From: Panopea generosa
Taxonomy: Eukaryota > Mollusca > Bivalvia > Adapedonta > Hiatellidae
Direction of reading: 5' to 3'
Assembly: GCA_029582155.1 (NCBI GenBank)
Contig: CM055897.1
Span: 10,406,482 to 10,470,481 of the forward strand
DNA: 64,000 bases
Below, piece after piece: positions 1 through 64,000 of this stretch. The notes under the pieces were generated by a model that made no database searches, was not told the DNA's origin, and was given only the letters and a program-made list of their open reading frames with translations. The position numbers and the translations under genes were made by a program. How positions within the stretch are numbered: the first letter of the stretch is position 1; each line of letters starts with the position of its first letter.

Positions 1-76
1 ACCGCCCAGGAATATGCATGTAAAGATATTGAATTAATGATTTGTTCAAACTGGTCATTATTATTGACAAAATCAG

Positions 77-168
77 TAATGAAAAACCTTTAGGCCTACA
101 TACATATTAATGAAATACCTTTAGGCCTTCATACATATTAATGAAATACCATTAAGCCTACATACATT
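77..168. repeat. 31-bp tandem repeat, 3 copies
   Basis: Three consecutive copies of a unit beginning TAATGAAATACC and containing TTAGGCC, starting at 77, 108 and 139. No coding meaning is visible. Confidence 0.75.
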
Positions 169-173
169 CTCTA

Positions 174-230
174 AAACTGTAAATATCGCTAACACGATTT
201 CGATAATGTGACTCCGAAATTCAACCGGCG
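174..230. repeat. Arm of a dispersed palindromic element
   Basis: This stretch (AACTGTAAATATCGCT ... CCGAAATTCAACCGG) resembles the right arm of the palindromic element at 23298-23466 (TTAAATATTGCTTATAA ... CTGAAATTCACCCG). The matching left arm is not recognised here. It is probably a fragment of the same non-autonomous family. Confidence 0.45.
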
Positions 231-1293
231 TTTATTTGTTCTTTTAGTACACTATATGCATGTATATGTTACTAAATAAATATGTGTTTAAACGAACGTG
301 TTTTAAAGGAATCAGATCTTGTTACAGGTTAGAAAACCTTTCATTAGTTCATTTATTTATTAACATTACCTTTGATAATATATTTTTCTATAATTTTTTT
401 ATATATAATATAAGCATTTATCATTCCTAGTTGAAGTTTCACTATAATATTGATAATAGGTTATATATAATGTACTAATTGCTCCATTTTGATGTATTTT
501 AATTAGTGTTGTGTTCTATTTGATGGTTTTTTTTTTATAAGTGTTGTATATTTTTGTGTATTTAATTTGCTTATATATATATATATATGTGTGTCACTTA
601 CTTTGTCGTTAGCATGTATATGTCTGTAAAATTATCATATTATCCCAAAATAGGTTATACCATGTATACCATCGACTTAATTTCAACTCGGTTATTTAAA
701 TCAATAACGCAACCAAATTTAATCTGTGCACGTCTTTCGATATGTAGCTTTCATAAATTTAAAAACTTCTTTTATCGGCCTGGCACAAAGCTCCTATCAA
801 CAAATAAATATAGAATCAAGCCAAAGGTAATAAAGGTGAGTCGATCGAATAGTTGTATACGCCTGCAGATGAATAGCGGCTGCCATACATAATGGTGACA
901 CGAATTTTTAATAGGAATGTTGATTGCAAACAGCCCAGGTCGCGATTAGCATGTTAAAATGGGATTTTATAATTCCTACCTAGGCAAAGTATTAAAAGGA
1001 ATATATTAAAACACATTCCTATATAATCCTGTAAGAAGTTATTAACTATGTTAAAAAGCCAAATGGATTATCGACTTTAAGCAAGTTGGTCTCATTTTTA
1101 TAACCACGTTTATGAATACTGGATATTGTTTGGATACTTTCAACATGGAACCCGGGTAAGAACAAATATCCTTGGTAACGCTTCGTCGCCATATTTGATA
1201 TGATAAAAAAAACGACATATTTCGATTACAGATAACATAAACAAAAATAACAACACAATTAACACAAAAGGCAAGAAACGCATTTCAAATAAA
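231..1293. other. AT-rich intergenic DNA, no gene seen
   Basis: Open frames are short and unlike any family I recognise, for example 587-892. A short TA run lies near 572-588. Nothing else is supported. Confidence 0.5.
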
Positions 1294-1534
1294 CTGTCAT
1301 CTGGACTGTTCAAATATACTGTCATCTGGACTGTACAAATATGCTGTCATCTGGACTGTTCAAATATACTGTCATCTGGACTGTTCAAATATACTGTCAT
1401 CTGGACTGTACAAATATGCTGTCATCTGGACTGTACAAATATGCTGTCATCTGGACTGTACAAATATGCTGTCATCTGGACTGTACAAATAAACTGTCAT
1501 CTGGACTGTACAAATATACTGTCATCTGGACTGT
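1294..1534. repeat. 25-bp minisatellite, about 10 copies
   Basis: Near-identical units of CTGTCATCTGGACTGTACAA followed by ATATG or ATATA repeat every 25 bases. Variation is confined to a few positions (GTTC/GTAC and the last base). Because 75 bases is 25 codons, the array looks like a repeating open frame, which is an echo of the repeat and not a gene. Confidence 0.9.
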
Positions 1535-1821
1535 AAATTTAGTTCAAGTTTCATATCAAGGGTTCAAACAAAAGCCTTATCATAATTATGTTTGTTGTTT
1601 ACTGTAGTGTCCAACAAGAGATTTTAAACAACATTTTGTAGCATATAAATTTTTAAACAATTACTTGTATATTACATTCATTTAAAGAAATGCCATTCAA
1701 TAATTGAGCATGTTGAAGCTTATGTCTGTTAAAGCAATTATATTGCATTATATAGAAGAAACGCCGTAATTAGGCTGTGTTGTTTGGTGTTTAGATTCGT
1801 TTTCAAGTTTTCAGTGGCATT

Positions 1822-4195
1822 ACGACTGTGTCAACTTGAGACAATACATTACAACAACAATTACTTGAGACAGCGTCTACTTGAGGCAGTATTAGTACAA
1901 CGGTTTCTACTAGAGACAGTATTGTTACGACTGTGTCTACTTGAGACAATACATTACAGCAACGGTTTCTACTTGAGACAGCGTCTACTTGAGACAGTAT
2001 TATTACAACGGTTTCTACTTGAGACAGTATTGTTACGACTGTGTCTACTTGAGACAGTATTGTTACGACGGTTTCTACTTGAGACAGTATTGTTACGAGT
2101 GTGTCTACTTGAGACAGTATTGTTACGACTGTGTCTACTTGAGACAGTATTATTACAACGGTTTCTACTTGAGACAGTATTGTAACGATTGTGTCTACTT
2201 GAGACAGTATTGTTACGACTGTGTCTACTTGAGACAGTATTGTTACGACTGTGTCTACTTGACACAGTATTGTTACGACGGTTTCTACTTGAGACAGTAT
2301 TGTAACGACGGTTTCTACTTGAGACAGTATTGTTACGACGGTTTCTACTTGAGACAGTATTATTACAACGGTTTTTACTTGAGACAGTATTGTTACGACT
2401 GTGTCTACTTGAGATAGTATTGTTACGACTGTGTCTACTTGAGACAGAATTGTTACAACGGTTTCTACTTGAGACAGTATTGTTACGATTGTGTCTAATT
2501 GACACAGTATTGTTACGACTGTGTCTACTTGAGACAGAATTGTTACGACTGTGTCTAATTGAGACAGTATTGTTACGACGGTGTCTACTTGAGACAGTAT
2601 TATTACAACGGTTTCTACTTGAGACAGTATTGTTACGACTGTGTCTACTTGAGAGAGAATTGTTACAACGGTTTCTACTTGAGACAGTATTGTTGCGATT
2701 GTGTCTACTTGAGACAGTATTGTTACGACTGTGTCTACTTGATACAGAGTTATTACGACTGTGTCTTATTGAGACAGTATTGTTACGACTGTGTCTACTT
2801 GAGACAGTATTGTTACAACGGTTTCTACTTGAGACAGTATTGTTACAACTGTGTCTACTTGAGACAGAATTGTTACAACGGTTTCTACTTGAGACAGTAT
2901 TGTAACGATTGTGTCTACTTGAGACAGTATTGTTACGACTGTGTCTACTTGAGACAGTATTGTTACAACGGTTTCTACTTGAGACAGTATTGTTACAACG
3001 GTTTCTACTTGAGACAATATTGTTACGACTGTGTCTACTTGAGACAGTATTGTTACGACGGTTTCTACTTGAGACAGTATTGTTACGACGATTTCTACTT
3101 GAGACAGTATTATTACGACGGTTTCTACTTGAGACAGTATTGTTACAACGGTTTCTACTTGAGACAGTATTGTTTCGACTGTGTCTCCTTGAGACAGTAT
3201 TGTTACGACGATTTCTACTTGAGACAGTTTTGTTACGATTGTGTCTACTTGAGACAGTATTGTTACGACTGTGTCTACTTGAGACAGTATTGTTACAACG
3301 GTTTCTACTTGAGACAGTATTGTTACGATTGTGTCTACTTGAGACAGTATTTTTACGACAGTGACTGCTTGAGAAAGTTTTATTACGACTGTGTCTACTT
3401 AAGACAGTATTATTACAACTGTGTCTACTTGAGACACTATTAATACAACTATTTATTTGAGACACTATTATCTAGACTGTGACTATTTCATACCTTACTG
3501 AAACGACGGTGTCTATTTTAGACATTATTATTACGACTGTGTCTATAGGAAACACTTCTATTAGGATGACGTCTATTGAGACACTAATATTACGACGATG
3601 TCTACTTGAGACACTAATATTACGATGGTGACTACTTGAAACACTATTAATACGACTGTCTCTATTTGAGATACTATTATAAATCCGATGTCTACTTGAG
3701 ACACTATAAATAAATGTGTATATTTTAGTATTATTACGACTGTGTATACATGAGACAGTATTATTACGACTGTTTCTACATGGAACATTATTGTTACGAC
3801 TGTGTCTACTTGAGACAATATTGTTACGACTGTGTATACTTCAGACAGTATTATTACGACGTGTCTAATTGTCTAATTCAGACAGTATTATTACGACGTT
3901 GTCTACTTGAGATAGTATTATTACGACTGTGTATACTTGAGACAGTATTAATACTACAGCGTCTACTTGAGACAGTATTATTACTACAGCGTCTACTCGA
4001 GACAGTATTATTACGACTGTGTATACTTGAGACAGTATTATTACGACAGCGTCTACTTGAGAAAGTATTTTTACGACTTTGTCTACTTGAGACAGTATTA
4101 TTACGACTGTGTCTACTTGAGACAGTATTATTATGACTGTGTCTACTTGAGACACTATTATTACGACGGTTTCTCCTTAAGACAGTTTTATAATC
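1822..4195. repeat. 30-bp satellite array, about 2.4 kb
   Basis: Roughly 79 head-to-tail units of GTCTACTTGAGACAGTATTG followed by TTACGACTGT. A recurrent variant reads TTATTACAACGGTTTC at the junction. Units are very regular from about 1980 to 3450 and degenerate from about 3450 to 3760. Since 30 is a multiple of three, frames on both strands stay open, including 498 codons on the minus strand (1969-3465) with a 10-residue period. I read these as satellite echoes. The array ends about 470 bp before the TRPV-like start codon. Confidence 0.92.
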
Positions 4196-4668
4196 GCATC
4201 ATATCCTGTCTAGTCACATTATACTGACACCGTGGTCAACCGGTCTTAGAACTTTCATAAATGCCGTGAGTCTACGATTGCAGGTTAAATAACAACTGCG
4301 CTTGTAGAGACATATTGGAGTTATGTAAATCACCTGTTAGTAAGTATAATGCATGTAGAAGTATATATCTTTTTTTTTTATTTTCAGAGATCTTATTAGC
4401 AAGATACGGAAATGACGACAAAACTATAGGCCTACCATTAGTTCTTACTGCACAGTCATGGTTTACAATACCAGCGCTGAGTGCTGTCTTCGAGACGAAT
4501 ATAAACAGAATACATGGACTTGTATAAATGACAGTTTGTAGAAGGTATTTAACGATGCTCGCGAAAACATTGTTAAATGTTAATCACGTGTCATCACATA
4601 TATGACATGGTGATATAGTACTCTGCATTACTTCGTGGGTACATATCAATGTATAAACAGTAAAAGAT
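4196..4668 (+). other. 5' flank of TRPV-like gene, possible 5'UTR exon
   Basis: A pyrimidine tract ending TTTATTTTCAG at about 4386 looks like a 3' splice site. An untranslated exon may therefore begin near 4387 and run into the coding exon. An in-frame TAA at 4654 precedes the first ATG at 4669. No core promoter motif is clear. Confidence 0.3.
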
Positions 4669-7170
4669 ATGAGTCGTTTGACAATGGAACTAAACGCATA
4701 CAGTATCACAAGGGTATCTCCAAATCCGGATAACATGCCAACGGTTATAGATACACTATATGAGAAAATATGTCTTGGAGAAACAGAAAAAGCGGAAGAG
4801 ATAATATCAAAAATTAGAGATAATGGAGAAACGAGGACCCTTCTTCAACATTTTGCCGAGGAAGAAACGATTTTGCACGCTGCCATCAAATTCCGAGCGC
4901 AAAAATACATTATTTCCGAACTTATTGACACGTGTCCTGAACTTATTAGCGATTCTAGAAAATGTTCTGAGTTGTATAGAGGTCAGACTGCTCTCCATAT
5001 GGCGATAACTGGCGGTGATATAGAACTTGTTGGCATGTTGCTGAAAAAGGCGCACTCGCAAGGACCACGTACTATTGAAACTATTTTAAACAAACGCGCG
5101 ACCGGAACAAGATTTGAAAACACCGTGATGATGGGAGAACTTCCCTTAACAGTTGCTGCTCTCAAGTTGAACACATCAATGTTTGATAAGTTGCTGGAAT
5201 ATAATGTAAATGTTGTTGGGAGGAATAGTAATGGAGACAATATTTGTCATAGTTTGATAAAATATTCTCACTTGTATCCTGAAAAGCAACCTGAGATAAT
5301 GTTGATGTATGAGCATATTGCTAAGGTAACTATCTCCACCAACGTACTAAGCGGTCGTCTCCCGTCGTTGCGAGGTAGCGATTTGGCGAAAAACAATGTT
5401 CACATTTGGTTGATGACAAATAGAAATGGTTTAAATCCGCTCCAGTTGGCCGCAAGCTTGGGTCAGCAGCCGATCTTCAAATTTCTGATGGAAATGAAGG
5501 GGGTGTATTGCTACGTCAATTCAGAAGATGGATTATTTGACGTGGAACTGTATGACGTGACAGATATAGACGCAATCTCAGAATTAGATTTAAAGTCTCC
5601 AAAAGTAAAACCCCTTCCAGAAAACCACGTCAATAGTGCTACTTTAATGGAAACAACGAACAAAGAATATCCAGCTGCAGAAAAAGAGAAGAAGCATACC
5701 ATACCGACACTTGAAATGCTTTTCAAAAGCGACCCCGCAATCGCGTTTAAATTTATTCATTTATCACCGTTGAGATACGTTATCAACAGAAAATGGGTTT
5801 TTTATAGATGGTTTTATGCCATTTGGGGCTTTCTGCACATGTTGTTTATTGTAGGATATTCAGTGTATGCCGTGCGCAGATCGACAATTGACCAGTCAGA
5901 CGATAATGGTAACACAGTTTATGATAACCGAAACAAAATTGGAGAAGAAGGATTTGTCACATTTTACGTCGCTTTGAGTCTATCGTTTGCTGTACTGTAT
6001 TTACTGCAAGAGATTGTCCGAATGTTTAAGGGACGAATGCCGTGGAATTTAATTCACGTCATGAACTGCTACCATAATGGTCCATTCCGCCTTGTGTTGG
6101 TGTTGTTTTCAATAACAGTTTTTGCAGACTTTATATGGGTACTGGTGGACCCGTTATACGGAAATTTTCTGCTGATCATCTCAATGGTACTCGGCTGGTG
6201 GTTCATCGTGTTTTTCCTTCGCGGATTACGACAATTCAGCTTTTTCACTGTCATGATTCAAAAAATCTTGGTTGGCGATATGTTTAGATTCTCGATTATC
6301 ATTTCAATGGAACTCGTTGCTTTTACAACCGGTATATTTATTGTGTTCCAGGGGTCAACTAGTCCTGATGAGACCGTTCACGATTATGCAAAACTCATGG
6401 TGCTGATGTTTAAACTGATGTTTGGTTTCACCTCCTTAGATGCTCTTTTTGAAGCTCGACATCCCTGGTTCGCAGTGTGTCTATTTACAGCGTTTGTCTT
6501 GCTGACTTACGTGCTTATGATCAATTCCTTGATCGCCATGATGTCCAACACGTGCAGTTTGGTGTCTCAGAATCGTGATATACAATACCGCGTGCAGCAG
6601 TTGTCAATTATACTTTTCTTTGAGAGTATACTTCCGGGATGTTGTTTGCGATTGGTAGGCAAACCAAAAACTTGCGATTGGTACGACACTGAAATGGAGT
6701 GTTTTGTTAGAAGAAGACGATATTTTATGGAAGTGAGGTCTTTACATGAGGTGACAAAAAGTAAATCTCGACATACACCAAATCCTGAGACAATGCTAGA
6801 GACTATATTCCATACAGTTAGAAATATAAGTTTACCTTTAAAGAGCGTGTTTGAAAGTGAAAAAGAATCAAGCAATGTAAACAATGAACCGGTTGAGATT
6901 AGTAGAGCCACCTTGGGGAGCAATACAGAAACTGTAAACCATAGTAGTGACCGTATTCCCAAGTCTCCAAAAAAGCACAAAAAGAAACGCTCAAAGAAAC
7001 CAAAATCGGATAAAGAAACAGTATCTTCTGAGTTGATTGATATTGATAAAGAAGCGGACACGGAGAATCCACAACCAAACATATACGCGGAGTACAATGA
7101 AGGTGTCTTCATTACACCGAACTCTACTACACTGGAGGTTCACCCCTTTGCAAATACGGAAGAGGACTAA
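4669..7170 (+). CDS. TRPV-type transient receptor potential cation channel
   Basis: This predicts an 833-residue tetrameric cation channel of the plasma membrane. The N-terminal half has ankyrin repeats in TRPV order: GQTALHMAITGGDIELV near residue 105, GELPLTVAA near 155, NSNGDNICHSLI after it, and NGLNPLQLAASLGQQPIF near 255. Six hydrophobic segments follow (about 381-402, 429-453, 472-493, 498-520, 538-562 and 602-628), with a pore loop at about 573-600. The filter region reads MFGFTSLD, not the vertebrate TRPV GMGD/IGMG form. After S6 comes NSLIAMMSNT, the TRPV NMLIALM motif. The C-tail is long with a lysine-rich stretch near 765-783. Length matches the family (about 730-870). ATG 4669 is the first after an in-frame TAA; 4687 is an alternative. 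The coding region has no intron, unlike vertebrate TRPV genes, so a retrocopy origin is possible. The ligand cannot be told. Confidence 0.88.
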   Translation: MSRLTMELNAYSITRVSPNPDNMPTVIDTLYEKICLGETEKAEEIISKIRDNGETRTLLQHFAEEETILHAAIKFRAQKYIISELIDTCPELISDSRKCSELYRGQTALHMAITGGDIELVGMLLKKAHSQGPRTIETILNKRATGTRFENTVMMGELPLTVAALKLNTSMFDKLLEYNVNVVGRNSNGDNICHSLIKYSHLYPEKQPEIMLMYEHIAKVTISTNVLSGRLPSLRGSDLAKNNVHIWLMTNRNGLNPLQLAASLGQQPIFKFLMEMKGVYCYVNSEDGLFDVELYDVTDIDAISELDLKSPKVKPLPENHVNSATLMETTNKEYPAAEKEKKHTIPTLEMLFKSDPAIAFKFIHLSPLRYVINRKWVFYRWFYAIWGFLHMLFIVGYSVYAVRRSTIDQSDDNGNTVYDNRNKIGEEGFVTFYVALSLSFAVLYLLQEIVRMFKGRMPWNLIHVMNCYHNGPFRLVLVLFSITVFADFIWVLVDPLYGNFLLIISMVLGWWFIVFFLRGLRQFSFFTVMIQKILVGDMFRFSIIISMELVAFTTGIFIVFQGSTSPDETVHDYAKLMVLMFKLMFGFTSLDALFEARHPWFAVCLFTAFVLLTYVLMINSLIAMMSNTCSLVSQNRDIQYRVQQLSIILFFESILPGCCLRLVGKPKTCDWYDTEMECFVRRRRYFMEVRSLHEVTKSKSRHTPNPETMLETIFHTVRNISLPLKSVFESEKESSNVNNEPVEISRATLGSNTETVNHSSDRIPKSPKKHKKKRSKKPKSDKETVSSELIDIDKEADTENPQPNIYAEYNEGVFITPNSTTLEVHPFANTEED

Positions 7171-7210
7171 ACAACAGTTATTAGATAAAATATTCAAAAT
7201 ATAGATGCTG

Positions 7211-7350
7211 CTTGGATAGAGTGTTTGCCGCTCATACCAGAGGTTGCTGATTTGCTCCCCCGCTTGAACGATGGCTCTAAAACACACACTCAGTACTGGT
7301 TTTATCCAGGAAGCGAACTCCAGAGCGGTTCATATATAAACTCTGAGCTT
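7211..7350 (+). repeat. tRNA-derived SINE, family A
   Basis: The head carries GGATAGAGTGTTTGCCGCTC and a B-box-like stretch. The body reads CACTCAGTACTGGTTTTATC then CAGGAAGCGAACTCCAGAG. The same body occurs at 19450 (+), 9805 (-), 28215 (-), 30045 (-) and, decayed, 56625 (-). Confidence 0.7.
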
Positions 7351-8490
7351 TCTTTGTAATAAATTAGTAAACTCATTTTGATTAGGTGATTTAGACTTAA
7401 ACCGCATGTGAATAAAATACACTTGTATAGTGTTATATAATATCAAGAGAAAAAAGCTAAATTTGTCCCACAGACGGGCATATTCTCGTACATGCTCAAA
7501 ACAATGAAATGAAATGGAATACATTTTCCAGACTATTGTCTATATTAAAAGAAATAAGCATAATCTAGATAAAAAGAGCCGTTGATGAATATAAGTTCTT
7601 TTTTGTAACTTCTATACTTATTTATGCTAGTTACATATGGAATTTTATAAGTTCTAGCTAGTAAATGTTCTATTAGTAATGTAGGAATTTAATGGGAATA
7701 ATACACCAGAACTTGTTAAATTAAGCATTTTATTTTTTTAGCCTTTGCAAAAAGACGTTCTATAACAAATAGCTGATAAATATAAGCATCCGCAAAAAAC
7801 ATTTTGTAAAAAAAGTATTTGAATATAACTACAACGTACATTTATAACAATATTGAAATGTTGATATTATATATGAATGCGCGTGGGATGTGCGCTGACT
7901 TATAATGTGTGCATGAATGTGTATGCATGTGCTATATGTACATGTTAGTTACTTGACTTGTTATTTGTTTATCAGTTTAACTATTTACATGTTATTGCAA
8001 CATTTGTAATTTGGTGAGAAACTATGTGTAGTTTAACTCAATAAAAGCCTTTCTTCTTTTCTTTCTTCATTTCTGTTTTCTAATTGTTAGAAACCTGGCT
8101 TAAATACTCATGAAAAACATTACGGGATTAATATGTAACAGCTGACAATAAATGCTTAACTTGTATCCCAACACATTATGTCGACTATTACATCACCTGG
8201 TATAATACCAACCATAAATATCTGCTTATATAACGGTAGTCTAATGTTACAATTAAGCAAATGTGACTCTTGACAAATATGTGAATAATCTGTTGTTTTA
8301 TTTGGTATTTTCCATTGTGACGGTACTTTGATCTTGTGTTTTAAACAATGTATAAACATATGTATCACCTAAAGTCCGACCTGTCTAGGATAAACTGTTT
8401 ATTATCAATTATTGTATATAGTGCAATACAATAAATATAGCGATTTAATTAACAAATAAGCTTCTAGTACCATTTTTCAAGTCTTTGGTA
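7351..8490. other. 3' flank of TRPV-like gene and intergenic DNA
   Basis: AATAAA-type signals occur near 7359, 7410 and 8040. One may end the TRPV-like transcript, but I cannot tell which. No other gene is seen. Confidence 0.35.
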
Positions 8491-8572
8491 CGATCCGGCT
8501 GGAGATTGGACCAACGACCTTTCGCATGCGAGACGCACGCTCTGCCACTAGACCACCTCTGCGGTTCTCGGA
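8491..8572 (-). repeat. tRNA-like sequence, SINE head or tRNA relic
   Basis: The minus strand reads GGTCTAGTGGCAGAGCG, an A-box-like D arm, then an anticodon-like CTCGCAT loop and GTTGGTCCAATCTCC, a poor B box. The arms do not pair well, so a working tRNA gene is unlikely. Confidence 0.4.
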
Positions 8573-9306
8573 AAATTAGTAAACACATACATTTTCGTAT
8601 ACAATAAGTAACAACCGTTCTTAATTAACTGGCTGCTAATTAAGAAATACACATTTTGATTTATTTCGTCTTTTTTTTCAGTGAACAGAGCTTTTTTAAA
8701 AATGTAACACGTACACAAACATGTAATTTAAATCGTTTTATTTCTTATTATTGAAATGGTTCCATGAGACTTTCAGGGGATCGATGAGAAATATATGTAG
8801 TAGACAATTATTCAAATATCCTTATATTCACCTGACATGTATAACTACATATAGCACGCATAGGACGAAGTAGAATGTTTACTTTTCTACCATGTACCGA
8901 CCTGTTGTTTGCTTTCTGTGATAACACAATATTTATTTCTTTAACGTACTTATCTGTGTCCTCGACAGAAGTTGAACGTATGTGTACACACCATTACATC
9001 ACCTTGACCTCATTTAGTAAATGTGCTTAACCTCATGCTTTGACCTATTGCTCGCTCAGTATCTATGTTCTTTTTGCAGAATATCACCAGATAAAGGACA
9101 GTGTAAGTCGGCTATCAACAAGTGCTATGACACTATCAAAGTTTAAACATACGCAATCATGTGATTCTAGACCCACATATCTCACATGCGCAGCATCCAA
9201 ACTTATAAGACATATACTTGTATCAAAAATACTGGACGTAACAGCTAACCCGTCACTTTTGTATATCCAATAGCCTCGGCAAAATATTGAGTAGCGTTAT
9301 TAAAAA
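8573..9306. other. Intergenic, no gene seen
   Basis: AT-rich sequence with only short open frames (for example 9040-9273) that match nothing I know. Confidence 0.4.
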
Positions 9307-9307
9307 G

Positions 9308-9588
9308 CGTATACGACATTAACAGACAATTATGTATACGACATTAACAGACAATTATGTATACGACATTAACAGACATTTATGTATACGACATTAACAG
9401 ACAATTATGTATACGACATTAACAGACATTTATGTATACGACATTAACAGACAATTATGTATACGACATTAACAGACATTTATGTATACGACATTAACAG
9501 ACAATTATGTATACGACATTAACAGACAATTATGTATACGACATTAACAGACAATTATGTATACGACATTAACAGACAATTATGTATT
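9308..9588. repeat. 25-bp minisatellite, 11 copies
   Basis: Eleven units of GTATACGACATTAACAGACA followed by ATTAT or TTTAT. The two variants partly alternate in the first half of the array and then become uniform. Confidence 0.93.
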
Positions 9589-9804
9589 GAATTTATAAAG
9601 CCTAAATATTCTTTCTCATGCAAGTCAAAATTTCAAGGAAAATACATAAAATATCCGGTACATGAAATGTCAGGTGGCGGGTTGATTGTTCCGTTCAGTA
9701 CATAGTGACTCACTTTGACAATAATATTTTTCACAGTCTAGTTTCAAAACTGATAGGCTTCATTAAGAATATTTTAATTTATGATAGTTTATTTTAACTC
9801 GATT

Positions 9805-9968
9805 GCGAAGAAAACTCAAGTTGATATGAACCGCTCTCGAGTCCACCTCCTGGGTAGAACCAGTACTGGGAGTTGTTTATTGAGATGTCATTGAGTCGAG
9901 CTGGGGATAGAACCGCAACCTCTAGTGCGAGCGACCAACACTCTATTCACTAGACTACCGCACCGCTT
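9805..9968 (-). repeat. SINE family A, minus orientation
   Basis: The reverse complement matches the 7211 copy: CGCTCTCGAGTCCACCTCC and AGAACCAGTACTGGGAG are its body. GAGCTGGGGATAGAACCGC followed by CTAGACTACCGC is the tRNA-like head read backwards. Confidence 0.75.
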
Positions 9969-10161
9969 AAAGAACGTTTTGATAACTTAGAATCTGGAAA
10001 ACAAATTATCTCATAGTAATGAACTTCAGCAAAGCATTTGTAATGTTGATCATAATACCTAAACACTCTTAATTTTGGAAAAAAAATAGAATCCAAACAG
10101 TAATTGTAAAGAGTGGCATGTCAAAGTCTGCCCTGGTCATGTACGGTTTACCCAAAAAGTC

Positions 10162-10163
<2 letters not shown>

Positions 10164-10234
<71 letters not shown>

Positions 10235-10250
10235 AGAGAGAGAGAGATGA
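10164..10250. repeat. (TC)n / (GA)n microsatellite
   Basis: About 65 bases of CT dinucleotides with one interruption, followed by TATA and a short GA run that forms an inverted repeat with it. Confidence 0.95.
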
Positions 10251-10254
10251 TTAG

Positions 10255-10600
10255 CCAGATTACCTTCTGACCCCCAAATCCTTCAAAATGATCTCAAGAG
10301 CCTTGAAAAATGGGAAGACAATTGGTCAATGAAATTTAAAATAGAGATAAATGTGAAGTTATTAGAATAATAAAAGGATGGAAAAACACCATAATGTATC
10401 AACATAAATTACACAATGCAAAACTTAACAAGGAATGCAAAATATCTAAGCGTCACATTTAAATTCTCAACACGTTGACAATGTAGCATCCAAGGCAAAT
10501 AACACGCTCAAATGTATTAACTGAAGCGTACACACATATAATCAGAATTAACACACCTAGCAGCGTTTTGTATAAAACAATAGCCTACCCAATAGCATAA
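10255..10600 (+). pseudogene. Decayed LINE reverse transcriptase fragment
   Basis: Across shifting plus-strand frames the residues read like the end of a jockey/CR1-type reverse transcriptase domain. LQNDLKSLEKWE is at about 10281, then a KCEVIRI-like stretch, a KYLSV-like stretch and HVDNVASKANNTL near 10470-10515. Several stops and frame changes interrupt it, so it is not functional. Family placement is by motif resemblance only. Confidence 0.55.
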
Positions 10601-10839
10601 GCTCTTGGATTTCATTAAGAATAAAAGCCAAGAGGTTCCCAGCCTGGAGTTCCTAGGCAGGAGGGGATTGAACAAGGGGTCAAAACCTATGATGTGTCCA
10701 AAAAGGAGGGTCAAAGCTGTACATCGCATTATGCAAAAGAAAAAGAGGTCAAAACATCATATGTCCAAAAACAGGGGTCAAAACGGCGGCACATAGATAC
10801 TAGCCAAGATATAGGGAGTGCCTCCTCGGGTTTACCTCT

Positions 10840-11210
10840 TTCTTCTTTCAGTGATGGGGCATTGTCGTACAATTGCGTGAATGTGAGGCGCGAAAAGGTA
10901 GACTCGCTAAATTCTCTGAAGTCCTCTAATGTTTTGGCTAATGGAAGTTGGTTCCAGGTCCTGACGCCTGAAGGGAAGAAGGGGTGTAGATAGGAGTATT
11001 TCCTGCAGAATGCTTTGTAGGCATGTAGGTAACGTAGGTGCGGAATACCGTGTAGGCATCAATGTTGACAAGACTGTATGCTTCTATGAATGATACATGC
11101 TCGTGTATGGGAACCCCAGACTTGGAAAACACACCCCAGAAATGGTCTAACCAGGGCCGTGCAGCATTGGGCGCTGACGTCATAGTTGGCAGCTGTATAT
11201 ATTTCTCCAC
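10840..11210 (-). pseudogene. Possible second LINE 3' fragment
   Basis: On the minus strand, YSYLHPFFPSGVRTWNQLP (about 10945-11005) resembles the 'SFFPRTIxxWNxLP' tail that ends many LINE reverse transcriptase proteins. The upstream part continues in another frame. Being on the opposite strand, it is not part of the fragment at 10255. Confidence 0.4.
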
Positions 11211-14200
11211 ATGAAAGCCAAAACTGTTGCTTACCTTGTTGGGATGTGCCGTTTTACGAATTACTATTAGTTAGAATACTCGTCACCGATATGGAACCCC
11301 TACCGACAGTCAGATATTAACAAGACAGAAAAAGTCCAGATAACTGCAGGCCGATGAGCTTGCAGACGCTGGTGTAACCAAAGTAATGTTGGAAAATTGC
11401 TTGAAGAACTTCAACGGTCAACCTTATAATCCCGTAGGACAAAAGTTAGCCGAAACCTCTTTTATAAAACACACACAGGTCAAGCCTCTATAAACAATGA
11501 ATAATATATTTCCTGGCCATGTCCAATCTTTACGACAAACCAGGTCATTCAACCAAGCCCAATATAGCAAACCTAATGTTAATACTGATGCCTTTAAAGT
11601 TTCCTTTTTCCCCAAGAACTATTCCTCTTTTGGAATTATCTCCCACCAACTACTGTCGCCATGGCCACAGCAGATGCTTTCCAATCAACCATTTAAGGCA
11701 TCAAGTCAGAGGTTATGCACGGTGCATTCTCTGAAAATCATACATTGTAAATCATACCTTGTAAATCATACATTGTAACTAGATGTGAGTGGCCTAGTTA
11801 TTAAATATGTTTTACTGGGAAAAGAACGTGGGGTAAAAATTTAATTCCACCACATCGCATGATTGCCGTTATCGACCGAGCGATTAACGAGAGATAGATA
11901 TTTCAATTATCATCAAACTCTAACAATTAGATACTAGAATTGCATTTCGAGTCATTCAGTTAATGAAAGGCCAGTATCAGCCTCAGTTTGGTTCTCTTGT
12001 CTCACAACAATAAAATTCTTAAAAAAAAAACAGGCTCGTTTTTAACAGTAGCAATGTAAATGTATATTGGTCATACTTAATACCGCGATTCTAAAAGAAA
12101 TTCAACCACGTAAAGAATGGCATCAATACTAAACAGTTATAAGGTTACTTAAGTGTGCTGAGTAAAAAACAGTTGCCGATACGAAATGCAAACAAATGCC
12201 GACGTTAACGGAAGTAGGAGCTTTGCAAATGTCTTCCCAGATTGTTATTATACGGGCATTCGCCGTAATAGGTATATCGCGGTATTAGGTATACAAGGGA
12301 TAAATATATGAAAACTTTATTTATCCTCTTTCATGTTTTCTGTTTTTTAAACAGCTTCCAAAGTATAACCAGTTTAATGGGATTATTATCTGATGTAGAG
12401 ATAAATGTAATTCCAGTAGATATAGACGCATTAGATAAAAACTAATGTTGTCCAGGACCGTAAATAGCGCCTCACTTAATCCAATACTGCCGTAATTTTT
12501 TTTTAACTCTACCGCCAGGTTTTACACATGCTCAAATTATTTCGTTTAATAATAAATTATAGTTTTTTATCACACGATATTTACGCTACAATATTAACGC
12601 AAGAAAACCAGTATTTACTACTAAGGTAAGAAATAAATATGATAAAATATTGTGGTAAAATAAATACTTTATGTATTTATATGATCTCAACATAACGTTA
12701 AAACTTAACTTAACGATAACCTGCCCCAATCTACCTTTTTATTCCCAACACATGTGTTGTGTGTATAAAAGTGGCACTATATTCGGATAGCTCTATTTCT
12801 TTGCAATTGTGATGTGACTGTAAACCTTCTTCAATAGGCGCGCTTCCATGATACTTCTTCCAGTAAAGTACATGTTAAGTACACATTTTGATGTAGCTGA
12901 ATGGTAACAACCAGCTGAATGACGACATTCTAACTTGGCATGTGCAGGACGAAGCATAACTTGCGACATATAGTATGCCTCCATGGAGCTTTTTAAAGAT
13001 TTTTTATTTTGCGTCTCCCAATAATAAAAAAAGCTGTCCATTCACGCCTTCGAAGCATTTGCAACATACTGCACGTCTATCGAGCCATTTAAAGATTTTT
13101 ATTTTGCTGCTCCCAATGGACAGCAGATCAGATATCAAAATAATAAGAAAGCTGTCCATTCAAGCCTTATTTAATCAGGCTAGACAAAGTATATCACACA
13201 GGTTTAGCGTATCACTTCAGTGTTTGATTCAGTGGCCACTTTCAAACACAGACTACACTGCGACTGGACAGGAATTAAGAAAAATTAACATAGCCTAAAT
13301 CTTCACATAAAAAACATGTAAATTAGTGGCTTAAGAAAGTGGATTTCATAGCAGGTCAGGGATTTTTAGTATTTTTTTGTGAAATGTCTGCAGGAATAGT
13401 TTGCATATGCTGCATTTAATAAAACTACTAATATTTTGTATTTTGGTCAATGGTTGTTTTCAGTGGAGATGCAGAAATGAATCTGTTGGAGGACCTATGC
13501 TTAATTACTAAAATAACAAAATATTTATTTTTATTCCGAAAGGTCTGTTGGACCTAGCTCAAATAAATTTACAAGGGTCAGACAGCCAAAAGCAAAGGTC
13601 ATAATTTATGGCAAGAAATTTACCCTTCTTTATAGACATGTGATATTGTCTTTCCCCAAGTAAAAGATATATACCAGTGTCACGGGATTTATTTATTATA
13701 AAATAAATTGTGGATTCACAGGATCGATAATATATGATATTTAATTTATGATTAACCCTGTGACACCAGGACCATTGATATATGTTATGATATTCTCCAA
13801 AAAACAAAAAAAAATCCATATATGGCACAAAAACACAAAAGTTTTTACATGGTATGTACTTTGTTACCTAGGGTACATTGGTTACATTGTGTATTGTCCA
13901 TTTCTGATGAAGTTTGATATACTATAAATATCTATAAGTCCTTGGTCAAATTGATCTGATTCTAATAGGAGTTTAAAACTATTTTGTCAGGAATATTCTT
14001 ATCAATAAGATGTAGTTGCATTTCATCCTTGATAAAGATCCATTGGGGATCCCATTATTGGATATAGAGTCCAACAAAATTCAATTCATTTTTAAACATG
14101 AATTTGATATATCATACTGATATTTAAAGTGATAGAGCAAAAAATAAAACTTGGAGCAACGAATGTGTTTATATAATCAATGCTTCTATGGCTTTTCACA

Positions 14201-14321
14201 TGTATGTAAGTACATGTATAATGTGTTTGAATCTAATAAAGATTACTGTAAAAAAGTATTTTATTGGTTTAATAAAAGACAATACCTGCATGTACAAAAC
14301 TCATGTTTGACTTTTTAGAAC
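11211..14321. other. Intergenic DNA upstream of RBM34
   Basis: No convincing gene. Visible are a short 16-bp tandem (ATCATACATTGTAA) near 11737-11778 and a local direct duplication of about 120 bp near 12990-13165 that shares AAGCTGTCCATTCA. The RBM34 promoter must lie near 14300 or upstream, but I see no clear core element. Confidence 0.4.
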
Positions 14322-17300
14322 ATGGCAGATTACAAAGCTGGTGATCTTTCTGCATTTCTTCAAAAATCCAACCCATCTGCTGTGGCATTACCAAAAGTCA
14401 AAGTTCAGAAGAAATCTACTGTTACAGTTCAAGATAAGCCCAAGGAAAATGTGAAACAGAAACCAAAAGTGGCATTGAAGGAGCAGACAAAGAAACTTAA
14501 AAAACAGAAAAAGTTTGGTGCAGCTAAGAGACTGTCTGATAAAGGGATACCAGTAAGTTGAGTATTTCATTATTTAAATTTTGAAATGTGATATATATAT
14601 ATACCATGGTGGCAAGCCCATGTGACCCAATGCTACGGAGTGTTGTAAAAAAGATGTCCGCTTCAGGTAACATTTTTGCAGATAACTTTCTTAACCGTAC
14701 CATTTTTTTAGTGAGTACCGCAGTAGGTACCAGAGTATACTGTGTCATTTCTTAAGGCCAAGAAGTCTCCAGTTATCAGATTTGCCACCCATGTTGTAAA
14801 TAATTTTCCATTCGTCCTCCATTTTGATTATGCACAATGTAGTTGATGGTATCACGTGTGATGATTTATTTTCAATAGTAACATAAATACCATTGAAGTA
14901 AAACTGGTCTGATAATACATTCTTAAGTAAACGGACACAAAAATACGACACCTTTTCACTTCTGTAATAACCATAACCACTCGGTAATGGAAAATGAAGA
15001 AAAAAGGTACTTCATGTAGTATGTAGCAGCGCAAGTTCAACAGTGATTTTACCTTACAGCTGAACTTTATTGTTATAAATTGTGACGAGTCATAATCTGG
15101 TAATAGCGGTATTTGGCTAGAATGGAATCTTTCTTATTTATTTTTAATCTGTAACTTTGTGTTACCCAGGAAGAGGGAGTTGGAAAGAAAAAGAAGAAAA
15201 AAGCCCAAACAACAGATGTCTCTGATAATGTTACCACACAGAACATTGAGAGAAAAAATGAGAAAAATAAAAATGGAAAGAACGCAAATACAAAGAAAAA
15301 TGTTGGAAAGCAGAGAAATAAGTATAAAAAGTCAGCTAAGGAAGGAGGAGAAGTGACCACTGGTGAACAGACTGCAGAACTAAGTCCTGGTAAAGGAAGT
15401 AAAAAGATTGTTGCTAAAACAGATAAAAACGATGGCCATGAGTCTGGGTTCAGTCCACCTTCTGGCATTATTCATGAATCTCTGGCAAAGAAAGGAAAGA
15501 AGCGGTAAGTGATGTACATTTTACGTGATTATATTTGATATTGTGAAGTACAGTCAAGCCTGTTTAGGCAGCCACCTACGGAATCCGGTTAGTGCCACAT
15601 TAAATATCGTGCGTCGCCCTTGTACCACGACACACGATACGACTTACGATATTCTAATGCGACACACGACATGCGAAGCGACACACGATATATCATGCGA
15701 CATGCGATACGACGCACGACAATTGAATATAGGAGTGTCGCGTTATCGCACTGTCGTGGTGCAAGGGCGACGCACGAAATGTCGCGGTAAATATCATGTT
15801 TCGTTTCGCATGTCGTGTTGGAATATCGCGTGTCGTATCGTGTGTCGCTTCGAATGTCGTGTGTCGTGGTACAAGGGCGACGCACGATATTTGACGCGAC
15901 ACTCGATATGACACACGACATTCAATCGACACACGAAACAATGCACGACATGCGAAGCGACGCATGACATTATATCGCGCAAATGTCGTGGAATTGTCGT
16001 GTGTCATGCTATAATGTTGCCCTTGTACCACGACAGTGAGATAACGCGACATTCCTATATTCAATTGTCGTGCGTCGTATCGCATGTCGAATGATATATC
16101 GTGTGTCGCTTCGCATGTCGTGTGTTGTATGGAGTGTCGCATTGGAATATCGTGTGTCGTATCGTGTGTCGCATTGTATGTCGTGCGTCGCGGTGCAAGG
16201 GCGACGCACGATATTCAATGTGGCACTAACCGGATTCCGTAGCCACCTCTATTGACCAGCAAATTGTTTTAATCATCCACTTGTCTTAAGAAGCCACATT
16301 TGCTAATTTTCATTTCTATGTGTTCAGAGCAAATTAACCTGTATTAAGCATTTACCTGTCTTAAAAGACTACTTTTGCTCCTTCACTTGACTGACTGATT
16401 ATTGTTTTCTTAAGATAATCTTTAATACAGGTTGAAAAATAATCCACACTTTGGGCAGGGCTTAAACATATCACTGTTGTATTATAGGAAATGTCAAGTT
16501 TCTATCAAACCGATGATACTAATATCAGTATTGAATCCATGATTTATTCATTGTTGTGCATGTTTGCCACTGAGATCCAGAATTATTTTAGAAACATCAC
16601 TTACTGTCCCCTTTTCATATAAACACAACATCAAATTTAAACAAAATATTTGAATTACATTCTAACATTAGATTCACTTTTATAGAATTGCTTCCATTTC
16701 TCACAACATTCAGTTTGTTTCCATTCTAAATGGTAGGAAAAAGGAGGGTGATAAAAGTGGCTCTCCAAGTAAGAAAGTAAAGACACATAAAGATGAGGCA
16801 GAATCAGATGATGGTGGAGAGGGGTTAGAACAGACAGACAGTACCGATACAACAAAGGGAGCTAAAAAGACACGATTACGTAAAGACAGACTGGTCAAAC
16901 TGACTGATCCTAGAACTGTGTTTGTCGGCAACTTGCCATTGGAAGTTAAAAAGAAGGTGAGGCTTGGTAAAATGATGTTGCATGCTTTATTTTTTGGATG
17001 AAGAAACATTATGAACATCATTTAGTCTTCTTTACAAACGCACAGAAAAACAACAATAAAACTAACTTTTGCTAAAATGACATCATGTTGTTTTTTAAAT
17101 TAAAAAACACCTGATTAGTTTCAATGCAGGGGAGAAAATCATTTTGTAGTCCAATTTAAGAATTTGGTTACTTCACTCACTTTCACGTCTCTTTCTCTAT
17201 TTTCTCTCTATCTATCTCTCTCTCTCTCTCTCTCTTATACCATCCATCTTTCTTTCTTTTTTCATTCACTCTCCCTCCATCTCTCTATTTCTTTGTATGT

Positions 17301-20300
17301 CTTTCCCTTTCCATATTTCTGTCTGTCTTTCATGGTTGTGTAATTTTTGTTTTTTGCAGCACCTGATGAAGCTGTTTAAGGAGTATGGAGAGATAGAAGC
17401 GATCAGATACAGATGTGTGGTATGTCTAACAAACTTTTCTTATACGAGGGGCTTTCAAAAGTAATGCAACTGATTATCGTGCGGCCTCGCCTTGCACGGG
17501 ATTTTCGTGAAAATTGTACCGATGTAGCGAGACATCCATTCTCTACACATACATACCAAGTTTACAGGTGTACACTCAGTATTATCGCTAATACAGTGAT
17601 AAAAGCAACATATAGTCATTGTCGCTATAGTAAAATGGTTGGCAAGAGAAGTGTAAAGGCAGCTGAAATTTGAGGTTATGTAAGTCGTATCAGGTTATGT
17701 AGGTTATGCTTGGCGTATCAGCGAAGGAGATATTTGACGAATTGTGTGTTGTTCATTGACAGAATGAAGTGTCGTATGCCACCGTCACGAGGTGGCTTAA
17801 GAAGTTTAAAAGTGATTGTGACTCCATTAATGATGCACCAAAATCGGGACGTCCTTGTAGTGCTACTTCTAACATTATGGTTAACAAAGTATGTGATGTG
17901 GTTAAGTCTGACGCCAGACTAACTTTTCATCAGATAGCTAGTATAGTTGGTATTTCAGCCGCAAGCGTATTCCGCATTCTAAAACGTAATTTAAAAATGA
18001 GACATATAACAGCTAGATGGATCCCTCATTTGTTGTCAGACAAGCAAAAGCGTGTCTGACTTGAAACCACCAGAAAACTACTTAAAATGTTTCCAAAATA
18101 TCAAAGAAAGCAGTTTTCTGACATTATTACTGGAGATGAGACATGGGTACACTTTTTCGAGCCTACCAGAAAAATTAACAACAAAATATAGGCTACCAAA
18201 AACTGTCGCTGCCCCACAATTGCCAAAAGATTGATCAGTGCTAAAAAAGCAATGTTTGTTATTTTCTTTGATATGTGTGGTCCTATTATGCAACTGGTTG
18301 TACAAAATAGAAAATCTGTGACTGGTATATTTTATAAAGAAAAAGTGTTGAAGAAACTTAAAAAACAATGTTTCAAACATCGCCCACACATTGGCTTAAA
18401 GCACCTATCCCTGTTGCATGACAACGCCCCTGCGCATAAGTCTGCTATTGTGACCTCGTTTTTTTAACAAGGAAAGGGTTCGAGTTCTTCCACATGCACC
18501 ATATTCCCCAGACCTAGCCTCGTGTGACTATGTCTTGTTCCCTAAACTGGAAAAACATTTAGCTGGTAGATGGTATAGGTCCTGACAGGCCCTGGGGTCA
18601 GCTGTTTATCAGTGTATGCTGGGTATATCTGAAAATGAGTATGAAGATGCCTTTAAGAACTGGATTAAACGTTTGAAACTTTGTGTACGTAACAAGGGGG
18701 ATTACTTTGAGGATATGACGCGTAAATAATTTAATATCTATCAAACGCGCTTTATATTACCCTAGTTGCATTACTTTTGAAATGCCCCTCGTATTTGCTA
18801 AATCACCAAAATATATCTATTATTTATCAGAAGTAAATCAGGGCTTGAAATTTGTTATCAAAGCTACTCATTCTCTCTAATATTACGGTTAGTCTCTAAA
18901 TTCTTTCTCGTCCGGGACAAATGCTTACTTGTCATGGCGAGTGAACAAGTAGAATTCCCGCCCTGTTAATGTTATAATACGGTGTGTTTTTTTAAAACCA
19001 AGGTTTTGATTGTCAGATTAAACTTCTTGCCTTAGGCACAAGTTGATACATATTTGTCTACTGTACAGGTTCAAGAACTTTAATCTGCAATGAATCTGTT
19101 TTTAGAAATATCTTGTATTTTATTTTGTTTATATAATGATGATATATAAACGATATAACATATAATCATAGTATGTCTGGTGTGTAATTCTTGATGGAAC
19201 CGTGGCATATCCATATGGACACATAATTATGTACAATTACTAGAATGCTGTGTTGTTCCAAATATCCACTTATTGCATTATATGTTGCCTGGCATTTGAA
19301 TATTGTAATAATGTTTTAGTTGACATCTTGAGTAAAACCAAAATCATAATGTGCAACTAATGTATTGCGACTTGTAATTTGTATATATATATATGTAAAA
19401 TACATAATCGGATGTATATGTAAATATATATATGTAAAATACATGATTGGATGGTAATGTAGTGAATAGAGTGTTGGATGCTCAAGCCAACGGTTGCGTG
19501 TTCGATTCCCAGCTTGACCCAATGCCTTTAAAAAAAAACCCACTCAGTACTGGTTTTACCCAGGAAGAGACTCCAAAGTGGTACATATAAGCTGTGAACT
19601 TTCTTCGCAATCTTGTTTAAATGAATTTGTATGAACTAAACCTGTAATCAGAGCTTCTGGAATTGTTTGCCATAAACCAAGGTGTGCTTTTATTGGGATT
19701 ATTGTTTTTTATTTTCATGAAGCCTGTGAATGATCCAAATCTTCCAAAGAAAGTGGTTGCTATCAAGTAAGTACTGAAAACATTAGCATGACCCCTCTCA
19801 GTGGCTTATTTGACCCTGAAATGATGTGTAAGCCCACCAGGTTGTACATGTACATTATAATGTACATGTGACTCACAACATTTGATATTTCTGAGCGTCA
19901 TAAGAAATGTACACATATTAAACAGGAAAATAAAATGACAATTTTATTTTTGCATACTTGTAGGTTTCATTGGTTGTAATGAATACACCACTTGTCCATT
20001 AACCCTATACTATAATTGTCTATCTGGTAGAACCGGCAGGGCTAGAAATTATTTTGTAAAACCTACTCATTCTCTATTTCCAACATTTTTAATTAAATGC
20101 TTAAAATACAAGAAATATTAAGGTCAGTTTCTTAAATCTTACACGTCCTGACCAATTGTTCACTCTTCATGGCGAGCGGACAACTGGAATTTTCCAGACT
20201 GGGCCGGTTAGCTTGGTCGGTAGTGCGTCAGAATATCAATCCAGGGATTGTCAGTTTGAATTCATACAGTCTTTGTGATGATTGATATATGACATTGCAT

Positions 20301-23300
20301 CTCACTGTCATTCATCTCTTCACTTCTAATTCATGTGGAAAGTTACGATATGTTTGCGAAAATGACACTAGATACAAGGTTGGAGTGGATAGGCTAACTG
20401 ATCGTCTGTTAGCTCGCAGTAGCATAAAAAATGATGCAAAATGTTAAAATAAACAAACTTGCAGTATCAATACCTTTTGCAAATACTTGATATTATCTAA
20501 TGGATGTCCCATCTATGGATTGTTACACACTGTCTTTGTTGTTTGCTATAACCATGTCAGGCCCAGATACAGTAGACACCAACTTAGCCGAGTTGTCACA
20601 TTTTAAGCAAATTCTGCGACAACTCATAAGCATCCTTAAACCCTGATTTTGATTAAGATGTGCCGTAATGACTTTATTGATATATTCACATAATTTCATG
20701 TTTTTATACTGTACTGATCGGCTGGCTGTCAATATGTGATGAAAACATAATACATGAAGTTAAATTTAGGAATTTTGTTTTCATCTACATGTCATGATGT
20801 GTATTCTTATTATTTTTAGAAAGGAATTTCATCCTGAACGCCACAATTGTGTAGCCTATATACGCTTCAAAGAGGTAGAGCAGGCAGAGAAGTCCATTGC
20901 TCTGTAAGTATTTGTTAATCTTATACATTGAAGGGAAATATCTCGAGAGGGAAAAATTCATGGTTTTGTAAAGCACCCAAATGTTTAAAAGATGTGTAAC
21001 CACATTGTTATTTGTACATAATTTCTTATGAAAACAGCTTTGCTGCGATTTTATGATGTCGTTAGGTAGCAGGTCATTATAAATGGAGCATGGCTCCCTG
21101 GTTTGTTTTCCAACTTCTGCATGTAGGAGAAATGGGACATGATGTTGACTGAGTTCATTTATAATGTTCAAAAAATTATTACATAATGGTGGATTTCTCA
21201 TTGTTAAGCATGTGAACTTATTACATCAACATTTGTACATCATTATCTCTGGTCAGTACATATACACTGATGTATAATTTAGCAGGTTTACAAAATAATT
21301 GTGTATATGTACACTTGCTGTTTGACTGGCTAACAAAAAAAACCATTTCAATTAAGCTAGTTGTAAACTGTTGCACAATGGTAGGGTAACAAGCAGATAA
21401 TATTAGGAAGTTGGAAACATTTCTGTAAAACATATCGTCACTGAAATGCACTGATTAAAAACCTGTAATAGGATGTTATATGAGGTGTCCTATGTTGTAC
21501 AATGTGTTGAACAATTAAATATGTTTTGGGTGTTGAGTCGATAAAAATCTGGAAGTCTGATTGATATCAACCAGAACTTCTGTAGTATCAAAGTTGAAAT
21601 GTAAATCAGAAAGAAATAAGATACAGTATATCATGTTATAATCAATAATTTACATTATCTTTTTAAACATCCCTTGTTTGTGAAAATGACTGTATTTGTT
21701 GAATGATTAAAATATATGAACTTTTATCATAACATGCGAAAAGCAGTTGAACCCCCTCAATTAGGTCTTTTAACCTCAATTAGCTCTTTTAAATTCATAT
21801 CTCGTGGCATTCAGCAAATAAATTCATTTACTCAAGGAGAATATATACAACTTTCAGATACAGTCAAACCTGTCTTTAACAGCCAGTCAATGGTATGAGC
21901 AAAAATGACATTTAAAGACAGGTTGTTGCTTTAATACATGTGAAACTGAAAGCATATAAATGGGAAATAGCAAATGTGGCTGCTTAAGGCCAGTGGCTGC
22001 TTGATAGAGGTGGCCGCATGCACAGGTTTGACTGTACGTAAGTAAGAAAGTTTACCAGTATTTTTGGAAGGATGATGGATGGAACTGATTCATGTTTATG
22101 TAACTGAGGTTTTCCTCCATCTATTGATCTGGTTGCAATATGGCTCGCAGCCCCATACTAACTTCATTGATTTACATGTATCTTTTAAATGTAGTTGGCA
22201 TTATTTGTAGCAATGGGAAGAAACTTCACAAACTTCATATCAGAGTGGATATGGCATCCAGGTCCAAACAGGTACAATGTCTTATATATATAATTTTATA
22301 ATATGTTGTTTTGTTATATGAGACTATGGAGCAAGTGTTCATACACTGTTCAACTTCCTGCCACACAGTTTGACCAAATTCATTTTTTTTCTACATAAGT
22401 TTTGTACAAGCCCAACCAGAGTCATGTGCTGTGTCCTTCCTTGTACAAGCGCAACCGAGTTATGTGCTGTGTCCTTCCTTGTACAAGCGCAACTGAGTCA
22501 TGTGCTGTGTCCTTCCTTGTACAAGCCCAACCGAGTCATGTGCTGTGTCCTTCCTTGTACAAGCCCAACCAGAGTCATGTGCTGTGTCCTTCCTTGTACA
22601 AGCCCAACCAGAGTCGTGTGCTGTGTCCTTCCTTGTACAAGCCCAACCGAGTCGTGTGCTGTGTCCTTCCTTGTACAAGCCCAACCAGAGTCATTTGCTG
22701 TGTCCTTCCTTGTACAAGCCCAACCAGAGTCATGTGCTGTGTCCTTCCTCGAGAATGGCACACTGGACTTCTGTTCTTGTCAGTCTTATTAAAATCAGAT
22801 CAACTTCAATACTCTACACACAGTAGATCTGACGACCAGGCATAGAGGGTCACCTCAGATTGACCTTTCCTCCAACCAATCAGAGCATTGCATTCAGGAT
22901 TTTGAAAGGGAAAGTAAAAATCTACAGAAGAAAAGTCTATATTTAGCTATATAAAGTTGCACCCATGATATGATTGATTAGTGTATTATATGCAATTTCT
23001 CTTTCTCAAATATCGAGATAACATCATAAATGTATCTATCGACGCCTTGTTGTAAATTCAACAAACTGCAAATTTAAACATTAATCTAATTGGCTGAATT
23101 TTTATAAATATTAATTACATGAAAGGTCAATCTGAGGTGACCTCCTATGTGTGGTCGTCAGATCTACTGTGGGTAAGGTATTGAAGCTAAAGTTGATTTG
23201 ATTTTAATGAGATTGTGTTCTTGTATAGTTCTACAGAACTGATTCTATTCATAAAGACATCAAGTAGCATTTGTAAATGATAGGATAAAGAAATGCCGGG

Positions 23301-26300
23301 TGAATTTCAGAGCATTATAAAACTATTGTAAGCGACATTTACAGTTTTAGAATATACATTTACATGAAACAGTATTTCATTAATGATTTTGTCAATATAA
23401 ACATTATTTAAAACTTTAAATATTGCTTATAATAGTTTAATAATGTGGCTCTGAAATTCACCCGATAATTCTTTATCCTTTCAGTATATATATGACTATG
23501 ATGATAACAATTTAATATTATTTAAATATAATTTACTATAATTATTCTCTTTGCTTAAGGCCAGACCTGATTAGCTCAGTCTGACTATCAATCCAGGGGT
23601 CGTAAGATCGAATCCCCGCCCAGCCACAGTCTCCGTGATGATTGATATATAACATTGTGTCTCATTATCATTCGTCTCTCACCGCTGATTCAAGTGAGAA
23701 AGTTACTTGCGGAGATGGGGTGTGCTCGAGTTCTGGTTAACCTTTCAGGATCCCAGGAAACAGTGGTTAGGTTAACTGACTGTCTGTTAGCCCTTGATGG
23801 CATATAAATGACGCTAAAACTTAAACCATTTTAGCTGTGTATGTTTTAGGTTGTTCAGTTCAGCCATGTTAATTTTTTTTCTTCATTTATTACAGAAAGA
23901 TACCAAAAAGTCTGTGTTTGTTGGAAATTTACCTTTTGGTAAGACTTAGTAATTTCATTAAAAGTTAACACATGTGGGCTTATCCTTTATGATTGTAATG
24001 ATTTGTTGTGTCATTGAAAAAAACACCTTCATACAAATAATAATTGATCTTCTATTTAGTAAATACTTTAAGGATTTTAAAGTGAAGGACATTTTTTTGG
24101 ACAAATTGTGATAGTGTTGGTGTTAGTCAGAGTTTGGTCATTTATCAGTGGATCCAATGGGAACCTTTAACACAGTATATATAAAGTAAAATCGCTATAA
24201 ATGTCTTGTTTAGGTACTGTCATGTTTGACTCCTGTCTGTTTGATATAGATTTGTGTTTCAGATATAGAAGAGGAGGCAGTGAGGGAACATTTTGAGGAT
24301 TGTGGAACTGTGGACAGTGTCAGAATTATCCGGGACAAGAAAACCTGTCTTGGCAAGGGGTTTGGTTATGTCGCATTTCAGGTTAGAAAATATTATCATC
24401 AGCTGATTTTGTCCTATATAAAGAATACGTGTATAGTATTCTTTTTCATTTGTGTTCTTTTTTGGTGTATTAAGATTTATATGGACAAAGGTTTTAAGTA
24501 AATTAACTAGTCCAAGCTTAAGTTCAATATTGACTGCAGTAGCCAGGTATTGTCTGTTTAACCTCATTTATTTTTAGGTATTATTAAAATGAAGATTATA
24601 CAGACTTACCTTTACAATAAATATACATGTATATTCACAATACTGTCAATAATGAATAGTTAATATTGTCTGAATGAATATGCAACATTTTTTGTAATAT
24701 TATGCAGTAGTGCCATTTTCAATACACAATGGTGTCCTGCATATGCATTTGATTGAATGAATATGCAATGGTGTCTTAATGAACATGTGATGGTGTCTGA
24801 ATGGATATGTTATCTTGTCTGAATGAATAGTTTCAAAATAAATATTCAATGGTATCTGAATGAATATGCAATAGTGTCTTAATGAATATGTAATGGTGTT
24901 TTAATGAATATGCAAATGTCTTAAAGAACATGTGATGGTGTCTGAATGGATATGTTATCTTGTCTAAATGAATAGTTGCAAAATAAATATTTAATGGTAT
25001 CTGAATGAATATGCAAAAGCGTCTTAATAAATATGCAATGGTGTTTTAATGAATATGCACTAGTGTCTTAATGAACATTTAAGGGTATCTGAATGAATAG
25101 TTTCAAATATGCAATAGTGTCTTGATGAACATGTGATGTCTGAATGAATAGTATCAAAATAAATACAATGGTTTCTGAATGAATATGAAATAGTATATTA
25201 ATGAATATGCAATATTTTCTTAATGAATATGCAATTGTGTCTTAATGAACATGTGATGGTGTCTGAATGGATATGTAGTGTCGTTTGAATGAATAGTATC
25301 AAAATAAATATTCAATGGTATCTTAATGAATATGCTATGGTGTCTTAATGAATATGCAATAGTGTCTTAATGAATATGCAATAGTGTCTTAATGAATATG
25401 CATTGGTGTTTAAACAATTAGACGTGTGTTTTCACTTGCAGAAATATTTACATGAATTTATTGTAGTTATTTGTAAAATAATTTTAATGACTACAAAACA
25501 TTTTTTCAATAATACATTTTCATCCCCCCACACCCCCAAATTTTTGGGGTGGCATATAGTAATCGCAGTGTCCGTCCGTTCGTTCTTCCACCCGGTATTT
25601 TGTGTCCGGCCTGTAACTTTATCATGCATAGATGAATTTTTATAAATACTTGCTACAAATGATCAACATAACATGACAATGTGTTGTGCGTAACACCCAT
25701 ACTCCCAATTCAAAGGTCAAGGTCACAATTTAACTTTGTTTGACAACACTTTTAGTCTGCTTGAGATTTCATGTTCGGTTTGTTACTTTGTCACCTATGG
25801 ATGAATTTCAAAAAGACTTGGCTCAATTCACCATAATGACGAGACAACGTATCATGCTTACGACCCACACCCGTACCTCAAAGGTCAAGGTCACACTTTG
25901 AGTTTATTTGACAACACTTGAGTGTGTGTGAGATTTCTTGTCCAGTCTGTAACTTTGTCATGCATAGATGGATTTTATAAATACTTGCTAAAAATTATCA
26001 ACATAACATGGCGACATGTCGCACATAAACCCAGACTCCCACTTCAAAAGTCAAGGTTACAATTTAACTTTGTTTGACAACATTTTCAATCTGTTTGAGA
26101 TTTCTTGTCTGGCCTGTAACTTTGTCACCTATGGATAAATTTCAAAAACACGTGACTCAGTTGATCAACATGACATGATGAAGTGTCGTGTGTATGACCC
26201 AGAACCTTTCCTTAAAGGTCAAGGTCACACTTTCAATTTATTTGATATTTTGTGTCCGGTATGTAACTTTGTCTTTAACTTGGCTCAATTGATGAAGATG

Positions 26301-29300
26301 ACATGACGATGTGCCGCACATAAGACCCAGACCCATACCTCAAAGGTCAAGGTCACACTTTCAATGTGTTTGATATTTTGTGTCTGGTATTTAACTTTGT
26401 CTTTAACTTGGCTCAATTGATCAAGATGACATGATGATGTGCCGCACATAAGACCCAGTCCCATACCTCAAAGGCCAAGGTCACACTTTGAGTTTGTTCG
26501 ACAACACTTTGAGTCTGTTTTAGATTTCAAGTCCAGTCTATAACTTTATCATACATGGATGTATTTCAATAACACTTGGCTCATTTTATCAATTGATTAA
26601 CATGGCATGACGAAGTGTCGCATTAAGACCTAAAACCTTACCTCAGATGTCAAAATCACACTTAGATTTTGTTTGATATTTCATTTCAGGTCTGTAACTT
26701 TGTTTTACTTGGAGGGATTTTAAAATAGCTTGATATAAGTAATCAACGTGTTATGATGGTGTGTTACCTGTATTTACCTGTAGAAATACCCAGGCCTTTA
26801 CATTAGATATCATGGTCATGATCACATTTTAATGTAAAAAAACATGAAATTGTTTGTCTAGTCTGAAACATTAGCCCATGACTCTTGATATTCATGGATA
26901 CATCGCTACATATTCTAAAATATCTCGTTATTTTCACAGACCATTTGGAGGGCATGCGACACTTACCAGTGACATTTCTTGTTTTTTTATGATTATGTAA
27001 TGCTATGCTACTGTGAAAGTGATGAACGTGCAATTGTGTGATAATGCATATACAAGTGTGTGATAATGAATATACAAGTGTGTGATAATGCATATACAAG
27101 TGTGTGATAATGCATATACAAGTGTGTGATAATGAATATACAAGTGTGTGATAATGCATATACAAGTGTGTGATAATGCATATACAAGTGTGTGATAATG
27201 CATATACAAGTGTGTGATAATGAATATACAATAAAAGCTGGTTGACAGTCTTTTTTGAGGTTTTTAACATGTGTAACTGCATACAAATTATGTTTATTTA
27301 GGTTAAATATAAAAAACTCTATTTCAGGATGATGATGCTGTGTCATTTGCATGAAACTGAATGGCAGCAAGTTGAAGGACGTGAAATACGAGTGAACAGC
27401 TGCTTAGCAAATACTGGTACAAAAAAGACAAAACCAGCAAAGGTGGAAAAATATCCTTTTGTATGAAATAACAATTTTGTTTTGAAATTGATAGTGTAGA
27501 AAGAGAAATATCGGGTTATGTTTTATATATTGAGGATTTTATAAGAAAAACTTTCCTCTGACTAAATATGCCAATGAAATAAACTTGGCATGTAAATCAA
27601 ATAAGCTTATAACATCAACATGACTTCCGCTACAGTGATATTACAATAGGTTGTGATGAAATATGGTTCCCGTTTCTATTATTGTGATTCAGTTAACTGC
27701 AACAGACGCTGGAGTACAAAGTAGACATAACTTTTTCTGTTTCATTAACCAGTGTAAACATGGATACAACAATTTATTTGCTGGTATACACGTCGGGTGC
27801 TGGAAAAATGATAAATAATATATGTTACTGTCAGTATACACTGGGTACATTAATAAAATAGATATCTCAGACCTTTTATAAATAATGGAAATAAACTTGT
27901 CAAACTTGATATAAAGAGGTAAACTTCATTTATTGGGCATTCATGAGATATGAACTTGTATGCCACAAGCAAAGTTTACATGAACCCGGACGTGGTTCAC
28001 TTACTTTCCACTTGGGTATATGTCATATGACTGGTAGTTCATATCTCGTGACTGTTCAACAAATGATAGTGATTTATGTATTAAATATGATATTTTAGGT
28101 AGTGATTATAATCTTCATTATCATGGTGATACATTCGTACATGTAGTATAAAGGTTGATTTGATGCAAACGAATAAAATTTAATTTCAGTATTAATACTA
28201 ATTTATTTTAACGTAATAACAAAAAAGTCAAAGCTCATATGAACTGTTCTTGAGTCCACATCTGTTGTTAGAACCATGCTGACTGTTTTAGAGGTATCAG
28301 GTCGAGCTGGGGATCGAACCTGCAGTCTCTGGTGTCAACAGTCAGCCCCATTCACTACACTACCACCCCACTTAAGATTTCAGCAATTGTGTGTCCCTTT
28401 AACATCATCAACATGTTAACTAGATATGCTATATCCACATAAAAGTAATCCTTATTATTATAATAAATTACAAGCATTTCTGGTGTTTTCTGAGATCATT
28501 AATTTCCTTGACCATCATTACTCTGATAAAACAGGAAAATCCACAAAATTTAGACCAAGCAATGTTGCAAAGAGTCCATTCCAAGGTGAGATTGCAAAGA
28601 AGGACAAGAAGAAACCAAAAGCAAATAAAAAATCGACTCCCAATTTAATGCATGATAAGAAAGATAAAAGCAAACCGAATGACAACACAGAGAAGCAGAC
28701 AAAGGATCCGAAACCAGTTTCTAGTAAAACAAAGAAAATCGTGAATGTTGGTGACGGGAATAAGTTTGAGAAGAAGGATGTAAATTTAAAAGGAGACAGT
28801 ATTAAAGGAAAACCAAATGGTAGTTTTCAGAAAAAAAACAGACAGTAGTGGCAAGTTTTCTAACAATAAAAGTTTTGACAAGAGCAACTCAGGCTTTCAG
28901 AACAGAACGTTTGATAAGAAACCAGGTTCACCGAACAAAAGCTTCGGCAATAAGGCTGGTGGTTTTGCAAAGAAACCAGGCTTTCAAAATAAGACTTTTG
29001 AAAAGGGCAGCTCTGGGTTTGGTGGAAAACCTGGCTTTCAAAACAGGAGTTTTGACAAGGGCAGCTCTGGTTTGGTGGAAAACCTGGCTTTCAAAACAGG
29101 AGTTTTGACAAGGGCAGCTCTGGGTTTGGTGGAAAACCTGGCTTTCAAAACAGGAGTTTTGACAAAAGCAGTTTTGTAAGTAAACCAGGCTTTCAAAATA
29201 AGAGTTTTGACAAAGGCAGCTCTGGGTTTGGTGGAAAACCTGGCTTTCAAAACAGGAGTTTTCGACAAAAGTAATTTTGGGAGTAAACCAGGATTTCAGA

Positions 29301-29395
29301 ATAAAAGTTTTGGTGGAAGACCTTCATCAGCAAGTAAACCTCCACCTTCAATATCCATTGGCTCTAAATCAGGAAAACATACTAAATTTGATTGA
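14322..29395 (+). CDS. RBM34: RNA-binding protein 34, two-RRM nucleolar protein
   Basis: The family (yeast Nop12-like) acts in the nucleolus in large-subunit rRNA maturation. Exons: 14322-14552, 15170-15504, 16737-16956, 17360-17419, 19723-19766, 20820-20903, 22211-22271, 23896-23938, 24263-24381, about 27328-27442 (or 27460), and about 28535-29395. The first nine have GT-AG borders and agreeing phases. The N-terminus is lysine-rich. RRM1 begins TVFVGNLPLE (about residue 251) and continues LFKEYGEIEAIRYR and CVAYIRFKE. RRM2 begins SVFVGNLPFD (about 351) and ends KGFGYVAFQ (391-399), closely following vertebrate RBM34. The tail is basic, then repetitive (GFQN/SFDK). ATG 14322 follows an in-frame TAG that also fits a 3' splice site (CTTTTTAG), so a 5'UTR exon is possible. 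Exons 10 and 11 carry about five single-base frame breaks. The exon 10/11 junction is uncertain. Confidence 0.88.
15551..16435. mobile_element. 'CAGTCAAACCTGT' MITE, split by another element
   Basis: The left piece (TACAGTCAAGCCTGTTTAGG) and the right piece (AGCCACCTCTATTGACC ... TTTAATACAGGTTG) belong to the short terminal-inverted-repeat family also seen at 21856-22038 and 47324-47508. The copy is interrupted at AGCCACCT by the foldback element 15578-16240. Confidence 0.6.
15578..16240. mobile_element. CpG-rich foldback element with 8-bp target duplications
   Basis: A 663-bp element in RBM34 intron 2. It starts ACGGAATCCGGTTAGTGCCA and ends with the inverse, and the inverted match continues for about 50 bases. 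It is flanked by identical AGCCACCT at 15570-15577 and 16241-16248; an 8-bp duplication is typical of hAT-type transposition. The inside consists of clustered CGACACACGA / TCGTGTGTCG motifs in both orientations and three CAAGGGCGACGCACGA modules. It is CpG-dense in an AT-rich setting. No transposase is encoded; open frames on both strands are palindrome echoes. Confidence 0.85.
17205..17237. repeat. (TC)n microsatellite
   Basis: A short pyrimidine dinucleotide run in RBM34 intron 3, inside a longer CT-rich stretch that reaches the exon 4 acceptor at 17359. Confidence 0.8.
17445..18791 (+). mobile_element. mariner-type DNA transposon, inactive
   Basis: A 1347-bp element in RBM34 intron 4. The terminal inverted repeats begin CGAGGGGC and continue TTTCAAAAGTAATGCAACT at both ends, with one extra base on the right. 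TA dinucleotides flank it at 17443-17444 and 18792-18793, as for the Tc1/mariner target duplication. It carries a decayed transposase (see 17635-18545). Confidence 0.92.
17635..18545 (+). pseudogene. Broken mariner transposase
   Basis: Helix-turn-helix DNA-binding residues are in one frame (SYATVTRWLKKFKSD; LTFHQIASIVGISAASVFRI at 17925-17985). The catalytic triad is recognisable in pieces: GDETWVHFFEP (about 18132), HDNAPAH (about 18418) and the region near 18500-18535 with SPDLASCDY. Spacing between the last two aspartates is 34 residues, the mariner D34D signature. At least three stops or frame changes, including near 17672 and 18057, make it non-functional. Confidence 0.85.
18836..18968. 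repeat. Dispersed repeat, related to 20038-20195
   Basis: Both copies share CTACTCATTCTCT, a cytosine-poor middle, then CATGGCGAG followed by GAACAAGTAGAATT or GGACAACTGGAATT. The second copy runs directly into a SINE at 20201. Confidence 0.5.
19450..19640 (+). repeat. SINE family A
   Basis: The tRNA-like head contains GTGAATAGAGTGTTGGATGC and a good B box, GTGTTCGATTCCC. The body, CACTCAGTACTGGTTTTACC followed by CAGGAAGAGACTCC, matches the other family A copies. It lies in RBM34 intron 4. Confidence 0.78.
20038..20195. repeat. Dispersed repeat copy next to a SINE
   Basis: See 18836-18968 for the shared motifs. This copy abuts SINE family B. Confidence 0.5.
20201..20443 (+). repeat. SINE family B
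   Basis: The tRNA-like head GGTTAGCTTGGTCGGTAGTG resembles an A box. The body has GATGATTGATATATGACATT and the tail TAACTGATCGTCTGTTAGC. Full relatives lie at 23564-23823 (+) and, interrupted, 31410-30830 (-). Confidence 0.7.
21856..22038. mobile_element. 'CAGTCAAACCTGT' MITE
   Basis: Terminal inverted repeats ACAGTCAAACCTGT and ACAGGTTTGACTGT bound about 180 bp in RBM34 intron 6. Subterminal GTGGCTGCTTGATAGAGGTG is a hallmark shared with the copies at 15551 and 47324. Confidence 0.72.
22405..22750. repeat. 38/39-bp minisatellite, about 9 copies
   Basis: Units of TGTGCTGTGTCCTTCCTTGT followed by ACAAGCCCAACC(A)GAGTCA lie in RBM34 intron 7. Unit lengths of 38 and 39 alternate through one optional base, so every frame stays open for a while; those frames are not genes. 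Confidence 0.9.
22771..23225. mobile_element. Foldback element with long inverted arms
   Basis: The left arm (22771-22868) and right arm (about 23106-23225) are inverted copies over roughly 95 bases. They share GTAGATCTGACGACCA and GTCACCTCAGATTGACCTTT, with a spacer of about 240 bases. It immediately follows the minisatellite in RBM34 intron 7. No target duplication is clear. Confidence 0.7.
23298..23466. mobile_element. Short palindromic MITE-like element
   Basis: Starts GGGTGAATTTCAGAGC and ends GCTCTGAAATTCACCC, with arms extending through AAACTATTGTAAGC and GCTTATAATAGTTT. A related arm occurs at 174-230. Confidence 0.7.
23564..23823 (+). repeat. SINE family B, most complete copy
   Basis: The head GATTAGCTCAGTCTGACTAT (A box) and the B box AAGATCGAATCCCC indicate tRNA origin. 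The body carries GATGATTGATATATAACATT and GAGATGGGGTGTGCTCGAG. The tail carries CTGACTGTCTGTTAGCCC. It lies in RBM34 intron 7. Confidence 0.8.
24690..25410. repeat. Imperfect ~22-25-bp tandem array
   Basis: About 700 bases of AT-rich units of the form GTGTCTTAATGAATATGCAATA with many single-base and length variants, in RBM34 intron 9. Confidence 0.75.
25520..26980 (+). repeat. Internally repetitive 'GGTCAAGGTCACA' element
   Basis: Begins near a CCCCC / GGGGTGGCATATAG boundary. It contains about seven diverged modules of roughly 170 bases, each with CTGTAACTTTGTC, a GGCTCAATTGATCA-like stretch, ACATGACGA and TCAAAGGTCAAGGTCACA. It ends GACCATTTGGAGGGCATGCG. Similar repeats are common in bivalve genomes (general knowledge). 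A reverse copy sits at 32600-33375. The RBM34 exon 9-10 intron hosts this one. Confidence 0.7.
27034..27232. repeat. 20-bp minisatellite, about 10 copies
   Basis: Near-perfect units of GTGTGATAATGCATATACAA, some with GAATATACAA, close to RBM34 exon 10. Minus-strand reading frames through it are repeat echoes. Confidence 0.92.
27328..27460 (+). pseudogene. RBM34: RBM34 exon 10 with frame breaks
   Basis: A good acceptor (CTATTTCAG) leads into DDAVSFA, the expected end of RRM2. The frame then meets TGA at 27352-27354. The remaining conserved residues lie in two other frames: KLNGSKLK, then REIRVNSC. Two single-base changes, near 27350 and 27377, would explain this. I cannot tell genuine decay from consensus error. 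The donor may be AAG|GTGGAA at 27442 or TTT|GTATGA at 27460. Confidence 0.65.
28215..28372 (-). repeat. SINE family A, minus orientation
   Basis: Contains CTTGAGTCCACATCTG, AGAACCATGCTGACTG, and GAGCTGGGGATCGAACCTGC (reversed B box), ending CACTACACTACC. It lies just upstream of RBM34 exon 11. Confidence 0.72.
28869..29335 (+). repeat. RBM34: 54-bp coding repeat in RBM34 tail
   Basis: Tandem units of about 54 bases encode GFQNKSFDK and SSGFGGKP style peptides. The best-conserved copies begin near 29017, 29071, 29125 and 29221 and share GGAAAACCTGGCTTTCAAAA. The frame changes at the A8 run 28831-28838, near 29070 and near 29263. Vertebrate RBM34 has a basic tail without these repeats, so this is a lineage-specific extension. 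Confidence 0.75.
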
Positions 29396-30044
29396 AATAA
29401 TGTTAAATGCATCTGCATAGATTAGTTTGGTGTAAGCTTGATGTTTTCTTTGATACAACCAATGCTGCAGATAAGCATTATTTGAAGGTATTTCTGAATA
29501 AACCATTAATACAGTTTAAAAAAAACACCAACACGTAAAAAACCGTTTTTTTTTAATAAACCATTGAAATTTGCAGTGTTAAAGTGGTTAATTGGTTTTT
29601 ACTCATAAAATTTTCAACATAAAACATCGCATACAAATTAAACGAGTAATCACTGGATACATATTTATCTTCTCCTTACAGAAGGCAGGACCTGTATTTT
29701 CTATAAATGGCATCCCTTTTTGCTGCAATCCTAGCAGTTAAGTAACATGTACACGTTACATGTTTGGGTTGTCTAAGTGGTGGGTAGTGTTGAGGCTCCA
29801 TTGTGACAAAGATAGTTAATAAAGGAAAAACAAGGATATTTATTTTGTATTAAATTGTTTCTAAAACAACATTAAATGCAGCTGATCACTAACTGAGTTG
29901 TAGCATCTTCAGTTTGAAGGTTTAACTTGTGTAAATAAAGGAGGAAATTACTTTTGATGATGATTTTATATATTACATGCATTAAAAAGAATTTGTCCTG
30001 GACTTCATTCGAAAAAAAAAATGATTTAGTTTATACCATTTTAT
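29396..30044 (+). other. RBM34 3' flank
   Basis: Candidate polyadenylation signals AATAAA occur near 29497 and 29934. No other gene is seen. Confidence 0.4.
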
Positions 30045-30185
30045 TTTAGAAAGCTCACAGCATATATGAACCACTCTCGAGTCTGCTTCCTAGATAAAAA
30101 TGAACTGAGTATTGTTTTTCAGAGAGTCGTTGGGTCTCGCTTGGGATCAAACCCGCAACCTCTTGTTGATGTCGCAATGGCATTT
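30045..30185 (-). repeat. SINE family A, minus orientation, diverged
   Basis: CACTCTCGAGTCTGCTTCC, then GATCAAACCCGCAACCTCT, matches other minus copies. Confidence 0.65.
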
Positions 30186-30524
30186 GGTTGTAATATTGCT
30201 AAAGCCATTATGATAAACAACTTTTCGACTCCCTGTTTTGCCGAAGAGGTTTATCAGAAAGAGATAACCATTTATTTGTAACAAAAACCATTCATAATTA
30301 TTAAAGATAATGAACATTATATTTATTGTTTTGTTTATGTACTTTCCACCTGGTCAAATGAACATATAATATAATTATCATCTTGAAGAGTAAGACGGAC
30401 TTGAGTAGTAACTAAAAATAACTGTTTTGGAAGTTTAATGAGCCTTTAATATTGTTTGTAGCAGTATAATTATAAAATACAAGTCAACATCGATATTTGT
30501 CAGTGTTGGTCAAATTCTACTGGA

Positions 30525-30760
30525 GTTGTGGCCCCTTTTCCACTTTATTATTCCTCTGTATTCTGATTGCCCTGTATCTGACGTCCATCTGTTAACTTGT
30601 AGTTACATAACCATAATATCTCCAAACTGAAAGTTCTCGAACTGGCCACTTCAGATAATTTATGTCATGCCCCTTGAAACAAAAAATTGCACTATTTGAT
30701 CTTGTGTGCTCTCTAGTACTCGCATTTTTCATTTGATCCCCACCGAAATAAATCTATATC
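30525..30760. repeat. Dispersed repeat family C
   Basis: AATTGCACTATTTGATCTTG and TCATTTGATCCCCACC recur, diverged, at 31660-31990 in the same orientation and at 50130-50960 in the opposite one (CAAGATCAAATAGTGCAATT). Confidence 0.6.
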
Positions 30761-30829
30761 TGTATATACTGCACATCAATATTTTGAAAATGTGGCCATG
30801 CAAGACATTTTAAAATTATTGATTGTTTA

Positions 30830-31410
30830 TTTAGCGTGATTTTATGCCACTGACATCATCGGATACCCTCGTGTAATCCATTCTGATACTATCCATTTAT
30901 CACCCGTGGGGGATATAACACTAGGTTTGCGTTGTTTCTACAAAGTCAACACGCAGCAGTATGATTGGTTCCTTCACAATTTCATGAAGGGAACGCTATC
31001 CAATCACAACGCTATTTTTAAGCAAATGCCGTTTTGATAAGGCATTTACATTAGCTGTTTTTTGTTAAAATAAAACAACGCAGAGCTAGCATAATTTCCC
31101 ATGGGTGATGTATGGACAGTATCTGAAATGACACCCTTTGGTATCCGACGATGTGCCACTGAGGGTTAACAGACGATCAGTTAACCTAACCATTGTTTCC
31201 TGGGATCCAAAAAGGTAAATCAGTATTTGAGCACACCCCATCTTTGTAAGTAACTGATAACTTTTCCACTTAATTAAGTGGTGAGACAAATGATAATGAG
31301 GTCCAATGTCGTATATCAGTCATCATGGAGACGGTTGTAGGGTGAGGATCGAACTCGCAACCCATGGATTGATAGTCCAATGCATTGACTGAGCTAATCG
31401 GGCCTGGCAT
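30830..31410 (-). repeat. SINE family B, minus, split by a DNA element
   Basis: The tail piece (TTTAGCGTGATTTTATGCCA at about 30829-30850) and the rest (31154-31410, with GGTTAACAGACGATCAGTTA and the reversed head TGACTGAGCTAATC) make one SINE read on the minus strand. The 300-bp element 30854-31153 separates them. Confidence 0.75.
30854..31153. mobile_element. MITE with 9-bp target duplication (MULE-like)
   Basis: Terminal inverted repeats CATCATCGGATACC and GGTATCCGACGATG, with weaker subterminal pairing (TATCCATTTATCACCC against GGGTGATGTATGGA). The flanks are identical TGCCACTGA at 30845-30853 and 31154-31162. A 9-bp duplication is usual for Mutator-like elements. It has no coding capacity. 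Confidence 0.85.
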
Positions 31411-31659
31411 TTTAAAACGACTGTCAGATTTGATATGTAAAACTGAGTTTGATTGGCCAGAAAAAATTGCCACTAGACTGGTATGGTAACTAGATGAAAA
31501 CTATTGAGAACCTATATGCCAGCACCTGCTGAATTACAGCAAGAGATGAAGGAAGCTAATTCCAATACCCTTTAATGACAGGTGACATTTGTACATGTTT
31601 GTTTGTTTTTAAATATACCTACCTACTGGTAAATTAGATTTTGAGCCAATTTTAGTCAA

Positions 31660-31990
31660 GACTGGCCTTGATTTATATTAGTGGATGAAATTATATGTTG
31701 ATTGAATTTCATTTGATCTCCACAAAACATACATAGTAGTTGCAGAGGTTAAATATCTGGAACAAGTTATTGAACTGGCTATATTAATTAATATCAGAGT
31801 TGCAGCCCTTGAATCATGAAAAATTGCATTAATTGATGTAGCGTGCACTAAAGTATCTGCAGTCTTCATTTGATCTTTACCAAACTTCAAAAGTAATTTT
31901 ATATCAATACCATCTTAGAAAAGTTGTTCAACTGGCCAATTTGGATAAATTTTGTCGGATTTGAGGCCCTCGAGTCCTGTGCACTTGAAG
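31660..31990. repeat. Dispersed repeat family C
   Basis: AAAATTGCATTAATTGATGT and TCATTTGATCTTTACC match the 30525 copy with divergence. Confidence 0.55.
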
Positions 31991-32599
31991 AATTTGAGAT
32001 AAAACTCATTTACATTTCCAACAAATGGCATCCAGTGTAACAGGAGCAGTAAGATGTCGAAAAGAACCACTACACTCCAGTAAGTTGCTGACAAACTTTC
32101 TCACAACTAGAAATGTGTCCATAGGACACAGATGCCTTTGCATAAATTTACCAAAAATTATGTCTAAAAGGGACCATAACATATGTTGACAAATATCAAA
32201 CATGAACGCTTTATACCACTCCCCATTCTCTGAATGTCAGGGGCAAGTAAAAATTAAACTGGACTCTTAACCCATGACTTCAGTGGAGAGGTCGTCTTGA
32301 GATGTGTCCAAACAGCCTTGGAGGACCTTTAACCATTTACTTCAAAGATACGCGTTTTACGGTACCAATCAAAGAAGGCCTTTGAAAACATTACAGCAAT
32401 CTGAACTCTTCCTGCACTTTTTTCCACTCTGTCAGTTAATATAAACATAATTCACACATTGCTGATATGTCGTGAATTAATGCTTTCAATATTAGGTGTC
32501 CAAAGGCATCTATAGGAAGTAAAGGGTTAAGTTGTTTAAGTTCTATATTAAATATGTTTTAAAATTGTATAAACAGCAAATATTAAGATTCAGAATGAA

Positions 32600-33375
32600 A
32601 AAGAAATGTCACTGGTAAGTGTCACATGCCCCCCAAATGGTCTGTGAAAATAATGATATATTTTATAATAGGTAGGATTTAAATGTATCCATGAATATCG
32701 AGTGTAATTGACTGATGTTTCAGACTAAATATGCAATTTCATCGTTTTTACATTAAATTGTGACCTTGACATTTGTGTAACCTTGACCTTGACCTTGACA
32801 TGATGTAATGGTCTAGGTACATGTATTTCTATAGGTAAATGCAGGTGACACATCATCATGACAAGTTGATCACTTGTGTCAAGCTATTTTAAAATCATGT
32901 GACCTATAAGGAAAGATTCTGGGTCTAACATGAAATCCATCCATGTAAGAAAAAGTTAGGAATTGGACACAAAATCTCGCACAGATTCAAAGTGTTGTCA
33001 AACTCGAACTGTGATCTTGACCTTTCAGGTACGGGTGTGAGTCTTACGCGTGACATCGTCATGTGATGCTGGTGGATTGAGCTAAGTATTTTTGAAATTG
33101 AACCACAGGTGACAAACTTACAGACCGGACACTGAAAGTGCATCAAAGTTGAATTGTGACCTTGACCTTTGAAGTATGAGTCTGGGTGTTGTTAAAGTGT
33201 GACCTTAACATTTGAAATGGGAGTCTGGGTGATGACACTTCATCATGTTATGTTGATCATTTGTAGCAAGTATTTATAAAATCCATTTATGCATAACAAA
33301 GTTACAGGCCAAACACAAAATATCTGATGGAAGGATGGATGGCCGGACACTGCAATTATTACATGCCACCCCCCC
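32600..33375 (-). repeat. 'GGTCAAGGTCACA' element, inverted copy
   Basis: A reverse-complement relative of 25520-26980. It opens with GCCCCCCAAATGGTCTGTGA, carries TGACCTTGACCTTTGAA modules and closes with TTACATGCCACCCCCC. It has fewer internal modules than the plus copy. Confidence 0.7.
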
Positions 33376-35774
33376 AAAAAAATGTTTTTTTAGGGAATGG
33401 GGCTTAAAAATAGGTCTGCAAGATACAATAACCACAAAAGATGGAAAAAATAAGTGAAACAGGCTAGTACATATCTGCTCCTTCAAGCCTGTTTAGATTG
33501 AAAATGACAAATAATGTAAGTAAAATAAGTGAACCTTTCCATAATGATTACCCTATAAACATTTCTGAAACGTCGAATCAACATCGCGGTATTTAGTCCA
33601 CAGGTTCAATAGTTCAAGTAGAAAATAGCAGTCAAAATGTATTCATTGTGCAATGGAACGCAGATGCGAACAATTTTCGTCCATGCTATTCTGTTGCTAA
33701 AAGAGTACCAAATCCCTACATTTCAGCCTTTGCATTGGGCCAGGGTGCACTGTGCTATATTAAACAGCATTCTTGTGCAGACGTCAAAAATAAAAACTCG
33801 AAAAACATTCATACTTCATCAGTTTATTTTTTACACATAGGAAGAGCCAGACAAATGCATGAAAAATCATGAACTACTTTCACTGGAGTAGTTGGAAACA
33901 ATTAGGAAGTAGTTAAGTGTGCATATATAATAATCTACATTATTACTTTATCACAAGAAACTTTTTAGTCTAAACAACTACCATCTGAATGAAGAAAGAG
34001 TCACCAGACCTTCTGAGCGACTAAAAAAAGTACATGTATACAAAATGCATTACTCTTAGATAATTTGTGTCAATAGATACAACTATGTATTTACATTAAA
34101 TTGTGAAATATTTAATTTATGATATTGAGCAAGCTATTGTAAAATGAACATATTAATAATATTACTTAATTTAGCCAAATCATTTACAATAATTATAATG
34201 TTGCAATTATTAGCTTTGCCTATTTTTGTGTATTGATGTCATAGACTGTTTGATTTTTATTGAAATTCCATTATATTCTATACATGTATATACTGATAGT
34301 ACATTCCATCTTGTGTATTTTTTAATAAAACATCTATCTGTCAAAGTATGTCCTGGGTACATTTTTTAATCATCAATATCTGATGAATAAACAATGAATT
34401 TCCACTGGAAACAATTTCTTGCTCTCGGATGTAATGCATTTATTTTCAAAACAATTTTTCTTAATACACGTACGACGAAAGTGCAAGGGAAAGCAGGAGT
34501 TGTGTTTTTTTAAAAGTCTTTTAATAAGATCAAGGATACAGAAGGATAGAAAACTTGCCCTATCTGACTAAATGTTGATAAAATAGCACACAAAGGATTC
34601 ATAATTTGGCAATTTATAATTCACAGGCAATTGATTTCTTTTACATAAACTTTAAGCTGTATATAATCTTAGATGTTTAAACATGTTTTGATCATGCAAA
34701 GTGATCTTAAATTCGAGATTTTGAGATTTGAAGGAAAATTTCTCGTAATTTGCCATTATTTTAGCTGCAGTATACAAATTTTATAATCAAAAGTATTTCA
34801 ACAATTTTAAACACAGATTTCTAGGAATGGTACTGTTTTGATGAGAATTTAATTCTGCAATGTAATTTGATTTTTGTTCCTGAGATGAATGGAAGTTAAG
34901 ATAATTGAAAACAAGATACTGCGAGATTTCGCGTGAATATGCGAGCGTTCACATAATCTCAATCAGTTACCTTTCCTTCTCTATATAATTCCTTGGTAAG
35001 TGCGATATTAATGGCTACTGGTACTTGAAACTAACATTTATAGAGAAAATAGGAAAATCTTCTAAAATACAACAAATTTTCAGACCACCTGTTACTGTAA
35101 TTGCATTCCTCATTTATGCACCATTCAAAAATCACTTAGTTCATTTATTCATTTCTTGAAAGAACACAAAATCAGTAATTGTTATTCCAAACAGAGTTGC
35201 ACCCTGAATTCACCACTAGTAATTCAGCCTGTTTTAGTGTCCAGTTCTTTCCATACAGAGTTGCATCCAGAATTCACCACATGTAGTAATTTCGTCTATG
35301 ACAGTGTCCATTTTTTTCATATGGAGTTGTAATTTAAATTCACATCAAGTGATTCAGTCTATGAGAATGACTAGCCTTCCCACATGAAACTGCATTTTAA
35401 ATTCATCAAATCTAGTAATTCTGCCTAAGACAAAGTCTAGTTTGTTAATTTCTTTCCTTTTTCAAAAGATCACAATATCAAGCACCTGTTACATGTATTA
35501 GTCTAGGTCCTCCACAAGAAGTAAATTTCATTCCATTTACATTTACGACCAATCACAGAGCTGTACATGGTAATTAATTATGCCATAAACTTTAAAATGC
35601 ACTAAAGTTGCTGGTAAAATACAAAAATGTATTGAGCCTAAAATGAAAAAATGGAACTTCCTTAGTGAAGACAGACTTAATTAAATCTTGATGACCACCA
35701 TCTGATTGACTTATGTTGTATCATGTTGGCTAACAATGGAACTTTTTGTTGTATATGTCGGAGCATTCCTGTTA
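33376..35774. other. Intergenic and NRDE2 3' flank
   Basis: No gene is recognised. Four imperfect repeats of about 75 bases (GAGTTGCA ... TTCACCA ... GTAATT) lie at 35193-35445 and may be part of the NRDE2 3' UTR. A minus-strand AATAAA (TTTATT on plus) is present near 35144. Confidence 0.4.
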
Positions 35775-38700
35775 TTAACCAATCAAAATGTCTAATTCCT
35801 CAACAGGAAGTTGTACCCTGAGTTCCTTCTCTGTCATCAGGTCCACTGTCTCCTGCAGTTGATCAGAACCAAACATTCTCACACCATCCATGTACAGACT
35901 CTGTAATGTAATACATATATATATGTAGTGGATTTTGATTGATACAATGTATATATTTTATCAGATTATATATATATTTTTATATAGATTATATACATGT
36001 ATAAGGTGGTGTAAGATCATAAGAAATTTTTTAACATTCCATCCCAAGGGATAATTGTTTTGGCAAAGCCTAGTTCCAATGGGGACAGATATTTCAAGGG
36101 ACCGATTTTCTATCCAAACCGAAAAAGCCATGAATGATTCTTTTTCTTGCATGCCAGATGCATTGAATAATTATTTTAACTTAATTCATCATTATATTTT
36201 TTACAATGATTGCTTTTAAGATGTTAAATTATGATTTACTTTATATATTTTATACTTTTACATCATAAATGGTTTTGTCACAGCGTGAGAATTTCATCTC
36301 GGCCCGGGGGTGAGAAATATCCAACCCTGGTTAAGCAATGCTGTAGAGATGTAATTGATCAAGTAACATGGAAATACAAAAAAAAAAAGATTGAATGGAA
36401 TCAATAATGTACAGCATTGGTTAAAAAATCTAATTACTTTTTTGTTATGGCAGGATCCATTTTTTTCTGACATTACAGAATCCATAATTATTTGGACAAA
36501 ACTATTTCTGTTGCCATAGCATACTAGTATTAACAAAAGCAAAAATGATTTACATAATAAATATTTTTCAGACTGAATGGAATGATTTACAGAGGGTAAA
36601 CCTTTAGTCCCTGCTTGGGACATCACAGCTATATATTCAATCAATAAGTTAAACTATCCTTTTACTTCATATAGATACATTTGGACACCTCTAAATAGAG
36701 AAAGCTTTTGAAAACAGTGTAGGACCAGTTCTGATTGCTCGTAAAAATAAATAGGTAAAATGTATCTATTCATGGAAATTGACTATGTGTGGCTTTGACT
36801 TTGGAAGAGTCCATTTAAAATCCATATAGAGTAAAGGGCTATGAAAGCAGCAACTTGGACATCAAGGCATAACCAGGTTGAATTAATACTGAAGAGCAAA
36901 AAACCATAGTAGATTTTTAGTTTTTTGCAAAAATTCACCTTTCACTTTGACCCAAGGACACTGGTGACAGTCCGATAATACACTCACCTTGACCCAGGGA
37001 CACTAATGAAAAGCCCTATAATATAATCACCTTGACCTCTGGACACTAATGTACAGTCCCATAATACACTTACCTTGACACAGGAACACTGCTGTACAGA
37101 CCTGTAATATTAACCTTGACCCTGGGACACTGTCGTACAGCCCAATGATACACTCGCCTTGACCCAGGGACACTGCTGTACAGACCTGTAATATTAACCT
37201 TGACCCAGGGACACTGCTGTACAGCCCAATGATACACTCACATTGACCCAGGGACACTGCCATACAGCCCGATAATACATTCACCATGACCCAGGGACAC
37301 TGCTGAACAGCCCTGTAATATACTCAACTTGACCCCGGTTGTGGTACAACCCTGTAATACACCCACCTTCCTCAGGGATACTGTGGTACAGCTTTGAAAT
37401 ACACTCACCTTGACCCAGAGACACTGCTGAACAGCCCTGTAATACACTCACCTTGATCCCTGCTGTGGTACAACCCTGTAATACACCCACCTTCCTCAGG
37501 GAGACTGTGGTACAGCTTTGAAATACACTCATCTTGATCCAGGGACACTGCAGTACAGCTTTGTAATACACTCACCTTGACCAAGGGACACTGCAGTACA
37601 GCTTTGTAATACACTCACCTTGACCCAGGGACAATGCTGAACAGCCCTGTAATATACTCAACTTGATCCTGGCTGTGAAACAACCCTGTAATACAACCAC
37701 CTTCCTCAGGGATACTGCGGTACAGCTTTGAAATACACTCATCTTGACCCAGGGACACTGCAGTACAGCTTTGTAATACAATCTCCTTGACCAAAAAACA
37801 CTGCTGAACAGCCCTAAAATACACTCACCTTGACCCAGGGACACTATTGTACATCCCTTTAATACACTTATCTTGACCCAGGGACACTGTAGTACAGCTT
37901 TGTAATACAATCACTTTGACCCAGGGACACTATTGTACAGCCCTTTAATACATTAACCTTGACCCAGGGACACTATTGTTCAGCCCTGTAATACACTAAT
38001 CTTGACCCAGGGACACTGTTGTACAGCCCTTGAATACATTCATCTTGACCCAGGGACACTGTTGTACAGCCCTTCAATACACTCATCTTGACCAAGGGAC
38101 ATTGCTGTACAGCCTTGTAATATACTTACCTTCACTACTGACTGTGGTACAGCCCTGTAATACATCCACCTTCCTCAGAGACACTACTGTGCAGCTTTGA
38201 AATACACTCACCTTGACCCAGGGACACTGTTGTACAGCCCTGTAATATACTCATCGCGAGTCAGGGACACAGCAGGACAGCTTTGTAATACAATCACCTT
38301 GACCCAGAAACACTGGTAAACAACCCTGTAATACACTTACATTGATCAAGGGACACTGCTGTATAGCCCTGTAATACACTCATCTTGACCCAGGGACATT
38401 GCTGTACAGCCCTGTAATACACTCAACATGGCCCAGGAACATTGCTGTACAATCCTGTAATACACTCAACTTGACCCAAGGAAACTGCTGCATAGCCCTG
38501 TAATACACTCAACTTGACCCAAGGACACTGCTGTACAGTCCTGTAATACACTCAACTTGACCAAGGGACACAATTGTACAGCCCTTTAATACACTCATCT
38601 TGAACCAGGGACACTGTTGTATAGACCTTTAATACACTCACATTAACCCAGGGACACTGTTGTACAGCCATTAAATACACTCAACTTGACCCAGGGACAC

Positions 38701-41700
38701 TGCTGTACAACCCTGTAGTACACTCACCTTGACCCAGGGACACTGCTGTACAGCCCTGTAATACACTCGCCTTGACCCAGGGACACTGCTGTACAGCCCT
38801 GTAATACACTGGCTTTGAACCAAGGACACAGTGTACAGCCCTGTAATACACTCAACTTGACCCAGGGACATTGCAGTACAGTCCAGTTATACACTCAACT
38901 TGACTCAGGGACACAGTTGTACAGCCCTTTAAAACACTCATCTTGACCCAGGGACACTGCTGTATAGCCGTGAAATACACTCATTCTGACCCAGGGACAT
39001 TGTTGTATAGCCCTATAATACACTCATCTTGACCCAGGGTCACTGCTGTACAGCCCTGTTATACACTCAACTTGACCCAGGGACACAGTTGTACAGCCCT
39101 GTAATACACTCATCTTGACCCAGAGACACTGCTGTACAGCCCTGTAATACACTCAACTTGACACAGGTCCACTGCTGTACAGCCTTTTAATACACTCAAC
39201 TTGACCCAGGGACACTGCTGTACAGCCCTGTAATACACTCAACTTGACACAGGGACGCAGTTGTACAGCATTTTAATATGCTCACCTTGACCCAGAGACA
39301 CTGCTGAACAACCCTGCAATACACTCACCTTGACCCAGGGACACTGCTGTACAACCCTGAAATACACTCACATTGACCAAGGGACACTGCTGTATAGCCC
39401 TATAATACAGTCACTTTGACCCAGGGACACTGTTGTACAGCCCTGTAATACACTCAACTTGACCCAAGGACACTGTAGCCCTGTAATATAGTCACCTTGA
39501 CCCAGGGACACTGTTGTACAGCCTTGTAAAACACTCAACTTAACCCAGGGACACTGCTGTACAGTCCTGTAATACACTTTACTTGACCCAAGGACACCGC
39601 TGTACAGCCCTGAAATACACTTAACTTGACCCAGGGACACAGTTGTACAACCCTCTAATACACTCATCTTGACCAAGACAAACTGCTGTACAGCCCTTTA
39701 ATACACTCATCTTGACCCAGGGACACTGCTGTACAGCCCTGTAATACACTCAACTTAACACAGGGACACTGCTGTACAGCCCTTTAATACACTCATCTTG
39801 ACCCAGGGACACTGCTGTACAGCCCTGTAATACACTCAACTTGACACAGGGACGCAGTTGTACAGCATTTTAATACACTCACCTTGATCCAGAGACACTG
39901 CTGAACAACCCTGCAGTACACGAACCTTTACCCAGGAACACTGCTGTACAACCCTGTAATACACTCACATTGACCAAGGGACAATGATGTATAGTGCTGA
40001 AATATAGTCACCTTGACCCAGGGACACTGTTGTACAGCCCTGTAATACACTCATCTTAACCCAGGGACACTGCCTCTAATACACTCAACTTGACCCAAGG
40101 ACACTGTTGAACAACCCTGTAATACACTCAACTTGACCCATGGACACTGCTGTACAGTCCTGTAATACACTCAACTTGACCCAAGGACACTGCTGTACAG
40201 TCCTGTAATACACTCAACTTGACCCAGGGACACTGTTGTACAGCCCTATAATACACTCATCTTGACCCAGGGACACTGCTATACAGCCCTGTAATACACT
40301 CAACTTGACCCAAGGACACTGCTATACAGCCGTATAATACACTTGCCTTGATCCAGGGACAATGCTTTATAGCCCTGTAATACACTCACCTTGACCCAGA
40401 GACACTACTGAACAACCTTGCAATACTCACTTTGACCCAGGGACATTGCTGTATAACTCTGTAATACACTCACCTTGACCCAGGGACACTGCTGTATAGC
40501 CCTGTAATACACTCAACTTGACACAGGGACGCAGTTGTACAGCATTTTAATACACTCACCTTGACCCAGAAACACTACTGACAACCCTGCAATACACTCA
40601 CCTTGACCCAAGGACACTGCTGTACAACCCTGTAATACACTCACATTGACCAAGGGACACTGATGTAAAGCCCTGAAATACAGTCACCTTTACCCAGGGA
40701 CACTGTTGTACAGCCCTGTAATACACTCAACTTGACCCAGGGACACTGCCTCTAATACACTCAACTTGACCCAAGGACACTGTTGTACAGCCCAGTAATA
40801 CACTCAACTTGACCCATGGACACTGCTGTACAGTCCTGTAATACACTCAACTTAACACAGGGACACTGCTGTACAGCCCTTTAATACACTCATCTTGACC
40901 CAGGGACACTGCTGTACAGCCCTGTAATACACTCAACTTGACACAGGGACGCAGTTGTACAGCATTTTAATATGCTCACCTTGACCCAGAGACACTGCTG
41001 AACAACCCTGCAATACATGCACCTTTACCCAGGAACACTGCTGTACAACCCTGTAATACACTCACATTGACCAAGGGACAATGATGTATAGCCCTGTAAT
41101 ACACTCAACTTGACACAGGGACGCAGTTGTACAGCATTTTAATATGCTCACCTTGACCCAGAGACACTGCTGAACAACCCTGCAATACATGCACCTTTAC
41201 CCAGGAACACTGCTGTACAACCCTGTAATACACTCACATTGACCAAGGGACAATGATGTATAGCCCTGAAATACAGTCACCTTGACGACCCAGGGACACT
41301 GTTGTACAGCCCTGTAATACACTCAACTTGACCCAAGGATACTGCTGTACAGTCCTGTAATACACTCAACCTAACCCAAGGAAACTGCTGCATAGCCCTG
41401 TAATACACTCAACTTGACCCAAGGACACTGCTGTACAGTCCTGTAATACACTCAACCTGACCCAGGGACACTGTTGTACAGCCTGGTAATACACTCATCT
41501 TGACCCAGGGACACTGCTATACAGCCCTGTAATACTCAACTTGACCCAAGGACACTGCTATACAGCCCTATAATACACTTGCCTTGATCTAGGGACAATG
41601 CTTTATAGCCCTGTAATACGCTCACCTTTACCCAGAAACACTACTGAACAACCTTGCAATACTCACCTTGACCCAGGGACATTGCTGTACAACCCTGTAA

Positions 41701-44700
41701 TACACTCACATTGACCCAGGGACACTGCTGTATAGCCCTGTAATACACTCAACTTGACACAGGGATGCAGTTGTACAGCATTTTAATACACTCATCTTGA
41801 CCCAGAGACACTGCTGAACAACCCTGAAATACACTCACCTTGACCCAGGATCACTGTTGTACAGCCCTGTAATACACTCATCTTGACCCAGGGACACTGC
41901 CTCTAATACACTTAACTTGACCCAAGGACACTGTTGTACAGCCCTGTAATACACTGAACTTGACCCATGGACACTGCTGTACAGTCCTGTAATACACTCA
42001 ACATGGCCCAGGAACATTGCTGTACAATCCTGTAATACACTCAACTTGACCCAAGGAAACTGCTGCATAGCCCTGTAATACACTCAACTTGACCCAAGGA
42101 CACTGCTGTACAGTCCTGTAATACACACAACTTGACCCAGGGACACTGTTGTACAGCCCGGTGATACACTCATCTTGACCCAGGGACACTGCTATACAGC
42201 CCTGTAATACACTCAACTTGACACAAGGACACTGCTATACAGCCCTATAATACACTTGCCTTGATCCAGGGACAATGCATGTATAGCCCTGTTATACACT
42301 CACCATGACCCAGAGACACTACTGAACAACCTTGCAATACTCACCTTGACCTAGGGACATTGCTGTACAACCCTGTAATACACTCACCTTGACCCAGGGA
42401 CACTGCTGTATAGCCCTGTAATACACTCATCTTGACCCAGGGACACTGCTGAACAACCCTGTAATACACTCATCTTGACCTAGGACAAGGCAGTTCAGCT
42501 TTATAATACAATCACCTTGATCAAGAAACACTGCTGAACAGCCCTGTAATATACTTACCTTGACCCAAGGACACTGCTGTAAAGCCCTGTAATATACTCA
42601 CCTTGACCCAGGGACACTGCTGTACAGTCCTGTAACACACTCAATTGACCCAGGGACACTGCTATACAGCCCTATAATACACTCACCTTGACCCAGAGAC
42701 ACTACTGAACAACCTTGCAATACTCACCTTGACCCAGGGACATTGCTGTACAACCCTGTAATACACTCACCTTGACCCAGGAACACTGCTGTACAACCCT
42801 GTAATACACTCACCTTGACCCAGGGACACTGCTGTATAGCCCTGTAATATACTCCCTGCAGCCTTGCACTACTTCTTGTCTGCAACTGGAATATCATAAT
42901 GAAAATTGAAACAAGTATTCAGTATAAAATATCCACAAGTAAAACAACAAATCAAGCTTCCTATTCATCTTTTGATAAACACCATGGTATATTTTCTAAC
43001 CATTACAATGTACATGTATGTTAGACCCTACAAACGATCCCAGATCTCTCCACCAGGGACCATCACATAGCATTGGAAGAAACACACTGATTGGCTACAT
43101 CTAGCAATAATAGCAACTCACTGATTGGCTACATCTAGCAATAATAGCAACTCACTGATTGGCTACATCTAGCAATAATAGCAACACACTGATTGGCTAC
43201 ATCTAGCAATAATAGCAACTCACTGATTGGCTACATCTAGCAATAATAGCAACTCACTGATTGGCTACATCTAGCAATAATAGCAACTCACTGATGGTTC
43301 AGTTAATTTTATGTTGAAAGTCCCAAATGAATGTGAGGTTAAAATTAAATTGTGATATTTTTTCTCACCATATAACCTTTATAATGAATATAGAAACTAC
43401 CAGCCAGTCATATTTCACATGTTTAATCTTGCATCGATAGACTCAACTGCCATTGTTGTTATTACTAGTATTCTATTATTTATCATTGTGGGACAGGCAT
43501 GGAATTCTTTTTTTTTTCATTGCAGACCTGAATCGAGACTGTCACGGACTGGTATCGTCAATTGTTACTAAAAGTCAATGGCACGATCATCAAAAATGAA
43601 TTTTTGCTTCTGTATGAATTATATTTATTATTGTGTAAGAGTCGTCAGCCTTCCTTCAAGTTGATTAGGCTAACTTACTAGACTGACAAAGTTGAAGACA
43701 AATGACTCTGTTCCTTTCCAGAGAAACATAAAACCAGACTCCCGGTACCATTTCGGGTAATATACATAGACCCTATTATAATTAACTGTGACTTTTATAG
43801 TTCAATCAATTGTCTGAAATGTTTGAATAATTGATTAAAAATTTCAGCTCCAATTTCCTACACTATGTATAAACATAATATTACCTCCAAGTTTCTCAAT
43901 CAGATGTGTTTTATAAAAAAGATAGAGAAAGAGAAAGGATCTACATGTCTAATTATGTAAACTCACCTCCAGTTTTAAATACAGCCTCCACAAAAGAGGA
44001 CAGTGTTGTAACGTAGACTGTGATACAGCTTGCTCCAACCACGTCCTGGTCCTGTGTACCAGTCCACTGTTGCTGACAACACCAGCTTCTGTAAGAAACA
44101 GTTGTAAATGTAAAACCAACAATCAATTAACATATAAAAGGCAGTATAGATCAGGAAAAATTGATATCAATAAAATTACTTTTAAAATAGATGCAAGGCA
44201 TCTCATTATCATTCATAAATAAAATACAAAATTGGTCTTTCAAATCTGCCAAAAAGTGAAAAAAATGTTTTAATCAGAGTGGAGAAATTAAACAAAATCC
44301 CATTCTAAAAATAGAGAGTACATCTGACAACCTTCAACTCATAACTCAGACTCTTTCTAAAATGAAACAAACTCACTTGTGTAATCAATATAATGTATCA
44401 AACTGATATTGAAATAAAGCAACTCAATTGATGTGTCACCAAATACTTTGCAATTTTTAGCAGGAAATCTATTTTAGTCTAACAACTGGGGCATGTAGGC
44501 CAAGTTGGGAAATACGTTTTCAATAAATTGTTTTGGATAAAAAATGTTTTTCAAACTTTGAGAAATCCTGATATACTTCCTTTAATGTCAGCCAAGCTGG
44601 ATAAAATTCAAAATTCTAACATTCAAGGGATCTTACACGAGTATCCATTTAATATTGGTATAAAATTAATTAAATGATAAAATATATTATGAGTGGCTGT

Positions 44701-47700
44701 TGTCATTTAATACATTTAATAATAAATGTGCACAAATGTAAGATTCTTTTTACCATTAAGGAGGAATATACCTTTTAAATTATTTTCAACTAATTTGTCT
44801 ATAGCATTTATGATAGCGTGTCTGTTTGGTGCACGTACAAAACCGTCATTTTTTTTCACTTACAGGGAACTGGATTTCAAAACAATATTCTCATTTCTGA
44901 CTAGGCTCCACGACTGCTAGTGAAATGTGGACATCACGGTTGTCAGTTATTAGAACAACAGGTCTGGCCTTTTTAAAGTTCGGAGCAAACTGTTCAATAC
45001 ACATTCATAAATTGAGCTTGAAACAATACCCACTATTGCAGTGAAAAGCCACCCTTCCACCCAGCCTCATGCTCCTACGTACGTTCAATGACAATATACC
45101 TGGATCGTGGCTTTTCACTGCTCATCATAGACGGTATTGTTTCAAGTCCATTTTATGTATGTGTAACAGTTTGCTCAGAATTTTAGAAAGGCCAGACCTG
45201 TTGTTCTAATAATTGACAACGGTGATGTTCACATTTCACTAAAACAAAACGTATACCTCATGCGCTATACCGACGTTGACGTTTGCTTTAAAGCATTTTT
45301 TCACGTAGGGTAGGGTTAAATAAATGAATATCATAAAAAATATAGTTTGTAAATTTTTCTAAAAATGTCACAATTATTGAACGATATATAGTATGAAAAT
45401 ATATAAAAATTATGCAAAATTTGCTTGATTTGATTTTTGGCAATTTTGATTTGAAGCCGTTTTTACAAAAAAAATCTAGAGAAAAAATAGTTTCCGTTTT
45501 TCGCTAGTATTTTCAAAATGTGGCGTTCGTCGTAATTTTTGCATCTGTAAATCCATACATCCGTCAAATGTGTACATGGTGATATATGTTTCTATTCTGT
45601 GTATAAGGAATAACTCAACTGAGGTCGAAAAAATAAGCGATTTTGCTGCTATACATTGGGACGTCAAAAAGACTGAACATGGCCATGTTTACGACGTCAC
45701 ATATAAATATATATTCTATTGACCGCTGCAAAAAATTTATATTCACATTGGAAATTTCTTCTAGTTTCATAATATACTAATTGAACCACTGATTTAGAAA
45801 ATAATTTAACCTTAATCAACTGCCTTAAATCTTATGGAAAACGCGTAGAATTATGCAATATGTTGACGTCTTTTTTGACGTAGGGTGGGGTTAAATAATT
45901 AAAAATAAAAAAAAAACTAGTTTGTCAATTGTTCTAAAAATCTCACAATCACTGTGAAGCATATTGTTAGAAATCAAATAAAAATTATTCCAAAATCGCT
46001 CGGTTTGTTTTTTGGTTATTTTGATTTGAAGCATTATTTTCAAAAAAATTCGAGAAAATAATAATTTCCGTTTTTCACTAATATTTTCAGAATTTGGCGT
46101 TCGTTGTAATTATTGCATATGTAAATTCATATACCCTTTGAATGTGTACGTGGTGATATGTGTTTCGATTCTGTACATTCGGTATAACTTGACTGAGGTC
46201 GACAAATACGCGATTTTGCTGCTATAAATCGGGACGTCAAAAAGACCAAACATGGCCATGTTTACGACGTCATAGGTAAAGAAGTGTTATATTTACCGCA
46301 GAGAAAAAGCATATTCAAATTGGAAATTACTTCTAGTTTCATTACATACCAAATATCCCACTGATTTCGAAAATAATTTAAAAGGTATATTCCTCCTTAA
46401 AGCAACACATCCACGTTTGAACTTTTAAAAAAAAAAAATTTAATTGAGTTATGAGCACATTTCCCATACAAACATATGATCAATTAGCTGTATATTAGCA
46501 TATAAGCACAATCCCGAACAAAATGATGCCCAAATTATAATGCGTGACTAACACTTTATAAAACAAGCGTGTAACTCACCCAAGTCAAAAAAAATTGTCA
46601 AAATGACTTTAAAGGCAGGTAAAGTACACTACACACTAAAACGTGAAGTTTTTTAATACGACTCGCATAATTCAATTTGAAGCCAAGTTGGAATCCTCGG
46701 CAATTTAAAAATAATTTATAAAGCGTTTGTCACGCTTTATAATTTGAACATCTTTTTTTATAATTCTAAAGCGTTATGGATAGTGTTTGTTAGCATAATA
46801 CAGCTCACTGACCATATATTTATGTATGGGAAATGTGCTCACAACTCAATTGAAAAACTTTTTAAAAAAGTTTAAAAGTGGATGTCTTGCTTTAACTCAG
46901 AAAAATTATACATAGACTATTTATTTTTCAGGTAATCTTTATAAGAAACCAGAAAAAATTGTTTTTTCCCAAGATTCTATAAAAACACTTTGTACATACA
47001 TGAATTAGTTTCTGTCTGACAGTCATCATTATGATGTAACACAGTTAATTGTGTTTATTAACGTATTTAACCTATGTTTGGTGACAGACTGCTCTAACAA
47101 CTGAATTGTTTGCTGTTCCGATACATTTCATTTAAAAATATATACATGATGTATTGTTATACTTTTTTTATGGTCAAATGAGGTTGTAAGTTACATCAAT
47201 CGCCAATGTTAACATACTGGCAAGTGATACATGTCTGAGTTGTTTCCGAATGGTTGTTAATCAACTTTAATTTTTCTTTAGTTTTGTAAATAAAATAAGA
47301 ATTGGATATCAATAAGTTAAATTATACAGTCAATAGTGTCTCAACTTGCCACTCATGGAAAAGAGCTAAAAACATCCCTTTAGGCAGGTGGCTGCTTAAT
47401 ACAGGTTAATTAAAATTAAAACTATAAAAATGGTAAATAGAAAATGTGGCTATTTAATACGGGAGGTTGTTTAATAGAGGTGACCACTAACACAGGTTTG
47501 ACAGTAGTTTAAAAAGAGTCTTAAAAGCATAATCATTTTATATTCGCTCATCAGTTTAACATTTCAATGTAACCATAGACAGTCCCATACCTGCTGTCTT
47601 ATCAGTTAAACTAGACAAGAACTCCATCTGTGCTTGTACAGCAAACACCACTGGGACAGGAGACATGGCAGTTCTGCTCCATCTATCAAACCATCGATTG

Positions 47701-50700
47701 AAACGTCCGCTAATCCGTGACTTCCTCTCAACATCCACAAACAGTGCTAAAAATATTGGGTTGCCTGGGTATTTCCCAAGAGCTGCATCCAAACATTGAC
47801 GCAGAATCTGCAGAGGGGTTGAAAACACTGACATGTGATACAAAATAAGTCTTAACTGGTCCTGGAACAGCTGTTGCTCAAGTTCAGCATAGTAAGGAGC
47901 ATTTATTTTATTCTTTATCAAAGATGTAAGTTGCCTGTACACATCAAGACCAGCCTGTAGATCAGTCTTACAGTAGGAGAATAGACTATAGCACCAGGTG
48001 ATATACCTTAGCTTTGTACATGTGTAGGCATTCATGCTGCCCAGATGATCAAGCTCACTACAGGCACACTCCACCAGTTTCGAAAATCTTGATGAAGTTT
48101 TAAGGACTGCTAAACTCGACAATTCCTCACATGTTTTTGGTTTAAATGTTTTTCCTTCCGCCAAATAACTAAATACTGACAATACCCGTTTTTTAGTTTC
48201 CATGGCAACTGGGGATAACTTTTCACACAACCTATCCGGATTCTTCTGCTTTATCTTCAGAAGCATTTCAGCGTAGCAGTTGAACAAAGAGATTAAGCCT
48301 ACAGCCTGTTCAGTAGAAACTGTATCAAGGGCTTTCCCGCCATTCATGCTGAGGGCTGTCTCAGCCATGACTTCAGCTTCCCCTGTTTTACCCAACACTC
48401 TTTCTAAGTTGATATACGCTGTCCATATCAACAGATCACTGCGGTTGTGTTCTTCTTTTAATATGTTTTTCAACACTTTTCTCATTTCCTTTTTTTCATT
48501 TTTTGTTAATTCTGAGGGATTTGTTTTAATTTTCCGTAGCTGAGCTTCAATTAGTGTTAATGTTAAATCTGACTTTTCCTTCCCTGTGAAATGTTTTATG
48601 AGTAATGTTAACATGTTAACTATAAAGCTGTGCACAACAGTTTCAATGCTCCCTTCGTAGCACACCAAATTCTCATTTCCACTCATCTTTGACTCCCCTA
48701 GAAAGAGATCTGATTTCAACTTTTCATGTGACATGCCACCATTATCTACATCCAATCCCAGTAAAGATAAAAAGTTTAAGACAATTCTAAAATGGTAATT
48801 TCTTGAGACAGTAAATAAGATTTGAGAAATATCATCAAACAAAACAAGTCGCTCAACATCCTCACAATCTTCATCAGTTTGACCTTTGGAAAGGTCAGGT
48901 TTCCATGGCAACCAGTGATGCTGTTCCCGTAATGTCTCTATCTCAAGCCATTTGTCATTTTTGGATATATTTTTCTCAATGATAGCCTCCTCCAAGTCTT
49001 CCAAGTTTTCTGTTAGAAAAGAAAAAACTATTTGATATAAATGGCTATGAACCGATAAATCATAAGCTGCCAATTGTATCTTTGTAATCCCATTTTTTAT
49101 ATTTTTTGTTTTGTATTTAGATAATTACTCTGTGCTTTTTCAACTTCAGTATCTGTTCGAGGACACTTTAACTTTAAGGTTGTTTTTTTTTTTTTTTTTT
49201 TTTTTTTTTTGGTGGGGGGGGGGGGGAAAGGGGACAAACGGTAATTGCAAACACTGTAATTGTAACTACTATTTATACATCTATGGAACTTCACAATTGT
49301 CTTCACTTCCATTGAAGGGAACAAATGGGATATCTCTGTTGTAAGCAGATCTTTTGCCCCTATATCTACTATAGAAGTTTTGTTAAAGAGTTTTCTCATA
49401 TCTCAGAAAATACTATTCACATTTAAATGAATATTAATATGTTCAGTTTTAAATAAAAAAAACACAGGAAGAAGTGCAATAACCTTTAATTGTATTTTGT
49501 TAGAATTATATTCCTTTCCTTTTTATACTATAAAATAGGTTAGATTTTTATAGCATGCGCAATAATAGTGTCCTATTTCAATTATCTAACAGCTTTTGTT
49601 CTAAGACAAGGCAAAAACAACAGGTGAAAAAATACTATGCTCCTCCCCCTCATTTCTGGAATGGCAGGGGCATAAAAATACTCACCTTCAGATTGACAAG
49701 AATTTTCTTGTTTCATCCCAGAATTCCTCTGTTCACTCCAGATTGTCCAGCCATGTGCTCCAGGCTCTCCAAGTCTGGCACAACCACTATCCCAGAATTC
49801 CTCAAAGTTGGCCATTTTAGTTTCCATGTCACTCCCCTCCAGAGATGTAGGACAGAAGATGTTGTACTCCAGCACTGCCTGTAGTGAGGCTACAGCCCTC
49901 TCCTTGTGACCAGTCTGCTTCAAAAAGTCACAGTACTGGAGGAAGATTTCTGGAAAATATTTAGTTGAATATAGTATAGTTAAATATATATGATTATTAT
50001 ACATGTACATGTAACTCAAATATAAAATATACATTTACAGAATTATACTCAAATAAGAAAACAGTTTGAAATTTGGTTAATCAGCAATTGTTCATTGCAG
50101 GGGGGGATTAATTCATTCATTATGGCCTTATACAAATAATGTGCAAGTTTGGTGAAGATCATAATTAACGAAAATTAATAAATGAAAACTGAATGTGCTA
50201 GAGCAACACATCAAATAACACAAATTTTGACAATTCATGTATTTTACAATAATCAACAGATTTGGTAAGTTCAAGAACTGGTCCATGATATTTTAATTAT
50301 AACTACTATGTAAGTTTAGTGGAGATTAAATGAAAACTGTGAGAAATAGAGTGCACATAAGATCAAAGAATGCAATTTTTGATGATTAAAGGGCCATAAC
50401 TCCAACATTAATTACCTAATTCAAGAACTTGTCTACGGTGTTATGGTTTATATATAACTACGACTGCTATGTAAATTTGGTGAGGAGCAAATGAAAAGTG
50501 CAGGTGCTATTGTGCACACAAGGTCAAATAGTGTTATCTTGATTATTCAATGACCGTAACTCCAACATTACAGATTTGGCTAGTTCTAGAGCTTGTCCCA
50601 TATATTATGGTTATATAACTACTGTGTAAGTTTGGTCAGGATAAAAGGAACAAGAGTTGTCAAAAGACAACAAATCTCGCCCCTGGGTGTCTAAGTCCAA

Positions 50701-53700
50701 AAAGGGTCATAACTGTGCCAAAATGCAATCAAGAGTTATGGTTCTTGTCTGTTTGTGTTCCAATGATGATGATGAACACACATGCGAAGTTTCATTCACA
50801 TCCAATGAGTGGTTGCATAGACATCTTAAACTTAAAGTTTAACCTTGGCGATGCCGACGACGCTGCCGGGATCATGGCAATAGCTCTCCTTGGACTTCTT
50901 CCCGGCGTGCTAAATATGCGGGTGCTTAAATGCACACAAGATCAAATAGTGCAATTTTTAAGGTTTCAAAGATCCATAACTGTGACATTAATTAGCCGGT
51001 CTGAGAATCGTTGCATCTTTTAAACCATTTTATTATTTTCCCCTTACTTTTTTACCAGTTCAAACAATAAGCAATATCATCATAAAAAAAAAACAAATAC
51101 AAAAAAATATTCTATTTTACCTACAACTTCCTGACTCAAGTTTTCAGGAACAGAATGTGTCTGCACTCTTCCCTCCAGAACACCAAAAAGGGTCTTGAAA
51201 CATTTGTGATAATACTTTGTCACCTTCGAAACAGTGAACACAGATATCCTTGACTGGTTAAAGGTCAAATAATACTTCCATAGTTTTGTGTTTGCTGGGT
51301 GAATAAACAACAACTGTTCCAATTCCTTACTAATCTTTGTTGCATCAGAAATTTCACTGTTTAGTTCTAATTTAGTTAGTAACAGATCAATATTTGCTGG
51401 ATTGGATTCCAAAGCTTTATCAAGGATACTTAACTTCTTCTCCAAAACAGTTCTGCTAGTATGCCTCAATATATCCTGCTGTACCAATGACTCTTTTTCG
51501 GAATATTTTTCATCTAAACCAATGGAATCCTGAAACTTTACGAAGTCAAGCCATAGTTGAATATCATTTGGTGATTCTCTTATTTTTCTGTTGAACTCGG
51601 CAACTTTATATCTGCTTGGATTAGAATTACTATATGGCTGTTCCTCACACTTATCCAGTTCAGTGAGTGCTCTCCCTTTAACATACATACTGGTACCCGT
51701 GTCTAATATCTGTTCTCTGACATCAAATCCTTCTTCATGTGCTGGGCCATCACTTGATTCTACCTTAATGTACTGTTCATCTACTCCTAATTCTCCCTTG
51801 CTTGCTCCCCCTTCTGACACAATAAGCCCTTCAGCACCCATTCTTATCAAGTTTCTGTTCTCTTTTCCAAAATACCTATTACTGACAGTTTTACCTGATT
51901 TCTGTTTACTTTTATTACCAAACATTATCTGCTGTCTTCCATGTAATCCCAGGTAGTTAGGATGAAATAGTTTGTATCTGGCGACGTGAAGTTTGTACAG
52001 CGATCCATAAGTCCAGCTGTTTTTGTCGGCACAGCGGTCAAGTCGAAATGCACGATGTGGGGGCAAATCATCAGTCTCCTCTATAAATATCTTATTGCTG
52101 GGATAAAGATTTGGTCTGGAAGATAAAAAATAAATAATAAACAAACCAGTGACCATGCTATGCTAAACAATTCTATAAATTTATTTAAAAATATGGAAGA
52201 TATAGAGCAGATACAAATGTTTATCTGATGAACGGATGTAATGACGGACAGAATTGGGCTAGTCAGTACAGGCTTAATTACAAGAATCAGTTCAACAACT
52301 GACTTCCACACCATCTGTCTTGAAATGGAGTACTTAAACTTTTTCATTGTGTTTAGAAGCCATTTTCATCGTGACAGGCTGTATATGGCATACATAATTT
52401 TGTTGGTTGTGGAAGACCTCTGAATAAATCTAAGCACAACTGCTGTCCTTCCGCAAGTACCTGGCAAACTTTTCACATAAAGATTTTTTACCAAGCTTGG
52501 CTCAAACCCACATCTTCAGTGGTGAGAGGTAAGTGGTTATTTGATGACAGTGGCCTAGGCCACTCAGCCATGGAGGAGCCACGACATAAGGATTAAACTA
52601 GCGGTAATACAGTTGTATTTAGTAATGTACAAGTTCATATGGACCTGTAAAATTTATAACAAAATTTCTCTTACAAATCATGTTTTGGATCCTTATGTAT
52701 TTTGATATCTTCTTTTTCTTTTCTGTGCTTTTTTTGTTTATGCTTGTGTTTCTTTTTTTTCTTTTTCAGCATCCTGTCAACAGATTCATCACTCGACGTA
52801 TATCTTTTGTCCTTCTTTCGTTTCCTCCCATAATCATGTTTATCATCAGATTCATCACTATTATAAGACTGTTCCCTTTTTACAATGATGTCCTTTTTCG
52901 TTATTCCTGAATGCTCTATTTCTTTCTTGTCTTTTTTGTGTCGACTTCTTTCATTATATTCACGGCTATGTTTCTCTTTTCTGTCTTTTTTCTTTTCTTT
53001 TTCTTTTATTATTTGTCTTCTTTCACATTCATAATCTGGTAAGCTTGAATCTGAAGAAAGCTGATTGGCATCTGCTTTACTCACTGGGTTCTTTTCAACA
53101 TGGCCACTGTCAAAAATTTCAATTTAGAGCAACTTTATTATTTTTATTATTGTATGGTCTATATATTTTATAACTAAATTATATTCACACTAACTAACAC
53201 TGAAAGATGACATAAATATATTAACTTTTTGGCCAAATAGAATTTTAGTAATGACAAAACAATAAAAAGAATCACCAAATGAAAATTGTGATCAACTTTT
53301 ATTTTTTTTTTTAATGGGGTATAATGCCATTTTCAACACATTTCAGGTTATATGGTTTTATTGGTGGAAGAAAACCTCAGTATACATCTGAATAGAACCA
53401 TCGTCTTTCTGCAAGTATCTGGCAAACTTTCTCACATAAACTTTTGAAGTGAGCAGGACTGAACCTATGACCTTAGTGGTGAGCGGTGAGATGGCATATA
53501 GGACCTTGAAATAATTGAACTTGTTGAAATCTAAACAGTTTCTTTACCATTGGATGCCTCAATCCCTAAAACAAGTTGACCCCATTTCACTTAACATAGC
53601 AAACTTGTGTAAATCTAAGATTTAAATAAGAATAACAAGACAACTTCAGATGTTTTATTACTTAGGCTCCTGAAAGTTCTTAACATGATGATGTTAGTGG

Positions 53701-56138
53701 AACAGTAAATGAATTTTGTGATCATTTGTAAGTTACAAACACTAATAATCTTTTATTTTTCTTTCTAAAACATAATTAAAGAACTACTGCTTATCAATCT
53801 AGAAAAAATCTCAATGAAAAAGTATTTTTAATCAATTAAAACATTGTTCAAAAACTTAAAGCACAGCTTTATAGATAATAATAATTATCCTGCCTAGTCT
53901 GTTACAAAGTTGTCATTCTTGGTTAGTTTTATGTAGCAAATTTGAAGTTCACACATCAGATAACTATTATTTTGCTTTTTTAATAAGTAATTTTTGTTGG
54001 AAACTCAAATTCAATTTTAAAGCAACATAACCAGTAAGTTATACCATTTTAATGTCATAACAAAAACTGTNNNNNNNNNNNNNNNNNNNNNNNNNNNNNN
54101 NNNNNNNNNNNNNNNNNNNNNNNNNNNNNNNNNNNNNNNNNNNNNNNNNNNNNNNNNNNNNNNNNNNNNNNNNNNNNNNNNNNNNNNNNNNNNNNNNNNN
54201 NNNNNNNNNNNNNNNNNNNNNNNNNNNNNNNNNNNNNNNNNNNNNNNNNNNNNNNNNNNNNNNNNNNNNNNNNNNNNNNNNNNNNNNNNNNNNNNNNNNN
54301 NNNNNNNNNNNNNNNNNNNNNNNNNNNNNNNNNNNNNNNNNNNNNNNNNNNNNNNNNNNNNNNNNNNNNNNNNNNNNNNNNNNNNNNNNNNNNNNNNNNN
54401 NNNNNNNNNNNNNNNNNNNNNNNNNNNNNNNNNNNNNNNNNNNNNNNNNNNNNNNNNNNNNNNNNNNNNNNNNNNNNNNNNNNNNNNNNNNNNNNNNNNN
54501 NNNNNNNNNNNNNNNNNNNNNNNNNNNNNNNNNNNNNNNNNNNNNNNNNNNNNNNNNNNNNNNNNNNNNNTATAACTGTAACAGAAAATGTAACAGGAAG
54601 AGAAAAATATGCAGCCAGTCAGGGACTCACACCCAGGACCTTTCGCTTACAGGGCAAATGCTCTACCGACTGAGCTTGGACCGTTTACATACATTTCTCT
54701 CCTGCTAGGTAAAGTACACACTGTGACATAATATTAAAGCAAAAATTGTGAAATGTATGTGTTGTCAAATGTATTTTTACAGTATGGTTATGGGGCATAT
54801 TTATTTGCCTACAGACAGTTAACCACGCTATACAGAGTGTTTGCTGTGAATAACTCCAAATGGAAATCAATTGTACTTGACAAAGTACTGAAATTGTTCT
54901 TTTTTATAAGAACCTACAGGTATATTATATATATATTTGAAAATACAAATTCCTTGGTTGTATATTATATGACTTGCTTATAAATGTCTCTTCTTCTTCT
55001 TCTTCTTCTTCTTCCTATTACTGGCCACATTCAACTGTCTGAATATTCTGCCAAGGATTGCGCATGAAGAGGAAATAAAGAAATAAAAAGTGGAAGTATA
55101 TACAGTGAATTTTAAAACAAATAATATTAAACTAATAAAGCTACAATAATTAAACTACTCTTAAACTATCTCAAAAGTTAAGGAATAACTAACATACCTA
55201 ATGTTTGATTGCAACTTCCTCACTTCATCCTGAAATTCAACGAATTTTTTGGCTGTGTCAGTTGTGAAACTTTTGTTTTCTAACCAGTCAAAATCTGTAA
55301 TTAAGTACATGTACTGTAACACTACACAGGTAAGATTTTAAAAAATATGTATATGACGCATTGTTACTGTAAATCTAGTAGGAATTAGCACCACATGATA
55401 TATAAAAAGTTCAATGTAATATACACATACAAATGCAATTATAAAGAGTATCTTACAATTACACTTAAAAGAAGTATTGGTATTAACAAATATTGGCCAA
55501 AAGTAGATTGTCGCCATTTCATTTCTCATTTTATTTGTTTCTTGTCTTTTTTTCTGCAATCATATTTTAATCTAGATAGTTTTGAGCCGACCTGAAAACG
55601 GTTTGAGGCGGTCAATTTGGACACTGACCAGTTCTTAATGAAATTTCTATACAAACAAACAAAGTAATTTAATCATCTAATTCTATTTCTTTCAAATTAA
55701 AAGATAACACTATTACAGGTGTTAGAATTGATTGGGACTACTATAGTCTTTTTATAGTCTTTTCATGAGACGAGTTGTCTCAAAATAAGCGACGATTTGT
55801 GTCACAGATACAGCTATAGAGATACAACGTAACCCAAGTTGAGCAGACTCAGCCTAGTGGCAATGCATATCATTTTGGCAGAAAAGTGCCCGTTACTTTC
55901 GTGACATAGCGCGAATATACATGACATTTGCTAAAATATTTCAATTCTTACCTTTATTTGCTGTGGCAGTCGGTGGGGGTTCTTGTAATTGACTGTTAGC
56001 AGATGGAAAAAGTGATGATGGTATAGTTTCTTTTTTAATAAAAGCCGCTGGTATAGGAAATAATGGATAAACGGTTTTAACATCGTCCGAAATACCTTTC
56101 GGTTTGTCTTCGTCCTCCATTTTGGCCCTTCGGAACAT
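35775..56138 (-). CDS. NRDE2: NRDE2, nuclear exosome and splicing regulator
   Basis: NRDE2 is a nuclear HAT-repeat protein that binds the helicase MTR4, restrains exosome decay and, in human cells, limits intron retention (family knowledge). Exons on the minus strand: 56138-55952, 55294-55198, 53106-52675, 52115-51121, 49949-49686, 49009-47591, 44088-43967, 42885-42814 and 35900-35775. All borders are GT-AG and every phase joins, giving 1237 residues (human about 1160). Visible in order: LFPIPAAF, FDWLENKSF, a lysine-rich low-complexity stretch (exon 3), the MTR4-binding region with SWTYGSLYKLHVARYK (exon 4), HAT repeats (FNRKIRESPNDIQLWLDFV), FWDSG..GAHGW, HHWLPWKPD and DEDCEDVERLVLFDD, and the tail DLMTEKELRVQLPVEEL. 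ATG 56138 is the first in frame; 56120 is an alternative. An upstream reading starting at GTG (56228) was not used. The gap lies in intron 2, but phases across it agree. Confidence 0.93.
36935..42813 (-). repeat. 43-bp satellite copied from NRDE2 exon 8 end and 5' splice site
   Basis: About 135 units fill most of NRDE2 intron 8. Minus-strand consensus: TATTACAGGGCTGTACAGCA, then GTGTCCCTGGGTCAAG, then GTGAGTG. The first 36 bases match the last 36 coding bases of exon 8 (42849-42814), and the final seven match the start of intron 8. The array begins at the exon itself with no spacer. Many central units read TTGAGT or ATGAGT in place of GTGAGT, while TATTACAG is mostly kept. Between about 37330 and 38190 there are higher-order blocks with a CTTCCTCAGGGA variant. 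Blocks with GACGCAGTTGTACAGCATTT recur near 39254, 39848, 40527, 40948, 41123 and 41767. Confidence 0.95.
42814..42885 (-). other. NRDE2: NRDE2 exon 8, source of the satellite
   Basis: A 72-base exon in phase 0 at both ends: acceptor TATTCCAG at 42886, donor AAG|GTGAGTG at 42813. It encodes 24 residues ending GVYYRAIQQCPWVK, aligning with the GVFYKALQNCPWAK stretch of vertebrate NRDE2. If the intron were retained, reading would continue 29 codons through repeat copies to a TGA at 42726-42724. Confidence 0.92.
43088..43295. repeat. 34-bp minisatellite, about 6 copies
   Basis: Near-perfect units of CTGATTGGCTACATCTAGCA followed by ATAATAGCAACTCA, in NRDE2 intron 7. Confidence 0.93.
44760..46396. 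mobile_element. TTAA-flanked non-autonomous DNA element
   Basis: The ends GGAGGAATATACCTTTTAAA and TTTAAAAGGTATATTCCTCC are inverted repeats of about 28 bases. TTAA flanks at 44756-44759 and 46397-46400 suit a piggyBac- or Kolobok-type mechanism. Inside are a near-palindrome (44917-45240) and two diverged direct copies of about 550 bases (from about 45285 and 45865) that share GACGTAGGGT-like and TTTGGCGTTCGT-like stretches. No transposase is visible. It lies in NRDE2 intron 6. Confidence 0.8.
44917..45240. repeat. Imperfect palindrome inside the TTAA element
   Basis: The left arm AGTGAAATGTGGACATCAC ... GCAGTGAAAAGCCAC pairs with the right arm GTGGCTTTTCACTGC ... GTGATGTTCACATTTCACT. Arms are about 134 bases with a spacer near 56 bases. 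Confidence 0.8.
46401..46891. mobile_element. Second TTAA-flanked foldback element
   Basis: The ends AGCAACACATCCACGTTTGA and, inverted, AGCAAGACATCCACTTTTAA begin arms of up to about 200 bases that include GAGCACATTTCCCATACA. TTAA flanks are at 46397-46400 (shared with the neighbouring element) and 46892-46895. It has no coding capacity. Confidence 0.82.
47324..47508. mobile_element. 'CAGTCAAACCTGT' MITE, third copy
   Basis: Contains TATACAGTCAATAGTG, GGCAGGTGGCTGCTTAATAC and the end TAATAGAGGTGACC ... ACAGGTTTGACAGTA. It lies in NRDE2 intron 6, just before exon 6. Confidence 0.65.
49184..49228. repeat. Poly-T / poly-G homopolymer tract
   Basis: A T run of nearly 30 bases followed by a G run with two early interruptions, in NRDE2 intron 5. 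Such tracts are hard to sequence, so the lengths are unreliable. Confidence 0.9.
50130..50960. repeat. Dispersed repeat family C, opposite orientation
   Basis: Two to three diverged modules share ATAACTCCAACATTA, TATATAACTACTGTGTAAGT and CAAGATCAAATAGTGCAATT. They enclose a CpG-containing GGCGATGCCGACGACGCTGC segment near 50847. They fill NRDE2 intron 4; no exon is implied. Confidence 0.6.
52420..52590 (-). repeat. tRNA-derived SINE, family D
   Basis: The minus strand begins ATGGCTGAGTGGCCTAGGCC, a tRNA-Ser/Leu-like A-box arm, then ATGTGGGTTTGAGCCAAGC as B box. The body has TGTGAAAAGTTTGCCAGG and CGGAAGGACAGCAG. It lies in NRDE2 intron 3. Confidence 0.65.
53330..53500 (-). repeat. SINE family D, second copy
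   Basis: Shares the body TGCAAGTATCTGGCAAACTT and the reversed head AGTGGTGAGCGGTGAG with the 52420 copy; the tRNA part is more decayed. It lies in NRDE2 intron 2. Confidence 0.6.
54071..54570. other. Assembly gap (500 N)
   Basis: Exactly 500 undetermined bases inside NRDE2 intron 2. The round length suggests a placeholder of unknown true size. Confidence 1.
54604..54685 (-). repeat. tRNA-Thr-like sequence (relic or SINE head)
   Basis: The minus strand has AGCTCAGTCGGTAGAGCA (D arm) and an anticodon stem-loop TTTGC-CCTGTAA-GCGAA, which would give anticodon TGT. The T arm contains GGGTGTGAGTCCC. The acceptor arms do not pair, so I do not call a functional tRNA. Confidence 0.45.
54989..55015. 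repeat. (CTT)n microsatellite
   Basis: Eight or nine CTT units in NRDE2 intron 2. Confidence 0.9.
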
Positions 56139-56264
56139 CTCGTTTCGTTGGTTCTTGGTTACCTTCGTTTTATTAAACTCTGAGAACCAGCTTTGTATTT
56201 TAGCGCCGTCTAGTGACGAGCAAGTCACAGGAAGTAAACAAAAATGTACATGACGTAATTTGTT
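56139..56264. promoter_or_regulatory. NRDE2-ATG14 bidirectional promoter region
   Basis: Only 126 bp separate the NRDE2 start codon (minus) from the ATG14 start codon (plus). An ETS-like CAGGAAGTA lies at 56228-56236 and a CRE-like TGACGTAA at 56251-56258. Both site types are frequent in divergent housekeeping promoters. No TATA box is seen. Confidence 0.6.
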
Positions 56265-56458
56265 ATGGAAGAAAACAGCTGTAGTGAAAGTTCAGCCCCA
56301 TTAGAATTCAATAATGATGCACTAATTGAAAGTTCTGGTGGTCTTACAGTAGCAGTTGAACGATGTCCACTTTGTTCTGAATCAAAACGACCATTTTACT
56401 GTAAGAAATGTGTTGACAGCGGAAAGTTCATTCATTCAAATGCAACATACCCTGACAG
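56265..56458 (+). CDS. ATG14: ATG14 (Barkor), exon 1 only
   Basis: ATG14 is the subunit that directs the class III PI3-kinase complex (VPS34, VPS15, Beclin 1) to autophagosome formation sites at the ER. The exon encodes 64 residues plus two bases. The sequence VAVERCPLCSESKRPFYCKK continues CVDSGKFI and matches the vertebrate ATG14 N-terminal cysteine motif (CPLC then CxxC), which is needed for ER targeting. ATG 56265 is the first after an in-frame TAA at 56256. The exon appears to end at AG|GCAAGT, a strong GC-type donor. The coiled coil and BATS domain lie on later exons outside the window. Intron 1 exceeds 7.5 kb and holds an LTR retrotransposon. Confidence 0.85.
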
Positions 56459-56624
56459 GCAAGTAAACCACTTAACAACTTCATTTTGAAAGGACTATAT
56501 GGCTGGAATCTATGTATGCTAATCATTTACAGTATAAAAACCACTGATATAAAGTATGTTCATTGATCTTGGTCTGTTGATACAATTCTTAGTTTTTAAT
56601 TAACAATTTCTATTGGTTTTATTG

Positions 56625-56765
56625 CGAAGTAAGCCGAGAGCTTATGAATTACTCCTAAATGAGTATGTTCCTGGACTGAGTATTGTTTTAGAGATCAAAA
56701 GACATCAGTATTGAGTCTGAGATTATAGCTGCAACCTCTGACCTGAGCTTCCAACACTACCCTCT
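56625..56765 (-). repeat. SINE family A, decayed minus copy
   Basis: GGACTGAGTATTGTTTTAGA and GCTGCAACCTCTGACC resemble the other minus copies, at lower identity. It lies in ATG14 intron 1. Confidence 0.5.
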
Positions 56766-57004
56766 TACATTATTTTTTTTAGTACATAGAGCTATAGAAG
56801 AAAGACCAATACTTAACCAGAATAACACTTATATGGTTTGCTGAACAATTCAAGATTTTCCCATGTCAAAAAAGGTGACAACAGCTGTAATACCATAGCC
56901 CTGAACTCCTTAATACTTTAATAGGTTCCTTTATTATGTCCATTGGCTATAAATATGATGAAATGTCTTGCCATTCAGTGGCTGTAAAATTAACCCTTTA
57001 CATT

Positions 57005-57009
57005 AAGTC
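57005..57009. other. Target site duplication, left (AAGTC)
   Basis: Identical to 61688-61692 on the far side of the element, so this is one clean insertion event. Confidence 0.9.
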
Positions 57010-57187
57010 TGTAGTAATACCCAGGTGCCAGTCTACTTACCATATGCGCATGCTCCAGGAATCCCCGCCTTATGTTAAGATTCTTCCCAGAATAAACTTA
57101 GATCTTGTAGCATATACACGTGTTGTGTTATACCTTCCCTTTTACTTAAGGCCTACTTGATTATACGCTCTACCAGACTTAAATACA
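57010..57187 (+). repeat. 5' LTR, 178 bp
   Basis: Runs from TGTAGTAATACCCAGG to AAATACA, so TG...CA. It differs from the 3' LTR at four positions (57080, 57123, 57181, 57182), about 98% identity. Confidence 0.95.
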
Positions 57188-57203
57188 TGGTGACAGAAGT
57201 GTT
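57188..57203 (+). other. Primer binding site
   Basis: TGGTGACAGAAGTGTT follows the 5' LTR without a gap. TGGTGNCAGAAGTG resembles the complement of a tRNA-Leu 3' end; the tRNA identity is inferred. Confidence 0.7.
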
Positions 57204-57251
57204 GGTTGATAAAGGAACTCACGTGAAAGTGCCATTGTGTATAAAATAGAT

Positions 57252-60200
57252 ATGGAACTTAACGGTATCTTACCTCCAAGAATGGATTGGGACTCTACAA
57301 ATTTACCGGATGCATGGGATAAATTTGAGAGACACGTTAAGTTAATGATCACTGGTCCTCTTAAAGGGAAATCAGAAGAGGAGTAAATCGCGTACCTCTT
57401 ACTATGGATTGGCGACAAGGGCAGAGACATTCACTCTACATGGACAAACATTTCCGAAAAAGACGAAAAGAAAATCCAGACATACTATGACAAATACCGT
57501 GCGTTTGTACAGCCAAAACTGAACCCAATTTTTGCGAGATATAAGTTCTACAATCAGACACAGGGCGTTGATACCATTGACTCTTTTTTAACCAGACTGA
57601 GACTATGTGCAAAAGAGTGCAGTTTCGACAACCAAGACGAAATGATCAGGGATCGAATAGTGTTCGGCACTAACTCAATGAAAGTCAGAGAAAAGCTCAT
57701 CAACGAAGGTGCAGCTTTAACAATGGACAAAGCAGTACAAATCGCGCAAAATTTCGAGTATTCGAAGCAGCAACTTTCGTCAATGACTATGAGCAGCAGT
57801 TCGGAAGGAAACGACGTACACAACGTTAAGCGGCACCAACGGCACAACACGAGGGACCGACGACCAAGGCCAAAGACGAAATGGGAACAGGACAACACAC
57901 AACAGAAGTGCAGAAACTGTGGGACACCACACCATTTCAAAAGCGAGTGTCCGGCAAAAGGGAAACGATGCCACGGATGTAATAAACTGAACCATTTTCA
58001 AACGGTGTGTCGATCCAGCGGGAACGAAGTACACGCAGTCAAATGTGACAAAAGTGATTCGAGTGATTACGATTCGGATTTTTATGTATATACGGTACAC
58101 AATTTTGATTCTCGACCCGACTGCGCATCCCTTTCACTTTCTGTAGGCAAATCCTCATTCCCAATTACTTTCAAAATAGATACAGGTTCTCGGGTAGATA
58201 TTTTGCCATTTTCACAATACAAAAAAATGAAATGCAAAGCCCCTTTGGTACCCTCTGATAGTAGGCTATCGTCTTACACAGGTTACCCGCTCCCTGTAGT
58301 TGGAAAGGTCACGTTAACATGCAAGCATGCAGACAAATTGGTCAACGCTTGTTTTTATGTTGTAGATAGTAAAGCTCCCGCATTGTTGAGCCTTCATACA
58401 TCTATTGACCTTGGCCTGATACAACTGACCTACGCTATTGATAAACATCAGCGTCTAGACAAACAGACTGTACTGACGGAATACGGTGATATTTTCAAAG
58501 GAATTGGTTTATTCCCAGGAACATGTTATTTGCATCTTAAACCAGACGCTGTACCTGTCGTACGTCTCCCGCGACGGGTACCTGTAGCTTTACAGGACAG
58601 ACTTAAAACAGAACTTAAATCAATAGAAGACAAACAAATTATTCAGAAAGTGACTGAACCGACTGAATGGGTAAACGCTCTAGTATGCGTCGAAAAACCG
58701 ACAACTGGAAATCTACGAGTGTGTCTGGATCCTAAGGCGCTCAATGACAACATACTAAGACCTCATTACCCAATGCGAACGATAGAAGACGTAGCAGCAC
58801 GCCTAAATGGAGCTAAGTACTTTAGTGTTTTGGATGCCACTAAAGGATACTGGTCAATCAAACTGAACGACGAATCATCATATCTGACCACATTTAACAG
58901 CCCTTTTGGTCGCTACCATTATCTGCGTTTACCTATGGGAATTCGCAGCTCTCAAGACATTTTCTCAAGGAAAATTGACGAGTTCTTCGAGGACTTACCC
59001 GGTGTCACATCGATAATTGACGACTTGTTGATTTATGGAAACACTCAGCAAGAACACGACAGCAATCTTAAAAATGTCCTTTTGTGCGCTAGAGAGATGG
59101 GAATGAGATTTAACCCCGACAAATGTGTAATTAGGTCAACTGAAGTTAAGTACTTGTCATATATTAAGTTCGGAGGGTTTAAAGCCCGACCCCGAAAAAG
59201 TTTCAGCAATATTGGCCATGAAAGCACCTCAAAATAGAGTTGAATTAGAAACCCTGTTAGGAATGGTTACCTGTCTGAGCAAATTTAACTCCAACCTATC
59301 ACAGATAGGGAGTCCGATGAGAGACCTACTGAAAAAAGACGTAGAATTCATTTGGGACTGCGCACAAAACAAGGCTTTTGACAAGGTCAAAATAGCTATC
59401 ACACAAGCCCCAGTGCTAGCGTACTTTAATGCCAGGAAACCAGTCCGGCTGCAAGTCGAAGCGAGCTCTAGGGGCATTGGAGTCACGTGCCTTCAAGACG
59501 GAAAACCAATTGCTTTTGCGTCAAAGACACTGACACAGACAGAAATTGGCTATGCTCAAATCGAGAAGGAAATGTTAGCCATTTTATTTGGACTGACACG
59601 TTTCAGACAGTTCTGTTATGCTCGACATACAGTTGTCGAATCTGACCACAAACCAATTGTACCAATAATGAAAAAACCTCTAAGCAGTGCACCTCCTAGA
59701 CTACAAAGAATGTTGCTACAGTTGCAAAACTTTGACATAGAAGTCACACATGTAAGCGGCAAAAACATACCAGTTGCCGATACGTTAACACGTAACTTTG
59801 TCAAGAATACGTACTCCGATCTGACAGAAGGACTGGACGTACATATACATACAGTAATCAAAAGTCTGCCTGTAAGTGACAACAAATTGCAACAAGTTCG
59901 ACTAGCTACACAAAATGACAACCAGTTTCAAATTCTGAAATAGACTATACTCGACGGTTGGCTGGATGCGAGAATTGATTGTCCATCATCTGTGGCTAGA
60001 GTTCTGGAATCACCGGGACGAAATGTCAGTGGGGGATGACATAATATTTCAATGTCAAAAATTAGTTATCCCCAAACCATTGCGTCAAGAAATGATAAAC
60101 ACAGTTCATATCGGCCATATTGGTGTCAATAAGACGGTAAGCCGGGCACAGGATATAATGTTTTGGCCTTTAATGACAAAATACATAACTGACCACGTGT

Positions 60201-61213
60201 TAGCATGCCATTTATGCTTAACACACAGACATACAAACCCCAAACAGCCACTTAATCCCCATGACGTGCCCCATAGACCATGGCAGCATATTGCCTGTGA
60301 CCTCTTTGCCCTAGACGGTAAAGATTATTTAATTACAACCGACTATTACAGTAAGCACTTTGAAATAGACTGGCTACCGGACACAAAAAGTATCACGGTG
60401 ATACGTAAATTAAAAGTACACTTTTCCAGGTTAGGCCAGGTAGATACATTAAAAAGCGACAACGGACCTCAGTTTAGCTCAGACGAATTCGCCAAATTTG
60501 CTACAGAATGGAATTTCGAGCACGTGACATCTTCACCAGGCCATAGTCAGTCAAACGGGTTCATTGAGAAAATGGTCTCTGTAGGAAAAGGCATCCTAAA
60601 AAAAAGCAAGGCAAGCAAAACTGATCCTTACTTGCCTATTTTAGAATATCACAACACACCGCTTGATTGCGGATATTCACCAGCCCAATTACTGATGGGT
60701 AAACGACTAAAATCCGTCTTACCCACGACTGAAAAACAATTGCAACCCCAGTCAATTAATCACCAAGCTGTTATAAAGAACATGCAATACTGCAAAAATA
60801 CCCAAAAACAACATTATGATAAGGGCTCAAAACAACTCCCTATCCTCAGTGTTGGTGATTCTTGCAGAGTGCAAATGGGTAAAGTATGGGAACAGGCCAT
60901 TGTTTTAGAACAGCGTGGAGAAAGATCGTTTCTGATCAAGACTGAAGAGGGCGCAATTTAAAGGCGAAATAGACGTTTCCTGCATAAAACGCGGGAAATC
61001 TGTCCAAGCATGTATACTGACGACTGGTTGCCTACAACCTTGCAGCAACAAAGCCCTAGTCATGGAAAGTCAATTCCCCCAACTCCTGTTAATCCTGTCC
61101 ACTCATCTCGTATTGAACCCCAAAGCACAAAGCACTCAAAAAGTTCACCTACAACTGACTGTTATGCAACACACGAAGGTCAAGACCCAGAATGTTATGA
61201 AACACCCTACTGA
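57252..61213 (+). pseudogene. gag-pol of the LTR element, interrupted
   Basis: The gag part opens at ATG 57252 and meets an in-frame TAA at 57384-57386. Two CX2CX4HX4C zinc knuckles follow (57909-57950, 57972-58013), then protease with IDTGS near 58176. RT has FSVLDATKGYWSIKL, RLPMGIRSSQ and IIDDLLIYG near 59015. The frame changes near 59155-59175. RNase H reads VEASSRGIG, a Glu where the first catalytic Asp is usual, with ESDHKP later. A TAG at 59941-59943 and another frame change near 60000 precede integrase. Integrase shows the HHCC finger (H..H, CHLC) and D, D, E residues near 60298, 60460 and 60567. A TAA at 60959-60961 interrupts its C-terminus; that frame otherwise runs to 61213. The copy cannot make a complete polyprotein as read. 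Confidence 0.9.
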
Positions 61214-61493
61214 ACGCGCAGTGGTCAAGAAGTAAAATCAAACCAGTTTTTTAATAATGATCAATGGGTCAAATAAACGTTAACGAAGGCATTTATAGTG
61301 TCATGTGTATAGACAACAAAAACACATTTGTAGCAGCACATCTCTCTAAAATGTTTTGAACTTAAATGTGAAATCGAATATATTTCTTTAGTTGTTTATT
61401 AAATGTTGTATTTTATCTTAGTTACATATTCAGGCTATTTTTGTTAAACATACATTTTCTTATTTGTATTACACATACACTTTCTTATTTTAT

Positions 61494-61509
61494 TACAAAA
61501 GAAAGGAGA
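61494..61509 (+). other. Polypurine tract
   Basis: ACAAAAGAAAGGAGA lies immediately before the 3' LTR and is the expected plus-strand primer. Confidence 0.85.
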
Positions 61510-61687
61510 TGTAGTAATACCCAGGTGCCAGTCTACTTACCATATGCGCATGCTCCAGGAATCCCCGCCTTATGTTAAGGTTCTTCCCAGAATAAACTTA
61601 GATCTTGTAGCATATACACGTGCTGTGTTATACCTTCCCTTTTACTTAAGGCCTACTTGATTATACGCTCTACCAGACTTTGATACA
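61510..61687 (+). repeat. 3' LTR, 178 bp
   Basis: Exactly the same length as the 5' LTR, offset by 4500 bases, with four substitutions. It ends GATACA, followed by AAGTC. Confidence 0.95.
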
Positions 61688-61692
61688 AAGTC
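61688..61692. other. Target site duplication, right (AAGTC)
   Basis: Partner of 57005-57009. Confidence 0.9.
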
Positions 61693-61726
61693 TGTGTGGG
61701 CAAGTGCATTTTTCAGAAATCAAGTT

Positions 61727-63615
61727 AATGTTTCCCCTAAAGCGGCATGGCGGGGTGGGCCGGGCCGCCCTGCCCTTTTTATATGCCGCCCTGTCCTTTT
61801 CTTATACCGCCACGCTTAAATAATTACCGTCCCGCAGTGCCCTTTTTCAATAAACAATGATAGACACTGCTGTGAAGAATAAAGGGTACCTTCCCGCTGT
61901 GTTCTTTTATTGGCTAATCAGACTGTTGACACTACACGCATCAGTAGGTAATTTCCAATATGCGCATACACTTGATTAACACATGGTTCCCGCTTTTAGT
62001 GCATTATCATATTATTTCATAGAACGCGGAACCATTAGAATGGTTCTCATTTCAAGCTATCCAATTATAACAAACTAGGAAGCCAGCGGTACACATACAC
62101 ACGCATCATGTGCAATTGTTTTGATAAGCAACTGAAGGTGTTGACAATGTTTTTCACAAGATTTAAAAAGGTGTCGGCATTACTTTTCAATTGATTCATT
62201 AACCTCCCAATCACGTGAAATCTATGTTTCATGTATGCAATCAATAATGTTTGTTACGACCATTTCTTGGATCAAGATAACTAGAAATAGATCGCAGTGT
62301 ATAGTAAGAGCTTTATGCAAGTAAGCAAAACAATGAAATCATAAAGGGGTTTTCTCAGCATCTTATTTCAACATACATATTTGTACATAAATTGAAGAAA
62401 AAAATACGAAAAAAACACCCAGATGCTGCCTTCTGTATGTTTACAAATTTGAGAAACCCGGTCTAAAAGTCGGCGTCTTCAAAAGTTTGATCCTAAAATA
62501 TCGGTTATAGCGGTCCCGTTAATTATCAATGTTTACGATTTAACTATTAATGTTTCCTTTTAAAAAATTTATATTTATTTGGAAATACACTGACACCTAA
62601 TGAAAATTACAGAATCAAACATTAAAAATGCAAACTTACTTCTCAATTGTATTAACTTTAAAATATGACAAGTTGTCCATTTATAAACACTCCTTTACTA
62701 TATTTTTATGGCAATATTAATTCTAATATAGGATAGAAACATATATTTGAAAGGCACATTAATGGATAGTTGGATACTCCCGGTTTCTCAGCATCTTATT
62801 TCAACAAATAATGAATAGGGTTTTACGGCGTACCAAAACATTATAGGTTATTCGACGCCAACAAAAACAACAAATTAACATACAGATTAAAATAAATACA
62901 TCAACAAATGAATATGCAGAATTAACCTAGAACCTTGATACATGCAGAACTGCAGAGTTTCAGCAAATTCTATAGTATTACTCAATATGTCGCTTCTTAC
63001 AACATACATAAGCCACAGTGATTCTATTCTTGCCATCACTCATGGCTCCCTGGAACCACACAGGGGTTGATAATTTAACCACAATAGAGAACATGACAAA
63101 AAATGATAAAATGAAAATGACACCCATTCGGAGGATTCCTACCCCTCTGCAGAGATTGACAGTGATTCTATTCTTAGCCAGAACCACACAGGCTTTCAAC
63201 AAATAAAATCCCCACTTAAAACGGTTCAAATTTTTAACATAGATTAAAGCATTGTGTAAATATAATATTCATCTTATAAGTGTACTTGAACTATCAAATA
63301 CTATTGAATTAATTACTTTATAATTGATAGATAATAAGGCAACTACAATAGTATCATGTATTATTAATAATGCTACTACAGTATCATCAAGAAACTACAG
63401 TATATCCTTCTATAGTTCCTTGATATCATGTATTATTTATACATGATATTGTAGTAGCCTTATTTTAGATGATTCATACATTAACCTGCTGAAAATGGTG
63501 CTCAACACAACACGCAAGAAAGTTATGACCTTTTTTTCTATTATTTTGTGCGCGCCAAAAAATGCCCTTTTTCAACTGGTACCCTGCCCTTTTTCAATCC
63601 TGGGGGAACACTATC
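61727..63615. mobile_element. Candidate non-autonomous DNA element
   Basis: The left edge (AATGTTTCCCCTAAAG, then a GC-rich GGCATGGCGGGGTGGGCCGG run) and the right edge (TGCCCTTTTTCAATCCTGGG then GGAACACT) form short imperfect inverted ends. Both contain CCCTTTTTCAA. No transposase is seen between them. The pairing is weak and the boundaries are tentative. Confidence 0.4.
63334..63465. repeat. AT-rich inverted repeat
   Basis: AAGGCAACTACAATAGTATC pairs with GATATTGTAGTAGCCTTATT. A third related arm (CTATTGTAGTTGCCTTATTA) lies at 63798-63818, outside the preceding candidate element. Confidence 0.6.
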
Positions 63616-64000
63616 AAGTGTTGGACAAGTATGTTTAATACCTTTAATTGATGTACAAACACATGGGGATTAATTAGCCATGATCTGTAGACCACAAGCC
63701 CAGATTAACTATGATGCAATTATCTGTTATTGGATTTAATTGTATTGACAGCATACAGTGTTGTTGACATGACATATGAAGTGAACCAAACTAACTACTA
63801 TTGTAGTTGCCTTATTATTAAACTGTAAATGGTATACAATTTGTGTAAATATAAGCAGCTAATGAATTTCATGATTCTCCCCTTTAATGCATGTCAGGTC
63901 TGACATGTCTTCAGATTTACGATATCCCATAAATACTCATTCCTTAGTTGCCTAATCAACATGACTTAATTTCCAGCCCAAATATAATCATGCTATGTTT
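63616..64000 (+). other. ATG14 intron 1, no exon seen
   Basis: AT-rich sequence with no coding segment that resembles ATG14. The second exon must lie beyond the window. Confidence 0.5.

Follow-up and report, generated by a model that had tools for sequence, protein, structure and literature searches.

Excerpts of two papers on amphioxus describe mirages, which are minisatellite-like tandem repeats spanning an exon-intron boundary, in several genes: Adh3, the globins BflGb6 and BflGb9, TnC and PGBD5 (PMC3087553, PMC3902484). The excerpt on Adh3 gives mirage units of 10-72 bp and proposes mirages as a route to intron gain (PMC3087553), and tandem duplication of AGGT is itself a published intron-gain model, as outlined in part of a further source (PMC4974935). 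Mirage-type repeats were previously known mainly from amphioxus. Turri et al. are said to have reported in 1995 a minisatellite of human IFI6 (6-16, G1P3) that gives several splice donor sites. According to an extract on IFI6, downstream repeat units act as alternative donors in mRNA (PMC4526556).

Here we analysed a window of 64,000 nucleotides, the whole stretch of Panopea generosa DNA presented above, in which a first-pass annotation had reported a satellite grown from an exon end and 5' splice site of NRDE2.

Results

The array and its exon

TRF reported a 43-bp repeat of 139 copies at 36942-42854 with 79% matches, and wrap-around alignment resolved 139 head-to-tail units on the minus strand, from 42849 down to 36942, preceded by a short exonic lead-in. 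A unit consists of the last 36 nt of the exon and then GTGAGTG. The analysis confirmed that the array begins without a gap inside the penultimate NRDE2 coding exon, with 36 exon and 7 intron bases per unit; the estimate of about 135 copies was right as to a large 43-bp array and is corrected to 139. The array is 5.9 kb long and, apart from unit 1, lies in the next intron, the last of NRDE2. The features are collected in Table 1.

Table 1. Features of the NRDE2 locus (positions within the window)
Feature	Position	Strand	Remarks
Last NRDE2 coding exon	35775..35900	-	SLYMDGVRMF...LDILIG, stop
43-bp tandem array, 139 units	36942..42849	-	Unit 1 (42807-42849) is exon end plus its own 5' splice site
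Exon-proximal decoys, units 2-7	42552..42806	-	5/6 keep NNG/GTRAGT (units 2, 3, 4, 6, 7)
Presumed authentic 5' splice site GTGAGTG	42807..42813	-	AAG/GTGAGT
Penultimate NRDE2 coding exon, 72 nt	42814..42885	-	TTGCAGACAAG...GGTCAAG, read LQTRSSARLQGVYYRAIQQCPWVK; last 36 nt belong to unit 1
Exonic CAGGGAGTA just before unit 1	42850..42858	-	Resembles donor AAGGTGAGTG; possible microhomology for the seed duplication
Preceding NRDE2 coding exon	43967..44088	-	Ends LYLKLE/GTGAGT
NRDE2 exon	47591..49124	-	PF08424 match; 5' limit given is that of the open frame, true 5' end further inside
NRDE2 exon	49686..50034	-	PF08424 match; 5' limit provisional
NRDE2 exon	51121..52162	-	PF08424 match; also matches structure 6IEH of human NRDE2 (E 4.4e-6); 5' limit provisional

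The exon at the start of the array is the seventh of eight found in a partial gene model; the number 8 given to it in the first-pass annotation is provisional. Exons 5-8, once joined, aligned to HAT proteins across the boundary of exons 6 and 7, and the homology, with Crooked neck chains, was in frame across exons 6-7; the 24-residue peptide of the seventh exon alone gave no Pfam match. From its sequence, this exon looks like a conserved coding part of NRDE2. The first-pass annotation would have given up its reading had the exon proved not to be spliced into NRDE2 mRNA; the homology across the junction speaks for its inclusion. What we take to be the human NRDE2 C-terminus agrees with the gene model at 45/93 residues. 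The NRDE-2 family had three matches in the genome, all of them exons of this gene, and NRDE2 looks single-copy. The acceptor of the last exon resembles an array unit, a likeness noticed post hoc and left unused; of randomly drawn segments, 0.36% equalled or bettered it.

Alignment of the units to the exon gave a consensus that differs from the exon copy at 1/43 bases, and units 11 and 56 are identical to that copy. Mean differences from the consensus over the first 33 columns, gaps counted, were 2.7 in units 2-7, 3.7 in units 8-117 and 5.3 in units 118-139. Identity to the exon copy followed no smooth gradient, being 0.87-0.89 in units 2-106 and 0.82-0.85 thereafter, and block duplications recur within the array.

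The genome is rich in minisatellites, and the exon might have acquired its repeat from a satellite spread through it. We searched the 1.47 Gb genome with a 366-base query from the far array end, and all 23 matches (23/23) lay inside the NRDE2 array; only the best candidates were scored and very common words were skipped, which makes this count a lower bound, and no second locus appeared among the candidates scored. Occurrence at unrelated loci, which the first-pass annotation had named as grounds for abandoning its reading, was thus not what the search returned. An outside source is almost certainly wrong, as it conflicts both with this search, within the candidates scored, and with an exon that is in frame with HAT proteins and a gene model that shares the above residues with the presumed human NRDE2 C-terminus. 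Since the exon shows this homology, the consensus lies so close to the exon copy and the repeat looks locus-specific, the NRDE2 exon most likely seeded the array, as had been proposed.

Donor and acceptor sites

GT was kept in 62/139 units and the strong donor motif NNG/GTRAGT in 27/139 with the exon included, that is in 26/138 decoys. Most units are therefore not strong decoys, and the idea that the array presents decoy donors as a uniform feature did not hold. The motif was absent from 112/139 units, and the changed dinucleotides TT (44) and AT (25) were common. Strong decoys made up 5/6 of units 2-7, 14/110 of units 8-117 and 7/22 of units 118-139. For the strong proximal decoys the U1 duplex energy ranged from -12.5 to -12.6 kcal/mol, similar to that of the presumed authentic donor, which at -12.6 kcal/mol tied as the strongest of the seven donors in the gene model.

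A decoy acceptor had also been proposed at each unit start. The AG is indeed kept in 101/139 units, and the 28-base pseudo-exon calculated for one unit is arithmetically correct, but the strength of these sites fell short: the tract upstream is pyrimidine-poor, with a mean of 0.38 versus 0.53-0.67 at three authentic acceptors of the gene model. As the second half of the decoy idea we set the pseudo-acceptor aside as weak. Both AG and a strong donor occurred in 23 units, and such units could in principle pair into new introns or 28-nt micro-exons, in keeping with the AGGT duplication model (PMC4974935) and the mirage route (PMC3087553) as far as the excerpts go. Intron gain in progress is nevertheless very improbable, given the pyrimidine-poor pseudo-acceptors and an array that, apart from unit 1, lies within an existing intron.

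We translated the 11 decoys that fell among the first 12 strong donors, from the total of 26, and use of any of them (11/11) would give a truncated or altered NRDE2 C-terminus. The predicted stop lies early in the last exon for units 2 and 3 and 37 nt before the junction for unit 4. For the other eight it lies more than 50 nt upstream of the junction, and NMD is predicted.

Related arrays in the same genome

Further boundary-spanning arrays in the same genome lie at an Ig exon, ABCE1 and Pirin, all supported by homology. There are three weaker cases, two with an open frame only and one SUFU_C-like, for which the Pfam match (0.0084) was under the cut-off and no solved structure was found at E up to 5. 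These arrays were found by a pattern that requires three intact donors, and they mostly keep GT (71/73, 15/16, 13/13, 8/8 and 21/23 units; 40/50 in Pirin; 20/24 and 22/24 in candidate C3:19.5). With a reversed donor word as a control, five arrays were inspected and four could be delimited, one of those on one side only; numbers this small give no rate of contact with exons. Among the four delimited control arrays, one resembles a repeat that encodes protein, and another is bordered by an open frame of 72 residues.

Loss of G+1

G+1 was the most mutated column of the unit, changed in 70/139 units, compared with 32% in the next column and 10% in the median column. Other donor hits were present in 43/69 units with G+1 and 10/70 units without it. 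After collapse to 84 clusters the values were 65% (G+1 present) and 18% (absent), and on a tree built from exonic columns they were 34:104 versus 14:100 (p = 0.015). No matched set of exonic columns (0/3753) was as exclusive as the donor.

We ran neutral simulations with simple growth rules under three settings, 400 times each. G+1 reached or exceeded 50% in 0.25-1% of runs, a figure to be read knowing that G+1 was chosen after the column table had been inspected; some column reached the same level in 11-13% of runs. Exclusivity as large as that observed was found in 0/147, 0/131 and 0.6% of 165 draws. The excess at G+1, and a mutual avoidance of donor-killing changes that exceeds the neutral simulations, suggest, short of proof, selection against decoy donors.

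Otherwise identical units contained only three certain G+1 switches, tied with column 22. On the exonic-column tree G+1 must also revert to G 13 times, which points to noise or conversion. The non-donor columns 18, 19 and 25 were associated with G+1 state as well (p about 0.001-0.002), as clonal structure would produce. Strong decoys are richest beside the exon, where selection against decoys should be hardest.

An array of the same origin could have reached this state by neutral drift if a few dead subfamilies happened to be amplified and so raised the share of broken G+1 sites. We give this account a real but minority chance; it conflicts solely with the selection step of our preferred explanation. 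The common TT and AT donors, the recurrent block duplications, the small number of certain G+1 switches, the simulated columns that reached 50% and the dozens of intact donors tolerated by the sister arrays all agree with drift. However, the column affected is G+1 itself, and other donor hits avoid G+1-dead units more than the simulated draws do.

Discussion

We consider the NRDE2 array to be, probably, a tolerated mirage born of slippage, in which the first donor is still in use and growth may have favoured units with broken donors. A tandem duplication across the boundary of exon end and 5' splice site would have founded the minisatellite, and the likeness between the exonic CAGGGAGT and the donor AAGGTGAGT may have helped. 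The repeat would then have reached 139 units through slippage, unequal exchange and block duplication. The first donor, unchanged, presumably remains the one used, and the array may be tolerated because the extra copies sit downstream of an unchanged exon and this unchanged donor. The statistics above suggest, but do not prove, that working donors did enough harm for growth to favour units in which a single change, often at G+1, had disabled the donor, leaving an interior of mostly damaged decoys. No function is needed to explain the array.

A function in splicing can still be considered. Intact decoys, chiefly those of units 2-7, might compete with the true donor and tune NRDE2 level through truncated or NMD-prone mRNA. 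The strong motifs and U1 energies of the proximal decoys and the predicted truncation fit such a switch, as does the behaviour of mouse NRDE2 in one study: the protein binds both U1 and 5' splice sites and, in the series examined there, favours the site lying furthest upstream, and when it is lost, splicing of Cdk2 intron 1 moves to cryptic donors further downstream, which introduce stops (PMC10351895). The same study describes an effect on weak donors that diminished when the donor was strengthened (PMC10351895), whereas the true donor here is tied strongest of seven. Most units lack the strong motif, and similar arrays occur in unrelated genes; the switch is unlikely. A bistable, self-protecting loop, in which NRDE2 keeps its own array silent and a drop leads to decoy use, truncation and a deeper drop, with decoy loss as the trace of its cost, is quite improbable. 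Reasoning from scale, we set aside titration of U1 by the array: a single locus has one nascent transcript, with few sites in it.

The array would offer a natural series in which one 5' splice site is present 139 times, an unchanged first donor being followed by strong, weakened and dead versions. Such a series would test how cells settle on the first site when many equal ones follow, and whether selection removes decoys. Since the host gene encodes a factor implicated in the choice of the most upstream 5' splice site, the feedback hypothesis is directly testable. Together with the three homology-supported cases in the same genome, NRDE2 suggests that minisatellites seeded from splice sites are not confined to amphioxus.

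The first-pass annotation knew of no such satellite in this gene, and among the papers listed on NRDE2 and intron retention no title concerns an array; the kind itself is already on record, in amphioxus mirages and human IFI6. As in IFI6, a donor-bearing repeat stands at an exon end; unlike IFI6, whose alternative donors are used in mRNA, NRDE2 has a 43-base unit, a length not divisible by 3, and every translated decoy would truncate or alter the protein rather than encode an isoform. The locus shares with the AGGT intron-gain model a junction-spanning or AGGT-bearing tandem duplication, and a new intron there is a candidate only. As in amphioxus mirages, the repeat spans an exon-intron boundary with a first copy that frame and homology mark as authentic, and boundary arrays recur in several genes of one genome. 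The NRDE2 array differs in its unit of 36 + 7 nt placed on a 5' splice site, in the many copies without a strong donor motif, and in size, with 139 units over 5.9 kb versus the 6 and 3 units that the excerpts give for two amphioxus BflGb6 haplotypes. The NRDE2 array is best read as a mirage, of a known kind, that is very large and in which most of the copied splice signals are damaged.

The NRDE2 array and its host exon

The last intron of NRDE2 (~6.9 kb) was mostly occupied by a tandem array of 139 units, which begins with the end and donor of exon 7, the penultimate coding exon in our partial gene model. The first-pass annotation had described about 135 copies of 43 bp built from an exon end and GTGAGTG; the composition held, and the count is corrected here. 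There were 117 distinct sequences among the 139 units, and block duplications were present (e.g., units 26-32 and 55-61).

Features of the window and exon arrays elsewhere in the assembly
Feature	Location	Strand	Details
Tandem array	42849 to 36942	minus	139 units x 43 bp
Unit 1		minus	Last 36 nt of 72-nt exon 7 (42885-42814), then GTGAGTG, the presumed 5' splice site of that exon
Last coding exon	35900-35775		At the intron's end
34-bp array	43081-43295		6.3 copies, 98% matches; preceding intron, off exon boundaries of gene model
30-bp array	1983-4186		73 copies, directly upstream of the following frame
Long open frame	4657-7170		Ankyrin repeats, ion-channel match under cut-off; presumably TRPV-like
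54-bp repeat	28962-29312		Within an open frame; encodes repeated KPGFQNRSFDKGSSGFGG-like peptides
tRNA-like Rfam match	54620-54676		31.9 bits, adjoins run of N; may be part of a short interspersed element
LTR-retroelement-like open frames	57387-60961		First with RVT_1 match; later frame integrase-like by eye
Ig I-set exon array			Homology 3e-10
ABCE1 exon array			Homology 1.7e-13
Pirin exon array			Homology 1.6e-6
SUFU_C-like array (fetched loci L075, L087)	G000:C2:86781663-86784898		73 units, 44 bp; starts at marginally SUFU_C-like exon end

Exons upstream of the array matched Pfam NRDE-2, and one matched the human NRDE2 structure 6IEH (E 4.4e-6). A family search of the 1.474-Gb assembly returned at least three matches (counts are lower bounds), and since all were exons of this gene, NRDE2 looks single-copy. 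The peptides of exon 7 alone and of the last exon alone had no Pfam match. When exons 5-8 were joined, they matched Crooked neck HAT proteins at a best E of 2.5e-6 (0.004 for the best single stretch), in an alignment that passed the exon 6/7 junction in frame. The gene also showed 45/93 identities to what we take to be the human NRDE2 C-terminus. Because of these two alignments, exon 7 reads as an old coding exon.

Origin of the array

It had been proposed that the array grew from the exon end and its 5' splice site, with the question whether the repeat is widespread at unrelated loci. A 366-base query taken from the array's far end gave 23 matches in the genome, all at this locus, with a tool that scores the best candidates alone and skips very common words. 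The exon copy differed from the array consensus at 1/43 bases. Both results agree with the proposal, and the exon as seed is the simplest reading of the sequence. Mean differences from consensus over 33 exonic columns, gaps counted, were 2.7 (units 2-7), 3.7 (8-117), and 5.3 (118-139). When gaps were excluded, identity to the exon copy stayed flat at 0.87-0.89 over units 2-106, so there was no smooth gradient, and then fell to 0.82-0.85. The bases ahead of unit 1 (gcagggagta) resemble those ahead of unit 2 (aaggtgagtg), which suggests microhomology at the seed duplication.

The last-exon acceptor and exon start (35884-35910, ATTACAGAGTCTGTACA) were similar to an array unit (ATTACAGGGCTGTACA), a post hoc likeness equalled or bettered by 0.36% of random minus-strand segments drawn.

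Donor decay and possible selection

Positions +1+2 of the 139 units were GT in 62, TT in 44, AT in 25, and GC in 6, with different bases in the last 2; the strong motif NNG|GTRAGT was intact in 27, exon included. The earlier view of intact units as decoy donors stands for some units, and uniform decoys are not supported. G+1, the first intron base, was the most altered column (70/139; next column 32%, median 10%). It required 33 parsimony steps vs a mean of 12.2 (SD 4.2) over 14 other G columns, a count that also increases with frequency. An alteration elsewhere in the donor occurred in 43/69 units keeping G+1 vs 10/70 units without it, and in 65% vs 18% after collapse to 84 clusters; the tree-based count of donor hits was weaker (34:104 vs 14:100, p = 0.015). 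Exclusivity as high was found in 0/3753 matched sets of exonic columns. Neutral drift is the main rival explanation, but simulated neutral growth seldom attained the observed G+1 level or exclusivity. Because of the G+1 excess, the exclusivity, and its rarity in matched sets and simulations, we lean towards selection against decoys.

Several results count against selection. Strong decoys made up 5/6 of units 2-7, 14/110 of units 8-117, and 7/22 of units 118-139, and simple purging predicts the reverse of the cluster beside the exon (42552-42806; 5/6 vs 21/132 farther, Fisher p = 0.0009). This cluster might be explained if proximal units had been refreshed from the exon. Certain G+1 switches on otherwise identical units numbered 3, equal to column 22, and the tree required 13 reversions to G, suggesting noise or conversion. 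The G+1 state was also associated with some non-donor columns, 11-13% of simulated arrays had some column as altered as G+1, and donors were mostly retained in other donor-seeded arrays of this genome.

Predicted decoy use

Use of the unit 2 or 3 donor was predicted to shift the frame, with an early stop in the last exon, and use of the unit 4 donor to place a stop 37 nt before the junction. The remaining 8 of the 11 decoys translated gave predicted stops >50 nt upstream of the junction, and among donors translated the first alone yielded the NRDE2 C-terminus. Intron retention is reported to rise on human NRDE2 depletion (PMC12524662), and reporters with a strengthened donor are described as independent of NRDE2 (PMC10351895). 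NRDE2 feedback through decoys is possible but not favoured, because the presumed true donor is strong (-12.6 kcal/mol).

Other donor-bearing arrays

Three AGGTRAGT words 12-42 apart gave 5931 genome matches vs 2776 for the reversed control, and AAGGTGAGT gave 348 vs 222, as matches rather than arrays. Among the matches listed, the first pattern grouped into 20 arrays, all on contig 1, with flanks viewed for 13; the second into 15, namely NRDE2, Ig (also in the first list), and 13 fetched, 12 of them delimited. Among the resulting 26 distinct arrays, 4 began at the end of a coding exon supported by homology (NRDE2, Ig I-set, ABCE1, Pirin). One was marginal (SUFU_C 0.0084, under cut-off), and a search of solved structures up to E = 5 gave no match for its exon; 2 had an open frame and acceptor by eye alone, one of which lacked any PDB match up to the same E; 3 were bare candidates, and 16 had no exon seen. 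The array at the marginally SUFU_C-like exon end is a second very large 5'-splice-site array.

GT was kept in 71/73 units (SUFU_C-like), 15/16, 13/13, 8/8 (Ig), 21/23 (ABCE1), and 40/50 (Pirin), and in 20/24 and 22/24 for the contig 3 candidate at 19.5 Mb. This retention is biased because the search patterns required intact donors. The Pirin and NRDE2 arrays had similar mean divergence (13% vs 12%), yet donor retention still contrasted. The 4 control arrays delimited were too few for comparison.

Four places (G000:C1:47251479, 58794088, 58800020, 60058916) had one donor-bearing unit in common, so some donor arrays are a dispersed family rather than exon seeds. One control array without donor words (L099) adjoined an open frame of 72 residues on its right flank and may be an acceptor-side repeat.

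Comparison with known systems

Separate literature searches on repeats and splice sites and on NRDE2 and intron retention listed no paper whose title describes an NRDE2 array of this kind. Repeat units downstream serve as donors in human IFI6, according to PMC4526556. The published relatives described in PMC3902484 are the amphioxus mirages, minisatellites across an exon-intron boundary. The NRDE2 array has this defining feature but differs from them in size, donor decay, and gene.
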